Program-made: the position numbers and the translations under genes
DNA from: Bordetella genomosp. 10
GTDB lineage: Bacteria; Pseudomonadota; Gammaproteobacteria; Burkholderiales; Burkholderiaceae_B
NCBI RefSeq assembly: GCF_002261225.1
Contig: NZ_NEVM01000002.1
Span: 1,116,001 to 1,180,000 of the forward strand
DNA length: 64,000 nt
Direction: 5' to 3'
Notes under the pieces: generated by a model
The model's database searches: none
What the model was told of the DNA's origin: nothing
The model's input: only the letters and a program-made list of their open reading frames with translations
In this document: one piece after another, positions 1-64,000 of the stretch
How positions within the stretch are numbered: the first letter of the stretch is position 1
Layout: each line of letters opens with the position of its first letter

Positions 1-818
1 CACATTGGAAAGTTCTTGGCATACAGGCCATACCGGAATGCCGGATCCGGATGCCGAAAACCGTAAGGACCATGGAAGTGCCACATATGCCAAAGGTCGG
101 CGCCCAGCGCCTGGGCCATGGTGATGCCGTCGCCCGTGTTGCCCAGAAAACTGGCAGGGCGAGTGCCGGTCGCTTCAAAATACTGGCTTTGCATCTGCGC
201 ATTGGCCTCGAATCCGCCGCACGCCAGGATCACGCCGCCGCGGGCGTCCACGGTCTCGCTTTGCCCCTCATGTTCGATCCGCAGCCCGTGCACGCCTGAC
301 GCCGTGCGCAGCAGGCTTTTGGCGGCGGTGCCAAGCCTGACCTCGATGCCGCGGCGCTCGACGCACTGGCGCAGGAGGCCGAAAAAATTCGTGCCGGCGT
401 TGGAGTAGAAAGTAGGCGGCAGGGGGGTGGCATCGGACTGCAGCCGATCGACTTCGACATAGCCAAGTTGGTCGAACCCTTCGAAAGGGTAGTTGCCCAG
501 GGCGGGAAACACGCGGACGGACGCATCGACCTCCTTGGCGAGTGCCTGCATCCAGCCGGGAAGTTCGACCATGCCTTGCGCGAGCCGTCGGAGCACGTCC
601 GGTGGTGTGCGGCCCCCACAGGTCGCGATCAGGTATCGTGCCGCGGCGTCCGCATCGTAGGCGATCCGGGCGCCGCCGGCCGAGACCACGGACAAGCCAC
701 CGGGATACGGCATCTTTTCGACGATCAGGACGCGGGCGCCCGCGTCATGCGCGGCGATCGCCGCCGCGGCGCCCGCGGCGCCATAACCAACGACGACGAC
801 GTCGAAATGGGCCGACAT
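1..818 (-). CDS. FAD-dependent oxidoreductase, fumarate reductase/ketosteroid dehydrogenase-like (partial, C-terminus off window)
   Basis: Start ATG is at 816-818 and the reading frame runs off the left edge with 272 codons present. The N-terminus (about residues 6-35) is a classical dinucleotide-binding fold, with V-V-V-V-G-Y-G-A-A-G followed by an acidic end (V-E-K) that would bind the FAD ribose. The residues after it (P-Y-P-G-G) fit the FAD_binding_2 family of fumarate reductases, flavocytochrome c and 3-ketosteroid dehydrogenases. The acyl-CoA dehydrogenase-like gene upstream stops 2 bases before this start, so the two are probably co-transcribed and translationally coupled. Substrate cannot be told from the sequence. 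The missing C-terminus holds the catalytic cap and active-site residues, so the subfamily call is only moderate. Confidence 0.85.
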   Translation of the reverse strand, partial: MSAHFDVVVVGYGAAGAAAAIAAHDAGARVLIVEKMPYPGGLSVVSAGGARIAYDADAAARYLIATCGGRTPPDVLRRLAQGMVELPGWMQALAKEVDASVRVFPALGNYPFEGFDQLGYVEVDRLQSDATPLPPTFYSNAGTNFFGLLRQCVERRGIEVRLGTAAKSLLRTASGVHGLRIEHEGQSETVDARGGVILACGGFEANAQMQSQYFEATGTRPASFLGNTGDGITMAQALGADLWHMWHFHGPYGFRHPDPAFRYGLYAKNFPM

Positions 819-820
819 GC

Positions 821-2059
821 TCATCTCTGGCGAGTCGAGTCGAAATGCTGGCCCATGCCGGCCTGCCCCAGGGTTTGATACGTGCGGTCATTACCGACAT
901 GCAGTACATGTGTCTGCAGGTCTCTCGTAAGCCGGCCAAGCGGGTGTTCGTCGAACAAGGCGGTGGATCCCACCAGCTTCGACAAGCTGTCCGCGAGCGA
1001 CTGGGCCGTCCTGGCGCAAATGGACTTGGCGGCCATGGATGCAAGTTCCGCATTCGTGACACTGCCATGTTGCCATGCGCGCAGCGCGCTTTCGAAAGCG
1101 GACTGGGCCGCATACAGGTCCGTCTGGGCCTGGCCTACGTGCCATTGGACATAAGGATCGGCCTTCTTCTGGGAAATCTGTCCGATCCAGGCCAATGCCC
1201 ATCGCAGGATGCCTTCAGCCGCGCCAAGATAGGTCGCCGTGAAGCCGAGGTGGAAGCGGCCTTGCCACCGGCCGTTCGGGTACGCGCCGGCGGGCCCCAG
1301 GATGTGGCTGGCTGGAATATGGACATCGTCCAGATGCACTTGCGGACTTTCCGCTACCCGCATGCCGCTTGGCTGGTACCAGCCTTTTTCTTCGCGTACG
1401 CCAGGCATATCGGGGGTTACGACCACCATCTGGTGATTGGCGGCCATGCCGCCCTCGACGTCTTTCAGTGATGTGAAAACCAGACCCAGGCCCATTTCGA
1501 CGCCGTTGGTCGCGTAGTACTTACGGCCGGAAATGCGCAAGCTTCCTTGAGGCCCTTTTGTGGCGATCGTCTGGAAGGCCTGAGCGCCGACCTGGAGGCC
1601 GGGCTCGCTGCCGATGAAGGACGCCAGGTGGAGTTTCTCGGTCATGGGGCGCAAGAAGCGCTCGCGCTGCTCTGGGGTGCCCAGTTCCGCGATGGCCCAC
1701 GCCGCGTGATTATGCACTTGCAGGCAGTGAGCCGTTCCCGGAGAGACGCGCGCGACGATCCGGATGGCCTGCAGGTAGGTCGCCTTATCTTCGCTGTATA
1801 GATGGCTATCCGCGCCGCTGTAGGCCGGTGGCAGTGTGCTGCGCAACCATCCCGCGTCATGCAGATCCCGCAGATTGTCGACCGGCAGCGAGGCATGCTG
1901 GTGGCTTGCCCGCTCGCGCGCAGGGAAGCGTGATGTCACCAGCTGCTCCAGCTGGCTCAATCGCTTGACATCGCCCGAGAGCGGTGGGGAGAAGGAAGCG
2001 GGCATGGCGTCCTGCCGGGATGCGGTGATGTTGCTTGGCACGGTGATGTCGCTTGGCAT
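821..2059 (-). CDS. Acyl-CoA dehydrogenase-fold flavoprotein, SfnB/DszC-like
   Basis: The 412-residue protein has the acyl-CoA dehydrogenase layout: helical N-terminal domain (W-L-R-S-T-L-P-P), central beta domain (F-I-G-S-E-P-G, then G-R-K-Y-Y-A-T-N-G) and C-terminal helical domain. The pattern fits the SfnB/DszC/group D monooxygenase branch, in which a reduced flavin attacks an organosulfur or aromatic compound, better than a beta-oxidation enzyme. That is a family-level inference. It sits directly upstream of the FAD oxidoreductase gene and downstream of a decayed sulfonate-type permease, which favours a role in sulfur-compound use. ATG at 2059 has no clear ribosome-binding site; a short upstream ORF ends 26 bases before it. 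Confidence 0.8.
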   Translation of the reverse strand: MPSDITVPSNITASRQDAMPASFSPPLSGDVKRLSQLEQLVTSRFPARERASHQHASLPVDNLRDLHDAGWLRSTLPPAYSGADSHLYSEDKATYLQAIRIVARVSPGTAHCLQVHNHAAWAIAELGTPEQRERFLRPMTEKLHLASFIGSEPGLQVGAQAFQTIATKGPQGSLRISGRKYYATNGVEMGLGLVFTSLKDVEGGMAANHQMVVVTPDMPGVREEKGWYQPSGMRVAESPQVHLDDVHIPASHILGPAGAYPNGRWQGRFHLGFTATYLGAAEGILRWALAWIGQISQKKADPYVQWHVGQAQTDLYAAQSAFESALRAWQHGSVTNAELASMAAKSICARTAQSLADSLSKLVGSTALFDEHPLGRLTRDLQTHVLHVGNDRTYQTLGQAGMGQHFDSTRQR

Positions 2060-2085
2060 TTAGTGGCGGCGATCGGCTCTGACGG

Positions 2086-2205
2086 TCACGCCGCTGCCGG
2101 CGCGCCGCGCGTCGGCGCGCATGCGCAGGTCCTGGTGTTGATACCGAGGCTGGTGCCGGATGCGGCGACAGGCGCCGTGATTCCGATCACGAGAGACAGG
2201 GACAT
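2086..2205 (-). CDS. Possible 39-residue leader peptide with Thr-Cys-Ala-Cys-Ala codons
   Basis: A short ATG-started ORF ends 26 bases upstream of the acyl-CoA dehydrogenase-like gene. Its predicted peptide has two Cys codons close together (N-T-R-T-C-A-C-A-P-T). These lie next to a GC-rich inverted repeat at 2100-2120 (arms GCGCGCC and GGCGCGC, 7-base loop). Cys codons beside a hairpin ahead of a putative sulfur gene suggest attenuation by ribosome stalling, but this is inference only. No strong ribosome-binding site is visible and GC-rich DNA makes such hairpins by chance. Confidence 0.2.
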   Translation of the reverse strand: MSLSLVIGITAPVAASGTSLGINTRTCACAPTRGAPAAA

Positions 2206-2350
2206 CGTCAAAAACGTTTTTATTGAGAGATCGTCGAATAGTCTCCTACAACGCCGGTCGAATGGTCCACTACCTTTATGGCGTTAACTAATTCGGCAAC
2301 GGAATTAAAAACGTTTCAATTTCGGCGAGAAGAAAGGGGGATGGCGGCGG
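2206..2350. promoter_or_regulatory. Intergenic region with two AAAAACGTTT operator-like palindromes
   Basis: A perfect 12-base palindrome AAAAACGTTTTT lies at 2210-2221 and a close relative, AAAAACGTTTC, at 2307-2317, 97 bases apart. A third copy (AAAAACGTTCG) is at 4547-4557. The CG-centred AAACGTTT core is typical of LacI-family operators, though no LacI gene is in the window. Placement upstream of the 2059 gene suggests control of it. Nothing else is recognisable between 2206 and the permease remnant. Confidence 0.35.
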
Positions 2351-2790
2351 TCAGGGAATCCGAGGTGGTTGCCGTGCACGTACGGTGATGTGGGGGAGGG
2401 GGCCAGCATGGCTATGACCACGACGAACTGGCAACAAGCCGGGCAACCAGAGCCGGCGCAGGCGCACGTCCAGTGGCAGCCGCGGCATCGCCGCGACTTC
2501 CAGCAGCTCGGCGTTTATGGACCGAACCCCTTGGATCAGGTTGAACGAGATGGCGGGCGCGATGGAAATGGCGACCGCGATGGCCGAGCCTGCCGCGCTG
2601 ATGCCGAACCAGATGATGCAGAGGATGGCCCACACCAGTCCGGGCACCGTCAACCCCACGATCAAAAGCGGCTCGAAGAACGCGGCCAGACCAAGACGGC
2701 GACCATGCCCAGCACCAGCACAAACGCGGTGAGGGAGGCCAGGATGAAGCCGGCCGCCACCCGGCCGCCCGAACCAAGTTCTTGCTATTT
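2351..2790 (-). pseudogene. Decayed ABC transporter permease (NitT/TauT, SsuC/TauC-like)
   Basis: Fragments of a binding-protein-dependent inner-membrane permease are spread over two frames. One frame near 2690-2770 gives a hydrophobic helix (A-A-G-F-I-L-A-S-L-T). After a frame change, F-F-E-P-L-L-I-V-G-L-T-V-P-G-L-V-W continues into W-F-G-I-S and the cytoplasmic loop G-V-R-S-I-N-A-E-L-L-E-V-A, which is the EAA loop contacted by the ATPase. The end is scrambled again and no N-terminal part remains. An intact permease of this family has about 260 residues, as in the gene at 11629-12417. This is a dead copy, possibly the remains of a transporter once linked to the 821-2059 gene. Confidence 0.7.
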
Positions 2791-2798
2791 GTTTATTG

Positions 2799-2816
2799 AT
2801 TTCGAATTTTCGAAAT
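2799..2816. promoter_or_regulatory. AT-rich palindrome ATTTCGAA-TT-TTCGAAAT
   Basis: Two perfect 8-base arms flank a 2-base centre, 20 bases past the stop codon of the DHA2 efflux gene and upstream of the decayed permease. It has no GC stem or T-run, so it looks more like a former operator of the dead transport operon than a terminator. Confidence 0.3.
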
Positions 2817-2835
2817 TGATGTTGCGCCGAAAAGA

Positions 2836-4377
2836 TCAGCCTTGGGAGGCGCGGTGCGCGGATCGCTTGGGATGCGCGACCAGCGCATAGGCAAACAACA
2901 GCAGCCCCACCAGAGTGGCGGGAATGTTGTAGGCCAATGTCGCGTGTGCCAGCGCATGACCGTAGCGGGCCGCGGTCTGGCTTGCTTCCTCGGCAGCCGG
3001 CAGGACGGCCGGCAAGCGCATCGCGCCGCCACCGTCTGCGCCATGGTCCAGGGCTGAAAACAGCAGCATGCCGACGATGGTGACCCCCACCGACGTACCG
3101 ACTGTTTGCAACGTCCCCACCGCACCGGCTGCGACGCCCGCTTGCTCATCGCGAACCAGCCCCAGCAAGGCGTTCAGGGCCAGGGGAATGACCAGGCCCT
3201 GGCCAAGACCGTTGACGGCGACCGACAGGGAGAGCCAACCAAGCTGCCGCGGCGCGTACGTTCCGATTAAAGCGGACAAACCGAGCCCGGCGCCGAAGCA
3301 GATCACGCCCAATAGAAGCGCCCACGGGCCGATGCGCGCGGCCACGCGAGGCCCGAGCAGCGATCCGGAGAAGAAGGCAACGGCGGAAGGCGTGAAGACG
3401 ATACCTGCCGCGAGAGGGCCCAAGTGCAATCCCGCTTGCAGCAGGAACGTGAGCGTCAGGAAGAAAGAGCTGATAGCGGAATAGAACAGGAAGATTGCAA
3501 GAACGCCTAGAGAGAACGCCAAGTTGTGGAAGAGCGTCACATCGAGCATGGGCGAACCTTTGCGCCCCCGTAGGTTGCGCTCGTACCGGACAAAAGCGGC
3601 CAGCACGGCCACGCCGAGCCAGGGAAGCGTGAGCGACCACGCTGGCCAGCCGCTCTCGCGCCCCACCATCACGGGGACAAGAATCAGGCCCAGGCCGAGC
3701 GCACTGGTGGCGGCGCCAACCAGATCCAGCCGCGGGGCATGGCCAGGAGGAAGTTTTGCCAACACTGTGTAGCCGCCCCACAGCGCCAGCAGCCCCACCG
3801 GCAGATTGATCAGAAAGACCATGCACCATCCCTCTCCCAGAGGAGCGTGCTCGATCAACCATCCGCCCGCCAGTTGGGATATGGAAGCGGCTACGCCCTG
3901 GACCGCCCCCATGATGCCGAACGCCTTGCGCCGTTCGTCGCCTTCGAACAGCAGTCGCGTCGACGCCAGGACCTGCGGCATTAGCAAGGCCGCCCCCACG
4001 CCTTGCAGAACGCGGCTGCCGATCAGGAGGTTTGGACTGAAGCTCAAGCCACACAGCACCGATGCGAGCGTAAATATCGCCATGCCGACCAGGAAAATAC
4101 GACGGCGACCGTATAGATCGCCCAGGCGCGCTCCATTCATCAGGCAGATTCCATACGCCGCGGCGTAGCCGACCAGCACCAGCTGGACCTGCGCGTCACT
4201 GGCCGCCAGGCCGTCGCGCAGACTGGGAATGGCGACGTTGACGATGAACAGATCCAGGATGGTGACGAAATTGCCGGTCAGCAATACGGCCAAGGCAAGC
4301 CAGCGTCGTTGGACGTGGGGGCGGTTTGCGTCGGTCTGCGATGTTGTCGAGACATTGCTTGGGTGGCCGATAGACAT
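2836..4377 (-). CDS. MFS drug-efflux transporter, DHA2 (EmrB/QacA) family
   Basis: The 513-residue inner-membrane protein has the length and hydrophobicity of a 14-helix proton-driven multidrug exporter. After a hydrophilic N-terminus of about 25 residues the first helix reads L-A-V-L-L-T-G-N-F-V-T-I-L-D. The DHA2 signature L-D-L-F-I-V-N-V-A-I-P follows, and loop 2-3 carries motif A as G-A-R-L-G-D-L-Y-G-R-R-R. The motif C region G-A-V-Q-G-V-A-A-S-I-S-Q-L-A-G-G-W is also present. ATG 4377 is chosen because it gives the usual short cytosolic start. It is divergent from the Bug receptor gene at 4654; the shared gap holds an operator-like dyad. The transported compound is unknown. Confidence 0.9.
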   Translation of the reverse strand: MSIGHPSNVSTTSQTDANRPHVQRRWLALAVLLTGNFVTILDLFIVNVAIPSLRDGLAASDAQVQLVLVGYAAAYGICLMNGARLGDLYGRRRIFLVGMAIFTLASVLCGLSFSPNLLIGSRVLQGVGAALLMPQVLASTRLLFEGDERRKAFGIMGAVQGVAASISQLAGGWLIEHAPLGEGWCMVFLINLPVGLLALWGGYTVLAKLPPGHAPRLDLVGAATSALGLGLILVPVMVGRESGWPAWSLTLPWLGVAVLAAFVRYERNLRGRKGSPMLDVTLFHNLAFSLGVLAIFLFYSAISSFFLTLTFLLQAGLHLGPLAAGIVFTPSAVAFFSGSLLGPRVAARIGPWALLLGVICFGAGLGLSALIGTYAPRQLGWLSLSVAVNGLGQGLVIPLALNALLGLVRDEQAGVAAGAVGTLQTVGTSVGVTIVGMLLFSALDHGADGGGAMRLPAVLPAAEEASQTAARYGHALAHATLAYNIPATLVGLLLFAYALVAHPKRSAHRASQG

Positions 4378-4653
4378 GCTTTTCTCTCAAAAATATACAT
4401 CCGATCGTATATATAAAATGATGGTCTAGTCAATCGACAAGCCCCTCTGTGGGGAACTCGGCGCATGCAGGAAAGCGCCTTCCGCCTCGCTGGGTTTCAC
4501 GCTGCCGCCGGATGATTCCGGTGATTACGTCATTCTGGATAAGTATAAAAACGTTCGTATGCTTAGATTAATATTTGCGTGCGTTCGCAACGTGATGCGG
4601 ACAGGTCCCATGCCCTAGCGAATAGGGTTTTCCAACGATATCCGCTCGCCTAC
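4378..4653. promoter_or_regulatory. Divergent promoter region with ATATAC-N8-GTATAT dyad
   Basis: The gap between the efflux gene and the Bug gene contains a dyad with 6-base arms at 4393-4398 and 4407-4412. It lies only 16 bases upstream of the efflux start, where a TetR- or MarR-type repressor would commonly bind. A copy of the AAAAACGTTCG motif is at 4547-4557, closer to the Bug gene. No adjacent regulator gene serves this promoter unless it is the TetR gene at 5665-6321. Confidence 0.4.
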
Positions 4654-5649
4654 ATGAACTCCTTCGACCAAATGCGCCGCCGCCTGCTTGTCACCGGCGC
4701 CGCCGGTGCGCTCGCCAGCCTGGCTGGCGCGCCACGCCAGGCCCAGGCTGTCGCCGCTTACCCCGACAAGCCCGTCCGGATCGTGCTGCCGTATCTGACC
4801 AGCGGCCCCAATGGAATCGCCACGCGCATACTCGCGGATGGTCTGGCGCAGCAATGGGGGCAGTCGGTCATCGTTGACAGCCGTCCAGGCGCCAACGGTT
4901 CGATCGGCGCCATGGCGGTCAAGGAAGCGCATGCCGACGGCTACACCTTGCTGTCCGGCGCCATGTTCGTCGTGCTCAATCCCCTGATTGATCCTCAAGC
5001 ACGGTACAAGACGGAGGATTTCATACCCGTTGCCAGTTTTGGCGCACCGCCGAATGTCATCGTCGTCAATCGCGACGCGCCCTGGCAGACATTGGATGAC
5101 CTGATTCGTGACGGCAGGCGGCAGCCCGGCAAGCTTTCCTCACCGCATGCGGGGGTAGGCAGTTCCGTTCATCTGGGGCTGAGCCTGTTCCTGCAACAGG
5201 CCGGTATCGATGCCGTGGTGGTGCCTTACAAGGGCTCGCCTCCCTACGTCACAGACCTTTTGGGAGGGCGCCTGGATTTCGCCTTTCTCAGCGTGCAGCT
5301 TGCGCTGCCGCAGGTCGAGGCAGGACGACTGCGGGTGCTGGCGACAGTCTCGGAGCGGCGCCTGCCGGAGTTGCAGGCAGTGCCCACGCTCGGGGAGGCG
5401 GGTTATGCCGGCGCCGTGGTGACGCCGTGGTCCGGCCTTTTCGCTGCCGCCGGTACGCCTGCACCCGTGCTGGAGGTGCTGGCGCGCAGCGCCCGCAAGG
5501 CCCTGGCCGATCCCGATATCCAGCGGCGCTATCGCCAGATGTACGCGGAACTGCCGGTCGACCCGCTCGGCTTCCCGAAACTGGTCAGTGCAGAAGAAGT
5601 CCGGTGGAAACAGATCGTTGCCAGCCGGTCGATCAAGGACTTGGTCTGA
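4654..5649 (+). CDS. Bug-family periplasmic solute receptor (tripartite tricarboxylate transporter family)
   Basis: The start at ATG 4654 is preferred over the earlier in-frame codon at 4579 because it places a twin-arginine-like signal (R-R-R-L-L-V-T-G, then an Ala-rich stretch to A-Q-A) at the N-terminus. The mature 331-residue protein begins Y-P-D-K-P-V-R-I-V-L-P, the usual opening of Bug receptors, and has the G-Y-T-L-L and V-P-Y-K-G-S landmarks of the two-lobed ligand cleft. The common P-F-P-P-G-G segment is replaced here by L-P-Y-L-T-S-G-P, which may alter the ligand pocket. No membrane subunits (TctA/TctB) are nearby, as is usual for the many orphan Bug proteins of Bordetella. Ligand unknown, probably a carboxylate. 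Confidence 0.88.
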   Translation: MNSFDQMRRRLLVTGAAGALASLAGAPRQAQAVAAYPDKPVRIVLPYLTSGPNGIATRILADGLAQQWGQSVIVDSRPGANGSIGAMAVKEAHADGYTLLSGAMFVVLNPLIDPQARYKTEDFIPVASFGAPPNVIVVNRDAPWQTLDDLIRDGRRQPGKLSSPHAGVGSSVHLGLSLFLQQAGIDAVVVPYKGSPPYVTDLLGGRLDFAFLSVQLALPQVEAGRLRVLATVSERRLPELQAVPTLGEAGYAGAVVTPWSGLFAAAGTPAPVLEVLARSARKALADPDIQRRYRQMYAELPVDPLGFPKLVSAEEVRWKQIVASRSIKDLV

Positions 5650-5664
5650 ATGCGTACGGCGCTG

Positions 5665-6321
5665 TCACCGCGTAGCGGCAACTTTGCGGCGGGCGCTGCG
5701 TGGGCGGCTGTGGCCGTGCTCGAGAAGAAGACGCCGCGACTGGTTGTGGGCGAGCTTGAATTGGGCGGTGTCGCCCATCAGCGACGCGACATTGGCGCTG
5801 GCCTGAAAGGCCAGCAGCGCGAATGCGAGGGCCGGCACGTCGGTCTCGTCGCGCAATTGGCCCGCCTGGCGCGCGGCCTCCAACCATTCCTGCAGACGGG
5901 CCTGGCCCGCATGGCGGTAGTGATTGATGGCATCGCGGATCTGGCCTGGGCGCGCGCGGTACTCGCTGCTCGCCGAATTCAGAAAGCAGCCGCCCGGCAG
6001 CACGCGTTGTTCCACGAACGCGAACCAGTTGTCGACCCAGGCCAGCAGACGGTCCAACGGGGTGCGCCTGGTCGAGGCGGGGACAACAACCGCGCTGCGG
6101 AACTGCTCCATGACGCGGTCCAGCGTGGCGATCTGCAAGGCCTCCTTGTCGCCGAACAGCACAGTAATGTTGCCCTTGCTCACGCCGGCCTCGGTCGCCA
6201 CGCGTCCTATGGTCAGCCCGCTCAATCCATCGATCGAGGCAATGGCGATGGCGTGATCGAGGATGTGGGCGCGCGAGCGCTCGCCGCGCAGGCGGCGGCC
6301 GTCGGTTTCTTCCGTGGTCAT
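5665..6321 (-). CDS. TetR/AcrR-family transcriptional regulator
   Basis: ATG 6321 starts a 218-residue protein with an N-terminal helix-turn-helix at about residues 28-60 (L-T-I-G-R-V-A-T-E-A-G-V-S-K-G-N-I-T-V-L-F). The turn and recognition helix match the TetR family. The C-terminal two thirds form the variable ligand-binding domain. It is divergent from the thiol dioxygenase-rhodanese gene, with 65 bases between starts, the classical arrangement for a local repressor. The gene ends 15 bases from the Bug gene end (convergent). An earlier in-frame codon would add 67 residues unlike any TetR start and is rejected. Confidence 0.9.
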   Translation of the reverse strand: MTTEETDGRRLRGERSRAHILDHAIAIASIDGLSGLTIGRVATEAGVSKGNITVLFGDKEALQIATLDRVMEQFRSAVVVPASTRRTPLDRLLAWVDNWFAFVEQRVLPGGCFLNSASSEYRARPGQIRDAINHYRHAGQARLQEWLEAARQAGQLRDETDVPALAFALLAFQASANVASLMGDTAQFKLAHNQSRRLLLEHGHSRPRSARRKVAATR

Positions 6322-6386
6322 GGACGTGATTCCGTTTTCGGGGCGTATTGCCCGGATATTTATTCCACACGTACGTATTGTTTTCG
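6322..6386. promoter_or_regulatory. TetR / thiol-dioxygenase divergent promoter and likely operator
   Basis: The 65-base gap contains the perfect palindrome ACGTACGT at 6369-6376 and a direct repeat CGTATTG at 6344-6350 and 6374-6380. A TetR dimer bound here would cover both promoters. The sequence is direct; its assignment to the adjacent TetR protein is inference from gene arrangement. Confidence 0.5.
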
Positions 6387-8381
6387 ATGATAGCAGAGAC
6401 CTTAACGAGTGCGGGTACCGGCCGGCCTGGCAGTGTTGATGCGGGGGGGCCGTCCTTGCTGGACAAGCGCGCACACGCCGTGCGTGAACTGCTTGCAAAA
6501 ACTCGGGCGTCGACCCATGCACGGGATGGCCGCATACCCGATCTGTCGCAGATCAGCGCCGACCTGGCGCGCCTGGCCGCAAATGCAGCGTGGTTCACGT
6601 TCGACGAGTTTCCTGTCGATCTCGAACGCGTTACCACTTTTTATCGTCTTGCCGAAGACGCCGACGGGGCCTTTGCGCTTTACGTGTCGGCCAGCGTCCC
6701 GGGCCGTAAACAGCTGCCGCACGACCACACCACGTGGGCGGTCATCGCCGGCATCCGGGGTCAGGAGAAGAATGTCGTCTATCGCCGGACGCCGGGTGGC
6801 ACGCCGGGCGAGGTCAAGCTGTCGGCGTCGCGCACAGTCACGGTCGGCCCTGCGCAGGTGGTCGCCCTGGCCCCCGAGGACTTGCATAGCACCGAGATCG
6901 TTGGTGCCGCTCCCGCGCTCCATCTGCACTTTTATGGCCTCAGCCAGGAGCTGATGTTCGACCGTGTGCGGTACGACGACGTGGCTGGCGGGCATCCCGT
7001 ACCGGTGCCCGTGCCGACGCGCATCCGGCATCCGCTGGTGACGCCCGAGACATTGCACGGCTGGACGCAGGGCGCGGGTGAATTGGCATTGGTGGATGTG
7101 CGCACGGAGGCCGAGTACGCCACTGGCCATCTGCTGCACGCCAGCAACGTTCCCCTGGCCAACCTGGTGGCACGGATCGGCCGGCTCGTTCCTGGCCTGG
7201 AAACGCCTGTCGTCGTGTTGGACGCCAACGAGGAACTGGCCCATCTGGCGGCCGCCACCCTGGTCCGCCTGGGCTATGGGAGCGTTTCCGTGTTGCGCGG
7301 GGGGACCGGGGCTTGGGAGGCTGCCGGCTATCCCTTGTTCGAGGGAGTACATGTGCCAGGCAAGGCGCTGGCGGAGCAGGCACAGCGCGTTCTGGGTATT
7401 CCCGAGGTCGACGTGGCCGAATTCCATGCGTGGCGGGCCGAAGGACGGCCGCTGTTTTTGTTGGACGTCAGGCCGTTCGACGAGTATCGCCGCTATTCGA
7501 TACCCGGCTCGATCAATTGCCCCGCGGCGGACCTGGCGTTGCGTCTGCCGGCGCTGGATCTGGCTCCGTCCCTGACAGTCGTGGTCCATTGCGCGGGCCG
7601 TGCGCGCAGCCTGGTGGCGGCGCAGACCTTGATCGCGGCCGGAGTGCCGCAGCGTGTCTACGCCTTGCGCAACGGCACCATGAGCTGGGAGTTGGAAGGT
7701 GGAGAACTGAAGTCGGACCAGCAGGCCTTTCTGCCGCTTCCCTCCCATGACGAGCGGCCCGAGCAGGCTGCGCGGCGGCTGGCGGAGCAAAGAGTCCGTG
7801 CCACCAGCGTCGCGCGTCGCGCGGGACTGGACGTCGTGGACGATGCCGCATTGGCGCGCTTGCGCGAAGAATTCCATGGATCGGTTTATCTTTTCGATAT
7901 CCGCTTGCCAGGGGAGTTCGAAGCCGGTCATGCGGCCGGTTCGGTCAATGCGCCCGGAGGGCAGTTGATCCATACGCTCGACGCGTATGCGCCCGTACGG
8001 GGCGCGCGGCTCGTTCTGGTCGACTGGGATGGCGTGCGAGCCGCCTACATCGGCGCGTGGTTGGCGGCATTGGGCCGTCATGACGTTTCCCTGTGGCGGC
8101 CGTCGTCCGCGACGCCCTTGGTCACGGGCGCGACGCCGGCGCTCAAGCAGCCGGAACTCCATCCTGCTTTCTCCCGTGCGTTGACTACGGCCGCGCCGCC
8201 GTCGGCGCATGACGCCTGGCGTGGCCCTCACTCTTTGACCGATCCTCAGGAGAGACACGAGGCCTTCATCCGTTACCTGGAGTGGGAGGCAGGTTTGATC
8301 CGGCAGTTGTCCGACGCAGGGGAGACCGAATTGAACGAGGGTGTGCTCGCGGCTCTCGCGAGACCCGTAGCACAACCCTGA
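6387..8381 (+). CDS. Cupin thiol dioxygenase (cysteine dioxygenase-like) fused to three rhodanese domains
   Basis: The 664-residue protein starts with a cysteine-dioxygenase-like cupin (about residues 1-220). Candidate Fe ligands are H112 and H114 (P-H-D-H) plus H167 (L-H-S-T-E); H179 and H181 lie in the final strand. Three rhodanese modules follow at roughly 225-325, 345-445 and 490-585, each with the opening V/F-D-V/I-R. Only the middle one keeps the catalytic cysteine, C402 in H-C-A-G-R-A-R-S. The first has D279 and the third W547 at that place. Cysteine dioxygenase oxidises a thiol to a sulfinate and rhodanese moves sulfane sulfur, so a persulfide or thiol substrate is likely. It leads an operon with a NitT/TauT receptor. 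ATG 6387 was chosen because it starts right after the operator-like palindrome. Confidence 0.85.
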   Translation: MIAETLTSAGTGRPGSVDAGGPSLLDKRAHAVRELLAKTRASTHARDGRIPDLSQISADLARLAANAAWFTFDEFPVDLERVTTFYRLAEDADGAFALYVSASVPGRKQLPHDHTTWAVIAGIRGQEKNVVYRRTPGGTPGEVKLSASRTVTVGPAQVVALAPEDLHSTEIVGAAPALHLHFYGLSQELMFDRVRYDDVAGGHPVPVPVPTRIRHPLVTPETLHGWTQGAGELALVDVRTEAEYATGHLLHASNVPLANLVARIGRLVPGLETPVVVLDANEELAHLAAATLVRLGYGSVSVLRGGTGAWEAAGYPLFEGVHVPGKALAEQAQRVLGIPEVDVAEFHAWRAEGRPLFLLDVRPFDEYRRYSIPGSINCPAADLALRLPALDLAPSLTVVVHCAGRARSLVAAQTLIAAGVPQRVYALRNGTMSWELEGGELKSDQQAFLPLPSHDERPEQAARRLAEQRVRATSVARRAGLDVVDDAALARLREEFHGSVYLFDIRLPGEFEAGHAAGSVNAPGGQLIHTLDAYAPVRGARLVLVDWDGVRAAYIGAWLAALGRHDVSLWRPSSATPLVTGATPALKQPELHPAFSRALTTAAPPSAHDAWRGPHSLTDPQERHEAFIRYLEWEAGLIRQLSDAGETELNEGVLAALARPVAQP

Positions 8382-8439
8382 CGCCGGCCGGTGATGCCGG
8401 CAGTCCCCGATAGCCTTTCTCCTGAACGCGAGCGGATTC

Positions 8440-9588
8440 ATGAACTTTCCTGCCTATCGAGTGTTTTTGGTGTCGACTATCCGCCTGATGCGGAAGACAC
8501 GAGCTTCTCTTCGAATGAAAAACCGGCTGGCCCGCTATGCCCTGGGAATGGTGCTGGGCATCAGCGCCGTCCCGGCACATGCCCTGGACGAGGTGACGGT
8601 AGGCTTGACGCTGCCGCCCACGCCTGCCAATGGAAGCTTGTGGGATTTTGCCCAGCAACTGGGCATCTGGCAGGAAGAGGGCATCCAGGTCAAGACCATC
8701 GTATTCAACGGCGCCGGCGCGGTGATTCCCCAGGTGGCAGCCAAATCCATCTTCACGGGTCTGCCGAGTCCCGAGTCCATCCTGCAGGCATTCGCCGCGG
8801 GCCAGGACCTGCCGCTGGTCTATGTCTACAACCAGATCCCCGTCAATACACTGGAATTCGCCGTACTGGAGGATTCCCCGATACATCGCGTAGAGGATCT
8901 GAAGAACGGCAAGATAGGCGTGGGAGCGCTGACCTGGGGCAATATTCCCAGCACACGCGCGGTGCTCAAAGACGCGGGTATCAAGCGCGACGAATACGAG
9001 ATCATCCCCGTCGGCGCGCTGAACGCCGGGTTCACGGCGCTCAAGCGGGGCAAGGTCGACGCACTGAATTTCAATCGGGACTGGAACGATATGTTCGAGT
9101 TGTCGGGTAACCCGATCAGGCACATTCCCTTGCCCGGCGTTTATGGCGCGATGTCGCTCAATGGTTTCGTGGTCCATCCCGATACCTTGAAATCGCGGCC
9201 GGATCTTATCGTCCGATTCGGTCGTGCATACAGCAAAGCGCGCATCGCCTGCGCCGCCAATGTGCCCGCTTGTGTCGCAGCCTACTGGCGCGCCCACCCT
9301 GAAGCCAGACCGGCCGAGGCCGACGTTCGGGCGGGCAAGGATCACTCCCTGGAACTGACCCGGCGCTGGCTGGCACGATTCCTGACCTACCCCGATGGCA
9401 CGCCACGCGTGCAAGGGGAGTTCGACATTTCCGTCATTCGGCAATACGTTCATCAGATGGCCGTCAACGGCGAGTTCGCGTCTGACAAGGTTCCTGTGGA
9501 TCGCCTGTTCACGAATGCTTTCGTCAAGCAGTTCAACCAGTTCGATGCCGAGGCGATCCGCGCTCGGGCGCGCGGAGTGACACCGTGA
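8440..9588 (+). CDS. ABC transporter substrate-binding protein, NitT/TauT/SsuA type
   Basis: The 382-residue frame encodes a two-lobed periplasmic receptor of the nitrate/sulfonate/taurine/thiamine-precursor class. After a signal sequence ending near A-H-A, the mature part begins L-D-E-V-T-V-G-L-T-L. Features of the class are G-I-W-Q-E-E-G-I, F-A-A-G-Q-D-L and R-V-E-D-L-K-N-G-K-I-G-V. The true start may be ATG 8515, which gives a standard signal peptide (M-K-N-R-L-A-R-Y). It overlaps the next gene by 4 bases. No permease or ATPase is in this operon; the ssu-like genes at 10.7-12.4 kb could supply them. The link to the dioxygenase-rhodanese gene suggests a sulfur-containing ligand. Confidence 0.85.
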   Translation: MNFPAYRVFLVSTIRLMRKTRASLRMKNRLARYALGMVLGISAVPAHALDEVTVGLTLPPTPANGSLWDFAQQLGIWQEEGIQVKTIVFNGAGAVIPQVAAKSIFTGLPSPESILQAFAAGQDLPLVYVYNQIPVNTLEFAVLEDSPIHRVEDLKNGKIGVGALTWGNIPSTRAVLKDAGIKRDEYEIIPVGALNAGFTALKRGKVDALNFNRDWNDMFELSGNPIRHIPLPGVYGAMSLNGFVVHPDTLKSRPDLIVRFGRAYSKARIACAANVPACVAAYWRAHPEARPAEADVRAGKDHSLELTRRWLARFLTYPDGTPRVQGEFDISVIRQYVHQMAVNGEFASDKVPVDRLFTNAFVKQFNQFDAEAIRARARGVTP

Positions 9589-10583
9589 ATTCCCTGGACG
9601 CTGATCCGCCCGGCGCCGAGCCGATCGAGGGAGAAGTATTCCACTCGGGGGAGCGGCGCTTGCAGCTTCACTTCGGCGTACGCGAGCGGGTATCGCAAAA
9701 TGGCCGGCGTGCCATCCAACCCGCGATGACCGGCGTCCATGCCGAGTTCCTGCGCAGCCTGTCTTATCTCATCATCGGGGCGCGCGATGGACAGGGCCGG
9801 CTGTGGGCGACGATGGTTTTCGGGACGCCGGGTTTCGTCGTTCCCCGCAGCGATGTCGTTTTGGACATCGGCGCCAGGCCCGCCGGGATCGATCCTGCCG
9901 GCGCAGGGTTGGAGCAGGGAGCATCGGTGGGGCTGCTGGGTATCGTCCTGGCCGAGCGCCGACGGATACGCGTCAACGGATCGGTTGCTCGATCGACGGC
10001 CACAGGCCTGCGCGTCGATGTCGTCCAGTCCTACAACAACTGTCCGCAGTACATCTGGCCCCGTACGCCAGGTCCGGTCGAGGCACCCAACGTGACGGTG
10101 TGGGCGCCTGTCCGGCAAGCCACTTTGGCGTCCCCCGCGGTCCGCCAAGCCGTCGAGGCCGCCGATACCTTCTTCATCGCCAGCGGCTATCGCAGTCAAC
10201 CGGGAGACGCCGCCAATATCGATGACGGCATCGACGTCTCTCATCGGGGAGGAAGGCCCGGATTCATCCGTATCGATGGCGGCGTACTCAGCTGGCCCGA
10301 GTATCGGGGCAATTGGTACTTCAATACGCTGGGCAATCTGCTGGTGGACGGCAATTGCGGTCTTCTTATTCCGGACTTTCGCAGCGGTGCGGTCCTGCAG
10401 ATTCAGGGGCACGCCACGATCGTCCTGGACCCGGACGAGCCGGTGCGTGATGGCCTGGATGAAGGTTTGAATGTGAATGCGGAAGTCCGCGTCACTGTGC
10501 TCCAGGTCCTGGTCCGTCCAGGGATGATCCCCCCGAACTGGCAGTTGTCGTCGCGGGCCCGGACCAAGGATGTAGAACTCTAG
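9585..10583 (+). CDS. Pyridoxamine-5'-phosphate-oxidase-fold flavin-binding protein
   Basis: The GTG start overlaps the preceding stop (GTGA), a sign of translational coupling. The 332-residue protein has the split-barrel FMN-binding fold of general-stress and PNPOx-related proteins. Family landmarks are F-L-R-S-L-S-Y-L-I-I-G, G-T-P-G-F-V and the strongly conserved S-Y-N-N-C-P-Q-Y-I segment. A C-terminal repeat of the barrel (N-W-Y-F-N-T-L-G-N-L, then G-A-V-L-Q-I-Q-G-H-A) shows the long two-domain form. As third gene of the dioxygenase-rhodanese operon it may handle flavin- or electron-transfer steps on the sulfur compound. The reaction is unknown. Confidence 0.82.
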   Translation: MNSLDADPPGAEPIEGEVFHSGERRLQLHFGVRERVSQNGRRAIQPAMTGVHAEFLRSLSYLIIGARDGQGRLWATMVFGTPGFVVPRSDVVLDIGARPAGIDPAGAGLEQGASVGLLGIVLAERRRIRVNGSVARSTATGLRVDVVQSYNNCPQYIWPRTPGPVEAPNVTVWAPVRQATLASPAVRQAVEAADTFFIASGYRSQPGDAANIDDGIDVSHRGGRPGFIRIDGGVLSWPEYRGNWYFNTLGNLLVDGNCGLLIPDFRSGAVLQIQGHATIVLDPDEPVRDGLDEGLNVNAEVRVTVLQVLVRPGMIPPNWQLSSRARTKDVEL

Positions 10584-10709
10584 TTTCCCAGGGAATCGAC
10601 AGCCATGTGTGTGAATGGCGTGATCTTATTCAAGCGTGCGTCCTGTTTCTGGCGTACGGCCTGCTGGCCGCTGGGACATCGCGCCGCGTGGCCATCGAGC
10701 AGGGCGCGG

Positions 10710-11615
10710 TCATGCAGGCCGCCGGGGCGCCGCTGTTCTGGATTGCCTTGATGGCAGTGCTGGTTTTCTCGCATTCCGGCCGTGTTCGGCCGGGTGCAGT
10801 ACGCTGTCAAGGATGCGCGATTCAAGTATGCCAAACGCAGGATTGCGCGGGGATCGGGGGCGGGGCAGGTCGATACGCAGATCCAGCGCGATGGTGCCTT
10901 CTTCGATCACCAGCACACGGTCGGCCAGCGCCACGGCTTCCGCCACATCGCGAGTGACCAATACGGCGGTGAATCCTGCCTGCTGCCATATTCGCTCAAT
11001 CAGTCCCTGCATCTCCAGCCGCGTCAGCGCATCGAGAGCACCCAGCGGCTCATCGAGGAGCAGCAGCCTGGGGCGATGCAGCAGCGCGCGCGCCAACGCG
11101 ACACGCTGCTTCTGGCCTCCAGAAAGCGCGGCCGGCCAATCGGCCGCGCGGCTTTCCAGACCGACGTCGCGGAGGACCGACATCGCTGTCGCACGGGCCG
11201 ATGGCGGCAAGCCCAGGGCCACATTGTCGATCACTCGGCGCCAGGGGAGCAGGCGATCGTCCTGGAACATCAGCCGGATGTTGACGTCCGCGCCGTCGAA
11301 GCCTATGGATTCCGGCGCGCCTGGCGCCCCGTCGTTCGGCGCTTCCAACCCCGCAAGCGTACGCAGCAACGTGCTCTTGCCGCAGCCGGAGCGCCCGACC
11401 ACGGCGACGAACTCGCCCGCTTCGATGTCGAGGTCGATCGCGTTCAGCACACGCCGGTCGCCATAGGACTTGCTAAGGCCACGCAGTCGTACCGCGAGGC
11501 CCCGTGGCGCGTCGGTCGTTTCGGCACCGATCCCGTTCGACGCGGGCAGGTCGACCAGCGCCGCGTCTCCGGCGCCCAGCCCCAGACGGCGCAAATGCGT
11601 GGACAGGAAGTTCAT
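10710..11615 (-). CDS. ssuB: ABC transporter ATP-binding protein, SsuB/TauB-like, with altered H-loop
   Basis: This 301-residue ATPase has Walker A (G-R-S-G-C-G-K-S-T), Q-loop (Q-D-D-R-L-L-P-W-R), signature (L-S-G-G-Q-K-Q-R) and Walker B (L-L-L-L-D-E-P). The D-D-R-L-L-P-W segment is typical of the SsuB/TauB/NrtD group that powers sulfonate, taurine or nitrate import. The H-loop reads V-T-R-D-V-A-E-A-V: the switch histidine, needed for hydrolysis in most ABC ATPases, is Arg here (codon CGC rather than CAC). ATG 11615 is preferred over the in-frame codon at 11669, which lies inside the permease gene. It is the third gene of ssuA-C-B, 13 bases after the permease. Confidence 0.85.
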
Positions 11616-11628
11616 CGGAGCATCCGTA

Positions 11629-12417
11629 TCATTTCGTTTGCACGGGCTGGTACGCGGGATGCCAGGCAAGCAGCGAGCGCTCCAGCAGTTTGGCGGCCAG
11701 GTCCGCCGCTTTACCCAGCAGGGCGTAGAGCAGAATGCCTACCATGACGACGTCGGTCAGCATGAATTCGCGCGCATTGACCACGAGATATCCTATGCCG
11801 GCCTGCGCCGCGACCGTTTCCGCGACGATAAGGGAAATCCACATGTGCCCAAGGGCGTAGCGCAGTCCGACGAGTATGGAAGGCGTGGCGCCAGGCAGTA
11901 TCACCTCGCGAAGTAGCTGACGATGGTCCAAGCCGTAGCTTCTTCCCATTTCGATCAACGCGGGGTCGACCGCGCGGATGCCATGGTGTGTATTGAGATA
12001 AATGGGAAAGAAGACACCGATTGCGATGAGCAGCGTCTTCGTCTCTTCGCCGATGCCGAACCACAGAATGATCAGGGGTAGCAATGCGAGCGAAGGAATG
12101 TTGCGCAGCATCTGTACCGTTGTGTCCAGTACGGTCTCGGCCGATCGGAAGGCGCCCGTTGCCATGCCCAACAACAAACCCGCCGTGCCGCCGGCGGCCA
12201 GCCCTATGGCGGCACGCCACGCACTGATGCGCAGATCCGCCCACAGCTCGCCGCTACGAGCGAGCTGGACGAGCGCCTGGATGACCTCCCACGGTCCGGG
12301 GAGTACGCGTGGCGGGAAGATATTGCTTTCCGCCACGATCTGCCAGAGGACGGTGAGCAGGAGTGGGACGGCCCAGGCAGCTGCCTTGGGAACCGGGCGA
12401 CGATATGCGCGCGTCAT
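11629..12417 (-). CDS. ssuC: ABC transporter permease, SsuC/TauC-like
   Basis: The 262-residue inner-membrane protein has about six helices. The EAA cytoplasmic loop reads [17 protein letters not shown], followed by [20 protein letters not shown] is the family hallmark of SsuC/TauC/NrtB subunits. It would form a homodimer energised by the 10710-11615 ATPase and receive ligand from the 12430-13398 receptor, which lies 12 bases upstream. The length is normal. The gene matches the decayed permease at 2351-2790 in family and shows what that copy lost. Confidence 0.88.
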
Positions 12418-12429
12418 GGCTGCTTGTCC

Positions 12430-13398
12430 TCAGTCGTGCCCTATGTTCACGACGGCCTTGGACACTTCCACCGGTCGCGGGATCAACTTGTTGTCGAAAA
12501 TGAGGTCCGCGGACTTCTGCTGGGCCGAGATCACTTCGGCGCTTAATGGGTAGTGCGTCCCCCAGCCGGCGCGCGGAATGGCGACTTTCCAGATGGGCGC
12601 CTTGACACCGGTCCCCTGTTCGAGCAGCGTTGCAGTCTCGTCGATGTGCGCAAGCGCATACTTTTCCTGCTTGTCGAGCTGGTCGAAGACGACGCGCAAG
12701 GTGGCGGGGTAGCGCTCGGCGAAGCTGCGCGCGGCGATGTAAAAGCTGTATTGCGGCACGGAGATCTGGCCGATGCGCAGGACGGTGCGGGCATGGTTGT
12801 TCAGTTCCACGTCGGCGTACCGCGGATCGGGCACGACCCAGGCGTCGATATCCCCACGTTCGAAGGCGGACCGGGCATCGCTGTAAGACAAGAAGGTGAT
12901 GCCGACCTCAGTGATCTTGATGCCGGCGTCGCGAAGTGCCTGGAGCAGGAAGACGTTACCTTGCGAACCTTTGGCCGTCGCCACGCGCTTGCCACGCAGG
13001 TCAGTGACGGCATGAATGCTTGACTTCTCCGCGACGACGATGCCGTAGCCATCCTTTTGAGGATCCGAATAGGCGACGTACCGGACTTCCGGGGCACTGC
13101 CTGCCTGGGCCAGGATAGGGGGTGTCGAGCCGACCGTACCCAGGTCTACCGCTCCCGCGTTGATGCCCTCGACCAAGGGAGGACCATAGGCAAAGGTGAG
13201 CCATTCCACCTTGACTCCGTGCGGCGCCAGGGCTTTCTCCAGTTGGCCAGAGGCGCGCAGGGCGACCAGGCCGTCGGCCTCCTGTACGCCTATGCGTATG
13301 ACCTTGGGCCAGTCTTCCGCCATGGCGGCACCGCTATTTGCACCGAGAATGGCGGCCATGATGGCCGGACCAATGAGAGCCTTGAAATTCAGTTTCAT
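12430..13398 (-). CDS. ssuA: ABC transporter substrate-binding protein, aliphatic sulfonate (SsuA-like)
   Basis: ATG 13398 starts a 322-residue precursor with a signal peptide (M-K-L-N-F-K then a hydrophobic stretch to A-M-A). The receptor has the SsuA pattern: I-R-I-G-V-Q-E-A-D-G at the mature start, G-A-V-D-L-G-T-V-G-S-T-P-P in the first lobe, and G-K-R-V-A-T-A-K-G-S after the hinge. These indicate binding of a sulfonate or related anion, but the exact ligand is not deducible. First gene of the ssuA-C-B transcript. The conserved block at 13531-13588 lies 133-190 bases upstream of the start and is shared with the peptide receptor gene at 20.1 kb. Confidence 0.87.
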   Translation of the reverse strand: MKLNFKALIGPAIMAAILGANSGAAMAEDWPKVIRIGVQEADGLVALRASGQLEKALAPHGVKVEWLTFAYGPPLVEGINAGAVDLGTVGSTPPILAQAGSAPEVRYVAYSDPQKDGYGIVVAEKSSIHAVTDLRGKRVATAKGSQGNVFLLQALRDAGIKITEVGITFLSYSDARSAFERGDIDAWVVPDPRYADVELNNHARTVLRIGQISVPQYSFYIAARSFAERYPATLRVVFDQLDKQEKYALAHIDETATLLEQGTGVKAPIWKVAIPRAGWGTHYPLSAEVISAQQKSADLIFDNKLIPRPVEVSKAVVNIGHD

Positions 13399-13530
13399 GG
13401 GTAAACGTCGTGGCTGAGATAGGGCTGGACCGGCGAAGGCACCTTGCGGGCCTCCTGCACGGATGTATGGGGGCTGGACGGCAGGCGTATTCCGCGTAGC
13501 GGCAAAGACCATCGAGTTGTGCGTAGCTCT

Positions 13531-13588
13531 CGATCTTAAGTTTCGTCGCCAGGCCGAGGGAAATAATCATTTCGACCATAGACATTCC
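13531..13588 (-). promoter_or_regulatory. Conserved promoter/activator block upstream of ssuA-like operon
   Basis: On the plus strand CGATCTTAAG at 13531 is followed, 24 bases from its first base, by CGAGGGAAATAA, then TCGACCATAGACAT. The same three elements at the same spacing occur at 20122-20179. Read on the transcribed strand they give an upstream TCTATGGTCGA and TTATTTCCC element and a TAAGAT hexamer that could be a -10 box. No good -35 is visible, which suggests activator-dependent transcription, for example by a CysB/SsuR-type LysR protein. The rest of the 13399-13785 gap shows no gene. Confidence 0.6.
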
Positions 13589-13785
13589 CATGTAGATATG
13601 GCGTTCGGCTAGCCTGATCCCTTCCTTGCACGCAGCTTCGCTGCATACCCTTATGCGCCATCGATCTATGGATGCCCATGCCGCGCCGATAGAATCTTCG
13701 GCATAGCATGCCGGGAATCGGCGCGGGCAGTGTCCTCCAACGCAGCCCGGCATTGCGTGCCGACGCGCCTGGCCTGGGTAGGACA

Positions 13786-14934
13786 ATGAGCGAATATCTG
13801 GATTATTGGCGCTGCTTCGGCGAAGACTACGCGTCCGCAAGGCATCTTTTCCTGGAAGCGGCGACCGCCGCCGGCGCCGACCTGACGGCCTATATCCATC
13901 CCGACAGAAAAGGGCCGGAAGGCGAGGCATTGGCCGTGGATGTGGCGACCCTGGGCCCGCAAGACGCGTCCAGGCAGTTGCTGATCCTGAGCGGCACCCA
14001 TGGCCTGGAGGGCCGCGCCGGCTCCGCCATGCAAGTGGCGTGGCTGCTTGCCGGCGACGGCGGCCGCCTGCCTCCCGATGTCAGGGTGGTGCTGGTTCAC
14101 GCCCTCAATCCCTATGGCTTCGCCTACGCGTCGCGGACCACGGAAAACAACGTGGACCTGAACCGCAACTTCGTCGACCATGGCGCGCCGTATCCGGACA
14201 ACCCGGGCTACGCCGAACTGCACCACGCCTTGCTGCCACCGGTCTGGTCCGAAGCGGCGCTGGCCGCGACGGAGGCCGCCACCGCACGCTATCGCCAGGA
14301 GCATGGTCCCGACGCCCTGTTCGATGTGACCGCGCGAGGCCAGTACACCCATCCCGACGGCGTCATGTATGGCGGGCGTGGCCGCGAGTGGTCCAATCTG
14401 ACCCTGGAGCGTATCGTGCAGACCCATCTGGCCGGCGCGCGCCAGGTCGGCCTGATCGACTGGCATACGGGCATAGGCGACTATGGCGAGCCTTTCTTCC
14501 TGTGCTTCAACCCGGACGGCAGTGACCTTCAGGCGGAGGCCGCCCGCTGGTGGGGCCATGAACGCGTGGTGGGCCAGCGGCCAAACGGCCTGGCCCGGCC
14601 GGACTACCAGGGCCTGGTGTTCAACGGCGTCAGGCAGTTCCTGGACGGGCGTCCCATGGTGGGCGCGGTCATCGAGTACGGCACCGCGGCCGGACCCGCA
14701 CGCGCGGCCTCGCGACTGGACCAGTGGCTGCGCTTCGTGGCGCCGGGCCAGCCCGATCCCAGACGGGACGCTATCCTGAAAGCTGACGTCATCGACGCCA
14801 TGGTGCCCACGTCCAGCCTGTGGCGTCGCGCTGTCATCAAGCACGGCCTGCAGATCACCCGCCAGGCGGTCGCCGGCATCGCCAGCTGGCGCACGGACGA
14901 CACGCGCGTGGGCACACTCACCGGGGAATCGTGA
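13786..14934 (+). CDS. DUF2817 / M14-like zinc carboxypeptidase-fold hydrolase
   Basis: This 382-residue cytoplasmic protein (no signal peptide) belongs to the DUF2817 group related to M14 metallocarboxypeptidases. Likely zinc ligands are in S-G-T-H-G-L-E-G and D-W-H-T-G-I-G. The substrate-carboxylate Arg motif is N-V-D-L-N-R-N-F, and a probable catalytic Glu lies in V-I-E-Y-G-T. It would hydrolyse a terminal amide or peptide bond. Its stop overlaps the next start by one base (TGATG), so it is coupled to the FMN monooxygenase gene. Together with the peptide and sulfonate transporters around it, release of a sulfur-containing amino acid derivative is a reasonable guess. Confidence 0.8.
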   Translation: MSEYLDYWRCFGEDYASARHLFLEAATAAGADLTAYIHPDRKGPEGEALAVDVATLGPQDASRQLLILSGTHGLEGRAGSAMQVAWLLAGDGGRLPPDVRVVLVHALNPYGFAYASRTTENNVDLNRNFVDHGAPYPDNPGYAELHHALLPPVWSEAALAATEAATARYRQEHGPDALFDVTARGQYTHPDGVMYGGRGREWSNLTLERIVQTHLAGARQVGLIDWHTGIGDYGEPFFLCFNPDGSDLQAEAARWWGHERVVGQRPNGLARPDYQGLVFNGVRQFLDGRPMVGAVIEYGTAAGPARAASRLDQWLRFVAPGQPDPRRDAILKADVIDAMVPTSSLWRRAVIKHGLQITRQAVAGIASWRTDDTRVGTLTGES

Positions 14935-16259
14935 TGGCCACTCGCCAATTGAAGCTGGGCGCCTTCATGCGCCCGGTCAGCATCCATACCGGCGCATGGC
15001 GCTATCCAGGCGCCACGCGCGATGCCAATTTCAATCTGCCGGCATTGAAGCGCTACATCCAGACCCTGGAGAAGGCCAGGTTCGATGCCTTTTTCATGGC
15101 GGACCACCTGGCCGTGCTGAACATGCCGATCGATGCGCTCAAGCGCAGCCATACCGTCACGTCGTTCGAGCCTTTCACGCTGTTATCGGCGCTCAGTCAG
15201 GCGACCGAGTATATCGGCCTGGTCGCCACCGCTTCCACCACGTTCGACGAGCCCTTCCACGTGGCGCGCCGCTTCGCCTCGCTGGATCACCTGAGCGAGG
15301 GCCGGGCAGGGTGGAATGTGGTGACCACGTCCAATCCTGATGCCGCGCTGAATTTCGGCCGAGAAGAGCATGTCGACCACGCCCGGCGTTATGCGCGTGC
15401 GCGTGAGTTCTTCGACGTGGTGACCGGACTGTGGGACAGCTGGGCCGACGACGCTTTCATTCGCGATGCCGAGCAGGGCCTTTATTTCGATCCCGCGCGC
15501 TTGCATACGCTGGCGCACAAAGGCGAGCACTTTTCCGTACGCGGGCCCTTGAACATCGCCCGGCCCGTGCAGGGCTGGCCGGTCATCGTGCAAGCCGGGG
15601 CCTCCGAGCCCGGCCGGCAATTGGCCGCGGAAACGGCCGAAGCTGTCTTCACAGCGGTGCCCAACCTGGCCGCCGGCCAGGCTTTCTATGCCGACGTGAA
15701 AGGCCGCATGGACCGTCTCGGGCGCGACCGGGAACACCTGAAGATACTGCCAGGCGCGCTCGTTGTCGTGGGCGAGACGCTCGATCAGGCCAAGGATATC
15801 CGCAACCGCCTGGACGGCCTCGTCCACGATGCCAGCGCGATTGCGTCGCTCTCTGTCGTGCTGGGCCACGACGCATCGAAGTTCGACCTGGATGGCCCGC
15901 TGCCTGACATCCCCGAAAGCAATGCCAGCAAGACCGGGCGGCAGCGCGCCGTGGATCTGGCGCGCAGCGAAAACCTGACCGTGCGGCAGCTGGCGCGGCG
16001 CCTGGGCGGCTACGGCGGCCTGACTTTCGCCGGCACGCCGACGTCGATCGCCGACGAGATGCAGGCGTGGCTGGAAGGCTATGGCTCCGATGGCTTCAAC
16101 GTGATGTTTCCCTGGCTACCGGGCGGCCTGGACGCCTTCGTCGAAGGGGTCGTTCCCGAACTGCAGAGGCGCGGCATCTTCCGCCGGGAATACGAAGGCA
16201 AGACGCTGCGGGACAACCTGGGGCTGCCCCGGCCGGAGAATTGCTTCTTCCCGAGGTGA
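14934..16259 (+). CDS. FMN-dependent LLM-class monooxygenase (NtaA/SnaA/DszA family)
   Basis: The 441-residue protein has the TIM-barrel luciferase-like fold with NtaA/SnaA/DszA features: F-M-R-P-V-S-I-H-T-G-A-W-R at the start, the W-N-V-V-T-T-S-N segment after the flavin site, and Q-A-G-A-S-E-P-G-R. Members use FMNH2 from a separate reductase to oxygenate compounds such as nitrilotriacetate, EDTA, dibenzothiophene sulfone or alkyl sulfur compounds. A flavin reductase is not adjacent; one lies at 54691-55320 but in another operon. Coupling to the DUF2817 hydrolase suggests two-step breakdown of an imported compound. Substrate uncertain. Confidence 0.88.
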   Translation: MATRQLKLGAFMRPVSIHTGAWRYPGATRDANFNLPALKRYIQTLEKARFDAFFMADHLAVLNMPIDALKRSHTVTSFEPFTLLSALSQATEYIGLVATASTTFDEPFHVARRFASLDHLSEGRAGWNVVTTSNPDAALNFGREEHVDHARRYARAREFFDVVTGLWDSWADDAFIRDAEQGLYFDPARLHTLAHKGEHFSVRGPLNIARPVQGWPVIVQAGASEPGRQLAAETAEAVFTAVPNLAAGQAFYADVKGRMDRLGRDREHLKILPGALVVVGETLDQAKDIRNRLDGLVHDASAIASLSVVLGHDASKFDLDGPLPDIPESNASKTGRQRAVDLARSENLTVRQLARRLGGYGGLTFAGTPTSIADEMQAWLEGYGSDGFNVMFPWLPGGLDAFVEGVVPELQRRGIFRREYEGKTLRDNLGLPRPENCFFPR

Positions 16260-16461
16260 ATCCGGCCTTGGGCCAGGCAGCCCCCGGGGGCATTTATCTT
16301 TCCTGGGCAAACGCCAGCAACGTGCCATAGGCCGCCGTGCGATACCGAAATCGCGCCGGACAGACGTTCGTGGGCGGTCATGCGCGGCCGCGGCGCCAGG
16401 ATCACGGGGAGGCGGTGCGACGGCGCGCATGGCATTCCTTGCGGGTGAAGTGCGAAAGAGT

Positions 16462-17334
16462 TCAGGCCCGGCGTCCCGCCGGCCGGGTTGCCGCGCCGAT
16501 GGCTTCGCCTACCAGGCTCAGCGCAAAGACGGTCAGCAGGATGGCGCCGCCCGGAAGCGCGCTGATGTACCAGGATGTGCGCAGCATGTCGCGGCCTTCG
16601 CCGATCAGGCGGCCCCAGGTCGCGACGGCAGGATCCGAAAGGCCAAGGAAGGACAAGCCCGCCTCCAGGAGGATGGCGCCGGCAATGATGATGGTGGCCA
16701 GCGCGATGATGGGCGGCAGGGCGTTGGGCAGGATCTCGGAGAAGATGATGCGGGTGTCCGTCATCCCCAGCGACCGGCACGAGGCGATGAAGTCGCGGCT
16801 GCGCCAGGTCAGGAACTCCGCGCGCGTGAGGCGCGCCACGGGGGGCCAGGTCACCGCGCCGATGGCGAGGATGGTATGGGCGACGCCGGTGCCGAAGATG
16901 GACACGATGGCCAGCACGAACATCAACGCAGGGATGGTTTGGAACAGCTCGGTCAGCAGCATCGCCGCCGCGCCCGCGGCGCCCCCGAAATACCCGGCAA
17001 CGGCGCCGAGCAGCACGCCGATAACCGTGGCCGTCAGGCAGGCCAGCAAGCCTATCGACAGCGTGGCGCGCGCCCCGTGCGCGATCAGCGCGGCAATATC
17101 CCGTCCCATCGAGTCGGTGCCCAAGGGATAGCGCCAGTCGTGCAGCGGCCACTGCTGGGGCGGCGCGACGATGCGCAAGGGATCGCCCGGGTATAGCCAG
17201 GGGGCGGCCAGGGCCACGATGATGAGCACCCCGAGGATGACGACACCCGGCCACGCGCCGCTGACGCGCAGGAAGCGCCGCGCGGCAAGCGCGAAGGGAC
17301 CGTTGCGTCGTTCGGGGAGGGAAATCGCACTCAT
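16462..17334 (-). CDS. ABC transporter permease, DppC/GsiD-like
   Basis: This 290-residue inner-membrane protein has the OppC-type N-terminal segment (P-G-V-V-I-L-G-V-L-I-I-V-A-L-A-A-P-W-L), then P-L-G-T-D-S-M-G-R-D-I, the classical DppC landmark. Five further helices carry the EAA loop F-I-A-S-C-R-S-L-G-M-T-D. ATG 17334 is taken in preference to an alternative codon two residues earlier. It is the last gene of the receptor-permease-permease transcript, 10 bases after the DppB-type gene. The divergently transcribed ATPase at 20501-22204 completes the importer. A 200-base gap to the monooxygenase gene end shows no further gene. Confidence 0.88.
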   Translation of the reverse strand: MSAISLPERRNGPFALAARRFLRVSGAWPGVVILGVLIIVALAAPWLYPGDPLRIVAPPQQWPLHDWRYPLGTDSMGRDIAALIAHGARATLSIGLLACLTATVIGVLLGAVAGYFGGAAGAAAMLLTELFQTIPALMFVLAIVSIFGTGVAHTILAIGAVTWPPVARLTRAEFLTWRSRDFIASCRSLGMTDTRIIFSEILPNALPPIIALATIIIAGAILLEAGLSFLGLSDPAVATWGRLIGEGRDMLRTSWYISALPGGAILLTVFALSLVGEAIGAATRPAGRRA

Positions 17335-17344
17335 AAACACGCCT

Positions 17345-18313
17345 TCACGAGAGTTGCATGCGCGGATCCAGCCGCGTATAGATCAGGTCGGTGAGCAGAT
17401 TGGCCAGCACCACGACCACCGCGCTCAAGATCAGTATGCCCAGCACCATCGGATAGTCGCGATTGAGCACGCCGTCATAAAGTAGGCTGCCGATACCCGG
17501 CCAGCCGAACACGGCCTCGATGACCACGCTGCCGCCCAGCAAGCTGCCGAACTGCATGCCTGCGAGGGTCACCACAGGCAACAGCGCATTGCGAAGCATA
17601 TGCGTCCAGACGACGCCGCGCGGGGTCTGGCCCTTGGCATGGGCCGTTCGCACGAAGTCGAGGTGAGCCACTTCCAGCATGGATGCACGGGTAACCCGAA
17701 GATAGATGGCGCAGTGGAACAGACCCAGGGAAATCGCCGGCAGGACGAGGTGACGCAAGACGTCCCATGCCCGAGCCCAGGCACCACCGGTCTGGGTATA
17801 GGATTCCATGTCGCCGGCAGGCAGCCAGCCCAGCTTTACGGCGAACAGCACCACCAGCATCAGGCCCAGCCAGAAACTGGGCGCGGCATAGAGAAACAGC
17901 CCCAAGGTCGACACGATGCGATCGCCCGCACGGTTTTCGCGCATGGCCGCGTATACACCGGCAATGGTGCCCGTCAGCACGGCAATGGCGATGCCCGACA
18001 ACACCAGCAGCAGCGTCGCGGGGACGCGTTCAAGGACGGCATCGATGACAGGCACGCCTTGCCGATACGAGAAGCCCAGATCGAAATGCAGCACTGCGTA
18101 GACATAGCGGCCCAATTGGACCAGCGCCGGCTGGTCCAGGCCGTAGGTGACGCGCAGCTTGGCGATCATGGCGGGATCGGCCAGCTGCATGTCCGACGTC
18201 ATGACGTCGAGGAAGTCGCCCGGCGCCGCCTTGATCAGGAAAAAGCTCAGGACGATGACACCGAATATCATCGGCAGCGAATGTGCCAGCCGGCGGGCGA
18301 TCACGCCTGTCAT
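17345..18313 (-). CDS. ABC transporter permease, DppB/GsiC-like
   Basis: The 322-residue protein has the DppB/OppB layout: first helix then A-P-G-D-F-L-D, T-Y-G-L-D-Q-P, D-L-G-F-S-Y-R and the EAA loop D-F-V-R-T-A-H-A-K-G. The C-terminal G-W-P-G-I-G-S-L-L-Y and R-D-Y-P-M-V-L-G motifs are diagnostic of the family. A strong ribosome-binding site (AAGGAG) lies 8 bases upstream of ATG 18313. It pairs with the DppC-type gene downstream to form the membrane channel of a peptide or glutathione-like importer. Confidence 0.9.
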   Translation of the reverse strand: MTGVIARRLAHSLPMIFGVIVLSFFLIKAAPGDFLDVMTSDMQLADPAMIAKLRVTYGLDQPALVQLGRYVYAVLHFDLGFSYRQGVPVIDAVLERVPATLLLVLSGIAIAVLTGTIAGVYAAMRENRAGDRIVSTLGLFLYAAPSFWLGLMLVVLFAVKLGWLPAGDMESYTQTGGAWARAWDVLRHLVLPAISLGLFHCAIYLRVTRASMLEVAHLDFVRTAHAKGQTPRGVVWTHMLRNALLPVVTLAGMQFGSLLGGSVVIEAVFGWPGIGSLLYDGVLNRDYPMVLGILILSAVVVVLANLLTDLIYTRLDPRMQLS

Positions 18314-18326
18314 GAAAATGCTCCTT

Positions 18327-18446
18327 TCAACCCGGACAAATGGCTATCCATTCTGTGTCAGGATCGTGCGGATCCACCATCGCCAGATCGTCCGCGGGCC
18401 GGTCGTGATCCCAAAGGTCACCGAGGTCGTAAGGGCCGTGGTTCAT
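18327..18446 (-). CDS. Small acidic 39-residue protein or gene remnant
   Basis: An ATG-started ORF fits exactly into the 144-base gap between the receptor and permease genes. It stops just before the permease's AAGGAG site, and its own start is preceded by GGACC. The peptide begins M-N-H-G-P-Y-D-L-G-D-L-W-D and is rich in Asp. It has no hydrophobic segment, so it is not a membrane or signal peptide. It resembles the start of acyl-CoA-synthetase-type proteins only loosely. It may be a genuine small ORF in the operon or a relic of a lost gene. Confidence 0.35.
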   Translation of the reverse strand: MNHGPYDLGDLWDHDRPADDLAMVDPHDPDTEWIAICPG

Positions 18447-18457
18447 GCTGGAGGTCC

Positions 18458-20068
18458 TCAGGCTGACAGCCAGATCGAGTCCCAGGAGTCCCGCTTGATG
18501 TCGGCGACGTTGGGCAGGCCCTGAACGACGGAGCGGGCGACGGTGATCTGCTTGACCTCGACCAGGCGGACGTTGGTGGCCTCCGTGGCAGCGAATACGG
18601 CATAGTCGTGGATAAGCTGCTTGCGCTTGGCCGCATCGATTTCAAACGTGATCTTGTCGACCAGCGCGTCGAATTTTGGATCGGACCACTGGCTGGCGTT
18701 GCGAAACGCCAGGCCGCGGGCGATCCCTTCCGAGGTGAACAACTGGGTCGTCCCCGGTACAGGTTCGGCCGTCGAGCCGGCGTTGGTGATGGCCAGGTCG
18801 AAGTCGTAGTCCGTGTAGATCGCCTTGAGCGATCCGGCACGATCGGGAACACGCAACTCCACGTCGACGCCCACATCCTGAAGCGCTTGCCGGATATATG
18901 CGCCCAGCTTGCCGTTCTCGTCGACCCAGCCGGCCGCCACCAGCCGCACCGCGAAGCGCTTGCGGCCTTCCTTGCGCGGGAAACCGGCCTCATCCAGGAG
19001 TTTTTCCGCCCGTGCCTTGTCGAAAGGATATTGCGGCACGTCGGGGTTGTAGTAGAGCGAGTTGTGGCTGCCTATGATGCTGCGGGCTGGCGTGGCGAAG
19101 CCCTGGTAGATCACGTCGGCAATGTACTTCGGGTCCAGCGTATGCAGGATCGCCTGGCGTACCGCGCGGTGTTGCGTGATGGGGTGCTTCACGTTGAATA
19201 TCAACGTTGCGTCCCAGTCGGAGATCTCGTAGTTCTTATCGCTGACCAGGAACTTGCCGCTGTCTCGCAGCCGCTTGATATCGGCGAACGGGACGGGGTT
19301 TTGGACGCCGATGTCCAGTTCGCCTGCTTCCAGCGCGGCCGCGCGCGCCGACGGCTCACGCCACCAGCGCACCACCAGGCGGTCTGGATTGGGCAGGGAC
19401 GGCTGCCAATAGTGCGCATTGCGTTCGAACTCGGCGCGGCTGCCACGCACCCAGCGTTGGAAGCGGTATGGGCCGGTGCCCACGGGCGCGTTGTTGGCGG
19501 GATTGGTATTCAGATCGCCCTTGCCGTAGATGTGCGCCGGTATGACGTTGAGGGTTCCCAGCGCATAGAGGAAAGTGAATTCCGGGACCGGCTTGTCGAA
19601 TTCGACGGTCACTTCCTGCTCGCTGCTCGCATAGGCCCGCTTGAGCGCGGTCAACGCGCCGCCAGCCGCGATCTGCTTCCAGTATTCGCCGATGGTGAAC
19701 GCCACGTCGGCCGCGGTGAAATCCTTGCCGTCGTGCCACTTCACGCCCTGGCGCAGGGTGATCCTGTAGCGTTGGTGATCCGGGTCGATCGCCCAGGCCG
19801 TGGCCAGATGCGGGCTCACCGACAAGTCCGGCGCGATGCGCACCAGCGTTTCCAGAACCCGTGCCGCGGTAAAGGCGGGGCTGCCGCCACCGCCGGCCGG
19901 CGCGAACATCGTATGCGGCTCCGGAAACCCAATGGTCGCGGTCAGGACGCCGCCTTTGCGCGGCGCCGTCGCGCCTTGCGCCCAAGCGGGAATCTGCCAA
20001 CCCGCCGCGGCCATTGCCGCGCCCGCGCCGGCCACCTTGACGAACCCGCGCCGTGATATACCTGCCAT
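18458..20068 (-). CDS. ABC transporter substrate-binding protein, peptide/opine/nickel (SBP_bac_5) family, Tat signal
   Basis: ATG 20068 begins a 536-residue precursor with a twin-arginine signal (S-R-R-G-F-V-K-V-A-G) and an Ala-rich segment to A-W-A. The large three-domain receptor has typical landmarks: Y-R-I-T-L-R-Q-G-V-K-W-H-D-G-K-D-F, then V-G-T-G-P-Y-R-F and N-P-D-V-P-Q-Y-P-F-D-K-A. These match the DppA/GsiB/OppA class, so di- or tripeptides, glutathione or a related compound may bind. It heads the transcript to the two permeases. An in-frame upstream codon at 20176 starts inside the conserved promoter block and is rejected as a start. Confidence 0.88.
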   Translation of the reverse strand: MAGISRRGFVKVAGAGAAMAAAGWQIPAWAQGATAPRKGGVLTATIGFPEPHTMFAPAGGGGSPAFTAARVLETLVRIAPDLSVSPHLATAWAIDPDHQRYRITLRQGVKWHDGKDFTAADVAFTIGEYWKQIAAGGALTALKRAYASSEQEVTVEFDKPVPEFTFLYALGTLNVIPAHIYGKGDLNTNPANNAPVGTGPYRFQRWVRGSRAEFERNAHYWQPSLPNPDRLVVRWWREPSARAAALEAGELDIGVQNPVPFADIKRLRDSGKFLVSDKNYEISDWDATLIFNVKHPITQHRAVRQAILHTLDPKYIADVIYQGFATPARSIIGSHNSLYYNPDVPQYPFDKARAEKLLDEAGFPRKEGRKRFAVRLVAAGWVDENGKLGAYIRQALQDVGVDVELRVPDRAGSLKAIYTDYDFDLAITNAGSTAEPVPGTTQLFTSEGIARGLAFRNASQWSDPKFDALVDKITFEIDAAKRKQLIHDYAVFAATEATNVRLVEVKQITVARSVVQGLPNVADIKRDSWDSIWLSA

Positions 20069-20121
20069 TGCCCTGACTCCTGACGATGCAAACGTGCCCG
20101 ATCGGGCGTTGCTGTAACCAG

Positions 20122-20179
20122 CGATCTTAGGCAGGACAACGCGTGCGAGGGAAATAACAATATCGACCATAGACATGCC
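20122..20179 (-). promoter_or_regulatory. Conserved promoter/activator block upstream of peptide-transport operon
   Basis: This block repeats the one at 13531-13588: CGATCTTAG, then CGAGGGAAATAA 24 bases on from its first base, then ATCGACCATAGACATGCC. It lies 54-111 bases upstream of the receptor ATG. It probably binds the same transcription activator. The remaining gap up to 20371 contains no other gene; the divergent ATPase gene may use the same regulator from the other side. Confidence 0.6.
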
Positions 20180-20371
20180 GACGCATCCCTGGCGCGCATG
20201 GCGCGGGACGTATATCCTGTGCGCGGATGCGTCGCGCGTGAGCGCTGTCGATGGCCCTCGCGCTGCTCGGCATAAAAAAATAGAAAACGAGTCTTTGATG
20301 CGCGCGCAGCCACCCTCCTACTATGTACGGTTCTCGGCGCGGCATGTGCCACGCGGTGCCTAGGGTGAGCT

Positions 20372-20500
20372 ATGAGCGAACAGCGATTGCAGGGAAAAGT
20401 GGCGTCGGTGGCCGGCGCTGGGCGCGGTATTGGACGTGCGACCGGCCGTGAGCACGGACATCGAGGTCGTGGCTAACTCGGAAGCCTATCGGGAGACTGT
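20372..20500 (+). pseudogene. Short-chain dehydrogenase/reductase N-terminal remnant
   Basis: From ATG 20372 a 34-residue frame gives L-Q-G-K-V-A-S-V-A-G-A-G-R-G-I-G-R-A-T, the beta1 strand and T/V-G-x-x-x-G-I-G nucleotide-binding loop that begin SDR enzymes. The frame then breaks to a stop at 20474. A different frame near 20459 continues with I-E-V-V-A-N-S-E, like the second strand. So the gene has lost a piece and its whole body of about 220 residues. The intact ATPase gene starts at 20501, directly on the fragment, so the ATPase promoter region was built over a deletion scar. Confidence 0.6.
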
Positions 20501-22204
20501 ATGGCACAGCCGGACCACGGCCAGGAACGAGCGCCCGTCCTGGAAGTGTGTGGCTTGACCGTGGCGCTGCCTCCGGGAGCCGACCGCGTAAACGCGTTGC
20601 AGGGTGTCGACCTTACCCTGCGGGCGGGCGAGATCCATTGCGTCGTGGGCGAGAGCGGCAGCGGCAAGTCCATGACCGCCAGCGCCATCCTTGGGCTGCT
20701 GCCCGCGGGGGCGCACGTGCAAGCAGGCGCGATCCTGCTGGACGGCGACGATATGCTGGCGTTGACCCAGGCGCAGTTGCGGCGCATTCGTGGCGCGCGC
20801 ATCAGCATGATCTTCCAGGATCCCATGACGGCGCTGAACCCGTTGCATACCGTGGGCCGCCAGATTGCCGAGACGTTTCGCCTGCATCGTCGTCTGGCGC
20901 GTGCCCAGACACGCGCCAAGGTGCTGGAGCTGTTGGCCCAAGTGGGCCTGCCCGAGCTGGCGGCCGTGGCGCGCGCTTACCCTCACGAGCTATCCGGAGG
21001 TCAGCGTCAGCGGGCCATGATCGCCATGGCGCTGGCGCTCGATCCGGAGGTCTTGATTGCGGACGAGCCTACCACCGCGCTCGATGTCACGACGCAGGCG
21101 CAGATACTGGCCCTGATCAAGGACCTGCAGTCGCGCCGGGGGACGGCAGTGCTTTTCATCACCCACGATTTCGGCGTGGTGGCGGAGGTGGCTGACCGCG
21201 TGACGGTGATGCAGGATGGGCAGGTGAGGGAGTCGGGGAGCGCGGCCCAGGTCTTGAACCAGCCACGCCATGCTTATACCCGCGCGCTGATCGCCGCGGT
21301 GCCGCCGCCATTTGCCACCGGTGCGCCTGATAATGGAATTGGCGCCGCGTCGGCGTCGGTCGCGCCCCTGGCGGGCGCCTTGGTTCCCAATACCGTCCTG
21401 AATGTGCGGGATCTGTCCTTGACCTATCGCAGCACGGGCTTTCTCCGTCCCGGCCGGGTGACCTCGGCGCTGAGCCATGTCAATCTGAGCCTGGCCACGG
21501 GTGAGACGCTCGGCGTCGTCGGGGAGAGCGGATCGGGAAAGTCGACGCTCGCACGCTGCATCCTGCGTTTGCTCAAGGCGCAGGAGGGCAGCATCGAGAT
21601 CGCTCGCGTTGACGCGGCCGATCGCTCTCGCAGGGGTAGACTCCGCTATGCGTCCCAGGTGCAGATGGTGTTCCAGGATCCCTATGGATCACTGAATCCG
21701 CGCCATCGCGTCGGTGACCTCATTGCACAAGGACCGATCACTCACGGCGAGGCGCGCGACGCGGTGATGCCTCGCGTCGAGGAACTCCTGCGTCGCGTCG
21801 GCTTGAAAGCGTCGGCCATGGACCGCTATCCACACGAGTTTTCGGGAGGGCAGCGTCAGCGCATCGGCTTGGCGCGGGCGCTGGCGCTGCGTCCCCGCCT
21901 GCTGGTCGCAGACGAGCCAGTGTCCGCGCTCGATGTGTCCGTGCAGGCGCAGGTACTGGCATTGCTTGCGGAGTTGAAGGAGGAGCTTGGCCTGTCGCTA
22001 CTTTTCATCACCCATGACCTGCGGGTAGCAGCCCGTGTGTGTGATCGCGTGGCTGTCATGCGCCAGGGCGAAGTCGTCGAACTCGGCCTGGTTGGGCAGG
22101 TCTTCGGCGCACCATCGCATCCCTACAGCAAAGCGCTGCTCGCCGCGGTGCCCGGTCGTCACTGGGTACCGCCACGTAGCGCGGTCGAACAGGCAGGGAC
22201 GTGA
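20501..22204 (+). CDS. ABC transporter ATP-binding protein, duplicated DppD-DppF fusion (GsiA/YejF-like)
   Basis: This 567-residue protein carries two complete ABC ATPase domains. Domain 1 (about residues 5-260) has G-E-S-G-S-G-K-S, L-S-G-G-Q-R-Q-R, A-D-E-P-T-T-A-L-D and F-I-T-H-D-F. Domain 2 (about 300-560) has G-E-S-G-S-G-K-S-T, F-S-G-G-Q-R-Q-R, A-D-E-P-V-S-A-L-D and F-I-T-H-D-L. All catalytic motifs are intact. Single-chain fusions of the two Dpp-type ATPases occur in GsiA (glutathione import) and YejF. It sits divergent from the receptor-permease genes and must power them. A linker near residues 270-300 is Ala-rich. Confidence 0.92.
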   Translation: MAQPDHGQERAPVLEVCGLTVALPPGADRVNALQGVDLTLRAGEIHCVVGESGSGKSMTASAILGLLPAGAHVQAGAILLDGDDMLALTQAQLRRIRGARISMIFQDPMTALNPLHTVGRQIAETFRLHRRLARAQTRAKVLELLAQVGLPELAAVARAYPHELSGGQRQRAMIAMALALDPEVLIADEPTTALDVTTQAQILALIKDLQSRRGTAVLFITHDFGVVAEVADRVTVMQDGQVRESGSAAQVLNQPRHAYTRALIAAVPPPFATGAPDNGIGAASASVAPLAGALVPNTVLNVRDLSLTYRSTGFLRPGRVTSALSHVNLSLATGETLGVVGESGSGKSTLARCILRLLKAQEGSIEIARVDAADRSRRGRLRYASQVQMVFQDPYGSLNPRHRVGDLIAQGPITHGEARDAVMPRVEELLRRVGLKASAMDRYPHEFSGGQRQRIGLARALALRPRLLVADEPVSALDVSVQAQVLALLAELKEELGLSLLFITHDLRVAARVCDRVAVMRQGEVVELGLVGQVFGAPSHPYSKALLAAVPGRHWVPPRSAVEQAGT

Positions 22205-22428
22205 GGCGTGGACGCCGTGCCGGCACCCTGGCGGGTAAAAATCGCGCCGGCACTGGCGACGGCCAGGCGGCCACGCCGGTCTACCAGGAAAACACCGCGG
22301 CGACGGGGTACTACACCCAGGAAGGCGAGGTCTGCCGTCTATCGTTCGTCACCGACGGCAATAAGAACATTGTGTCTTACGAGCTGTTGGGTGGATATTG
22401 CGACAAGCTGTTTCTGGACGGCGGTTAG
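22201..22428 (+). CDS. Hypothetical 75-residue ORF, possibly the tail of a lost gene
   Basis: GTG 22201 overlaps the ATPase stop codon in GTGA fashion, which would allow coupling. The first 25 residues are basic and look random, while the last 45 (Y-Q-E-N-T-A-A-T-G-Y-Y-T, then V-C-R-L-S-F-V-T-D and G-G-Y-C-D-K-L-F) look like a real folded segment with a Cys pair. This contrast suggests the C-terminal end of an older secreted or envelope protein joined here by deletion. I do not recognise the family. Confidence 0.35.
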   Translation: MRRGRRAGTLAGKNRAGTGDGQAATPVYQENTAATGYYTQEGEVCRLSFVTDGNKNIVSYELLGGYCDKLFLDGG

Positions 22429-22430
22429 GC

Positions 22431-22452
22431 GGCACCCTTGCTCGCGGGTGCC
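22431..22452. terminator. Stem-loop after the peptide-ATPase region
   Basis: GGCACCC (22431-22437) and GGGTGCC (22446-22452) form a 7-base stem with an 8-base loop between the hypothetical ORF and the convergent MFS gene. No T-run follows in either direction, so it is a weak or factor-dependent terminator at best. Confidence 0.35.
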
Positions 22453-22493
22453 TGCCTGAACCTTGGCCGGTCCGTCCCTGGCCGGCCTGTCAA

Positions 22494-23828
22494 TCACGTC
22501 CGCGTCGGTTGGCCGCGCTTGACCTTGATGAACACCAGCACCAGGATGGCCGCGCACAGCTCCATCGCCGCCACGCTGTAAAGACCCGATTCCAAGGTGC
22601 CCGTCTTGTCGCGCAGCCAGCCCATGAGGAACGGCGCTGCGAAGCCAGCCAGGTTGCCGACGGAGTTGATCAGGGCGATGCCGCCCGCGGCAGCCGTGCC
22701 GGTCAAGAATGCAGCCGGCAACGACCAGAACACCGGGAAGGCGGCCAGGATGCCGATGGCGGCGACCGACAGCGCGACCAGCGCCATCACGGGGTTGTGC
22801 AACAGCGCGCCGGTGCCCATCAAGCCCGCGGCGGCGATAATGCTGGCCAGGATGCAATGCCAACGGCGCTCGCCGCTGCGATCCGAGCTGATGCCGTTCC
22901 AGATCATGGCGATGGTGCCCAGCACGAACGGAATGGCGGAGACCAGGCCGATGTTCAACGGCCCCTGCACGCCCAGCTCCTTGATGATGGACGGCGTCCA
23001 GAACGCAATGGTGGCGTTGCCGCTGACCACGCAGAAATAGATCACCGCGCAGAGCCACACCTTGGCATTGAAGGCATGGCGCAGGCCGGAATGCTTGGCG
23101 GGGTCGTGTTGCTCCTTGTCCAGGTCGAGCTGGACGATGTCACGCTCACGCTGCTGCAGCCACTTCGCGTTCTCGGGCTTCTCCGGCAACCACGCCAGCA
23201 CGGCGAAACCGGCCAGCACCGAGGGGATCCCTTCGATGACGAACAGCCACTGCCAGGCAGCCAGCCCTTCGACGTCGCTCATGATGCTCAGGACGAAGCC
23301 CGCGATCGGGCCGCCGACCACGCCCGCGATGGCGAACGAGGTCATGAAATAGCCGTTGATGCGCGCGCGCCGGTCGGACGGGAACCAGTAGGTCAGGTAC
23401 AGCACGACACCAGGGAAGAAGCCGGCCTCGAATACGCCCAGAAGAAAGCGCATCACGTAGAACTGCGTCGGCGTCTTCACGAAAATCATGGCCATGGAGG
23501 CCAGGCCCCACAGAATCGTGATGCGCGCCAGGGTGCGGCGCGCGCCGATTTTTTCCAGCAACAGGTTGCTGGGCACTTCGAACAGGAAATAGCCGATGAA
23601 GAAGATGCCCGCGCCCAGACCGTAGACAGTCTCGCTGAACTGCAGATCCTGCAGCATCTGCAGCTTGGCGAAGCCGATGTTGACGCGGTCTATCCACGCC
23701 AGCACGAACAGGAAAACAAGAAATGGAATGAGGCGAACGGTGATCTTGCGATAGGCTAGCGCGCGTTCGTTCTCGGAAGGCGCGGGACTGGCCGAGCCGC
23801 CGGAAGCCGGTGTAGCGATGGACGACAT
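22494..23828 (-). CDS. MFS transporter, anion:cation symporter (ACS) family
   Basis: The 444-residue protein has the 12-helix ACS pattern: helix 1 with F-L-F-V-L-A-W-I-D-R-V-N-I-G-F-A, helix 2 with G-A-G-I-F-F-I-G-Y-F-L-F-E-V-P-S-N, and loop G-A-R-R-T-L-A-R-I. The motif R-F-L-L-G-V-F-E-A-G-F-F-P-G confirms the family of organic-anion importers (phthalate, tartrate, glucarate and similar). ATG 23828 follows GGGGAG at good distance, so it is preferred over 23849. The gene lies downstream of the amidase and DUF2848 genes with an intrinsic terminator between. It probably imports the acid or amide they process. Confidence 0.9.
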   Translation of the reverse strand: MSSIATPASGGSASPAPSENERALAYRKITVRLIPFLVFLFVLAWIDRVNIGFAKLQMLQDLQFSETVYGLGAGIFFIGYFLFEVPSNLLLEKIGARRTLARITILWGLASMAMIFVKTPTQFYVMRFLLGVFEAGFFPGVVLYLTYWFPSDRRARINGYFMTSFAIAGVVGGPIAGFVLSIMSDVEGLAAWQWLFVIEGIPSVLAGFAVLAWLPEKPENAKWLQQRERDIVQLDLDKEQHDPAKHSGLRHAFNAKVWLCAVIYFCVVSGNATIAFWTPSIIKELGVQGPLNIGLVSAIPFVLGTIAMIWNGISSDRSGERRWHCILASIIAAAGLMGTGALLHNPVMALVALSVAAIGILAAFPVFWSLPAAFLTGTAAAGGIALINSVGNLAGFAAPFLMGWLRDKTGTLESGLYSVAAMELCAAILVLVFIKVKRGQPTRT

Positions 23829-23851
23829 GGGTGAAAACTCCCCTTGCATTG

Positions 23852-23872
23852 AAAAAGCCCCGTTCAGCGGGG
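23852..23872 (-). terminator. Intrinsic terminator/attenuator between amidase and MFS genes
   Basis: On the minus strand, CCCCG-CTGAA-CGGGG is followed by C then TTTTT, a clear GC stem with T-run. It lies 11 bases after the amidase stop and 24 bases before the MFS start. It would end or partly attenuate the DUF2848-amidase transcript before the transporter gene. Confidence 0.7.
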
Positions 23873-23883
23873 ACTGGTGGTGA

Positions 23884-25203
23884 TCAGTTCAGAGCGGCTT
23901 CTACAGCGGCCGAGATTTGCAGGATGCGTTGGTCGGCGTCGCGCAGGCCATTGACGGCCAGGCCCACGCCCGGTTCGCCGCAAGGCAGCGACACGGCGCA
24001 TCCATCCAAGAAGTTGATGACGCTGGGGTTGCGCAGCACCAGGCCGTTGGCGGCGAAGAAGGCCTCGTCCTGCTCCAGGTCGCGCACGCGCGGCGGCACC
24101 ACGGCCACCGTGGGCATCAGCCACGCGTCGGCATCGCGCAGACGGTCGGCCGCGATTGCCTGGATACGCGCGCGCGCATGGAACAGCTCGATATAGTCGG
24201 CAGCGCCGATGTTTTCACCACGGCGTATGCGCGTGGCGACGCGCGGGTCGTAGGCATTGCCCTGTTCCGCCAGCAGCTTGCGGTGCCATTGCCAGGATTC
24301 GGCCGCGGCGAAACCGCCACCGCCATTGATGGTGGGCAGCTCGCGCAGTTCGGGAAAATCGAACTTGACGATCTGCGCGCCCTGGGCGGACAGGCGGCTC
24401 AAGGCGGACTCGATGGCGGCGCCCACCGTGTCGTCGACACCGTCGCCGATGAAGTCCTGGGTCACGTAGAAACGCAGGCCGGCAAGATTTGCGGGACGGG
24501 CATCCAGGGCCTGGCCGCTAAGAATGGCGTCCACCGTGGCGCAGCAGGCCACCGAACGGGCCAGCGGGCCGGCGGAGTCCAGCGTCGTCGACAGCGGCAC
24601 GCCGCCCTGCAGTGAAACGCGATGGGCCGTCGGCTTGAAGCCGGTCAGTCCGCAGAAGGCCGACGGTATGCGGATGGAGCCGCCGGTATCGGTGCCCAGC
24701 GCGAACGCCGCCATGCCCTTGGCCACGCTGACCGCACCGCCAGACGTCGACCCGCCCGACACGCGTTCCTCGTCATAAGGCGCGCGCGGGGTGCCGTAAT
24801 GCGGATTCCAGCCCAGTCCGGAAAAGGCGAACTCGCTCATATTGGTGCGCCCGACCAGGATGGCGCCGGCCGCGCGCAGGCGCGCGACGGCAACCGCATC
24901 CTGCTGCGCGGGCGCGGCGCCGTCCAGGGCCTTGGACCCAGCCCGCGTCACCTGTCCCTTCACATCGAAGAGGTCCTTGATGGATACCGGCAGCCCAGCC
25001 AGCGGCGACGGGGCATAGCCCGCCTTGCGCGCGGCATCGCTGGCGCGCGCTGCCTGCAGGGCAGCTTCCGCATCCACATGGACAAAGGCGCTGCCGCCCT
25101 GCTTGCGATGTGCCTCGATGGCGTCCAGCGCTTGTGCCGTGAGCTTTTCGCTGGTGTTGCGGCCCGCTTGCAGGTCGGCCTGCAATTGTTGGATGGTCTG
25201 CAT
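23884..25203 (-). CDS. Amidase (amidase-signature family)
   Basis: The 439-residue enzyme holds the Ser-cisSer-Lys catalytic triad region: Lys in P-V-S-I-K-D-L-F-D, then the signature G-G-S-T-S-G-G-A-V-S-V-A and G-T-D-T-G-G-S-I-R-I-P. It hydrolyses a carboxamide to acid and ammonia. ATG 25203 gives a normal N-terminus; the earlier in-frame codon at 25266 would overlap the preceding gene's end by 11 bases. It follows the DUF2848 gene by 52 bases. The substrate is unknown but is probably an amide of a compound imported by the MFS gene downstream. Confidence 0.9.
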   Translation of the reverse strand: MQTIQQLQADLQAGRNTSEKLTAQALDAIEAHRKQGGSAFVHVDAEAALQAARASDAARKAGYAPSPLAGLPVSIKDLFDVKGQVTRAGSKALDGAAPAQQDAVAVARLRAAGAILVGRTNMSEFAFSGLGWNPHYGTPRAPYDEERVSGGSTSGGAVSVAKGMAAFALGTDTGGSIRIPSAFCGLTGFKPTAHRVSLQGGVPLSTTLDSAGPLARSVACCATVDAILSGQALDARPANLAGLRFYVTQDFIGDGVDDTVGAAIESALSRLSAQGAQIVKFDFPELRELPTINGGGGFAAAESWQWHRKLLAEQGNAYDPRVATRIRRGENIGAADYIELFHARARIQAIAADRLRDADAWLMPTVAVVPPRVRDLEQDEAFFAANGLVLRNPSVINFLDGCAVSLPCGEPGVGLAVNGLRDADQRILQISAAVEAALN

Positions 25204-25255
25204 GTGAAGTCCTATTCGAACCAGATTGACGAAGCAGGGTTGAGAAATAGAAAGT

Positions 25256-25933
25256 TCAGTCGGCAACGGGCAGTGCGCGCACCGTGTAGGCGCACGTGAG
25301 CGAACGGTTCAGTTTCGGATCGTGCAGTTCAAATTCGAATTTTTCGCCATAGCCCAGCTCGCCCTTGACCGGCTGCGTGCCGCAATACATGGCGGTTCCC
25401 ACCGGCAGTTCGGCGGCATTGGCGTACTTCTGCGCCAGCTCGCGGGGATCGCGCAGCGACGTCATCGCGCCTTCCTGATACAGCTCGCGCACGCCGTTGC
25501 GGGTGCGCCAGCAGCGCGCGATCAAGTCATCCCAATGGCCGGCCACTTCGTCGAAGCGCCAGACGTCACGGCTGACGGGCTTCGCGCACATCTGCTTGGA
25601 AACCGTCACGTCGTAGGCTTCGGCCTTGCGGTCCGTGTGGTCCGAGCCGATGCCGACCAGCAGGCCTTCGGACGTCGACAGCAATACGGCTTCCACTTCG
25701 CCGGACGAGTCCGCGCGCGGCACTTCGATTTCGTCGTCGGTGGTCAGCAGCGCGGCGGCCAGCGGGTAGTAGCAAGGAACGGTGGAGGGCGCCTTGACAC
25801 CAATCGCTTCCAGTTCGCGAATGTGATGCTGCACGCCTTCCGCGTCGCGGCCGGCCCAGCCGGCGATGACCAGATGGTCGATCTGGACGCTGCGTTCGCC
25901 GGTACCGGCAATGTTCAGATTGAGTTTCGGCAT
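25256..25933 (-). CDS. DUF2848 domain protein
   Basis: The 225-residue protein covers one DUF2848 domain of normal length. Conserved segments include I-A-G-W-A-G-R-D, V-P-C-Y-Y-P, V-G-I-G-S-D-H-T-D-R and L-P-V-G-T-A-M-Y-C-G. The family resembles fumarylacetoacetate-hydrolase-type folds in the G-S-D-H-T-D-R and G-T-x-x-x-G regions and is repeatedly found beside amidases and MFS transporters, as here. Activity is not established. First gene after the GntR regulator in the same direction, 88 bases from its end. Confidence 0.85.
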   Translation of the reverse strand: MPKLNLNIAGTGERSVQIDHLVIAGWAGRDAEGVQHHIRELEAIGVKAPSTVPCYYPLAAALLTTDDEIEVPRADSSGEVEAVLLSTSEGLLVGIGSDHTDRKAEAYDVTVSKQMCAKPVSRDVWRFDEVAGHWDDLIARCWRTRNGVRELYQEGAMTSLRDPRELAQKYANAAELPVGTAMYCGTQPVKGELGYGEKFEFELHDPKLNRSLTCAYTVRALPVAD

Positions 25934-26021
25934 GATGTATGAGGTCCTTTCGTTGCGGCGTGGCCGCGCTTTGGCAATTCGATTGGGTACGAGGTAATGC
26001 AGGCGTCCGGCGGCCGGGCCG

Positions 26022-26723
26022 TCAGATCGAGCGGATGATGTTCTTGCGGAATTCGTCGATGTGTTCGCGTATCGCTTCGCGTGCGGCAGGCACGTCCCTG
26101 CGCTCCAAAGCATCGATGACGGCCATGTGTTCCTGGTAGACATTGGCCAGGTGAATGGGATCCTGCAGGGACAGGAACCAGAAGCGGGCTTGTTTCTCGT
26201 GCAGATTGCGCAGCAGTTCCGCCAGCACGCGATTGCGCGACGCCGCCGAGATGGCGATATGGAATTTCAGGTCGAGCGCCATGAGGCCGTTGATGTCGCG
26301 ATGTTCCAGCAGCTCGGCGGAACGCTGCACGATGTCGCGCATGGCCTGCAGGTCGCTGTGGTGCGCGCGCTCGGTGGCTAAGGTCACACACAGCAGCTCG
26401 TTGCTGAGGCGCACTTCGATCATGTCCAGCACGTCGTTCAGGGACAGCGGCGCCACCAGCACGCCTTTGCGCGGCAGGATGGTCACCAGGCCATCGCTTT
26501 CCAGACGGTGCAGGGCCTGATGCACCGGCGTGCGTCCCAATCCCAGCAGGGCGCCGACCTGCGATTCGTTGATGGCTTCACCCGGGCGGAACTCGCAGGC
26601 AATGATGCGGCGCTTGATTTCCGCATAGGCGAGCTCACGCAAGGCGGCGCCGGATGACGGACGGGGCGCCGCCGCTTCCTGTTTGGTTTCGGCGTTCAAA
26701 GGAATGACTACGGAGCGCGACAT
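26022..26723 (-). CDS. GntR-family regulator, FadR/VanR (FCD) subgroup
   Basis: This 233-residue regulator has an N-terminal winged helix (about residues 30-95; I-N-E-S-Q-V-G-A-L-L-G-L-G-R-T-P-V-H-Q-A-L) and a C-terminal all-helical FCD effector domain. FCD metal-site residues are visible as D-L-K-F-H-I-A-I and H-M-A-V-I-D-A-L-E. It heads the DUF2848-amidase-MFS set and probably represses it until the substrate or product is present. A dyad directly upstream (26748-26772) is its likely operator. Confidence 0.9.
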   Translation of the reverse strand: MSRSVVIPLNAETKQEAAAPRPSSGAALRELAYAEIKRRIIACEFRPGEAINESQVGALLGLGRTPVHQALHRLESDGLVTILPRKGVLVAPLSLNDVLDMIEVRLSNELLCVTLATERAHHSDLQAMRDIVQRSAELLEHRDINGLMALDLKFHIAISAASRNRVLAELLRNLHEKQARFWFLSLQDPIHLANVYQEHMAVIDALERRDVPAAREAIREHIDEFRKNIIRSI

Positions 26724-26747
26724 GAGGGGGCCTGCTTCTGATGATCA

Positions 26748-26772
26748 AGTGATAATACTCTGATATATCACT
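26748..26772. promoter_or_regulatory. Operator-like dyad AGTGATA-N11-TATCACT upstream of GntR gene
   Basis: Perfect 7-base arms at 26748-26754 and 26766-26772 lie 25 bases upstream of the GntR start. The right arm is part of a 10-base palindrome TGATATATCA at 26761-26770. Position fits autorepression. The rest of the 26724-27290 gap up to 27139 shows no convincing gene. Confidence 0.5.
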
Positions 26773-27139
26773 AATTCGGCATGCGGGTTTTCCCCAGGCG
26801 GTTTTCCCTGTGCGTACGTGGGCGGTGCCACGAACAGGCGCGAGTGGGCAAGGCGCATCGCGGGCGCCGGCCATGCGCGTGGGTGTCGATGTTGGAAGTG
26901 AGCGACGCCTAGGTGGGGCGCCTGTATGAATGGTGCCGACGAAATCGCGGCCACCTTGTTTAGCGACTGAACCCGCACATGACCATCCGCCCACGTTTGC
27001 GGTTGGAGCCCTCTGAATCGACGTGGTTACAACGCGGGAAGTAAATTGGTCATTAAGCGTGCAGAGGTGGTGGAAGAGGCATTTATGTCGCGTTGAGGAG
27101 ACATCCACTGACCGAATTGCTTCCGCGAGCTTCAGAAGT

Positions 27140-27174
27140 GTATTATTTAATATGTGTGATGTATTAAATAATAC
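27140..27174. promoter_or_regulatory. Large palindrome (13-base arms) upstream of the KfrA-like gene
   Basis: GTATTATTTAATA at 27140-27152 and TATTAAATAATAC at 27162-27174 are perfect inverted copies around a 9-base centre. The run is far more AT-rich than its surroundings. KfrA proteins bind long inverted repeats at their own promoters, so this is a candidate operator. A terminator is unlikely because the stem has almost no GC. Confidence 0.5.
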
Positions 27175-27190
27175 TTTATAGCGCATTTAA

Positions 27191-27215
27191 GTCGGATAAC
27201 TTTTAATTATCCGAC
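27191..27215. promoter_or_regulatory. Second palindrome GTCGGATAA-N7-TTATCCGAC upstream of the KfrA-like gene
   Basis: Perfect 9-base arms at 27191-27199 and 27207-27215 are followed by further half-sites (TATCCGATA at 27221-27229, GTCGGATG at 27240-27247). The repeated TCGGATA element, 44-100 bases before the start codon, looks like a multi-site operator or partition-like binding region for the KfrA-type protein. Confidence 0.55.
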
Positions 27216-27290
27216 CTAGATATCCGATACCTGGGACGCGTCGGATGGACACGGCCACCTAAGCATTCCGCGAGATAGGAGAACGACTTC

Positions 27291-28457
27291 ATGGCCACGG
27301 GTGTGCAAGCTTCGGACGTCTGGGCGGCGGCGGACGCGTTGTTGCAGGCGGGCGAGCAGCCTACGATCGAACGGGTGCGATTGCATTTGGGACGGGGCTC
27401 GCCCAATACGGTCGGGCCGCATCTCAAAGCTTGGTTTCGTGGCCTGAGCGAACGCCTGGTGGGCGGGCAAGGGCGGTCCACGGACATTCCCGAAGGGGTG
27501 ACCCGCGCGGTGACGCAGATTTGGGAGCAAGCCCTGGCCTCGGCCCGTGAGGAATGGGCGCTTGCATCGGCGCGCGAGCGCGATGAACTGGCGCGGGTTC
27601 GGGAGCAGATTGCCTCGGACCAGGCTGCTCTCGCGCAGGAGCAGGTTCGCCTGCGTATCCGGGAAAGCGACCTGGAGGCTGCCGCGCATGCCGCCCGCGC
27701 CCAAGCCACGGCTGCCGAGGAGCGCTTGCGTAACGCCGAACGACAGGCGCGGGACGATGCGGCCGCCCTCAAGACGCTGAATCAGCGATTGGCCGCAGTC
27801 CAGGAGCAGGTCGTCGCCGGCCAGCATGCTTTGCGCGAGGCGCAAGCGGCCGGACGGGAGGCGGTGGCAGCCAGTGAAGCTCGCCACTCGGCCCATGAAA
27901 AACGCTGGCTCGGTGAGATCGACGCCCAGCGTCAGGCGCTGAAGAAGACGCAGGAAGAATTGGACCGGCTGCGCAAATCCACCGAGGCCGCTGCCGCCCA
28001 ATTCCAGGCGCAGGTGTCCCAATTCCAGTCCCAATCCACCCAGCTTCAGGCGCAGGTAGCGACATTGCAAGGGGAGTTGACCCAATCCCGCGACGAGATC
28101 GATGCCCAGGCGCGCCGCGCGGCGATGGCCGAGGCGAATGCCGAGACCTTGTCCGCGCGCATGGCAAGCGCCGCCGAGGCGGCCGACGCCGCGCGAGCGC
28201 AGGCCGCGCAATCGTCCGCTCAACTCATCGCGCAGAACGAAACGCTGCGGGAACAACTGGCCGCCAAGGATCGCCAGATCGAACTATTGATGCAGGTAGC
28301 CGCGCGCGTCAGGGCCTCTGACGATCAAGGCCAGGACAGCAGCAAGGAGAAGGCGCTAACGGCGCAAGCCACTGGCCCCGTCTCGGCGCCGGCCAGCCCC
28401 ACGTCGGCTGACGCTGCCGGGGCAAAAGTTTCAGGAAAGAAGGGGAGGGGCGGCTGA
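27291..28457 (+). CDS. KfrA-like DNA-binding coiled-coil protein
   Basis: The 388-residue protein starts with a KfrA_N DNA-binding domain (about residues 8-120: V-W-A-A-A-D-A-L-L-Q-A-G, then R-V-R-L-H-L-G-R-G-S-P-N-T-V). A very long Ala/Gln/Glu-rich coiled coil (about 90-345) and a Lys/Gly-rich tail (G-K-K-G-R-G-G) follow. AGGAG precedes ATG 27291. KfrA of IncP plasmids is an autoregulated nucleoid-like protein that aids plasmid maintenance; many betaproteobacterial chromosomes carry relatives of unclear role. No plasmid replication or partition gene is next to it here. Confidence 0.85.
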   Translation: MATGVQASDVWAAADALLQAGEQPTIERVRLHLGRGSPNTVGPHLKAWFRGLSERLVGGQGRSTDIPEGVTRAVTQIWEQALASAREEWALASARERDELARVREQIASDQAALAQEQVRLRIRESDLEAAAHAARAQATAAEERLRNAERQARDDAAALKTLNQRLAAVQEQVVAGQHALREAQAAGREAVAASEARHSAHEKRWLGEIDAQRQALKKTQEELDRLRKSTEAAAAQFQAQVSQFQSQSTQLQAQVATLQGELTQSRDEIDAQARRAAMAEANAETLSARMASAAEAADAARAQAAQSSAQLIAQNETLREQLAAKDRQIELLMQVAARVRASDDQGQDSSKEKALTAQATGPVSAPASPTSADAAGAKVSGKKGRGG

Positions 28458-28545
28458 ACCGCTCAATCCGGGACGATCGGCGATTCGTGGCCCACGGCAG
28501 AGAGGAAGCAGCCTGCCTGTGAGGGCGCGCTACGTCGACTGGAAT

Positions 28546-28575
28546 TTGCGGGACCTTTAACTTGCGGGACCTTTA
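28546..28575 (+). repeat. Tandem direct repeat TTGCGGGACCTTTA, two copies
   Basis: The 14-base unit occurs at 28546-28559 and 28562-28575, a period of 16 bases, in the gap between the KfrA-like gene and the convergent peptide ATPase gene. The rest of this 223-base gap shows nothing recognisable. Confidence 0.6.
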
Positions 28576-28680
28576 GTATGAAAGATGAAGGGATTTAAAG
28601 GCTGGATCCGCCTACCAGGTTGTATCACTGGGCTCGGAAGCTTGATTTGTCGTAGTGGTTTATCCGCGCACAGACATGGA

Positions 28681-29796
28681 TCACAGCGGATGGAAACAGG
28701 CGGCCGCTCGTCTATCGCCAACCGGCTCCAGCGCCGGCACGCGGGCTTTGCAATCGGCCTGGGCATTGACGCAGCGGGGATGGAAGGTGCAGCCCGGGGG
28801 CAGGTTGGTCGGCGAGGGGATCTCACCCTGGATCTTGGGCAGGGCGATGCGCGCCCTGGGATCCGGGACGGGCGATGAGTCGCGCAAAACCCGGCTGTAG
28901 GGGTGGCGCGGGTCGTCCAGCACCTGGCGGGTCGGGCCGGTTTCTATGATGCGGCCCAGGTACATCACGCTGACGGTGTCGCAAAAGTGGCGAATCACAC
29001 CCAGATCGTGGGACACGAAGACGAACGCCAGCCCGCGTTCGCGTTTCAAACGCTCCAGCAATTGCAGGATCTGGGCCTGCACCGACACGTCCAGCGCCGA
29101 CACCGGCTCGTCCGCGACGATGAGCTGCGGATCGAGCACCAGGGCGCGGGCGATTCCTATCCGCTGCCGCTGACCGCCCGAGAATTCATGCGGGTATTTA
29201 TCCAGGGCCGACACCGGCAATCCTACTTCCTGGATCGTCTGGACGATCTTGGCATCGATCGCCGATGCGTCGCCGGCGCCATGGACGAACAAGGGTTCCG
29301 CCAAGGTCTGGCGTATGGTCCGGCGCGGGTTCAGGGAGGCATAGGGATCCTGGAAAACGATCTGGATGCGCTGCCGCAAGGCCCGCAACTGGGCGGCGCC
29401 GGCGCTGCGCAGGTCCTGGCCGTCGAAGACGATGCTGCCTTCGTCCGCTTCGATCAGGCGCAGCAGCATGCGGGCCACGGTGGATTTGCCGCAGCCGGAT
29501 TCGCCGACCAGCCCAAGCGACTGGCCCCGTCCCACATCGAAGGACACGTCGTTGACCGCATGCACGATCTTTTTCGCGCCGCCCAGCCAGCCCCCGCCGC
29601 TATGGAAGCGCTTGACAAGATGACGCACCTGCAACAACGGATTCATGGATGTGCTTTCCCGCGGCTGCGTGACTGCCTCCTCGACAGAGGGTTCGCGTTG
29701 AAAACTACCCGGCACGTTCACGGGTGTACCCTCCTGACGCTGCGCGACCGCCTCCCCAAGAGAGGACTCGCGCTTGGCCTGGTCCGGCACGTTCAT
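28681..29796 (-). CDS. ABC transporter ATP-binding protein, DppF/OppF-like
   Basis: The 371-residue ATPase has G-E-S-G-C-G-K-S-T, F-S-G-G-Q-R-Q-R, A-D-E-P-V-S-A-L-D and F-V-S-H-D-L. A C-terminal Cys cluster typical of DppF (P-P-G-C-T-F-H-P-R-C, then A-D-C) is also present. ATG 29796 overlaps the preceding stop (ATGA). The first 50 residues are an imperfect 25-residue tandem repeat absent from other DppF proteins. A later ATG at 29646 would give the standard N-terminus (M-N-P-L-L-Q-V). It is the eighth and last gene of the opine-oxidase/transport operon. Confidence 0.9.
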   Translation of the reverse strand: MNVPDQAKRESSLGEAVAQRQEGTPVNVPGSFQREPSVEEAVTQPRESTSMNPLLQVRHLVKRFHSGGGWLGGAKKIVHAVNDVSFDVGRGQSLGLVGESGCGKSTVARMLLRLIEADEGSIVFDGQDLRSAGAAQLRALRQRIQIVFQDPYASLNPRRTIRQTLAEPLFVHGAGDASAIDAKIVQTIQEVGLPVSALDKYPHEFSGGQRQRIGIARALVLDPQLIVADEPVSALDVSVQAQILQLLERLKRERGLAFVFVSHDLGVIRHFCDTVSVMYLGRIIETGPTRQVLDDPRHPYSRVLRDSSPVPDPRARIALPKIQGEIPSPTNLPPGCTFHPRCVNAQADCKARVPALEPVGDRRAAACFHPL

Positions 29797-30920
29797 GCTT
29801 GCTCCTTGGAAGCGGACAATCCCGATGCTTGGGAATTCGACGTCAGGCTTTGTGTCACCTTGACGCCGCCATCGGGCGCTCTCACCAAACAGCGCACCGC
29901 ATGCTCTCCGCCAATGTCGTTCAACGCCGGCCGCCTGGCCTCACAGGCGGGCTGCCGCAGCGGACAGCGCGGCGCATACGCGCACCCCGCCGGAATCGCG
30001 GTGATCGCGGGCACGCTTCCCGCGATGGGATCCAGGGACGCCGCATCCGTATCCACCCGCGGCATCGCCCGTAACAAGGCCTCGGTATAGGGATGCGTGG
30101 GCGCGGCGAACAAGGTGTCGACGTCCGCCGTCTCCACCACTTCGCCCGCATACATCACCGCCACGCGGTCGGCGATCTGCGCCACCACGCCCAGGTTGTG
30201 CGTAATGAACACCACCGCCATGCCGCGCGCCGTCTTCAGGTCCGCCAACAGGCTGAGGATCTGCGCCTGGATGGTGACGTCCAGGGCCGTGGTCGGCTCG
30301 TCGGCCAGCAGGACCTTGGGCTTGCAGGCCAAGGCCATGGCGATCATCACGCGTTGCCGCATGCCGCCGGAGAACTGATGCGGATAATCGTCGTAACGGC
30401 TGGCCGCGGCGGGAATCTTCACTTCCTCCAGGGCCTGCAAGGCTTCCGCCCGGGCATCTTTCCACGACACCTTGCGGTGCTGGCGTATCGCTTCGGCGAT
30501 CTGGTCGCCGATCCGCATGGTCGGATTCAGGGAAGTCATCGGCTCCTGGAAGATCATTGCCAGCGCATTGCCGCGCAGGCGGGTCATTTCCTTTTCGGAC
30601 AAGGCCGCCAGGTCGCGGCCTTCCAGCAGGATCCGTCCGCCCGCATGGCGCGCGCCGGCCGCGGGCAGCAGGCGCAAGACGGAAAGCGCGGTGACGCTCT
30701 TGCCGCTGCCCGATTCGCCGACGATGGCCAGGGTTTCGTTGCGCCTGACGCTCAAGGAGACGTCGCGCACCGCCGCGTGCCATGCCCCGCCGATGCGGAA
30801 CTCGGTGCGCAGGTCGCGCAGTTCGAGCACGACGGGCGCGGCGCCGCTCGTCTCGTCGCCGGGAAGGGCTTGTTCATCCTGCATCGTGCGAACGGGCGTC
30901 AGAATCGATTCCTTCATCAT
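29793..30920 (-). CDS. ABC transporter ATP-binding protein, DppD/OppD-like
   Basis: The 375-residue ATPase has G-E-S-G-S-G-K-S, F-S-G-G-M-R-Q-R, A-D-E-P-T-T-A-L-D and F-I-T-H-N-L. It ends with the DppD Cys-rich region (A-G-C-A-Y-A-P-R-C-P). Residues 1-25 are a non-conserved extension. It starts with two ATG codons overlapping the upstream permease stop and would pair with the DppF-type protein on the inside of the membrane. Confidence 0.92.
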   Translation of the reverse strand: MMKESILTPVRTMQDEQALPGDETSGAAPVVLELRDLRTEFRIGGAWHAAVRDVSLSVRRNETLAIVGESGSGKSVTALSVLRLLPAAGARHAGGRILLEGRDLAALSEKEMTRLRGNALAMIFQEPMTSLNPTMRIGDQIAEAIRQHRKVSWKDARAEALQALEEVKIPAAASRYDDYPHQFSGGMRQRVMIAMALACKPKVLLADEPTTALDVTIQAQILSLLADLKTARGMAVVFITHNLGVVAQIADRVAVMYAGEVVETADVDTLFAAPTHPYTEALLRAMPRVDTDAASLDPIAGSVPAITAIPAGCAYAPRCPLRQPACEARRPALNDIGGEHAVRCLVRAPDGGVKVTQSLTSNSQASGLSASKEQA

Positions 30921-31807
30921 GAATGCTCCGATCGCAGCTTGGGATCGATGGCGTCCCGCAAGGCATCGCCCAGCAGGTTCAAGGCCAGCACCGTCAACAG
31001 GATCGCAATGCTGGGAAATACCGTCAGCCACCAGGCATCCAGGATGTTCTCGAAACCCTCGCGGATCATGGCCCCCCAGGTCGCGGCAGGAGGCGGCACG
31101 CCCAGGCCGATGAAGCTGAGCGAGGCCTCGGTGCGGATGGCCGAGGCCATCCACAGCGACCCCACCACCACCACGTCGGAAATCATGTTGGGCAGGATAT
31201 GCACGCCCATCAGGCGCAGGGGACCGAAGCCCAGGGCCCGGCCGGCCTCGACGAAGTCGCGCTGCTTCAGGGCGATGGTCGGCGCCCGCGCCACCCGCAC
31301 GAAGGGCGCGATCTCCGTGATGGCGATGGCGATGATCAGGTTCTCCAGGCTGGCGCCCAGCATCGCCGCGACCATCAAGCCCAGCAGCAGGGTTGGGAAG
31401 GAGAGCAGGACGTCGACCAATCCCATGATGAACTGGTCCAGCAGTCCGCCCACATAGCCCGCCAGGATGCCCAGGGACGCGCCGATGCTCATGGCGATCA
31501 GGATGGCGACGAAACCCACCAGCAGCGACACGCGCGCGCCATAGATCAGGCGCGACAGCACATCCCGTCCGTAGCTGTCGGTGCCCAGCCAGTAGTCGGC
31601 CGACGGCGGATCCAGCCGGTAGGCGATGTTCTGCTGCAAGGGATCGTGCGGCGCGATCCACGGCGCGAACGCCGCCACCAGGACGATGGCCAGCAGCAGG
31701 CCGATGCCGACCCACGAAAGCTTGTTGCGCCGCAGGGCCTGCCACAGCGCATTGGGCCGGCGCGAAACCGGGGCGGGCGAGGCGGCGGAGGAAGGAACGG
31801 CGCTCAT
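30917..31807 (-). CDS. ABC transporter permease, DppC-like
   Basis: This 296-residue subunit shows the DppC order: hydrophilic N-terminus, first helix, W-I-A-P-H-D-P-L, W-L-G-T-D-S-Y-G-R-D, then five helices. The EAA loop reads F-V-E-A-G-R-A-L-G-F-G-P, and the C-terminal P-P-P-A-A-T-W-G-A-M-I-R-E-G is typical. It overlaps both neighbours by four bases and forms a heterodimer with the DppB-type protein. Confidence 0.92.
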   Translation of the reverse strand: MSAVPSSAASPAPVSRRPNALWQALRRNKLSWVGIGLLLAIVLVAAFAPWIAPHDPLQQNIAYRLDPPSADYWLGTDSYGRDVLSRLIYGARVSLLVGFVAILIAMSIGASLGILAGYVGGLLDQFIMGLVDVLLSFPTLLLGLMVAAMLGASLENLIIAIAITEIAPFVRVARAPTIALKQRDFVEAGRALGFGPLRLMGVHILPNMISDVVVVGSLWMASAIRTEASLSFIGLGVPPPAATWGAMIREGFENILDAWWLTVFPSIAILLTVLALNLLGDALRDAIDPKLRSEHS

Positions 31808-32745
31808 TGGTATTTCACCCGGGGATCGACCCACCCGTACACCAGGTCGGTCAGCAGGTTGACGAAGATCACGCAGGCGGCGAAGACCACCATCAGGCCT
31901 TGCAGCAGCGTGTAGTCGCGGGTATTCAACGCGCCGAGGATCAGCTTGCCGAGTCCCGGCCGGTTGAACACGATCTCGGTCAGCACCGAGTTGCCGATCA
32001 GCGTGCCGAAATACAGCCCCACGACGGTGACGATGGGGATCAGCGCGTTGCGCAGGCCATGGCGCAGCACCAGCCGCATCGGCCGCACACCCTTGGCGCG
32101 CGCGGTGCGGACGTAGTCCTCGCCCATGACGCCCAGCATGGACGAGCGCGTGACGCGCATGACGTAGGCGGTCATGATCAAGCCCAGGTTCAGGGCCGGC
32201 AGGACCAGGGCGCGCAACTGGCTGGTCCAGTCGCCGGCGATGGTGCTGCCGATCACCGGAAACCAGCGCAACTGGATGGCGAAGGCCAGCAGCATCAGGA
32301 TGCCCGAGACGAAGGCGGGAAAGGACAGGCCCGCCAGCGACAGCACCCGGCCCAGGTAGTCGGGCCAGCCGTTGCGGCGCAAGGCGGCCCAGGTGCCCAG
32401 GGGCAGGCCGAGGATCACGCCGATGAGGATGGCGGCGGCGGTCAACTGCAGCGTCCACGGCAGCACCAGCGCGACTTCCTGAAGCACCGTGCGCCCCGAC
32501 GCCATCGAGACGCCGAAATTGCCGGACAGCATGTCGCGCAGGAAATGCAGGTACTGCACCTGCATGGGCAGGTCCAGGCCCAGCCGGGTGCGGAGCGCGG
32601 CCAGGGCTTCGGCGCTGGCCTGGTCGCCCAGCATCACGGCCGCCGGATCGCCCGGCACCAGGCGCACCAGCACGAACACCGCCGTCAGCATGGCCAGCAG
32701 CGTGGGGATCGCCAGCAGCAGGCGCTTGACCGCATAACGCATCAT
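31804..32745 (-). CDS. ABC transporter permease, DppB-like
   Basis: The 313-residue protein contains R-L-V-P-G-D-P-A-A-V-M-L-G, L-G-L-D-L-P-M-Q-V-Q-Y, G-N-F-G-V-S-M and the EAA loop D-Y-V-R-T-A-R-A-K-G-V. These are all DppB/OppB hallmarks. The C-terminus F-N-R-P-G-L-G-K-L and N-T-R-D-Y-T-L-L-Q-G is standard. Start ATG 32745 (double ATG) overlaps the upstream oxidase gene by four bases, tying transport directly to the oxidase genes. Confidence 0.92.
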   Translation of the reverse strand: MMRYAVKRLLLAIPTLLAMLTAVFVLVRLVPGDPAAVMLGDQASAEALAALRTRLGLDLPMQVQYLHFLRDMLSGNFGVSMASGRTVLQEVALVLPWTLQLTAAAILIGVILGLPLGTWAALRRNGWPDYLGRVLSLAGLSFPAFVSGILMLLAFAIQLRWFPVIGSTIAGDWTSQLRALVLPALNLGLIMTAYVMRVTRSSMLGVMGEDYVRTARAKGVRPMRLVLRHGLRNALIPIVTVVGLYFGTLIGNSVLTEIVFNRPGLGKLILGALNTRDYTLLQGLMVVFAACVIFVNLLTDLVYGWVDPRVKYQ

Positions 32746-33941
32746 GATGCGTGCTCCCTGGCGGCCGCTGTTTCGGATGGCGCCCGCGCCATCAGGCGTT
32801 CCGCCTTGAGGTTCTGGATGGGACGCCGGGTGCCGCCGCGCAGGACCAGGTCCGCCATCGTCGCGCCCACCACCGGCACCAGCTCGAAGCCGTGGCCGGA
32901 GAAGCCGAAGGCATGGAATACCCCCGGCGCGTTGGGCGAGGGCCCGACCACCGGCAGCAAGTCCTCGGTCTTGGCCTCCAGGCCCGCCCACACGCGCACG
33001 ATGCGGATATTGGCGACCGCGGGAAACAGGTCGGTGGCGGCATGGGCGCCCTTGGCCAGCACTTTCATGCGCGCCGTCGACGTTTCCTTGTCGAGGTCGG
33101 GGATGCCTTGCAGGCCGCCGCCGATCACCAGCGTTCCCTGGTCGGACTGCTTGAAGGACAGGGAGCGGCCCATGATGGCCACCACCGGCTTGATGAAGGG
33201 CCGCAGGCGTTCGCTGACCATCATCATGGACGACTTGGCGGCCAGGGGAATATCGTCGCCCACCAGCGCGGCGATGCGCGCCGCCCAGGCGCCGGCGGCG
33301 TTGACCACGGCCGGCGCGGTCCAGCTTCGGCCGCCTTCGCCGATCACGCGCCAATCCTGGCCCCGGCGTTCGATGGCCGTGACGCCGCAATGCTCGACCA
33401 GCTCGACGCCGGCCTGCAGGATGGCGCCGCGAAAGGCGCGCAAGGCGCGATGCGGATCGGCGGCGCCGTCGCGGCGGGCGATGGACGCGCCCAGGCAATG
33501 ATGGCTCAGCTCGGGCAGCAGGCGGCGCAGTTCGCCGGTGTCGATGATTTCCTCATGGACATAGCCGGCGGCGCGCAGGCCTTCCACCCGGGCCTGTAGC
33601 TTCTGCAAGGCGGCGGGCGTTTCGGCCACGCAGATCTGCCCGTTGGCGTGGAAGCCGCAATCGTCGTCCACCAGCGACGCCATGGCGTGCCACATATCCA
33701 TGGCTTCCAGGGCCAGATCGAGTTCGCGCGGGTCGCGGTTCAGCGTGCGCACGCCGGCCGCGGTGGCGCCGGAGGCATGGCGCCCCACCCAGTGCTTCTC
33801 GACGACGACCACGCGGGCGCCGCCGCGCGCGAGATGCAGGGCGGCCGACAGGCCGTGCAGTCCACCGCCGATGACGACGGCGTCATAAGCCCGGGTTGCC
33901 GCCGGATTGCTGCTGGCGGGGCTGCTGGGGGCGCTGCTCAT
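32742..33941 (-). CDS. DadA-like FAD-dependent amino acid/N-substituted glycine oxidoreductase
   Basis: The 399-residue flavoprotein has an N-terminal FAD fold (A-V-V-I-G-G-G-L-H-G-L-S-A-A) after about 20 variable residues. It also has the DAO-family sections R-D-G-A-A-D-P, V-V-N-A-A-G-A-W-A and the C-terminal G-F-S-G-H-G-F-E-L-V-P-V-V-G. It is related to D-amino acid dehydrogenase, sarcosine oxidase and opine oxidase B subunits. It is a second DAO-type enzyme in the operon besides the 35624-36862 subunit, so it may act on the amine released by the first, or be an alternative catalytic subunit. Overlaps both neighbours by four bases. Confidence 0.88.
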   Translation of the reverse strand: MSSAPSSPASSNPAATRAYDAVVIGGGLHGLSAALHLARGGARVVVVEKHWVGRHASGATAAGVRTLNRDPRELDLALEAMDMWHAMASLVDDDCGFHANGQICVAETPAALQKLQARVEGLRAAGYVHEEIIDTGELRRLLPELSHHCLGASIARRDGAADPHRALRAFRGAILQAGVELVEHCGVTAIERRGQDWRVIGEGGRSWTAPAVVNAAGAWAARIAALVGDDIPLAAKSSMMMVSERLRPFIKPVVAIMGRSLSFKQSDQGTLVIGGGLQGIPDLDKETSTARMKVLAKGAHAATDLFPAVANIRIVRVWAGLEAKTEDLLPVVGPSPNAPGVFHAFGFSGHGFELVPVVGATMADLVLRGGTRRPIQNLKAERLMARAPSETAAAREHAS

Positions 33942-35350
33942 TTGGCCTCCGCTTTCTGCGCGTCTTCGAGGTCCAGGCTCGCCAGTTCTCCCAGCGTCAG
34001 CGGTTTCAGCGGCGGCCGCACGCGATAGAAACCGACCTCGGCGACCGGACGCTTCTGTTTCTCCGCGAGGATGTGCGCGATGGTGTAGCCGCACTGCCGT
34101 CCCTGGCACGGCCCCATGCCGGCGCGGGTGAAGGACTTGATCTGGTTGGGGCCGGGCTGGCCCAGGTCCGCGGCCTTGCGGATGTCGCCCGCCGTCAATT
34201 CCTCGCAGCGGCAGACGATGGTGTCGTCGGCGGGCGAGGAAACGTTGGGACGCGGCGGATAGAGCGCGTCCAGCATGGGACGCAGGCGCAGCATGTCGGC
34301 CAGGGAGGCGCGCAGGGGCGCGGCGGCGGCCGATGCCTTGGCGGCGTCCAGCGCGCCCGCCGCCAGCGCCATGCCCAGGGCGGCGATCTCGCCGCGCACG
34401 CAGGCGGCATTGGCGCCGCCGATGCCGGCTCCGTCGCCCGCCACGTACAGGCCGGGCCGGCTGGTGCGGCCCCATTCGTCCAGCACGGGCGCGAGGCAGG
34501 ACTGCCGTTCGTTCCACGCATGCTCGCATTCCAGCGCGCGCGTCATGTGGATGGACGGCACCACGCCTTCATGGACCAGCAGCACCTGCGCGTCCGCGCG
34601 CTGCGTGGCGCCGCCGGGCAGGGTGTATTCGAGCTGTTGCAGGCGGCCTTCGCCCAGGGCGCGGAATTCCCGCACGCCCGCGATGCGGCGCACGCCGGCT
34701 GCGCGCAGTTCGCGCAGCCAGCGCAGGCCCTTGCCGACCTCGCCGGCGCGGCGCAAGGCGTCGCCCAGATAGGGCAGGGCGCGGCGCCAGGCGCCGGGGG
34801 GCGCGGTGTCCAGCCAGCCGGCGATCTTGCCGCCGGCGCGCAGCAACTGCGCCATGTAGAGCAGCACCAGCGGTCCGCTGCCGGCCACCCAGACGGGCTG
34901 GGCCGGCACCTGGCGCGAGGTCTTCAGGAGTATCTGCGCCGCGCCCACGGTGAGCACGCCGGGCAGCGTCCAGCCGGGGAAGGGCATGGGCCGCTCCTGC
35001 GCGCCGGTCGCCAGCAGGACCTGCCTGGCGCGCACGGCTTCGGCCTTGCCCGCCCGGGTCATGTAGACGTGCCAGTCGGGCTCGATCTGCCACACCTGAG
35101 TGCCCGGTTCGTAGACGGCGCCGCTGCGCCGGAACGCCTCGGCCAGCGCGGCCCCGGCGCGGTACTCGTCGCCCAGCAGCGCGCCGGTGGGCGTCGCCGC
35201 CACGGTTTCGACCGCGCGCCAGATCTGGCCGCCGGGCGCGGGTTGCTCGTCCACCACCAGGACGTCGCGGCCCAGGGCGCGCAGGCGGATGGCCGCGCTC
35301 ATGCCGGCCGGGCCGGCGCCCACGATCAGGACATCGAATTCGCGCATCAT
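33938..35350 (-). CDS. Opine oxidase/HcnB-like FAD- and [2Fe-2S]-containing subunit
   Basis: The 470-residue protein has an N-terminal FAD site (V-L-I-V-G-A-G-P-A-G-M-S-A) and a second nucleotide fold near residue 155 (V-W-V-A-G-S-G-P-L). At about 375-430 lies a BFD-like Cys set (I-V-C-R-C-E-E-L-T, then G-P-C-Q-G-R-Q-C-G) that should ligate a [2Fe-2S] cluster. This is the layout of octopine/nopaline oxidase A subunit, HcnB and LhpB. It relays electrons from the DAO-type subunit. It starts with MM overlapping the small ferredoxin-like gene. Confidence 0.9.
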   Translation of the reverse strand: MMREFDVLIVGAGPAGMSAAIRLRALGRDVLVVDEQPAPGGQIWRAVETVAATPTGALLGDEYRAGAALAEAFRRSGAVYEPGTQVWQIEPDWHVYMTRAGKAEAVRARQVLLATGAQERPMPFPGWTLPGVLTVGAAQILLKTSRQVPAQPVWVAGSGPLVLLYMAQLLRAGGKIAGWLDTAPPGAWRRALPYLGDALRRAGEVGKGLRWLRELRAAGVRRIAGVREFRALGEGRLQQLEYTLPGGATQRADAQVLLVHEGVVPSIHMTRALECEHAWNERQSCLAPVLDEWGRTSRPGLYVAGDGAGIGGANAACVRGEIAALGMALAAGALDAAKASAAAAPLRASLADMLRLRPMLDALYPPRPNVSSPADDTIVCRCEELTAGDIRKAADLGQPGPNQIKSFTRAGMGPCQGRQCGYTIAHILAEKQKRPVAEVGFYRVRPPLKPLTLGELASLDLEDAQKAEAK

Positions 35351-35655
35351 GGCAGCACGCTCCGCTTGCCGAACTGCCGCTGCACGCGCATGCCCTCGCG
35401 GACGGTGACCAGACAGGTCTGGGTGGAGGCCACGCCGTCGACGATGGCCAGGCAGTCGAAGCACACGCCCATCATGCAATACGGCGCGCGCGGACTTTCC
35501 CGCACGGGCGTCGTGCGGGAGGCGGGGGCGTCCTGGCGCAACAGGACGGCGGCGACGGTCTCGCCGGGTTCGGCGGCGGCCGGCTGGCCGTCGATATAGA
35601 CCGTCAGCGTCTGCGCGCCGGGTTCATGCAGCTTGCGAAACATCGAAGCGCTCAT
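35347..35655 (-). CDS. (2Fe-2S)-binding subunit, HcnA/opine-oxidase gamma-like
   Basis: A 102-residue protein with one HcnA-type domain: a beta strand start (T-L-T-V-Y-I-D-G-Q), then Cys residues in Y-C-M-M-G-V-C-F-D-C and a later Cys in Q-T-C-L-V-T-V, the four ligands of a [2Fe-2S] cluster. The start at 35655 overlaps the upstream subunit gene by 32 bases; ATG 35643 would overlap by 20. In HcnABC-type dehydrogenases this small protein completes the trimer and passes electrons to the respiratory chain. Confidence 0.88.
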   Translation of the reverse strand: MSASMFRKLHEPGAQTLTVYIDGQPAAAEPGETVAAVLLRQDAPASRTTPVRESPRAPYCMMGVCFDCLAIVDGVASTQTCLVTVREGMRVQRQFGKRSVLP

Positions 35656-36862
35656 GGTTGAAGGCATCCAGGAATGAAGACCAGGCCGCGCGGGCGGCCG
35701 CGGCGGCGGAAGAAACGGGTTGCTCGCCGGCAGCGGCGATGGCAGGAATCGCCGCGCCGGCGCGCGGCAAATGCGCGGCGAAGGACAGCGGCAGCTCGCC
35801 GCCGTCGATCGCCCGCGCCAGGGGCCCCGCATGGAAGGCGGCCAACGTGACCCCGGAGTGGCACAGCGCGGTCCAGGCGCCGGGTTGCGTGGCGGATTCG
35901 GCATAGACGGGACAGCCGTCCCGCGTCATGACGCGCAGGCAGGACCACTGCCGCACCAGGCGCGCCCGCGCGAGATCCGGCAGCACGCGCAAGGCCTTGC
36001 GCGCCATGCGGGTGGCCGCGATGGCGGTGGTGCCGATGTCGTAGCCGGTGTCTTCCTGCGTCAGGCCGACCAGCACCGTGCCGTCGCCCGTCTGGCGCAC
36101 GCCGCTGGCCGGCACCGGCAGCAGCGGCGCGAGGCGCTCGGTAACCAGGACCTGGCCGCGCTGCGGGCGCAACGCGATGTCCAGGCCCACCATGGGGTTC
36201 AGGGCATTCGACCCCAGGCCGGCGGCGACGATTACGCGGCCCGCGTCATAGCGGTCCTGGCCCGCGGAAACCGTGAAGCCGCCTCCCGGGGCCCGCGCGA
36301 TGGCGTCGACGCGATGCCGGCTGATCAGTCGGCCGCCCCGGCCCTGGTAGGCCGACTGCAAGGCGGCCAGCAGCCGCAGCGGATTGACGTGGCCGTCGGT
36401 CGCGCCGAAGCTGCCGCCCGATACCTCGTCGCCCAGGCGCAGGGTGGGGAAGCGGCGCTGCAACGCGCCCCGGTCCAGCATCTCGATGCAGGAGGCGCGT
36501 TCGGGCGTATTGCCTTCCCATGCGCGCATGCGCTTCGCGCGGTCTTCCCATTCCGCCTCGCCGAGGCAGAAATGCAGGCCGCCACGGCATTCGTATTGCA
36601 GGTCCATGCCGCTTTCGCGCCGCAGCTCGGCGGCGAACGCCGGCCACAGGGTCGCGGCTTCATGCGACAGGCGCTGGTAGTGGACGTTGCCATAGCCCTT
36701 GCCCTGCACCCACACCAGGCCGAAATTGGCCTTGGCCGCGCGGAAATCGGTATCCGCGCCGTCGAGCATGAGCACGCGCCGGCCGCGTCCGGCCAGGCCC
36801 AGGGCGATGGCCGAGCCGACCATGCCGGCGCCGGCGACGATGTAGTCGTAGTCCCGGGTCAT
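35624..36862 (-). CDS. Opine oxidase/HcnC-like FAD catalytic subunit (DAO family)
   Basis: The 412-residue protein has the FAD fold Y-I-V-A-G-A-G-M-V-G-S-A-I-A at residues 7-20. DAO-family landmarks are F-G-L-V-W-V-Q-G-K-G, a G-A-T-D-G-H-V-N-P segment and the C-terminal C-H-S-G-V-T-L-A-A-F. This is the subunit that oxidises the C-N bond of an opine, glycine or secondary amine in HcnC/OoxB-type complexes. It is the first gene of an eight-gene operon and is divergent from a LysR gene. The natural substrate could be an opine-like N-carboxyalkyl amino acid; that is inference from gene company. Confidence 0.9.
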   Translation of the reverse strand: MTRDYDYIVAGAGMVGSAIALGLAGRGRRVLMLDGADTDFRAAKANFGLVWVQGKGYGNVHYQRLSHEAATLWPAFAAELRRESGMDLQYECRGGLHFCLGEAEWEDRAKRMRAWEGNTPERASCIEMLDRGALQRRFPTLRLGDEVSGGSFGATDGHVNPLRLLAALQSAYQGRGGRLISRHRVDAIARAPGGGFTVSAGQDRYDAGRVIVAAGLGSNALNPMVGLDIALRPQRGQVLVTERLAPLLPVPASGVRQTGDGTVLVGLTQEDTGYDIGTTAIAATRMARKALRVLPDLARARLVRQWSCLRVMTRDGCPVYAESATQPGAWTALCHSGVTLAAFHAGPLARAIDGGELPLSFAAHLPRAGAAIPAIAAAGEQPVSSAAAAARAAWSSFLDAFNHERFDVSQAA

Positions 36863-36964
36863 CGCGTGTCTCCGGCCGGCGCGCGGGCATGTCCCGCGAG
36901 ATCGGACCGCGGCGTCGCCGGACGCTGTGCGCGTCCCGGGACTCGTCCGTCGGCCCACGATAGG

Positions 36965-37013
36965 CTATAACCCTTTCTGGACCGGAAGCATGGCCTATTC
37001 GAAAAGGTTATAC
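36965..37013. promoter_or_regulatory. LysR-type operator between opine-oxidase operon and its regulator
   Basis: Two inverted copies of a GAAAAGGTTATA-like element face each other: CTATAACCCTTTC at 36965-36977 and GAAAAGGTTATAC at 37001-37013. The second sits in CCTAT-N11-ATAC (36994-37013), a T-N11-A LysR box ending 10 bases before the regulator start. The same box occurs at 39637-39657 upstream of the receptor gene. Confidence 0.6.
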
Positions 37014-37023
37014 AGGACACGGC

Positions 37024-37932
37024 ATGGCGCGAACGCTCAATCTGCGGCAAATCGAGGCCTTCAAGGCGGTCATCGAACACGGCACGGTCAGCCAGGCCGC
37101 GGCGGTGCTGGGCGTCACGCAGCCGGCCGTCAGCAAGCTGCTGGCGCACCTCGAAGCCGATACCGGGCTGAGCCTGTTCGAGCGCGTGCGCGGCAAGCTG
37201 GCCGCCACGCCGCACGGCATGCGGCTGTACGAGGAAGTGGATCGCATCTTCGCCGGCCTGCGCCAGGTGGAACAGGCGGTGGAGTCCATCCGCCGCGACG
37301 AACAGCGCACCTTGATCGTCGGCGTGCTGCCCGCGCTCTCCGGTTCCTTCATCCGCCGCGTGACGATGAATTTCCTGCGCCATCATCCCGACGTGCGCGT
37401 CACCATCCAGTGCCGCGGCTCGCAGTTCCTGGCGGATTGGCTGGCGACGCGGCAGATCGACGTGGCGCTGGTCGGCAGCCGGGTGGACAACCCGTACATC
37501 GACCGTGACCCGATGTTCCAGCACGCCTTGATGTGCGCCTTGCCGGTCAACCATGAGCTGACCCGCAAGCGCGTATTGCGGCCGCGCGACCTGGACGGGC
37601 TGCCGTTCATCGCCTTCGGCGCGGACAGCCAGACGCACCAGTTGGCGCAGATCGCCTTCCAGCGCGCGGGCGCCAGGCTCAATGTGGTGCTCGATACCAA
37701 TACCGCGCCGACGGCATGCGAGTTCGTCGCGGCGGGGCTGGGCGTGTCGTTGATTCATCCGCTGTTCGCCGATGGGTTGCAGAATCGCCTGGTGCTCAGG
37801 CGTTTCGATCCGGAAATGCAATTCCACTTCCAACTGTGCCGGGTGCGCGCCTCGCGCAACGAAAGCCTGGTGGAGACCTTCGTGCGGGAAGCCCGCGCCG
37901 TGGCGGCCCAGGTTTCCCGCGAATTGCGCTGA
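37024..37932 (+). CDS. LysR-family regulator (OccR/NocR-like) of the opine-oxidase operon
   Basis: The 302-residue protein has an N-terminal winged helix (L-R-Q-I-E-A-F-K-A-V-I-E-H-G-T-V-S-Q-A-A, then V-T-Q-P-A-V-S-K-L-L). A periplasmic-binding-protein-like effector domain follows (G-V-L-P-A-L-S-G-S-F-I, then R-V-D-N-P-Y-I). This subgroup includes OccR, NocR and similar regulators of opine and amino-acid oxidation. Divergent orientation to the oxidase operon and the operator at its own start suggest autorepression and substrate-dependent activation. It converges with the receptor gene with 33 bases between ends. Confidence 0.92.
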   Translation: MARTLNLRQIEAFKAVIEHGTVSQAAAVLGVTQPAVSKLLAHLEADTGLSLFERVRGKLAATPHGMRLYEEVDRIFAGLRQVEQAVESIRRDEQRTLIVGVLPALSGSFIRRVTMNFLRHHPDVRVTIQCRGSQFLADWLATRQIDVALVGSRVDNPYIDRDPMFQHALMCALPVNHELTRKRVLRPRDLDGLPFIAFGADSQTHQLAQIAFQRAGARLNVVLDTNTAPTACEFVAAGLGVSLIHPLFADGLQNRLVLRRFDPEMQFHFQLCRVRASRNESLVETFVREARAVAAQVSRELR

Positions 37933-37965
37933 AGCGGGGGCGATTCGCGCCGGCCGCCCCGAGGG

Positions 37966-39525
37966 TCAATGCTTGACCGTCGTTTTCTCCGTGACGGGCG
38001 GCTGCAGGTTCAGCGCGCCCTTCAGGTCGTAGCCGTAGCTCACGCCGTCGCCGTGCGCCCACACCTGCTTCAGGCCGAAGAGGGGAATGGCGCAGACGTC
38101 GTCGTGGATCTTGACCTGCGCGTCCTTCCACAAGGCCAGTTGCCTGGCCGCGTCCGGTTCGACGCGCGCGGCGCGGATATCCGCGTCGGCCACGCTGCAG
38201 TGCGAGAAATTGGACATGGCGGTGGGCATGCCGATGGCGGAGGCCGAATCGTAGAACTCGCTCAGGTAGGCATCCGCGTTGGGGAAGCGCGCCGCGCCGT
38301 AGAACACCAGGGCGCTCTGGTCCTGGCGGCTCTTGGCCTGGTAGGTGGCATGGTCCACCACTTCCATGTCCAGCTTGATGCCGGCCTTGGCCAACTGCGC
38401 CTGCACGATCTCCATGATGGGCAGTTGCGCCGAAATGTTCGACACCACGGACTTGATCTCGATGCCGTTCGGAAAGCCGGCTTCGGCCAGCAGTTGCTTG
38501 GCCTTGGCCACGTCGTACGGGTAGGCGCCGGCGCTGCAGTCTTCGCCCAGGTAGCCGTTGGGGACGACCGAGCAGCCTTTCTGCGCCACGTCCTTGCCGG
38601 CGTAGCGCACGATTTCGTCGACGTTCACGGCGGAGGCGATGGCCAGCCGCACCTTGGGACTGTCCAGCGGCTTGATGGTGCGGTTCAGGTGCAGCGTGCG
38701 GAACTCGGCCGGATCGAAGATGTCGACCTTCATCCCGCGCTTGCTCGACCGTTCCACCCAGCGCTGTTCGCGCTTGCCCTGCATGACGTCGATCTCGCCG
38801 GAGGTGAACGCCAGTTCGCGCGCGCTGTCCGAGGGAATCATGCGGTAGACGATGGCGCCCAACTGGGGCTTGCCGCGGAAGTAGTTGTCGTTGGCCACCA
38901 GCTTCACGTACTGCTGGGTGACGTGCTCGCCGAACGCGAAAGGCCCCGTGCCCACCGGCGAGGCGCCGAACTTGTCGCCCAGTTTTTCCGCCGCCTTCTT
39001 GCTGACGATGTTGCCGCCGTGGTAATTCGAGACGCGGCCGAGGAAGGCGGCGTCGGGGTATTTCAGCGTGATCTTCACCGTGTAGTCGTCGACCGCCTCG
39101 ACCTTGTCCAGCAGGTCGAAGTTGTTGGCGAAGCTGGACCGCTTGGGATCGGCCGCGCGGAGCAGCGAGTAGACGACGTCCTCCGCCTTCAGCTCGCCGT
39201 AGCCGGCGTGGAATTGCACGCCCTTGCGCAGGTGGAAGGTCCAGACCTTGCTGTCCGGCGAGCTTTCCCAGGACGTCGCCAGGTCGGGTTCCAGCGCCTT
39301 GGGATCGGCGCTGCCGGGCGGGAAGCGCACCAGCGCGTCGAACATCTCCGACGCCACGCCCTTGTCGACGGTGGAGGTGGCGCGATGCGGATCGAGCGTG
39401 GCGTTGTCGGCGGCGCCCGAGCTGATGCGCAGCTCGGGCCGGTCGGCGGCATGCGCCGCGACGTGCATACAGGCGCCGGCGGCAAGCAGGGCGGCGGCAA
39501 GGACGGACAGGATAGGACGTTTCAT
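37966..39525 (-). CDS. ABC transporter substrate-binding protein (SBP_bac_5), partner of the Dpp-like transporter
   Basis: The 519-residue precursor has a signal peptide (M-K-R-P-I-L-S-V-L-A-A-A-L-L-A-A-G to A-H-A). Large-receptor landmarks are L-R-I-S-S-G, V-W-T-F-H-L-R-K-G-V-Q-F-H, V-G-T-G-P-F-A-F-G and G-I-E-I-K-S-V-V. The family binds peptides, opines, nickel complexes or sugars. No other receptor is near the four transport genes at 28.7-32.7 kb, so it is their likely partner although separated by the LysR gene. A copy of the LysR operator upstream (39637-39657) supports this. Confidence 0.92.
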   Translation of the reverse strand: MKRPILSVLAAALLAAGACMHVAAHAADRPELRISSGAADNATLDPHRATSTVDKGVASEMFDALVRFPPGSADPKALEPDLATSWESSPDSKVWTFHLRKGVQFHAGYGELKAEDVVYSLLRAADPKRSSFANNFDLLDKVEAVDDYTVKITLKYPDAAFLGRVSNYHGGNIVSKKAAEKLGDKFGASPVGTGPFAFGEHVTQQYVKLVANDNYFRGKPQLGAIVYRMIPSDSARELAFTSGEIDVMQGKREQRWVERSSKRGMKVDIFDPAEFRTLHLNRTIKPLDSPKVRLAIASAVNVDEIVRYAGKDVAQKGCSVVPNGYLGEDCSAGAYPYDVAKAKQLLAEAGFPNGIEIKSVVSNISAQLPIMEIVQAQLAKAGIKLDMEVVDHATYQAKSRQDQSALVFYGAARFPNADAYLSEFYDSASAIGMPTAMSNFSHCSVADADIRAARVEPDAARQLALWKDAQVKIHDDVCAIPLFGLKQVWAHGDGVSYGYDLKGALNLQPPVTEKTTVKH

Positions 39526-39636
39526 GGATTCCCCTTTTTCTTCGTGGCCGTGTGGCGTGGTCGCGGCGATGCGTCGGTCGGACGATGGCAAGTTAGAGCG
39601 CGCCGCGCATAGCGTCAAAGTACCTGGGGGTCTATT

Positions 39637-39657
39637 CCTATTCCCAAAGGTTATAGG
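39637..39657. promoter_or_regulatory. Second LysR-type box, CCTAT-N11-ATAGG, upstream of receptor gene
   Basis: A 5-base perfect dyad with 11-base spacing encloses TTCCCAAAGGTT. Compared with the 36994-37013 box, the aligned bases agree at nearly every position. It lies 112 bases upstream of the receptor ATG, a normal place for LysR activation. The rest of the 39526-39775 gap shows no gene. Confidence 0.6.
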
Positions 39658-39775
39658 CGGGGTGGTGAAACGTGAGATATGCCTGGGACGGCGCGCGCCC
39701 GGGCGTCCCGGATAATGGTTAGTACCAATCCTGCGTTGTTACAAAAAAGGCCTCTACGCCGCGCGGGTGTGCGGC

Positions 39776-40714
39776 TTATACCGGGATCTTCCCGCCACCG
39801 CCCTCCGCGGAAGCGGATATTTCCTTCTTGATGTGCGCGATGAAGGCCTTGCAAGCTTCCGGCAGCGGCCGTCCGGCCAGGGTCTGGACTTCGAAATGCC
39901 GTTCGTTCATCTCCCGGTCCCGCAACGGCGCGCACACGATTTCTCCGCGCCGCAGGCGGGCGCGGATCGCCAGTTCGCCGCTGAAGGCCACGCCGTCGGA
40001 CTCGGCGGCGAAGGTGATCAGGGCATCCATGTGGCGGCTGGTGAAGGCGGGTTCGTAGACCAGTTGCTGGCGGCTGCAACTGATCTCCAGCAGTTGCCGC
40101 AGCGTGGAAGCGCGATCGGGCAAGGCCAGCGGGTAGGGCGCCAGTTGCGCCAGCGACAGCGTGCGCTTGCCCGCCAGCGGATGGCGCGGGGCCAGCACCG
40201 CCATCACCGGCGCGGGCGTGCGCAGTTCGACCCGGATATCCCGCTCCGACGTCAGGCTCAGCGTCAGGCCGATGTCCGCCTCGCCGGCGCGTATGCGGCG
40301 CGGGATGTCGTGCTGGGACGCGGCGTCCAGGGAAAACCGGATGCCGGTGTATTCGCGGCGGAAGGAGGCGATCAGCGACGGGACGAAGCCGAAGGCGTAG
40401 CCCTCGGTGCTGACCAAGCGGATCAGTCCCTGCCGCACGCCGCGCAGCGCCAGGATGTCGCTGCCCAGGCGGTCGAGGTCCTGCCTGACGCGCTTGGCAT
40501 GGGCGGCGAGCAGTTCGCCGGCGGCATTGGGCACCATGCCGCGCGCGCGGCGCTCGAACAGCAGGGTGTCCATCTCCCGCTCCAGGCGGGCGATCTGGCG
40601 GCTGACCGCCGAGGGCGCGACCTCCAGGCGTTCGGCCGCCTCGGTGACCGAGCCGCTGCGGACGACTTCGAGGAAATAGCGCAGGGCGGGGCTTTGCAGG
40701 GCGAGCGGGTTCAT
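39776..40714 (-). CDS. LysR-family transcriptional regulator
   Basis: The 312-residue protein has an N-terminal HTH (L-R-Y-F-L-E-V-V-R-S-G-S-V-T-E-A-A, then V-A-P-S-A-V-S-R-Q-I-A-R-L-E) and an effector domain beginning L-I-R-L-V-S-T-E-G. The gene is divergent from the D-serine dehydratase gene with 203 bases between starts. It therefore probably controls that gene, in the position DsdC occupies in enterobacteria, although it is not clearly a DsdC orthologue. Confidence 0.9.
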   Translation of the reverse strand: MNPLALQSPALRYFLEVVRSGSVTEAAERLEVAPSAVSRQIARLEREMDTLLFERRARGMVPNAAGELLAAHAKRVRQDLDRLGSDILALRGVRQGLIRLVSTEGYAFGFVPSLIASFRREYTGIRFSLDAASQHDIPRRIRAGEADIGLTLSLTSERDIRVELRTPAPVMAVLAPRHPLAGKRTLSLAQLAPYPLALPDRASTLRQLLEISCSRQQLVYEPAFTSRHMDALITFAAESDGVAFSGELAIRARLRRGEIVCAPLRDREMNERHFEVQTLAGRPLPEACKAFIAHIKKEISASAEGGGGKIPV

Positions 40715-40917
40715 GGCGGCGGAAAACGGGCGGCGGAAAACGGTCAGGGTATTCCCGATATGGGTGTGGCTTCCTCTGGGAGCATTGCCGTTTCGGCAAC
40801 GATGGATTCTACTCGTTGATCTTGTGGCACGCCGCGCGCGTCCCTAGGATGACAACTCCGGCGTGCGGTTTCGCTGCCGTCTCCATTCCGGATATCCCTC
40901 CCGCTCCGCCGACGCTC

Positions 40918-42339
40918 ATGACACTATCTTCCGCCGCCTCCGCCCAACCTTCCACCGCCGATGCGGGGAAGGGCGCACCCGGCCAGGCCGAAACCGCCGC
41001 CGCGACCCTGGCGGCATTGCGTTGCGCGCAACCCTTGCTGTGGCTGCGCCCCGCGGCGCCGGCCGAGGGCGCCGCGCCGGATGCCGGGACGCGGTTCCGT
41101 CCCGAACTGGTCCTGCTCGCGCGCGCCCGCTTCGAGCGGTTTGCCCCGCTGTTGGCGGAGCTGGCGCCGGAGCTCGCCGGCAGCGGCGGCATCATCGAAT
41201 CGCCCTTGTTGCCCGTGCCCGCCATGCAGCAGTCCCTGGGCCTGGGGAGCGCCGACGGCCGGCTTTACGTCAAGGCCGATCATGACCTGGCCATCGCGGG
41301 CTCGATCAAGGCGCGCGGCGGCATCCACGAGGTGCTGCAATACGCCGAGTCCCTGGCCATGCGGGAGGAGTTGCTGCGGCCCGGCGACGACTACCGCGTG
41401 CTGGGCGGCGCGGCCGCGCGCGCGTGCTTCGCGCGGCACCGCGTCGCCGTCGGCTCGACGGGCAACCTGGGCATGTCCATCGGCATCATCGCGTCCCTGC
41501 TGGGCTTCCAGGCCGAGGTCCATATGTCGGCGGACGCCAAGGCCTGGAAGAAAGCCAGGCTGCGCGCGCACGGCGTGAAGGTGATCGAGCATACGGGCGA
41601 CTACGAGCAGGCCGTGGCCGCCGGCCGCGCGGGCGCCGAGTCCGATCCTTACGCCTATTTCGTGGACGACGAACGTTCGCCGGCGCTGTTCGCCGGTTAT
41701 GCGGCGGCCGCGCTGCACTTGCGCGAGCAGTTGCAGGCCGCCGGCATCGGCGTCGACGCGGATCGTCCGCTTTTCGTCTACCTGCCTTGCGGCGTCGGCG
41801 GCGCGCCGGGCGGCATCGCCTATGGCCTGAAGATGCTGTTCGGCGAGCACGTGCACTGCTTCTTCGCCGAGCCGGTGCAATCGCCGTGCTTCCTGCTGGG
41901 CATGATGGCGCAATGCGGGCAGGCGCCGGGCCTGCCGGCGCTGCCTTCGGTCTACGACGTCGGCCTGCTGAACCGCACGGAAGCCGACGGCCTGGCCGTG
42001 CCGCGCGCGTCGGATCTGGCCCTGGCGGCCATGGCCACCCGCCTGGCGGGCGTCTACACGGTCAGTGACGACCGCCTGTTCGCGGACCTGGCGCGGCTGC
42101 ACGACAGCGAAGGCTTGCGCGTCGAACCCTCGGCGGCGGCCGGCTTCAGCGGGCCGGCGCGGGTGTGCGGCACGCCGGCCGGCCAGGCCTATCTGCGCGA
42201 GCATGGGTTGCAGGATCGCATGGACCACGCCACGCACCTGGCATGGACCACGGGCGGCCGCTTCGTCCCGCCGGAAGAATTCGAAGGCTTCCTGCAACGC
42301 GGCAGGAACGCGATCGCGGCCGACGCGGCCCGGGCATAG
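40918..42339 (+). CDS. dsdA: D-serine ammonia-lyase (D-serine dehydratase)
   Basis: The 473-residue PLP enzyme converts D-serine to pyruvate and ammonia. The PLP lysine is K131 in A-I-A-G-S-I-K-A-R-G-G, a hallmark of DsdA (K-A-D-H-D-L-A precedes it). The phosphate-binding loop S-T-G-N-L-G-M-S and L-P-C-G-V-G-G-A-P-G-G follow. ATG 40918 gives an N-terminus about 20 residues longer than E. coli DsdA. Being next to a cluster of amino-acid/opine oxidation genes suggests general use of D- or N-modified amino acids. Confidence 0.93.
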   Translation: MTLSSAASAQPSTADAGKGAPGQAETAAATLAALRCAQPLLWLRPAAPAEGAAPDAGTRFRPELVLLARARFERFAPLLAELAPELAGSGGIIESPLLPVPAMQQSLGLGSADGRLYVKADHDLAIAGSIKARGGIHEVLQYAESLAMREELLRPGDDYRVLGGAAARACFARHRVAVGSTGNLGMSIGIIASLLGFQAEVHMSADAKAWKKARLRAHGVKVIEHTGDYEQAVAAGRAGAESDPYAYFVDDERSPALFAGYAAAALHLREQLQAAGIGVDADRPLFVYLPCGVGGAPGGIAYGLKMLFGEHVHCFFAEPVQSPCFLLGMMAQCGQAPGLPALPSVYDVGLLNRTEADGLAVPRASDLALAAMATRLAGVYTVSDDRLFADLARLHDSEGLRVEPSAAAGFSGPARVCGTPAGQAYLREHGLQDRMDHATHLAWTTGGRFVPPEEFEGFLQRGRNAIAADAARA

Positions 42340-42398
42340 GCCAAGACATAAGCCGAGACATAAAGCCAAGACGTAGACCCGGACACCTGCCCGGACAC
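42340..42398 (+). repeat. Short degenerate tandem repeats after dsdA
   Basis: GCCAAGACATA (42340), GCCGAGACATA (42352) and GCCAAGACGTA (42365) repeat with 12-13 base period. Two copies of CCCGGACAC follow at 42378 and 42390. No hairpin with T-run is present. It may be slipped-strand expansion in a 134-base gap before the Bug gene. Confidence 0.65.
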
Positions 42399-42473
42399 GG
42401 ATAGAAAGCCGCGCCTCCAAAGACGCGTGCAACAACAGCATCTCCCATCCACCAAACCCAGAGCCCTCCCGCC

Positions 42474-43454
42474 ATGAAACTGCAAACGCTCCTCACCGCC
42501 GCCGGCATCGCCACCCTCTGCATGGCCGCCGTTCCGGCATCCGCCGCCGATGCCTATCCGTCCAAACCCATCACGCTGGTGGTCCCGTTCCCGCCGGGCG
42601 GGGCCACCGATGTGGTCGGCCGCGTGGTGGCCCAGGGCCTGGGCAAGCAACTGGGCCAGACCGTGATCGTGGAGAATCGCGCCGGCGCCGGCACGGCGAT
42701 CGGGGCGTCCTACGTCGCGCGGTCCGCCCCGGACGGCTATACCCTGATGGTCAGCTCGGGGACGACGTTCACCATCAATCCGGCGGTGCGCAGCGACTTG
42801 CCCTACGACCCGATCAAGAGCTTCCAGCCCATCGGCATCGTCGCGCGGACCGGCCTGATCCTGATCGCCAACGCCAAGGTGCCGGTGCATGACGTCGCGT
42901 CCTTCCTCGCCTATGCGAAGGACCCCGCGCATCCCGCTACGCCGTATGGATCCTTCGGCACCGGCTCGACGGCCAATTTCGTGGGCGAGGCGTTCGCGGC
43001 GGCGGCCGGCATCAAGCTGACGCACGTGCCGTACAAGGGCAGTTCGCCGGCCATGGCGGACCTGATCGGCGGCCAGATTCCGTTCTCCGTGGACACGGTG
43101 GCCGCGGCGCTGCCGCAACTCAAGAGCGGCAAGATCAAGGCGGTCGCCATCTCCAGCCCGGCGCGCTCCAGCTTCCTGCCCGACGTGCCCACGTTCGCGG
43201 ACCAGGGCTATCCCCAGATCGCGATGGATACCTGGTTGATGCTGGTGGCCCCGCACGGCCTTCCGGTCGACATACGGACCCGGCTGGAGAAGGCGCTGGC
43301 CGCCGTCGTGGCGGACCCGGAGGCCCGCAAGAGCCTGGAGGCGCAGGGTTTCGAGGTGAATTTCCAGGACGCCGCCGCGAGCTCGGCCCTGATCGCCAAG
43401 GAATTGCCGCAGATGCGCGAGATTGCGCAGCGGGCCAACATCAAAGTGGAATAG
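42474..43454 (+). CDS. Bug-family periplasmic solute receptor
   Basis: The 326-residue precursor has a signal peptide to A-S-A. The mature part starts Y-P-S-K-P-I-T-L-V-V-P-F-P-P-G-G-A-T-D, the full Bug consensus. Further landmarks are V-E-N-R-A-G-A-G, D-G-Y-T-L and V-P-Y-K-G-S-S-P-A. It likely binds a carboxylate or amide for uptake or sensing. The following amidase gene, 95 bases on in the same direction, suggests an amide ligand. Confidence 0.93.
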   Translation: MKLQTLLTAAGIATLCMAAVPASAADAYPSKPITLVVPFPPGGATDVVGRVVAQGLGKQLGQTVIVENRAGAGTAIGASYVARSAPDGYTLMVSSGTTFTINPAVRSDLPYDPIKSFQPIGIVARTGLILIANAKVPVHDVASFLAYAKDPAHPATPYGSFGTGSTANFVGEAFAAAAGIKLTHVPYKGSSPAMADLIGGQIPFSVDTVAAALPQLKSGKIKAVAISSPARSSFLPDVPTFADQGYPQIAMDTWLMLVAPHGLPVDIRTRLEKALAAVVADPEARKSLEAQGFEVNFQDAAASSALIAKELPQMREIAQRANIKVE

Positions 43455-43549
43455 CACGGTGCGCGTGGGATTCCATTCCCGTATGCTGGCTGTCCTGAAT
43501 CCTGAACACCCGCCGCGCCGAACAACCCGAACCCAATAACGAGACGACG

Positions 43550-45079
43550 ATGCCTACTCAAAATTCCCTGGTTTCCCTGGACGCGGTCGAACTGCGGCGG
43601 CTGATCGGCGCGCGGCAGCTTTCGCCGGTCGAACTGCTCGATGCGTGCATCGAGCGGATCACGGAAATCAATCCCCACGTCAATGCGATCACCGCAACCG
43701 CCTTCGACCGCGCCCGCGCCGAGGCCCGCGCGGCCGAGCAGGCCGTCATGCGCGGCGAGGCGCTGGGCCTGCTGCATGGCCTGCCGCTGGGGGTCAAGGA
43801 CCTGGAGCCGACGGCGGGTCTCCTGACCACCTTCGGTTCGGAAATCTATCGCGGCAACGTGCCGGACCGGGACGTCGAACTGGTGGCGCGCCTGCGGCGC
43901 GCGGGCGCCATCGTCACGGCCAAGACCAACGTGCCGGAAATGGGCGCGGGCGCGAACTCGCGCAACACGGTATGGGGCGCCACCGGCAATCCCTTCAATC
44001 CCAACCTGAACGCGGGCGGATCGTCCGGCGGTTCGGCCGCGGCCCTGGCCTGCGACATGCTGCCCGTCTGCACGGGATCGGATACCGGCGGCTCGCTGCG
44101 CATCCCCGCCGCGAAATGCGGCGTGGTCGGTTTCCGCCCGTCGCCCGGCGTCGTGCCCAGCGTGCGCAAGCTCCTGGGCTGGACGCCGATCTCGGTGGTC
44201 GGCCCGATGGGGCGCACGGTGGCGGACACCTGCCTGCAACTGGCGGCCAGCGCTGGCATGGACGCCGGCGATCCCCTGAGCTATCCGCTCGATCCCTTGT
44301 CCTTCCTGGAACCGGGCAGGACCGATCTCGGCCGGCTGCGCGTGGCCTATACCGAGGACTTCGGCGTCTGCGCCGTCGATAACGGCATACGCGCCGCCTT
44401 CCGCGAGAAGATCGCCGCCATGCGCCACCTGTTCGCCGCCTGCGACGAGGTGGCGTTCGATATGGACGACGCGCATCGCTGCTTCGACGTGCTGCGCGCC
44501 GAGGCCTTCGTCGCCGGCATGCGCGAGGCCTATGAAAAGGATCCCGCCAGCCTGGGGCCGAACACCCGCACCAACTATGAGATGGGCGCCGCCATGAGCC
44601 TGAAGGACAGCGCCTGGGGCCAGGCGGCGCAGACCCGGCTGATCAAGCAGTTCCAGCGCGTCTATGCCGACTACGACCTGGTCCTGTCGCCGACCACGCC
44701 GGTTTCTCCCTTCCCGTGGACCACGCTGTACGCCGACACCATCAACGGCGAGAAGCAGGAGAACTATTACCGCTGGCTGGCGCTGACCTACGTCATCACG
44801 CTGACCACGCATCCGGCCATTTCCGTGCCCTGCGGCCGCGATGGCCAGGGCATGCCTTTCGGCTTGCAGGTGGTGGGCCGCTTCCGCGGCGATCACGAGC
44901 TGCTGGGCGCCGCGCGTGCGATGGAGCAGGCTTTCGCCGCGGTGCCCGCGCTGGCGCGTCCGCGGCCGGACCTGTCGGCCTTGGTGAAGTCGAAGGCCGA
45001 GCCGGCATTGACCTCCATCGTCACCACGCCGCCCATCCTGGACGGGCAGGGCGGCGGCGCGGCCACGTCGGCGGTCTGA
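43550..45079 (+). CDS. Amidase (amidase-signature family)
   Basis: A 509-residue enzyme with the Lys of the triad in L-G-V-K-D-L-E-P-T. The signature segment is A-G-G-S-S-G-G-S-A-A-A-L-A, and G-S-D-T-G-G-S-L-R-I-P-A holds the cis-Ser. It hydrolyses a carboxamide; the precise substrate is unknown. AACGAGACGACG precedes ATG 43550 without a strong ribosome-binding site. Of the two amidases in the window this is the longer; the other is at 23884-25203. Paired with the preceding Bug gene. Confidence 0.92.
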   Translation: MPTQNSLVSLDAVELRRLIGARQLSPVELLDACIERITEINPHVNAITATAFDRARAEARAAEQAVMRGEALGLLHGLPLGVKDLEPTAGLLTTFGSEIYRGNVPDRDVELVARLRRAGAIVTAKTNVPEMGAGANSRNTVWGATGNPFNPNLNAGGSSGGSAAALACDMLPVCTGSDTGGSLRIPAAKCGVVGFRPSPGVVPSVRKLLGWTPISVVGPMGRTVADTCLQLAASAGMDAGDPLSYPLDPLSFLEPGRTDLGRLRVAYTEDFGVCAVDNGIRAAFREKIAAMRHLFAACDEVAFDMDDAHRCFDVLRAEAFVAGMREAYEKDPASLGPNTRTNYEMGAAMSLKDSAWGQAAQTRLIKQFQRVYADYDLVLSPTTPVSPFPWTTLYADTINGEKQENYYRWLALTYVITLTTHPAISVPCGRDGQGMPFGLQVVGRFRGDHELLGAARAMEQAFAAVPALARPRPDLSALVKSKAEPALTSIVTTPPILDGQGGGAATSAV

Positions 45080-45404
45080 CGCGGGCAATGCGACAAGGCA
45101 TGTCCTTATGTCATCTTCTTATGTCATCTTCGGAGAAAATAAGAATATCGCGACATGATCGTTCGCCTCGTCCGCGCGAGGCGCTAGCATGGCCTATCTT
45201 TCGATGAGCCCCATGCCATGAGACATGCCTTCCTTTCCTCCCGCTTGCCCATGAACCTGGCCGCGCAAGGCCTCGCGCGCGTGCGCCAGCACGCGGCACT
45301 GGCCGCCTCCGAGCGCCGCCGTCGCAGGACGCCCCCCATGGACGTATCGGTCGACCGCATGCTGGCGGTTTCGGCCGGGTACTTCTTTGCCGGAGCTTCC
45401 CAAA
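45080..45404. other. Gene-poor interval with a 13-base tandem repeat
   Basis: CTTATGTCATCTT is repeated exactly at 45105-45117 and 45118-45130, just after the amidase. Beyond it lies only a 68-codon ORF (45218-45424) with basic composition and no recognisable domain. I see no convincing gene here; it may be degraded DNA. Confidence 0.5.
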
Positions 45405-45433
45405 GCAAAAACGCCGCCTTGTAAGGCGGCGTT
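45405..45433 (-). terminator. Intrinsic terminator of the ThDP-enzyme gene
   Basis: AACGCCGCCTT (45410-45420) and AAGGCGGCGTT (45423-45433) form a long GC-rich stem. On the minus strand TTTTTGC follows the stem, giving a T-run. It lies 18 bases after the stop of the ThDP gene. Confidence 0.8.
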
Positions 45434-45451
45434 GGCCGGACTACGGACCGG

Positions 45452-47116
45452 TCAATTCACTCCATGATCCCGCGCATGCGATTGCGCGCGCGGATCCAGC
45501 CGGCAGTGCAGGATGGCCGGCTTGCCCGAGGCCAGGGCGCGCTCGAAGGCTGGCGCGAATTCAGTGGTGGTCGCCACCCGCTCGCCATGGCCGCCGAAGG
45601 CGATGGCCATGGCCGCGAAATCGGGATTGGCCAGCCGCGTCGCCACGACCCTGCCGGGATAATCGCGTTCCTGGTGCATGCGGATGGTGCCGTACTGGCC
45701 GTTGTCCACCACCACCACGATGATGGGCGCGTCATATTGAACGGCGGTGGCGAATTCCTGGCCGTTCATGAGAAAGCAGCCATCCCCCGCGAATGCCACG
45801 ACCACGCTGTCGGGCCGCTGGCGCTTGGCCATCACCGCGGCCGGAACGCCATAGCCCATGGAGCCGCTGGTGGGCGCCAACTGCGTGCCGTAGCGGTGGA
45901 AGCGGTGATGGCGATGCAGCCAGCCCGCATAGTTGCCGGCGCCGTTGCAGATGATGGCGTCCTTGGGCAGGCGGTCGCGCAGCCAGGTGACCGCTTCGCC
46001 ATATTGGAAGTCCCCGGGCAGCGTGCGCGCCGTATCGGTCCAGGCGAGATATTCGGCATGCGCGGCGGACGCCGAGCCGGCCCAGGCCGGCGCCGCCGGC
46101 ACGGACAGGTTCTCCAGCGCGGCGCTGAAGGCCTTGGGACTGGCCTGGATGGCCAGCGTGGGCTGGTAGACGCGTCCCAATTCTTCAGATCCGGGATGCA
46201 CGTGCACCAGCTTCTGCCGCGGCACGGGCACGTCCAGCAAGGTATAGGACGAGGACGGCATTTCGGACAGGCGCCCGCCCACCAGCAGGATCAGGTCGGC
46301 GTCGGCCACGCGCGCCTTCAGCTTGGCGTCCGGGCCGATGCCCAGGTCGCCCGCGTAGTTCGGATGATCGGCATCCATCAGCGAGGCGCGGCGGAAGGAC
46401 GTCGCCACGGGTAATTGCGCGCGTTCGGCGAAGCGGGCGAACGCCGCGCAGGCCGCCTCGTCCCAACCCGATCCGCCCAGGATGGCGATGGGCTTGCGGG
46501 CATCGGCCAGCAGGGCGGACAAGCGCGCCAGGTCGGCGGGGGCGGGCCAGGCCTCGGCGGCCTCCACGCGCGGCGCGTCCGGCACGCGGCAGGTCTCGAC
46601 CAGCATGTCCTCCGGCAGCGCGATCACCACCGGGCCCGGGCGGCCCTGCATGGCGACGCGGAAGGCGCGCGCCACGAGTTCCGGCACGCGGGCCGCGCTG
46701 TCGATCTCCACCACCCACTTGGCGATGCCGCCGAAGAACGCGCGGTAGTCCACTTCCTGGAAGGCTTCGCGTTCGCGCATGGAGCGGTCGACCTGGCCGA
46801 TGAAAAGAATCATCGGCGTCGAGTCCTGCATGGCGATGTGCACGCCGTGGCTGGCATTGGTGGCGCCGGGACCGCGCGTGACGAAGCACACGCCGGGCCG
46901 TCCGGTCAACTTGCCGTAGGCCTCCGCCATGATCGCCGCGCCGCCTTCGTTGCGGCAGGAAATGACCTCGACGCCGCTGTCATAGAGCGCGTCGAGCGCG
47001 GCCAGATAGCTTTCGCCGGGCACGCAGGTCAGGCGTTCCACGCCCTGGATGCGCAGTTGGTCGATAAGGATCTGGCCGCCGTTGCGTTCGGGGCAGGAGG
47101 AGAGATCAGCGGTCAT
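45452..47116 (-). CDS. Thiamine-diphosphate-dependent enzyme, acetolactate-synthase-like
   Basis: The 554-residue protein has the three-domain ThDP fold. The N-terminal PYR domain holds the catalytic Glu in C-R-N-E-G-G-A-A-I-M-A. The central domain reads K-P-I-A-I-L-G-G-S-G, and the C-terminal PP domain has the ThDP motif G-D-G-C-F-L-M-N-G followed later by D-N-G-Q-Y-G. No regulatory subunit gene lies nearby, so a catabolic carboligase or decarboxylase is as likely as acetolactate synthesis. The upstream divergent GntR gene points to regulated catabolism. Confidence 0.9.
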   Translation of the reverse strand: MTADLSSCPERNGGQILIDQLRIQGVERLTCVPGESYLAALDALYDSGVEVISCRNEGGAAIMAEAYGKLTGRPGVCFVTRGPGATNASHGVHIAMQDSTPMILFIGQVDRSMREREAFQEVDYRAFFGGIAKWVVEIDSAARVPELVARAFRVAMQGRPGPVVIALPEDMLVETCRVPDAPRVEAAEAWPAPADLARLSALLADARKPIAILGGSGWDEAACAAFARFAERAQLPVATSFRRASLMDADHPNYAGDLGIGPDAKLKARVADADLILLVGGRLSEMPSSSYTLLDVPVPRQKLVHVHPGSEELGRVYQPTLAIQASPKAFSAALENLSVPAAPAWAGSASAAHAEYLAWTDTARTLPGDFQYGEAVTWLRDRLPKDAIICNGAGNYAGWLHRHHRFHRYGTQLAPTSGSMGYGVPAAVMAKRQRPDSVVVAFAGDGCFLMNGQEFATAVQYDAPIIVVVVDNGQYGTIRMHQERDYPGRVVATRLANPDFAAMAIAFGGHGERVATTTEFAPAFERALASGKPAILHCRLDPRAQSHARDHGVN

Positions 47117-47499
47117 GGATGAGCGTCTCGTGTGGGGGCCGGATGCAAGAAAACCTGCCCGTGGTGAAGGAAATCCGAGGGGAATGGAGCATAACACTTG
47201 ACTGCATACAGAACAATAATCATCATGTGTATACGGTGTAAGATACAGGAATCACCGATCGATTCGGGATCCTTGCCGCTCGCGCGCTCCGGGGGACATG
47301 TCGCCGTGTCCGGGGAAGCGGGGCGGCCGGCCGACCACGGAGAAAGGATGTGCGCCAAGGCGCTGGCGATGCGGACGGATATCATGTACAACCCGCGGCG
47401 GGAACGTCGGCGGGGGCTCGGAGCGCGCGCCATGACCAAGCGTCGTTCCGGGGCGCAATCCGTCCAGCGCATGGATGGGCGGAAGATCGGTACCTTTTC
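47117..47499. promoter_or_regulatory. Divergent promoter region of ThDP enzyme and GntR gene
   Basis: A 383-base gap with an AT-rich patch at 47190-47250. It holds GTGTATAC at 47227-47234 and related CTGCATACAG at 47202-47211. GTATAC-type sites are frequent operators of GntR/FadR regulators (TTGTATACAA consensus). The downstream half of the gap (47260-47499) has no recognisable gene. Confidence 0.4.
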
Positions 47500-48237
47500 A
47501 TGACAGCATCATCCTCGGCCGTCCAGGCCAACATCTACGAACGCATCAAGGCGATGGCCACGACCTACCGCCTGCGTCCGGGCGAACGCATCAACGAAGT
47601 CGAGTTGGCGCGCCAACTGGGCGTATCCCGCACGCCGGTGCGCGAGGCGTTGGCGCGGGTGGCGGCCGAGGGCTTCCTGACCGCGACGCCGGCGCGCGGC
47701 TTTACCGTGCGGGCGCTGGACGCCCAGCACCTCCTGGCACTTTACGAATACCGCGCGACGGTGGAACTGGGCGTCGTGCGCCTGGTCTGCCAGCGCGCCA
47801 GCGACGAGGACCTGGCCGCATTGGCGGCCTTCGTCGAGGAAAGCCGCGACGAGCCCGAGACGGATGCCCAGGCCATCGGCCTGCTGTGGCGCGACGAGGC
47901 TTTCCACGAGCGGTTGGCCACGTTGGCCGGCAACGCCGAATTCCTGCGTTCGGTGCGCTCCATCAATGAACGCATCCGCTTTGCGCGCTGGATGGACCTG
48001 CGCGCCCGCCGCGACCACACCCGCAACGACCATCCGGAAATCGTGCGCGCCTTGCAGGGCAGGGATCTCGCGCGGGTGCAGGCCTTGATGACGGCGCACA
48101 TCGACCATCACCTCGACCACGTGATCGACCTGACCCGGCGCAGCTACGCCGAAATCTACATGGGCAACGCCTTGGCGGACTACGCCGAGGCGCGCCTGGC
48201 CGGCGAGATGACGCCGGCCGATCTCAAGCCTGCCTGA
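47500..48237 (+). CDS. GntR-family regulator, FCD subgroup
   Basis: ATG 47500 begins a 245-residue protein. It has a winged helix (residues about 8-75; I-N-E-V-E-L-A-R-Q-L-G-V-S-R-T-P-V-R-E-A-L) and an FCD effector domain with D-E-A-F-H-E-R-L and H-I-D-H-H-L-D-H metal-site residues. It likely controls the divergent ThDP gene and perhaps the aminotransferase gene 56 bases downstream. An in-frame codon at 47350 would add 50 residues unlike the family and is rejected. Confidence 0.92.
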   Translation: MTASSSAVQANIYERIKAMATTYRLRPGERINEVELARQLGVSRTPVREALARVAAEGFLTATPARGFTVRALDAQHLLALYEYRATVELGVVRLVCQRASDEDLAALAAFVEESRDEPETDAQAIGLLWRDEAFHERLATLAGNAEFLRSVRSINERIRFARWMDLRARRDHTRNDHPEIVRALQGRDLARVQALMTAHIDHHLDHVIDLTRRSYAEIYMGNALADYAEARLAGEMTPADLKPA

Positions 48238-48293
48238 ACCCTCATCCGAACAGCCAACCCCAATAGCCAACCCTTTTGAAGGCCATCGTCTCC

Positions 48294-49529
48294 ATGTCCA
48301 CGTCCGAAGTTCTTGCTCCCGCCACCCCGCTGCGCCGCGCCCGCCGCATCGCCAACATCGAAGTTTCGGAAATCCTGCGCATCGGCGCGCGCGCCGCGCA
48401 ACTCAAGCGCGAAGGCCGCGACGTCATCGTGCTGGGCGCGGGCGAGCCGGATTTCGATACGCCGGAAAACGTCAAGGCCGCGGCCGTGCGCGCCATCGAG
48501 GCCGGCGAAACCAAGTACACGCTGCTGGACGGCACGCTGGCGCTGAAGCAGGCCATCGTCGGCAAGTTCAAGCGCGAGAACGGCCTGACCTTCGGCGTCG
48601 ACCAGATCACCGTGGGCGCCGGCGCCAAGCAGGTGCTGCATAACGCATTGATGGCCACCCTGGACGAGGGCGACGAGGTGATCGTCGTCACGCCGTACTG
48701 GACCTCCTACGCCGACATGATCACCCTGGCCGGCGGCGTCACGGTGCAGGTGCCCGGGCGCGAGGAAAACGGTTTTCTGCTGGATCCGGCCGACCTGGAA
48801 GCCGCCATCACGCCGCGCACGCGCTGGCTGATGTTGAACTCGCCGTCCAACCCCTCGGGCGCGGCCTACGACGAAGCGCGCCTGCGCGCCATCGCCCAGG
48901 TGCTGCTGCGCCATCCGCACGTCTGGCTGCTGTCGGACGACATCTACGAACACCTGATCTACGACGGCTTCGAATTCAAGACCATGGCGCAGATCGAGCC
49001 GCGCCTGGCCGATCGCACGCTGACGGTCAACGGGCTGTCCAAGGCCTACGCGATGACGGGATGGCGCCTGGGCTACGCCGGGGGGCCGCGCGAGCTGATC
49101 GCGGCCATGGCCGTGGTGCAGAGCCAGAGCACCTCCAATCCCTGCTCGATCTCGCAGGCCGCCGCCATCGAGGCGCTGAACGGCCCGCAGGACGTGCTGG
49201 AAGAGCGCCGCGCGTCCTTCCTGCGCCGCCGCGACCTGGTGGTGGCCGCGCTCAATGCCATCGAGGGCATCCGCTGCCGCCGGCCCGAGGGCGCGTTCTA
49301 TACCTTCGCCAGTTGCGCGGGCGTGCTGGGCAAGACCACGCCGGACGGCAAGGTGCTGGAGACGGACGCGGATTTCTGCGCGTATCTGCTCGACGCGCAT
49401 GACGTGGCCGTCGTCCCGGGCACCGTCTTCGGCCTGGCCCCGTACTTCCGCATCAGCTACGCGACCTCGGAAGCGCAGTTGAAGACGGCGATGGCGCGCA
49501 TCGCCGCCGCGGTGAAGGCGCTGCGCTGA
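48294..49529 (+). CDS. Class I aminotransferase, aspartate-aminotransferase-like
   Basis: The 411-residue PLP enzyme has G-A-G-E-P-D-F-D-T-P at the start and N-S-P-S-N-P-S-G in the core. The PLP lysine is K250 in N-G-L-S-K-A-Y-A-M-T-G-W-R. The substrate-carboxylate Arg lies in Y-F-R-I-S-Y-A-T. The fold type I subgroup I-gamma includes aspartate and prephenate aminotransferases, so it moves amino groups between amino and 2-oxo acids. It follows the GntR gene and could work with the ThDP enzyme on 2-oxo acids. Confidence 0.9.
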   Translation: MSTSEVLAPATPLRRARRIANIEVSEILRIGARAAQLKREGRDVIVLGAGEPDFDTPENVKAAAVRAIEAGETKYTLLDGTLALKQAIVGKFKRENGLTFGVDQITVGAGAKQVLHNALMATLDEGDEVIVVTPYWTSYADMITLAGGVTVQVPGREENGFLLDPADLEAAITPRTRWLMLNSPSNPSGAAYDEARLRAIAQVLLRHPHVWLLSDDIYEHLIYDGFEFKTMAQIEPRLADRTLTVNGLSKAYAMTGWRLGYAGGPRELIAAMAVVQSQSTSNPCSISQAAAIEALNGPQDVLEERRASFLRRRDLVVAALNAIEGIRCRRPEGAFYTFASCAGVLGKTTPDGKVLETDADFCAYLLDAHDVAVVPGTVFGLAPYFRISYATSEAQLKTAMARIAAAVKALR

Positions 49530-49532
49530 CGA

Positions 49533-49564
49533 ACAGGCGCCGGGCGGGCTCGCCCGGCGCCTGT
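49533..49564. terminator. Strong stem-loop between convergent aminotransferase and SH3-domain genes
   Basis: ACAGGCGCCGGGCG and CGCCCGGCGCCTGT form a perfect 14-base stem with a 4-base loop. It lies 3 bases after the aminotransferase stop and 8 bases before the convergent gene's stop, so it can serve both directions. T-runs are short. Confidence 0.65.
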
Positions 49565-49572
49565 CCCATCTT

Positions 49573-49953
49573 TCAGTTGCCGGGTCCCAGGGTGCCCGTT
49601 TCGCGCAGTTCGGTTTCCCTGACCCAGCCGGTATAGTCGTCGCCGCTCTTGGAGACGTACATGACCTGCATCCATTCCTTGTAGGGCTTGTACACGACCA
49701 CGCGGTCGCCGCGCACGATGAAAGGCTGGCCGGCGGCACATTGCTCGTCGGGCGCGCTGCGCAGGTAGACCCGCTTCGATGGCGCCTCCGGTTCGGCCGT
49801 CGCGGAGAGGGGCGGGCGGAAGTTGTCGTCCGGGCCGGAGAGCTTGTCGTTCAACTGCTCGCAGTGCGCGTCCGCCCAGGCGGGCAGGGCAGCCAGGCCG
49901 CAGACGGCCGCCCCGGCGAGTAGCGAGAGCTTGATGAAATGGCGGAGAGGCAT
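49573..49953 (-). CDS. Secreted SH3-domain protein
   Basis: This 126-residue protein has a signal peptide (M-P-L-R-H-F-I-K-L-S-L-L-A-G to A-W-A). A bacterial SH3-like domain (about residues 58-120) follows with R-V-Y-L-R-S-A-P, G-D-R-V-V-V-Y and G-W-V-R-E-T-E-L. The Cys residues in H-C-E-Q-L and E-Q-C-A-A could make a disulfide. Such proteins bind peptidoglycan or envelope peptides; the role here is unknown. It is a single-gene unit. Confidence 0.8.
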   Translation of the reverse strand: MPLRHFIKLSLLAGAAVCGLAALPAWADAHCEQLNDKLSGPDDNFRPPLSATAEPEAPSKRVYLRSAPDEQCAAGQPFIVRGDRVVVYKPYKEWMQVMYVSKSGDDYTGWVRETELRETGTLGPGN

Positions 49954-50094
49954 CGAGGCTTCCTGTGATGAGACGCGGCTACCTTACACGATCCGGCCCG
50001 CGGCTTGCGGAAGCGCCCGTTCTTCCCTAAGCCCTTTTCTCCGTAAATCGGCAGGCCGCGCCGCCGGGGAGGGCGGCGCGCCTCGGGCCTGCCG

Positions 50095-51078
50095 TCAATC
50101 CAGTTGCAGGTGCGCTTCGCTGACGACCTTCTTCCATTTGTCGATTTCGGCGCGGCGGAAGGTGTCCAGCTCCGCGGGCGTGGAGCCGACCAGTTCGGCG
50201 CCCATGTCGGTCAATTGCTTGGCGACGGCGGGATCCTTCAGCACCTGCGCCAAGGCCTGGGACACCTGGTTCACGATTTCGGGCGGCGTGCCGGCGGGCG
50301 CGAACACCGCGTTCCATTCATAGGACGAGTATCCCGGCACGCCGGATTCCGCGATGGTGGGCAGATCCGGGGCGGCGGCGGAGCGATGGTCGCCGCCGAC
50401 GGCGATCGCGCGCAGCTTGCCGCTCTGCACGTGCGTCCACGAGGACGCCATGCTGGCGAACATCACGGGCACCTGGCCGGACATCACGTCCACCATGGCG
50501 GGACCGCCGCCCTTGTAGGCGACGTGCTGCAGATGCGTGTGCGCTTCCATATTGAACAGTTCGCCGGCCAGATGCTGGGCCGAGCCCGGACCGGAAGAGG
50601 CGAAGTACACGTGTTCGCCTTCCTTGCTCTGGCCGAGCTTGATCAGGTCCTGCACGGTCTTGACCTGGAAGGACGGCGTGACGACCAGCACGTTGGGGAC
50701 GCGCAGCAGCAGCGACACGGGCGCGAAATCGCGCAGGGTGTCGAACATCATCTTGCTGTGCAGGGCGGGGTTCTGGCCATGGTTGGAGGCGTCCAGCATC
50801 AGCGTGTAGCCGTCCGGCGCCGCCTTGGCCACCACCGCGCCGCCTATCATCCCGCCCGCGCCGCCGCGGTTCTCGATGATGACGGGCTTGCCGAGGATGG
50901 CCGCCAGGCGCGGGCCGATCACGCGCGCCACCACGTCGACCGTGCCGCCGGGCGGATAGGTGACGACGAGGGTGATGGGACGCTCGGGATAGGCGGCCGA
51001 GGCGGTGGCGGCGGCGCCCGCCAGGGCGAATGCGCCCAGCCAGCGGCGCAGATGGGTCAGGGGCGTTTTGAATCGCAT
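50095..51078 (-). CDS. Bug-family periplasmic solute receptor
   Basis: The 327-residue precursor has a signal peptide to A-S-A and the Bug opening Y-P-E-R-P-I-T-L-V-V-T-Y-P-P-G-G-T-V-D. Further marks are I-E-N-R-G-G-A-G-G, D-G-Y-T-L-M-L, V-A-Y-K-G-G-G-P-A-M and D-L-P-T-I-A-E-S-G. Directly downstream of a LigI-like amidohydrolase gene in the same direction (130-base gap), so it probably binds a related lactone or dicarboxylate. ATG 51078 is preferred to a codon 15 bases earlier. Confidence 0.93.
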   Translation of the reverse strand: MRFKTPLTHLRRWLGAFALAGAAATASAAYPERPITLVVTYPPGGTVDVVARVIGPRLAAILGKPVIIENRGGAGGMIGGAVVAKAAPDGYTLMLDASNHGQNPALHSKMMFDTLRDFAPVSLLLRVPNVLVVTPSFQVKTVQDLIKLGQSKEGEHVYFASSGPGSAQHLAGELFNMEAHTHLQHVAYKGGGPAMVDVMSGQVPVMFASMASSWTHVQSGKLRAIAVGGDHRSAAAPDLPTIAESGVPGYSSYEWNAVFAPAGTPPEIVNQVSQALAQVLKDPAVAKQLTDMGAELVGSTPAELDTFRRAEIDKWKKVVSEAHLQLD

Positions 51079-51208
51079 GGGTGTCTCCTGCAATTGTCGG
51101 TATGGGTATCGGCTTGGGGCATCCGGGCGAGCCTGCCCGGCGTGGAAAAATCAGATCGTGGGTTGGTCGCGGGGAAGCGTTATCGGGGCATGCTGTCCGG
51201 AAAGGCCG

Positions 51209-52084
51209 TCATTGCAAGATATGGAATAGCCGCGCCGGCGTATCCACCAGCAGGACGCGCCGGACGACGGGGTCGTCGATCCAGTCTGCCAGCCAGCGCC
51301 GGGTGTCCGCGTAGGCGATATGCCGATGTTCCGTGTGCGGCCAGTCGCTGCCCCACACCAGCCGCTCCGGCGTGTAGGCATCCAGCAGGCGGCACGCGGC
51401 CTCCCGGCCCAGCGCGGACGCCTGTTCCGGCGGCCAATTGCGATAGGCGCCGGAAAGCTTCACCCAGACGCGGCCGGTCGCGGACTGCTGTATCAAATAC
51501 TGGAATCCGGGATCGTCGATGCCCAGCGCGGGATCCGGCCGTCCGAAATGATCGACGACGATGGCGCAGTCCGCCTGCAATAACGGCGGCAGGACCTCCG
51601 CCAGGCGCGCGGCGGGCAGGTGCACTTCCACATGCCAGCCCAGGGCCGTGACGCGCTCCAGCAGGCGGCGCCAGGGCGGGCTGTCGAGGGCGGGCGTTGG
51701 CCGGCCCATCAGGTTCAGCCGCATGCCGCGGACGCCGGCCTTGGCCATGTCGCGCAAGGCCTCGTCGGAGATATCGGTATCCACGACCACCACGCCCCGC
51801 AGGCGGTGGGGCTGCAGCGCCAGGGCGTCCAACAGATAGGAATTGTCCGTGCCGAGGAAGCTGGGTTGCACCAGCACGCCATGCGACATGCCGTTGGCGT
51901 CCAACTGGCCCAGATAGTCGTCCAGGCGGGCGTCGTAGTCGGGCGTATAGCGGCGGCCCGCGACCAGTCCCAACCCTTGTTCGAAGACGTGGGCATGCGT
52001 ATCGACCGCGGCGATCCGCGGCGCGGCGCCGGGATTGCCTGTGGGACCAGGGTGGGGCGTGGCGAGGGACAACGGTGTCTCCAT
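51209..52084 (-). CDS. Amidohydrolase, LigI/PDC-lactonase-like
   Basis: The 291-residue TIM-barrel hydrolase has V-D-T-H-A-H-V-F-E at its first strand, V-H-L-P-A and V-D-H-F-G-R-P on strands near residues 155-180, and V-W-G-S-D-W-P-H-T at the C-terminal end. This pattern fits the 2-pyrone-4,6-dicarboxylate lactonase subgroup of the amidohydrolase superfamily, which hydrolyses lactones in aromatic breakdown. Divergent from a LysR gene that presumably regulates it together with the downstream Bug gene. Confidence 0.88.
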   Translation of the reverse strand: METPLSLATPHPGPTGNPGAAPRIAAVDTHAHVFEQGLGLVAGRRYTPDYDARLDDYLGQLDANGMSHGVLVQPSFLGTDNSYLLDALALQPHRLRGVVVVDTDISDEALRDMAKAGVRGMRLNLMGRPTPALDSPPWRRLLERVTALGWHVEVHLPAARLAEVLPPLLQADCAIVVDHFGRPDPALGIDDPGFQYLIQQSATGRVWVKLSGAYRNWPPEQASALGREAACRLLDAYTPERLVWGSDWPHTEHRHIAYADTRRWLADWIDDPVVRRVLLVDTPARLFHILQ

Positions 52085-52247
52085 CTGGACTTTTTTCTTG
52101 GGACTTTCCTGGACGGAATACTAAGACGGCCGTCCATATTGATCTATTCTCCTGGCGCGGTTCTGATATATCGATATGATATGGATCCCGCCGGCCGCAG
52201 CCTCCCTGGATATGCCGCCGGATACCGATGAAAACTCAACGTCCCTC
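52085..52247. promoter_or_regulatory. Divergent promoter of amidohydrolase and LysR gene
   Basis: The 163-base gap has an AT-rich core with the perfect palindrome ATATCGATAT at 52168-52177 and repeated GATAT elements (52165, 52173, 52178). LysR proteins usually bind such sites between themselves and the target gene. Confidence 0.4.
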
Positions 52248-53132
52248 ATGGAAACCCGACACCTGCGTTACTTCCTCGCCGTTGCCGACCATGGCAGCGT
52301 CAGCCGCGCCGCCGCCTGGCTGGGCGTGGCGCAGCCGGCGCTCAGCCAGGCGCTGGTCCGCATGGAGAAGAGCCTGGGCGTGCGGCTGTTCGAGCGCTCG
52401 CGCCGGGGCGCCGCCCTGACGCCGGCCGCCCGCGCCATCCTGGAGGACGTGCGCGCCAGCGTGGCCCGCATCGACGCGGCGGAAGCCCAGGCGCGGGACA
52501 TCGCCCGCGGCATCGCCGGCCAGCTTACCGTCGGGCTGGTCTCCACGGCGCTGTTCGACACCTTGCCCAGGGCGTTGCGGCAATTGCGGGAACGCGCGCC
52601 GGGCGTGAAGGTGATCCTGCGCGAAATGAGCAACGCGGAATTGGCGGACGCCTTGCAGGCCGGCGTCATCGACATCGGCCTGATGCACACGCCGGTGGCG
52701 GTAGGCGGCCGCATGCGCGAACGCCAGTTGCTGCGCGACCGCCTGGTGGCCGCGGTGCCGGACGATTTTCCCGTCGGCGGCGACGGGACGGTCACCCTGG
52801 CGCAGATCGCCGAGGCGGGGCTGGTCCTGTATCCGCGCGCGCAGTTGCCCATCCTGTACGAAGGCATCCTGGACGCGATGCGCAAGGCCGGCCACGAAAC
52901 CCATGTGGCCCAGGAGGCCAACCGCACGCTGACCGTGCTGGCCTGCGTCGCCGGCGGTTGCGGCGTGGGCTTGCTGCCCACGTGGATACGCGCGCTGAAT
53001 TTTCGCGGCGTGCGCTTCTGCGATGTCGCGGACGGCCACGACCTGCCCAGTTTCGATCTCAGCGCCATCTGGCCGGTGCGGTCCGTGCCCACGCTCGCGG
53101 ACCTGTTCGCCGGCCTGGATCTGGGCGCCTAG
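52248..53132 (+). CDS. LysR-family transcriptional regulator
   Basis: ATG 52248 starts a 294-residue protein with M-E-T-R-H-L-R-Y-F-L-A-V-A-D-H-G-S-V-S, typical for the subgroup. The HTH reads V-A-Q-P-A-L-S-Q-A-L. An effector domain begins L-T-V-G-L-V-S-T-A. An earlier ATG at 52176 is rejected for lack of family match. It likely controls the divergent amidohydrolase-Bug genes. The LysE gene follows after 75 bases in the same direction. Confidence 0.92.
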   Translation: METRHLRYFLAVADHGSVSRAAAWLGVAQPALSQALVRMEKSLGVRLFERSRRGAALTPAARAILEDVRASVARIDAAEAQARDIARGIAGQLTVGLVSTALFDTLPRALRQLRERAPGVKVILREMSNAELADALQAGVIDIGLMHTPVAVGGRMRERQLLRDRLVAAVPDDFPVGGDGTVTLAQIAEAGLVLYPRAQLPILYEGILDAMRKAGHETHVAQEANRTLTVLACVAGGCGVGLLPTWIRALNFRGVRFCDVADGHDLPSFDLSAIWPVRSVPTLADLFAGLDLGA

Positions 53133-53207
53133 ACGCAATCGAAATAAAATCCGGCCATCCGTTCATCCGCTTAGGTGCTTAGCCGCGCCATCCACCCGGG
53201 CACATGC

Positions 53208-53876
53208 ATGAGTTCTCTCGGCCTGATACACCTGCCGCTATTCGTCCTGTCGACCTTCCTGTTGAACGTCACCCCCGGCCCGGATACCGCCTACGTCGTC
53301 GGGCGCAGCCTGGCGCAGGGCAGGGCGGCGGGGCTGGTGTCGAGCTTCGGCATTTCCGCGGGCTGCTGCGTTCACGTGCTCGCGGCGTCGCTGGGCCTGA
53401 GCGCCTTGCTGGCCACGTCGGTGTACGCGTTCGCCGCCATCAAATGCGCGGGCGCCATCTACCTTGCGTATCTCGGCGTGCGCATGATCTGGGCGACGCG
53501 CGGCCGCAAGCCTTCCGCCGCAACAGCCGGGAGGCCCGCGGCGGGACGGCGCGCGCGGCCGGCGCAATCCTATGGAAAGCTGTTTTCCCAAGGTTTCCTG
53601 ACCAACGTCCTGAATCCCAAGGTTGCCTTGTTCTTCCTGTCCTTCTTCCCGCAATTTGTCGAGCCCGACACGCAACATAGGACCTTGGCCTTCCTGGTGC
53701 TGGGCGGCATCTTCATCGCCATGTCGACCGTCTGGAACGGCATCGTGGCCTGGGTTTCCGCCAGCGTGTCGCGCGGGCTCTCCGGCAACGTGACGGTCAA
53801 GACCTGGGTGGACCGGGCCGTCGGCACGCTGTTCATCGGCGTGGCGGCCCGCATCGCCGCCACGCTGCGGCCCTAG
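53208..53876 (+). CDS. LysE/RhtB-family amino-acid exporter
   Basis: The 222-residue membrane protein has about six helices. Its family signature N-V-T-P-G-P-D-T-A-Y-V-V-G-R-S lies at residues about 19-33. G-I-S-A-G-C-C-V-H and F-L-T-N-V-L-N-P-K-V-A-L-F-F complete the LysE pattern. ATG 53208 is used; ATG 53204 is in another frame. It exports an amino acid or analogue; here perhaps the product of local amidase or oxidase genes. Confidence 0.93.
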   Translation: MSSLGLIHLPLFVLSTFLLNVTPGPDTAYVVGRSLAQGRAAGLVSSFGISAGCCVHVLAASLGLSALLATSVYAFAAIKCAGAIYLAYLGVRMIWATRGRKPSAATAGRPAAGRRARPAQSYGKLFSQGFLTNVLNPKVALFFLSFFPQFVEPDTQHRTLAFLVLGGIFIAMSTVWNGIVAWVSASVSRGLSGNVTVKTWVDRAVGTLFIGVAARIAATLRP

Positions 53877-53888
53877 CGCAATTTATTT

Positions 53889-54680
53889 CTAGCGCCGCGC
53901 GGCGATCTCGGCATGCCGGCGGGCAATGGCCTGGGCCGCGATCCGCATGCGTTCGACGACCCTGGGAAAGTTGTCGTGCGCCAGCCTTTCCGCCATGGCG
54001 GTGACGGTGACGGCGCCCAGGGCCGATCCCTCGGGGCCGGGGATGGGAACGGCGACGGCGCTGGTGCCTTGCATCAGCCCGATGGGCGCATGGGCGATGC
54101 CGCTCGTCCTGGCGCGGGCGACCCGGGCCAGGATCTCCGCCGGGTTCTCTCCCAGCACCGCGAGGCGCGCCGCGTTGGCCGCGACCACGGCGGCGCATTC
54201 CTCTTCGGTCAGGCAGGCGAGCAGGGCCACGCCGGACACGCCGACGCCCAGGGGACGACGCACGCCGACCTCGATCGACAGCACCTGTATGGGATGGCGT
54301 CCGGTGCGCCGGCCTATGCAGATCGAGTCGTGGCCGTGCCGGATGCTCAGGAACACGGTGTCGCCCACCTGGTCCGCCAGTTCGCTGAGATAGGGATCGG
54401 CCAGCGTTTGCAGCGGGAAGCGGCGCGTGCGCGCCAATCCCAGCAGGCTGATCTCCGGGCCGATGAGATAGCGCCGCGTCTCGGGATCCTGTTCGATGGC
54501 GTCTTCCTGGATCAGGGTCTTCAGCAGCCGGTGCACGGTCGGCCGGTTCAGGCCCGACATGCGCACCAGGTCGATCAGGCGTACGCCGCGTTCCTGGCCG
54601 CAAGCGACCAGGCGCAGGATGGCGACCGCGCGCCGCACGGTTTGCGCGCCGGCCGGGGTGTCCTCGGTTGCATCCCTCAT
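53889..54680 (-). CDS. IclR-family transcriptional regulator
   Basis: The 263-residue protein has an N-terminal winged helix (T-V-R-R-A-V-A-I-L-R-L-V, then G-L-N-R-P-T-V-H-R-L-L) and an IclR effector domain (P-L-G-V-G-V-S-G-V-A-L-L-A). It is co-directional with the flavin-reductase gene upstream (10-base gap). It is the likely regulator of the divergent Bug-RidA-amidohydrolase-FAH operon. Confidence 0.93.
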   Translation of the reverse strand: MRDATEDTPAGAQTVRRAVAILRLVACGQERGVRLIDLVRMSGLNRPTVHRLLKTLIQEDAIEQDPETRRYLIGPEISLLGLARTRRFPLQTLADPYLSELADQVGDTVFLSIRHGHDSICIGRRTGRHPIQVLSIEVGVRRPLGVGVSGVALLACLTEEECAAVVAANAARLAVLGENPAEILARVARARTSGIAHAPIGLMQGTSAVAVPIPGPEGSALGAVTVTAMAERLAHDNFPRVVERMRIAAQAIARRHAEIAARR

Positions 54681-54690
54681 GGTCTTTCCG

Positions 54691-55320
54691 TCATGGTTTG
54701 CCCGGCATGACGGATTTCGGCGTCTGCCGTATCGCCTGCTTGGTGACGATGGGCCCCAGGGACGCATAGTTGGGGCCGCCGATGCGGCACACCGGGCGCA
54801 GCCGCTCCGTGTCTATCTTGCCGTCGCGCGCCAGGCCGTCGCGGATATGGAAGACCAGGACTTCGCCGACGAAGAACTCGGCGCCGGTGTCGCCATAGGG
54901 CGTGACGCTATGGAAGCGGCATTCCATGCTTATGGGCGCGGCGGCCAGGCGCGGCGTGGCGATGCGTTCGCCGGGGATCACCTCCAGTCCCAGCAATTCC
55001 ACTTCGCTGACCTCGGGCGGATGTTCCTCCGCGCTCGCATGGATGGCGTCGAGCAGGGTCTCGTCGCCAACGTTCACCACGAAATGCCCATGGTCGAGGA
55101 TGTTGCGCGCCGTGTCCTTGCGCTGGCCGGCCTTGCGGCCAAGGTTCACGCCGATCATGGGCGGCGTATTCGAGACGAAGGTGTAGCAACTGAAGGGGGC
55201 GAGGTTGACCTTGCCGCCGGGGCCGAGGGTGCTGATCCAGGCAATGGGACGCGGCACCACGATGCCGCTCATGAGCTTGTAGGTCTGTTCCGGCGTGAGT
55301 TCCTGCGCGGCGATACGCAT
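54691..55320 (-). CDS. Flavin reductase-like FMN-binding protein
   Basis: The 209-residue split-barrel protein has S-G-I-V-V-P-R-P-I-A-W-I-S-T, then P-F-S-C-Y-T-F-V-S-N-T-P-P and N-L-G-R-K-A-G. These mark the flavin-reductase/FMN-binding family that reduces free FMN or acts as a cofactor-bound oxidoreductase. A partner monooxygenase is not adjacent, but the FMN-dependent enzyme at 14934-16259 would need one. It is transcribed with the IclR gene and opposite to the Bug operon. Confidence 0.9.
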   Translation of the reverse strand: MRIAAQELTPEQTYKLMSGIVVPRPIAWISTLGPGGKVNLAPFSCYTFVSNTPPMIGVNLGRKAGQRKDTARNILDHGHFVVNVGDETLLDAIHASAEEHPPEVSEVELLGLEVIPGERIATPRLAAAPISMECRFHSVTPYGDTGAEFFVGEVLVFHIRDGLARDGKIDTERLRPVCRIGGPNYASLGPIVTKQAIRQTPKSVMPGKP

Positions 55321-55620
55321 GATGGGATTTGTCTCTCTCTGTCTCGTTGGTGTTCCTGGCCACCGGCGTCGGGCGTCCAAGTAATGAACTATCGGCCGGC
55401 CCCGCAGCCGGCGCGATGGCGGGCGCCCGGCCACGCCTGCCCGGCTATTCACCGCCATTTTCGGCGTTTCCAGCGGACAGCGTCACCACGCCGAAAAACT
55501 CATTCCCGGATTAAGTCCGGCATTTGGACTTTTCAGGAATTTTTGCGTTGTCGCGCGGCGCGCAAATTCCTAGAGTTTGTCCTCACAAGATCGACACACA
55601 CGACACCGGAGACAACCATC
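55321..55620. promoter_or_regulatory. Divergent promoter with nested IclR-like dyads
   Basis: AAGTCC-N7-GGACTT (55513-55518, 55526-55531) lies between ATTCC at 55502 and GGAATTT at 55536-55542. A matching AAATTCC occurs at 55564-55570. GGAAATT/AATTTCC-type dyads are known IclR-family sites. No other gene is seen in this 300-base gap. Confidence 0.45.
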
Positions 55621-56592
55621 ATGACCCACCGCTTTCTGGCGCGGGCCTGCGCCGCCGTCGCGCTGGCCGGCCTGGCCTCCATCGCCCACGCCGCCTGGCC
55701 CGACAAACCCGTGCGCATCATCGTGCCGTACCCGCCCGGCGGCAATGTGGACGTGGCCGCGCGGCTGATCGCGCCCGGCCTGCAATCGGCCCTGGGGCAG
55801 ACCTTCATCGTCGAGAACAAGCCCGGCGCGGGCGGGATGATCGCCGGCGAGTACGTGGCGCGTTCCGAACCCGACGGCTACACGCTGTTCATGGCGGCGA
55901 ACGGCCCCTTGCTGTTCAGCCCGCTGATCTTCAAGCGCGAGGCCTACAAGTGGGACCGCGATTTCGCGCCGATCAGTTCGATTTCCTATACCCCGCTGGT
56001 GCTGGAAGTGAAACCGTCGCTGCCGGTGAAGACCTTGGGCGAACTGATCGCGCTGGCCAAGAAGGAGCCGGGCAAGCTGACCATGGCGTCGCCCGGCGCG
56101 GGCACGACCAATCACCTGGTCAGCGAGTTGCTGCAGCACGTCACCGGCGCGCGCTGGACCACGGCGCAGTACAAGGGCAACGCGCCCGCCAATACCGATC
56201 TCCTGGGCGGCCAGGTCGACTTCCAGTTCGACCAGGTCTCGGTGGCGTCGCCCTTCATCCGGGACGGCAAGCTGCGCGCCCTGGCGGTGACCACCGCGCA
56301 GCGGGTGCCGATGCTGCCGGACGTGCCGACGTTCGCCGAGGCGGGCATCAAGGACGTGGAAGCGTCGACGTTCACCGGTTTGCTGGCCCCCAAGGGCACG
56401 CCGCCGGAAATACTCGCCAAATTGAGCAAGGCGCTGGACGGCATCCTCAAGCAGCCCGACATCGTCAAGCGCTTCGACGACCTGGGCGCCGAGGCGCGCG
56501 CCAGTTCGCCGGAGGACTTCACCCGCTACCTGGCCGCCGAGGACGCCCGCTGGACGCCCATCATCGAGCAGGCGCACATCACCGCCAATTGA
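55621..56592 (+). CDS. Bug-family periplasmic solute receptor
   Basis: The 323-residue precursor has a signal peptide to A-H-A. It opens W-P-D-K-P-V-R-I-I-V-P-Y-P-P-G-G-N-V-D-V-A-A-R, with V-E-N-K-P-G-A-G-G and D-G-Y-T-L-F. In this protein the usual V-P-Y-K-G is A-Q-Y-K-G-N-A-P-A. A long in-frame extension back to 54496 is an artefact. First gene of the RidA-amidohydrolase-FAH-HpaH operon, so it likely binds the compound they degrade. Confidence 0.93.
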   Translation: MTHRFLARACAAVALAGLASIAHAAWPDKPVRIIVPYPPGGNVDVAARLIAPGLQSALGQTFIVENKPGAGGMIAGEYVARSEPDGYTLFMAANGPLLFSPLIFKREAYKWDRDFAPISSISYTPLVLEVKPSLPVKTLGELIALAKKEPGKLTMASPGAGTTNHLVSELLQHVTGARWTTAQYKGNAPANTDLLGGQVDFQFDQVSVASPFIRDGKLRALAVTTAQRVPMLPDVPTFAEAGIKDVEASTFTGLLAPKGTPPEILAKLSKALDGILKQPDIVKRFDDLGAEARASSPEDFTRYLAAEDARWTPIIEQAHITAN

Positions 56593-56684
56593 CTTCCGCC
56601 ACGCAGGCCGGGGCCCTCGCGGGAACCGGCCATGCGGCGCCGAACCGCCATCACCGCGCATCGCGCGCTTTCCGGGACATCGCC

Positions 56685-57077
56685 ATGAGCAGACGCAGCA
56701 TCTACGCCGAAGGCTTCAGCCACAAGAACCCCATTCCCGCCGCCTGCCGTATCGGCGGCATGCTCTATTCGGGCAGCATCCAGGGCACCGATCCCGCCAC
56801 CGGCGCCTATGGCGCGACGATGGAACGCCAATGCGAACTGATGTTCGACCATGTGCGCCGCATCGTCGAGGCGGGCGGCGGCTCGCTCGCGGACATCGTC
56901 AAGATGACGGTGTGGATGCGCGACCGCAACCAGCGGGCCGCCCTGAACGCGGTCTGGCTGCGCGCCTTCCCGAATCCCGAGGACCGTCCCGCGCGCCACA
57001 CCATGAAGGCCGACCTGGACGGCGACAAGCTCATCGAGTGCGACTTCATCGCCGTCCTGCAAGGAGAGGCGGCATGA
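56685..57077 (+). CDS. RidA (YjgF/YER057c/UK114) family protein
   Basis: The 130-residue protein has the RidA fold: I-P-A-A-C-R-I-G-G-M-L-Y-S-G-S-I-Q-G-T-D, then G-G-S-L-A-D-I-V-K-M-T-V-W, and the conserved Arg in R-P-A-R-H-T. RidA proteins hydrolyse reactive enamines/imines or related intermediates. It sits 92 bases after the Bug gene and overlaps the amidohydrolase start by four bases. Confidence 0.92.
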   Translation: MSRRSIYAEGFSHKNPIPAACRIGGMLYSGSIQGTDPATGAYGATMERQCELMFDHVRRIVEAGGGSLADIVKMTVWMRDRNQRAALNAVWLRAFPNPEDRPARHTMKADLDGDKLIECDFIAVLQGEAA

Positions 57078-57946
57078 CCCAATACCAATCCTTCCAGCCC
57101 CATCCCAGCGCGCCCCGCACCCGGCTGCCGGCCGGCGCCTGCGACAGCCAGTTCCACGTGTTCGGCCCCGCCGACCGTTATCCGGTGCGTCCGGGCGCCG
57201 CTTATGAAATGCCCAGCGCGACCATCGAGGTCGCCCTGAAGCTGCATCGCCTGCTCGGCATCGAGCGCGGCGTCATCGTGCAGGCGACGACCTACGGCGC
57301 CGACCACCAGGTCGTGCTGGACGGCCTGGCGGCGGCCGGGCCGAACTATCGCGGCTGCGCCAACGCGGCGGTGCTGGCCGAGCGCGACGATGCCTATATC
57401 GCCAAGCTGCATGACGCCGGCGTGCGGGGCGCCCGCTACACCCGCCAGGGCCTGGGCATCAGCATGGAGCCGGCCGTCTACCGGCGGTCCATCGCGCGCC
57501 TGCGCGAACTGGGCTGGTACGCCAAATTCCAGCCCGAGCCCGACGGCATCATGGCCCAGGTGGAGCAGTTCGAGGATCTGGACATTCCCGTGATCATCGA
57601 CCATATGGGACGCGCCAACCCCGCGGCGGGGGAGAGCGATCCCAGCCGCCGCAAACTGCTGGAACTGCTCGAGCGCGGCAATTTCTGGGTGATGCTGTCG
57701 CTCTCGGAAAAACTGTCCCGCGCCGGCGAACCCTGGGACGACGTGGTGCCCCTGGCGCAGGCGCTGATCCAGGCCAATCCGGACCGCGTGATCTGGGGCA
57801 GCGACTGGCCGCATCCGGTATCCGTCAAGGCCACGCCCGACGAGGGCCGCCTGGTCGACCTGGTGGCGCGCTACGCGGGCGACGCGGACACCCTGAAGAA
57901 AATCATGGTCGACAACCCGGCCCGCCTCTTTGGATACGACAAATGA
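57074..57946 (+). CDS. Amidohydrolase, LigI/PDC-lactonase-like
   Basis: The 290-residue TIM-barrel enzyme has C-D-S-Q-F-H-V-F-G-P-A-D-R-Y-P at strand 1, I-I-D-H-M-G-R and I-W-G-S-D-W-P-H-P. At the first metal-site His the residue is Gln (S-Q-F-H); LigI itself works without metal, so this may not abolish activity. AAGGAGAGG precedes ATG 57074. It overlaps RidA and FAH genes, showing tight coupling. It likely hydrolyses a lactone on the way to open-chain dicarboxylates. Confidence 0.9.
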   Translation: MTQYQSFQPHPSAPRTRLPAGACDSQFHVFGPADRYPVRPGAAYEMPSATIEVALKLHRLLGIERGVIVQATTYGADHQVVLDGLAAAGPNYRGCANAAVLAERDDAYIAKLHDAGVRGARYTRQGLGISMEPAVYRRSIARLRELGWYAKFQPEPDGIMAQVEQFEDLDIPVIIDHMGRANPAAGESDPSRRKLLELLERGNFWVMLSLSEKLSRAGEPWDDVVPLAQALIQANPDRVIWGSDWPHPVSVKATPDEGRLVDLVARYAGDADTLKKIMVDNPARLFGYDK

Positions 57947-58821
57947 AATGGCTTTCCTTCGAATATCGGGGCCGCGAGCGCTTCGGGCTGCTGCGCGGCG
58001 AGGATGAGATCGTCGATCTCAGCGAACAGGGCCACGCCAGCCTGCGCGCCGCGATCGCGGCGCAGGCCTTGCCCGAACTGGCGCGCCGCGCGGCGGGAGC
58101 AGGCAATACGGAAAGCGGCAGTCCGCTGCGCCTGTCGGACGTGCGGCTGTTGCCGCCCATACCCGCGCCGGAGAAGATCATCTGCGTGGGCGTCAACTAC
58201 GGCAACCGCAACGAGGAATACAAGGACGGCAGCGCGCCGCCCGCGTATCCCAGCGTCTTTCCGCGTTTCCCGGGCTCGTTCGTGGGACACGGAGAGCCCT
58301 TGCTGCGTCCGCGCGTGTCCCGGCAATTGGACTATGAAGGCGAAATCGCCCTCATCATCGGCAAGCGCGGGCGGCACATCGCGGCGGCCGACGCCTGGTC
58401 CCACGTCGCGGGACTGACCTGCTGCAACGAGGGCACGGTGCGCGACTGGGTGCGCCACGGCAAGTTCAACGTGACGCAGGGCAAGAATTTCGACCGCAGC
58501 GGCGCGATGGGACCCTGGATGGCGAGCGCGGACGAATTCGATCCCGCGGCGCCGTTGACGGTGACCACCCGCGTCAACGGCGAGCAGCGGCAGCACGACA
58601 CCACCGCCAACCTCATGTTCCCCTTCGCCGAGTTGATCCGCTACATCTCCATCTGGACCACGCTGGAGCCGGGCGACGTCATCTCGACCGGCACGCCGGT
58701 GGGCGCGGGCGTGCGCTTCGATCCCCCGCGCTTTCTCGAACCGGGCGACGTGGTCGAAGTGGAGGTGCCGGGCATCGGCACGCTGTCGAACACCGTGGCC
58801 GATGAGACGGCCGCTGCGTAA
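57943..58821 (+). CDS. Fumarylacetoacetate hydrolase (FAH) family protein
   Basis: The 292-residue protein has the FAH C-terminal domain with metal ligands in L-D-Y-E-G-E-I-A-L-I-I-G-K-R-G and P-G-D-V-I-S-T-G-T-P-V-G-A-G. The catalytic-loop motif reads G-V-N-Y-G-N-R-N-E-E: the usual His is Arg. This marks a distinct subgroup with uncertain chemistry. The ATGA overlap with the preceding gene indicates coupling. It acts on a 2,4-dioxo or enol dicarboxylate, as part of the cluster. Confidence 0.9.
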   Translation: MKWLSFEYRGRERFGLLRGEDEIVDLSEQGHASLRAAIAAQALPELARRAAGAGNTESGSPLRLSDVRLLPPIPAPEKIICVGVNYGNRNEEYKDGSAPPAYPSVFPRFPGSFVGHGEPLLRPRVSRQLDYEGEIALIIGKRGRHIAAADAWSHVAGLTCCNEGTVRDWVRHGKFNVTQGKNFDRSGAMGPWMASADEFDPAAPLTVTTRVNGEQRQHDTTANLMFPFAELIRYISIWTTLEPGDVISTGTPVGAGVRFDPPRFLEPGDVVEVEVPGIGTLSNTVADETAAA

Positions 58822-58862
58822 ACGCGGCCGCGCATGCCCGCAAAGACTTCCGAGGACTTCCC

Positions 58863-59645
58863 ATGCTCAATGAACAAGACCGTGCGCGCGCCGCCGAACT
58901 GTTGCTGGAGGCCGAGCGCACCGGCGTACCCACCACGCAACTGGCCCAGGCTTTCCCGGGGATGGAGATCGCGGACTCCTACGACATCCAGAAACGCATC
59001 ATCGACCGCAAGATCGCCGGCGGCGCGCGCCTGCGCGGCCACAAGATCGGCCTGACGTCCAAGGCCATGCAGAGCACCGTGGGCATCGACGAGCCCGACT
59101 ACGGCCACCTGCTCGATACGATGTTCTTCCAGGACGGCCAGGACATCTCCACGGAAAAGCTCATCGTGCCGCGCGTGGAGGTCGAGCTGGCCTTCGTGCT
59201 GGGCAAGCCCCTGCGCGGCCCCGGCGTGTCGCTGTTCGACGTGCTGGACGCGACGGACTACGTCGTGCCCGCGCTGGAGATCATCGACGGCCGCAGCAAG
59301 TATCCGCGCACCATCGTCGACAACATCGCCGACAACGCGGCCTGCGCCGGCATCGTCCTGGGCGGCAGGCCGGTGCGGCCGATGGACGTCGACCTGCGCT
59401 GGGTGGGCGCCATCCTGCTGAAGAACGGCGTCATCGAGGAATCCGGGGTGTCGGCGGCGGTGCTGGGCCATCCGGCGCTGGGCATCGCCTGGCTGGCCAA
59501 CAAACTGGCCCTGCACGATGCCGGCCTGGAAGCGGGCCACATCGTCCTGGCCGGGTCGTTCACCCGGACCGTGGCCGTGGGGCCGGGCGACACGCTGCAC
59601 GCCGACTACGGCAAGCTGGGCGGCATCTCCGTCCACTTTTCCTGA
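58863..59645 (+). CDS. hpaH: 2-oxohepta-4-ene-1,7-dioate hydratase-like protein (HpaH/MhpD family)
   Basis: The 260-residue enzyme shows the 2-keto-4-pentenoate hydratase family pattern: H-K-I-G-L-T-S-K-A-M-Q, V-E-V-E-L-A-F-V-L-G-K-P and P-A-L-E-I-I-D-G-R. Those Glu residues are the metal ligands. It adds water to a 2-oxo-enoate generated after ring cleavage. Length and motifs fit HpaH, but the substrate may be different because other hpa genes are absent. Last gene of the operon before a GntR gene. Confidence 0.88.
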   Translation: MLNEQDRARAAELLLEAERTGVPTTQLAQAFPGMEIADSYDIQKRIIDRKIAGGARLRGHKIGLTSKAMQSTVGIDEPDYGHLLDTMFFQDGQDISTEKLIVPRVEVELAFVLGKPLRGPGVSLFDVLDATDYVVPALEIIDGRSKYPRTIVDNIADNAACAGIVLGGRPVRPMDVDLRWVGAILLKNGVIEESGVSAAVLGHPALGIAWLANKLALHDAGLEAGHIVLAGSFTRTVAVGPGDTLHADYGKLGGISVHFS

Positions 59646-59705
59646 AAACTGAAAAGGGCGGCGCGGGATTTGGTCGTGCGGGGCGCGATCACGGCGCGGC
59701 GATTT

Positions 59706-59750
59706 ATCGGTTGCCTGGACCGATATATAGGCGTTGTCATCCTGTATACA
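59706..59750. promoter_or_regulatory. Operator-like dyads upstream of GntR gene
   Basis: ATCGGT-N7-ACCGAT (59706-59711, 59719-59724) and the palindrome TGTATACA (59743-59750) lie 44-88 bases before the GntR start. TGTATACA fits the GntR/FCD consensus, and a similar GTATAC is upstream of the GntR gene at 47.5 kb. Confidence 0.45.
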
Positions 59751-59793
59751 AAACCATATACTTGTGCAAAATAATTTCCCCTTGCACACAGGC

Positions 59794-60501
59794 ATGGTCA
59801 GAGAGACAAATCCCGACGTCGGCCGCACCCGCGTTTTCGACGCCGTCAACGAGCACCTCAAGTCCTTGCGCGAAGGGCTGACCGAGCCCGTGCGCATCGG
59901 CGAGGAGGCGCTGGCGGAGCAATTGGGCGTCAGCCGCACGCCGGTGCGCGAAGCGCTGATCCGGCTCGACGGCATGGGCATGGTCCGCCTGCGTCCGGGC
60001 AGGGGCGCCTTGCTCATGCCGGTCACCGACGCGGAGTACCTGGAGTGGCTGCAGATCCGCGAGCACCTGGAAGGGCTGGCGACGCGGGAAGCGGCGCTCA
60101 ACGCATCCGGACGCGACGTGGAGCAGCTACGCGCCATCTTCGCGCCGTTCCAGGCGCCGTCCGGCCGAAGCGGCGAAAAGGGCGATCGCGGCCGCGACCG
60201 CGAGGGCGACGAGGCCTACGCCGAGGCCAACGTGCTTTTTCACAAGGAAATCATGCGCCTGTCGGGCAATGGCCTGCTGGCGCGCATCTGGGAATCGTTC
60301 GGACATCGGCAGACCAGCGCCCGCCGCCAGGTCATCGCGCGCCTGCAACGGCGCGACCAGTCCCTGAACGACCACCTGGAGATCATCGAAGCCATCCATC
60401 GGCGAGATCCCGATGCCGCCGAAAGCCTGGCGCGTGCGCACGTGCGCGCGATCCTCGACGCGGTCAAGCAATCCCTCGAACCCTCCCACTCCTTTTCCTG
60501 A
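59794..60501 (+). CDS. GntR-family regulator, FCD subgroup
   Basis: ATG 59794 gives a 235-residue protein. It has a winged helix (I-G-E-E-A-L-A-E-Q-L-G-V-S-R-T-P-V-R-E-A-L) and an FCD domain (A-N-V-L-F-H-K-E-I-M-R, then L-N-D-H-L-E-I-I-E-A-I-H). A charged Gly/Arg/Asp-rich insert near residues 118-140 is unusual. The second FAH gene follows after 10 bases, so both probably form one transcript. Confidence 0.92.
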   Translation: MVRETNPDVGRTRVFDAVNEHLKSLREGLTEPVRIGEEALAEQLGVSRTPVREALIRLDGMGMVRLRPGRGALLMPVTDAEYLEWLQIREHLEGLATREAALNASGRDVEQLRAIFAPFQAPSGRSGEKGDRGRDREGDEAYAEANVLFHKEIMRLSGNGLLARIWESFGHRQTSARRQVIARLQRRDQSLNDHLEIIEAIHRRDPDAAESLARAHVRAILDAVKQSLEPSHSFS

Positions 60502-60511
60502 GTCCATCGAC

Positions 60512-61435
60512 ATGAAATTCCTGTCCTTTCTCGACGCGCGGCAGCAAGGCCTCGACCCCCAACTGGGCATCGCCCTGGACGACGGCAAGGTCTTCAACGT
60601 CACCGCCGCCGTCCGCGCGCTTCCTCCCGGCGAGGCCGCCGGCCTGCCGCTGTCGCTGGACGCATTGATCGACGCCGAGGCGACGCCGCTGCAGGAATTG
60701 GCGCGGCTGGTGGAGAACCCCGGCAACGCGGGGCACGCGGTCGACGTGGACCAGATCCGTTTCCTGCCGCCCGTGCAGCTCCGCCGCAACGTGTTCTGCG
60801 TGGGCCGGAACTATCGCGAACACATCATCGAGGGCAATATCGCCAAGGGCATTCCGGCCAATACCTTTCCCGAGGCGATCGAATTCTTCACCAAGCCGTC
60901 CACCGCCGTCGTCGGCCACGGCTGGGACGTCAACCGGCACGCGGCGCTGACCAACAGCCTGGACTACGAGGTCGAGCTGGCCATCGTCATCGGCAAGCGC
61001 GGCGTCAATATCTCCGAGGCCGACGCGCTGGATCACGTCTTCGGCTATACCATCGTCAACGACGTCACCGCGCGCGACCTGCAACGCCGCCATGGCCAAT
61101 GGTTCAAGGGCAAGGGCCTGGATACGACTTGCCCCATGGGACCGGTCATCTTGCACAAGTCGGCGTTCGGCAATCCCAACGCCAAGCGTCTCGAACTGGA
61201 GGTCAATGGCGAACTCCGCCAATCGGCCAGTACGGACGAAATGATCTTCAACGTCCAGGCCGTCATCGCGCAACTGTCGGCGGGATTGACGCTGTTGCCG
61301 GGCGACATCATTTCGACGGGCACGCCCAAGGGCGTCGGCTACGCCGCCATCCCGCCGCGCTGCCTGAATGTCGGCGACGTCGTGAAGGCGCGCGTCGAAG
61401 GCATCGGCGAACTGACGAACCAGATCGTGGCGTGA
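60512..61435 (+). CDS. Fumarylacetoacetate hydrolase (FAH) family protein
   Basis: This 307-residue FAH protein has the canonical catalytic loop F-C-V-G-R-N-Y-R-E-H-I-I-E (His present), metal ligands in L-D-Y-E-V-E-L-A-I-V-I-G-K, and N-D-V-T-A-R-D-L-Q. The end is P-G-D-I-I-S-T-G-T-P-K-G-V-G. It is likely an acylpyruvase or hydrolase of a 3-acylpyruvate. It differs from the 57943-58821 copy at the catalytic His, so the two are not simple duplicates. Confidence 0.92.
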   Translation: MKFLSFLDARQQGLDPQLGIALDDGKVFNVTAAVRALPPGEAAGLPLSLDALIDAEATPLQELARLVENPGNAGHAVDVDQIRFLPPVQLRRNVFCVGRNYREHIIEGNIAKGIPANTFPEAIEFFTKPSTAVVGHGWDVNRHAALTNSLDYEVELAIVIGKRGVNISEADALDHVFGYTIVNDVTARDLQRRHGQWFKGKGLDTTCPMGPVILHKSAFGNPNAKRLELEVNGELRQSASTDEMIFNVQAVIAQLSAGLTLLPGDIISTGTPKGVGYAAIPPRCLNVGDVVKARVEGIGELTNQIVA

Positions 61436-61494
61436 CGTTGCATACGGCAGCCAGGATTTGGGAATCCCCTAGGGGCCCCGGGAAGGAGACAACG

Positions 61495-62403
61495 ATGAAA
61501 ACGAGAATGGCGGCATTGGCGTTGGGACTGGCGAGCGCGTTCCTGGGCTGCCCCGCGACGCATGCGGCAAATGCGGCGAATGCAGCAAATGGGACGAATG
61601 CCGCAAATGCGGATATGGACGCCGCGCGCCATCACGTCCTGGTCCAGGCCGCGCCCGACGTCCGCATCGACGTGATAGAGGAGGGCAAGGGGACCCCGCT
61701 GGTGCTGCTGCCCTCGCGCGGCCGCGGCGCCGAGGACTTCGACGACGTCGCCCAGCGCCTGGCGGCGCGGGGCTACCGCGTGATCCACCCGCAGCCGCGC
61801 GGCATCGGGCAAAGCGTCGGTCCCATGCGGAACATCACCTTGCACGACCTGGGCAACGACGTCGCGGCGGTGATCCGGGACCAGGCCAGGCAGCCGGTGG
61901 TCATCGTCGGCCACGCCTTCGGCAACTGGGTCGCGCGCACCACCAGCGTCGACCATCCGGATCTGGTTCGCGGCGTCGTCATCGTGGCGGCCGCCGCCAA
62001 GGCCTATCCGCCGGGATTGAGCGAGCACGTGGACCGCAGTTCGGACCTGTCGCTGCCCGACGCCGAACGGCTGAAGTCGCTGCAATTCGCTTTCTTCGCG
62101 CCGGGCCATGACGCCAGCGTCTGGCTCAAGGGCTGGTACCCGGAAGTCAACGAGAGCCAGCGCCTGGCGGGCAAGGCGACCAGGCAGTCCGACTGGTGGT
62201 CGGGCGGCAAGGCGCCCATGCTGGACCTGCAAGCGGGCAACGATCCCTTCAAGCCGGCGGCCACGCGCAACGAAGTCAAGGACGAGTTCGGCGGCCGCGT
62301 GACGCTGGTGGTCATTCCCGGCGCGGGCCACGCCCTGGTGCCCGAGGAACCCGCCGCCGTGGTGGACGCGCTGGTCAAGTGGGAGAAATCGCTGCCCCGA
62401 TGA
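61495..62403 (+). CDS. Secreted alpha/beta-hydrolase fold protein with Ala at the nucleophile position
   Basis: The 302-residue precursor has a signal peptide to T-H-A, then a low-complexity Ala/Asn repeat (A-N-A-A-N-A-A-N). The hydrolase core has G-H-A-F-G-N-W-V-A: the nucleophile-elbow Ser of G-x-S-x-G is Ala (A141). A catalytic-type His remains in P-G-A-G-H-A-L-V. The protein may be inactive as a hydrolase, or belong to a subgroup that uses another chemistry. GGAAGGAG precedes ATG 61495. Confidence 0.85.
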   Translation: MKTRMAALALGLASAFLGCPATHAANAANAANGTNAANADMDAARHHVLVQAAPDVRIDVIEEGKGTPLVLLPSRGRGAEDFDDVAQRLAARGYRVIHPQPRGIGQSVGPMRNITLHDLGNDVAAVIRDQARQPVVIVGHAFGNWVARTTSVDHPDLVRGVVIVAAAAKAYPPGLSEHVDRSSDLSLPDAERLKSLQFAFFAPGHDASVWLKGWYPEVNESQRLAGKATRQSDWWSGGKAPMLDLQAGNDPFKPAATRNEVKDEFGGRVTLVVIPGAGHALVPEEPAAVVDALVKWEKSLPR

Positions 62404-62446
62404 CGGCGCGCGGCATGCGGCGCCCGCCGAATGGCCGCGCGGCGCC

Positions 62447-62947
62447 TCAGCCGTCCCTGCCGAAACCGCCGGCCGCCCAATTCGAGGCGCGCTGCACGTT
62501 CAGCTTGTAGGTGGGCGCCACGCGGATCTCGGCCAGTTGCTCGCCCGACTCGTCGTAGGCGCTCAACAGGGCGTAGGGATCGTCCTCGTCGGGCACGATG
62601 TCCAGCTTGACGGTCAGCCGGCCTTCGGCGGCATCGATTTTCACGCTCTTGTGCAGCGTCGCGTGCAGTTGCTGCTCATGGCGGCGCAGGACTTCGTTGG
62701 CCGTCTTGACCAGCGTGAAGAAAGCCGGCGGGTCGAGCGGCTTGGGATTCTTCTTGTCGCGGCCCATGGTCCAGGGACCGACCAGCGCCGGCTCGGATTG
62801 GCCGTCCTGCGTCATTTCCACCGCCCAGCCGTCGTCGTCCTCGTTCTTGATGACGCGGGCCGTCCAGCCGTCGTCGCGCCACAGCCTGGCTTCCTGGATC
62901 TTGCTGTCTTCGGCGGCGTCCGCGTCCGGGATGTCGATGTCGTTCAC
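62447..62947 (-). CDS. Conserved hypothetical protein, acidic
   Basis: The 166-residue protein (GTG start at 62947 behind AGGAG) has a strongly acidic N-terminus and no signal peptide or transmembrane segment. W-R-D-D-G-W-T-A-R-V-I-K-N, then G-W-A-V-E-M-T and P-Y-A-L-L-S-A-Y-D are recognisable blocks. An alternative in-frame start at 63010 would add 21 residues. I do not recognise a function. Confidence 0.8.
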   Translation of the reverse strand: MNDIDIPDADAAEDSKIQEARLWRDDGWTARVIKNEDDDGWAVEMTQDGQSEPALVGPWTMGRDKKNPKPLDPPAFFTLVKTANEVLRRHEQQLHATLHKSVKIDAAEGRLTVKLDIVPDEDDPYALLSAYDESGEQLAEIRVAPTYKLNVQRASNWAAGGFGRDG

Positions 62948-63021
62948 TACGGTATTGCTCCTGCTTTCGTTGGTCCGCGGACAGGCCGCCATCATAACGT
63001 GCCGGGACACGACACCAGCCG

Positions 63022-64000
63022 CTAGCGGGGCGTGCCGCCGCCGGCGCGGGTGTCCGGTATCGCCGCCAGGGCGGCGGCCTGCGCGAGGTCGCTGCCGGGC
63101 GGCGCCGACGCCAAGGCCTCGGCCACGTGCTTCGCGAGCGTCTCATTGAAATCCGGCGCGAGGTCCGTACGCACCGTGAGCTGGCCCGTCGCCGGGTCGA
63201 GCAGCAGGTCGGGCGTGACGCCGGCGGTCTCTATCCTTGCGCCGTTCGGCCGGTACACGCGCGCGGTGGTCAGGACCATCGCGCCCAGGCCGTCGGGCAG
63301 CGGCAGCACGGTCTGTATGGTGCCGGCGCCTGCGGTCTTCTGGCCGATGAGCAGCGCGCGCCCGTGGTCCTGCAGCGCGGCCGCCACGATTTCCGCGCCC
63401 GCGCCGGTCCGGCTGTCGACCAGCACCACCATGGGCAGGCCCTCGACCACGTCCTGCTGCCGGGCCACCAGCCTGCGGGCATTGGCCTCGGTGCGGCCGC
63501 GCAGGGTCGCGATGCGGAGCCCAGGCGGCAACAGCATGCCGCCCAGGGCCTGGGCCACGTCGAGCAGTCCGCCGGCGTTGCCGCGCAGATCGAGCACCAG
63601 GCCGCCGAGCGACGTATCGGCGCGCAGGGCCGCCGCGCGGATCGCCACCCTGAAATTCTCCTGCGTCGTGTTGTCGAAGGCGCGGATGCCGATCACGGCC
63701 ACGTCGCCGTGCAGCGTCCAGCGCAGCGAAGGCGGGGGCTGCACCGGCCCGCGCACCGGATGCACGACGAGCGCCTGCGCCGCGCCCGCCCGGCGGATCT
63801 CCAGCGCGGGACTGCTGCCGGGCGCGCCGCGCAGCAAGGCCACGGCTTCGGGCAGGGGCAGGTCCTTGGCCGGGCGGCCGTCGATGCTAAGGATGACGTC
63901 GCCCGGCTGGATGCCGGCGCGTTCGCCCGGGCTGCCGGGCAGGGGCCGGACCACGGTCAGCGCGTCGTCGCGCCGGCTCAATTCCAGGCCGACCGAGGCC
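63022..64000 (-). CDS. S41-family C-terminal processing protease homologue, catalytic Ser and Lys replaced (partial, N-terminus off window)
   Basis: The frame enters from the right edge. It contains a PDZ domain (G-S-P-G-E-R-A-G-I-Q-P-G-D-V-I-L-S-I-D-G) and an S41 peptidase domain (L-R-G-N-A-G-G-L-L, then V-V-L-V-D, and L-P-L-P-D-G). In CtpA/Prc the region S-A-S-A-S-E-I holds the catalytic Ser; here it is T-G-A-G-A-E-I. The catalytic Lys of G-K-G-S/T-V-Q is Ala (G-A-G-T-I-Q). So it is probably a non-proteolytic S41 homologue. The hypothetical gene follows 74 bases downstream. Confidence 0.88.
   Translation of the reverse strand, partial: ASVGLELSRRDDALTVVRPLPGSPGERAGIQPGDVILSIDGRPAKDLPLPEAVALLRGAPGSSPALEIRRAGAAQALVVHPVRGPVQPPPSLRWTLHGDVAVIGIRAFDNTTQENFRVAIRAAALRADTSLGGLVLDLRGNAGGLLDVAQALGGMLLPPGLRIATLRGRTEANARRLVARQQDVVEGLPMVVLVDSRTGAGAEIVAAALQDHGRALLIGQKTAGAGTIQTVLPLPDGLGAMVLTTARVYRPNGARIETAGVTPDLLLDPATGQLTVRTDLAPDFNETLAKHVAEALASAPPGSDLAQAAALAAIPDTRAGGGTPR

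Follow-up and report, generated by a model that had tools for sequence, protein, structure and literature searches.

The window (the whole stretch of 64,000 nucleotides from Bordetella genomosp. 10 analysed here) contains an ORF at 6387-8381(+) that encodes a 664-aa fusion of a cupin, related to mercaptosuccinate dioxygenase (MSDO), with three rhodanese modules, and that represents a three-module variant of a recurrent four-module fusion. We consider it a bifunctional catabolic enzyme for organosulfur thiols (with a probability of roughly 0.6), whose cupin would produce a sulfinate and whose Cys402 would serve as a sulfur carrier in the same pathway; the protein might reside in the cytosol, which, together with the sulfur-transfer step described below, is the least secure element of this reading. 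The preliminary description of the locus had proposed a cupin followed by three rhodanese modules, of which the middle one alone has a catalytic Cys, and this arrangement is borne out by the sequence, by Pfam and by the predicted model. The Pfam search reported the three rhodanese stretches but did not detect the cupin, while the structure prediction revealed a cupin fold with three His residues at the ligand positions and rhodanese folds for all three modules; neither a cupin devoid of its metal site nor flanking modules of another fold was seen in the model. The ORF has no internal stop, and its codon-position GC resembles that of the neighbouring genes.

Features of the cupin-rhodanese fusion gene and of its neighbours (positions in the window)
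Feature	Positions	Strand	Remarks
Fusion protein P0001	6387..8381	+	MSDO-like cupin, three rhodanese modules and C-terminal helices; 664 aa
Cupin (thiol dioxygenase) domain, residues 24-204	6456..6998	+	
Phe85	6639..6641	+	aligns with Gln63 of 3MDO; Arg in MSDO
Metal ligands H112 and H114 (HDH motif)	6720..6728	+	aligned with His90/His92 of 3MDO; invariant
Third metal ligand H167	6885..6887	+	aligned with His142 of 3MDO; invariant
Arg193	6963..6965	+	profile-aligned with substrate-carboxylate Arg168 of 3MDO
Rhodanese module 1, residues 214-325	7026..7361	+	Asp279 (7221-7223) replaces Cys
Rhodanese module 2, residues 335-445	7389..7721	+	catalytic Cys402 (7590-7592) in CAGRARS
Rhodanese module 3, residues 480-580	7824..8126	+	without Cys; site most likely Asp546 (8022-8024)
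Linker, residues 573-608, where relatives carry rhodanese module 4	8103..8210	+	partly low model confidence
C-terminal helices, residues 609-645	8211..8321	+	follow module 4 in relatives and in 1yt8
TetR-family regulator	5665..6321	-	divergent, 65 bp upstream of the fusion gene
NMT1/SsuA-like substrate-binding protein	8440..9588	+	next gene, same strand
PPOX-type flavoprotein-like gene	9585..10583	+	weak match; 4 bp overlap with the previous gene
TctC-type receptor	4579..5649	+	
SsuB/SsuC/SsuA-like sulfonate-type ABC importer genes	10710..13512	-	

The cupin domain was matched by sequence to the PDB entry 8vni (E-value 4e-31), and the cupin fold was also found by structure comparison of the predicted model. 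The numbering of 3-mercaptopropionate dioxygenase (3MDO) residues (His90, His92, His142, Gln63) and the role of its Arg168 in binding the substrate carboxylate are taken from the excerpted text of PMC8050391. H112, H114 and H167, already named as ligands in the preliminary description, are invariant in 49 aligned proteins and constitute the three-histidine metal site of cupin thiol dioxygenases (CDO, 3MDO and MSDO); Arg193 is invariant across the fused, adjacent and standalone cupin sets. The Ser-His-Tyr motif of 3MDO reads His179-His181-Tyr183 in the window cupin, and likewise in 8vni. The fold, the ligands and the conservation suggest that the domain is likely to dioxygenate a carboxylated thiol.

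The distinctive feature of the fused cupins is position 85, which we take to correspond to Arg60 of cysteine dioxygenase (CDO), just as position 119 presumably corresponds to its Cys93. The Arg that MSDO carries at this place beside a conserved Tyr, and that is present in 8vni, is absent from the window cupin, which exhibits Phe85 instead. In a set of 80 fused, 19 adjacent and 26 standalone cupins (one standalone row being gapped here), the fused members have Val (41), Ile (34), Phe (3), Leu (1) or Arg (1, from Tistrella), while Arg is found in 15 of the 19 adjacent unfused cupins and in 24 of the 25 standalone cupins with a residue at this position. After thinning at 80% identity, Arg is missing from 37/38 fused cupins and present in 14/18 adjacent and 9/10 standalone ones. 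The split is not absolute, as 4/19 adjacent cupins carry the fused-type residue and the Tistrella fusion carries Arg. If Arg at position 85 defines MSDO, as we infer, mercaptosuccinate is unlikely to be the best substrate of the fused cupins because this Arg is lost; their substrate is probably a different one, and the MSDO substrate may not apply to the window cupin, given its residue 85. Four unfused cupins adjoining rhodanese genes (L107, L110, L112, L071) exhibit fused-type residues (Leu/Val at 85, Arg at 87) and are possible relatives of the pre-fusion state.

In the rhodanese block, the CX4R loop with a catalytic Cys (C402-R407) is found in module 2 only. The preliminary description was correct in placing C402 within HCAGRARS of the middle module and Asp279 at the equivalent position of module 1. 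Across 130 non-identical ORFs (80 fused and 50 unfused, with all but three of the P proteins left out), the Cys of module 2 and the Arg five residues downstream are retained in every ORF, and the Asp of module 1 in 127. For module 3 we revise the assignment from Trp547 to the preceding residue, Asp546, which is probably the one at the Cys position; neither is a Cys. In the predicted model D546 comes right after a strand (541-545), as do D279 (275-278) and C402 (397-401), and it precedes the invariant R551 by five residues, the same spacing as in C402-R407. The comparison of the module 1 and module 3 profiles pairs D279 with D546 in a locally gap-free alignment, and the module 1 profile also pairs D279 with C402. 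The D546 column contains Asp in 128 and Cys in 2 of the 130 ORFs, while Trp at 547 occurs in 50/80 fused ORFs and is absent from the residues listed for the unfused ones (47/50 covered). One alignment, the direct comparison of the module 3 and module 2 profiles, does favour Trp547, pairing it with C402 via two compensating one-residue gaps; the model, the conservation and the module 1 profile make Trp547 the less likely site. Since Asp is kept at both sites, the inactive modules 1 and 3 do not look like products of random decay. C402, for its part, is likely to mediate the transfer of sulfane sulfur.

The mechanism we propose comprises three steps, the first two by analogy with homologues. The cupin would bind Fe(II) via H112, H114 and H167 and use O2 to turn its substrate, a small carboxylated thiol that Arg193 holds in place, into a sulfinate; Cys402, in the sole catalytic rhodanese module, would carry sulfane sulfur as a persulfide. 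The third step is the least secure part, and we advance it tentatively, at rather less than even odds: the sulfane sulfur could be passed to sulfite released from the sulfinate, yielding thiosulfate. Transfer to sulfite would be the most economical link because the MSDO product, according to the excerpted text of PMC5373536, decomposes to sulfite. The Asp-bearing modules 1 and 3 would then be structural or regulatory, and module 4, where it exists, dispensable.

The architecture is not unique to this locus: such fusions occur across many genera of Burkholderiales and also in Alphaproteobacteria, as ORFs of 710-988 aa with four rhodanese modules, elsewhere the cupin and rhodanese genes lie side by side, and the window copy is a shortened form that lacks module 4. 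Among 80 genome loci, 63 contain one fused ORF and 15 contain two adjoining genes (14 in the order cupin-rhodanese with gaps of 0-84 bp, and L079 reversed); of the remaining two, L061 is cut off by the contig end and L080 comprises just the rhodanese part. The fusion is found across many genera, yet it is rare within whole groups. In the sampled order of an Achromobacter genome, 79/399 genomes gave a match at E <=1e-40, and the fusion is present in at least 8 (9 matches span both halves, one of which, G181 (L100), corresponds to two adjacent genes). In the sampled class of Stella, 50/289 genomes match, with 15 matches spanning both halves and 11 confirmed single ORFs (ten confirmed as such, plus G004, the Tistrella genome of L077/L089). 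Among the matches listed (best 120 of 300), the nearest relatives are P0003 (58%) and P0004 (54%), and the source records mostly use names such as rhodanese-like or sulfurtransferase, to which some add "predicted metal-dependent enzyme". Plasmids also contribute: the adjacent pair is accompanied by a gene annotated as cystathionine beta-lyase in Caballeronia (L082) and Aminobacter (L083), and in an Azospirillum plasmid record the pair occurs in a stretch that does not include such a lyase. A rhodanese-homology gene and a cysteine dioxygenase gene are annotated under one match on the Klebsiella pneumoniae plasmid NZ_CP079675 (101274-102727).

Analysis of the genomic neighborhood (<=8 kb) of the 63 fused genes, counted over loci that are related and hence not independent, and that do not all extend the full 8 kb on each side (52/63 span >15 kb), revealed Cys/Met-metabolism PLP enzymes near 36, an ABC permease family that can be read as polar amino-acid type near 34, TctC receptors (the family of the window receptor) near 30, family-3 binding proteins near 28, a separate MSDO-like cupin near 18, a TST + YeeE-family pair near 7 and Dpp-type permease genes near 4. 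C-S beta-lyases can make persulfides from disulfides. The PLP enzymes, together with the cystathionine beta-lyases annotated in the adjacent-gene operons of Caballeronia and Aminobacter, thus agree with a reversed order of events, in which a C-S beta-lyase would generate R-SSH, Cys402 would first take its outer sulfur, and the R-SH so freed would then be oxidised by the cupin within that polypeptide; this order comes close to the idea put forward in the preliminary description. The same lyase genes could equally supply the thiol alone, however, and a Pfam scan of 44 of the 54 called genes in the window detected no Cys/Met-family PLP enzyme; the PLP enzymes that it did detect, at distances of 34 and 42 kb (40816-42339 and 48276-49529), belong to two other families. 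We regard this order as possible, though rather unlikely.

The phylogenetic analyses (quick trees with one support measure, thinned to 83 of 130 ORFs and 66 of 125 cupins) do not support a single origin of all fused proteins. Fused and unfused proteins intermingle in the tree built from modules 1-3 (83 rows), which requires eight changes, of which at least three are forced by starred branches, although some apparent splits (L080, L111) possibly reflect fragmentary contigs; a single clade of all fused rows is rejected on these modules (p-AU 1.6e-6). In the cupin tree (66 rows), 37/38 fused cupins group in a single starred clade; the exception, from Tistrella, lies within a starred clade made up of MSDO-type cupins from adjacent-gene loci. 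Because the Tistrella cupin groups apart from the other fused cupins, the trees indicate that cupin and rhodanese were fused at least twice. The window copy, P0003 and P0004 form a clade of their own in both trees (100*). The independent Tistrella fusion (L077/L089), with its MSDO-type cupin, Arg at 85 and Cys at 119, provides a natural comparison.

The adjacency and the repeated fusion make it likely that the two halves share one pathway. They argue against two independent activities that are merely co-expressed, with the cupin detoxifying thiols and the rhodanese serving cofactor or tRNA sulfur, or defence against cyanide or sulfide. We find such independence unlikely, even though many unfused four-module-type rhodaneses have no MSDO-like cupin nearby (e.g. 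L101-L106, L108, L109, L111, L113-L120; ~1.5 kb per side, by a query that misses other cysteine dioxygenase types, as in L084, which was blank although its record annotates one beside the rhodanese gene), and even though a cofactor role of the V. paradoxus rhodanese is mentioned in the excerpted text of PMC5373536. Still less probable is a cupin whose substrate is a persulfide instead of a thiol, which would make the protein a cupin analogue of the persulfide dioxygenase-rhodanese fusions. Known persulfide dioxygenases have metallo-beta-lactamase folds, and the dioxygenase domain of this fold that characterizes those fusions is absent from the window protein; the structures matched by the cupin are thiol dioxygenases, and R193 fits a carboxylated thiol.

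The surroundings of the gene agree with the organosulfur context suggested in the preliminary description. The divergent TetR-family gene it mentioned is indeed present; a search of 6290-6410 for inverted repeats that could form a TetR operator in the 65-bp gap yielded only a 9-nt palindrome, inside the TetR gene. The receptor and flavoprotein said to share the operon both follow on the same strand, but their family matches are below the curated cut-offs (53.6 bits against 163.5 for the sulfonate-receptor NCBIfam model and 45.7 against 170 for the PPOX model); their spacing suggests that they may be co-transcribed with the fusion gene. Further companions in the window include a luciferase-like monooxygenase and a Dpp-type importer. 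The monooxygenase, 14820-16259(+), and an acyl-CoA-dehydrogenase-like gene at 821-2059(-), whose best NCBIfam match is SfnB (81.7 bits, below the cut-off of 430.9), flank the fusion and the SsuABC-like genes; genes of these two types are often met in organosulfur use. A DUF2817 protein is encoded beside the sulfonate-type importer at 13708-14934(+) (E-value 8e-109). Read by eye, 2060-2835(-) contains what looks to be the remnant of an ABC permease in different frames, apparently a pseudogene. Positions 1-32000 have mostly 62-67% GC, with a reduced GC content at third codon positions, compared with 66-74% in 32000-64000, and the interval 27291-28457 encodes a KfrA_N-domain protein; the GC contrast and this protein suggest that the sulfur-related block may have been acquired.

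The absence of module 4 is confined to the window copy among 206 fused ORFs, a collection of overlapping sets (the window protein, 120 listed proteins, i.e. the best 120 of 300 matches, and 64 + 21 ORFs from loci, where P0002 is the window protein again and L085 to L089 repeat L003, L004, L009, L052 and L077). The window copy continues for 89 residues beyond the matched end of module 3, the other fused ORFs for at least 172; Pfam reports 3 rhodanese stretches in the window copy and 4 in each of seven relatives scanned, and the alignment with 1yt8 extends over 418 residues for the window copy and 520 for P0003. In 79/79 other fused ORFs compared, module 4 has no Cys. A fourth module hidden by a frameshift was rejected, because the reading frame is uninterrupted and runs on into the conserved tail, leaving too little space to accommodate such a module; the C-terminal helices alone give a weak match (6.6 bits). 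That this sole shortened copy is a decaying gene without function appears very improbable: its terminal branches are long in both trees (0.5 and 0.62 against medians of 0.24 and 0.21) and a broken ABC permease lies 3.5 kb away, but the frame is open throughout, the metal ligands, C402 and R407 are retained, the codon-position GC matches the neighbours and the high-confidence model has the tail helices in place.

Taken jointly, these observations can be accommodated by a reading that we regard as doubtful in its entirety: the fused cupins (Val/Ile/Phe at 85) would represent a third substrate type of small-thiol dioxygenase acting on a carboxylated thiol, one chain would lead from thiol through sulfinate to sulfite and, with sulfane sulfur, to thiosulfate, and the Asp pseudo-modules would serve in docking or gating, the two halves having been joined at least twice and trimmed to three modules here.

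The fusion family is present in sequence databases and recurrent in many genera, and it seems unstudied: searches of titles and abstract beginnings in the openly licensed literature found no paper on a cupin-rhodanese fusion and no activity measured for any fused protein, and in the same literature none was found on 1yt8 or on four rhodanese domains. The fusion physically links thiol oxidation with sulfane-sulfur transfer, and its cupin escapes Pfam. If the two steps are coupled, it offers a direct test of how organosulfur-degrading bacteria deal with the sulfite and persulfide that arise as by-products, and the role of the inactive rhodanese modules could be probed with the window copy, a naturally occurring deletion variant with three modules.

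Among known systems, MSDO (8vni) is the closest to the cupin (35-36% identity), with which it shares the fold, the three His ligands, the H-x-H-x-Y motif and the Arg193 equivalent, whereas the window protein is fused to rhodaneses and has Phe85 for Arg and Val119 for Cys. According to the excerpted text of PMC5373536, the MSDO gene clusters with a gene for a rhodanese in Variovorax paradoxus B4 and Advenella mimigardefordensis, and in Advenella also with a cystathionine beta-lyase and an amino-acid ABC importer. The rhodanese block is closest to the four-module thiosulfate sulfurtransferase 1yt8 from Pseudomonas aeruginosa (40% identity; the match spans modules 1-3 together with the C-terminal helices, 418 residues at 1.8 A), including the sites of modules 1-3, Asp/Cys/Asp (module 3 most likely Asp546; Trp547 by one alignment); 1yt8 lacks a cupin and has a fourth module with Cys, which the window protein has lost. 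The four-module fusions of Variovorax, Achromobacter, Cupriavidus, Acidovorax and others have the same domain order and site residues as the window copy. 3MDO (4tlf, 6xb9) differs in the Ser of its Ser-His-Tyr motif, His179 here, and in Gln63, Phe85 here; CDO, by the numbering assumed above, differs at Arg60 (Phe85) and Cys93 (Val119). BpPRF (5ve3) resembles the window protein as an iron sulfur-dioxygenase fused to a rhodanese domain that matches its own; we take its dioxygenase to be of another fold (metallo-beta-lactamase), joined to one rhodanese module.
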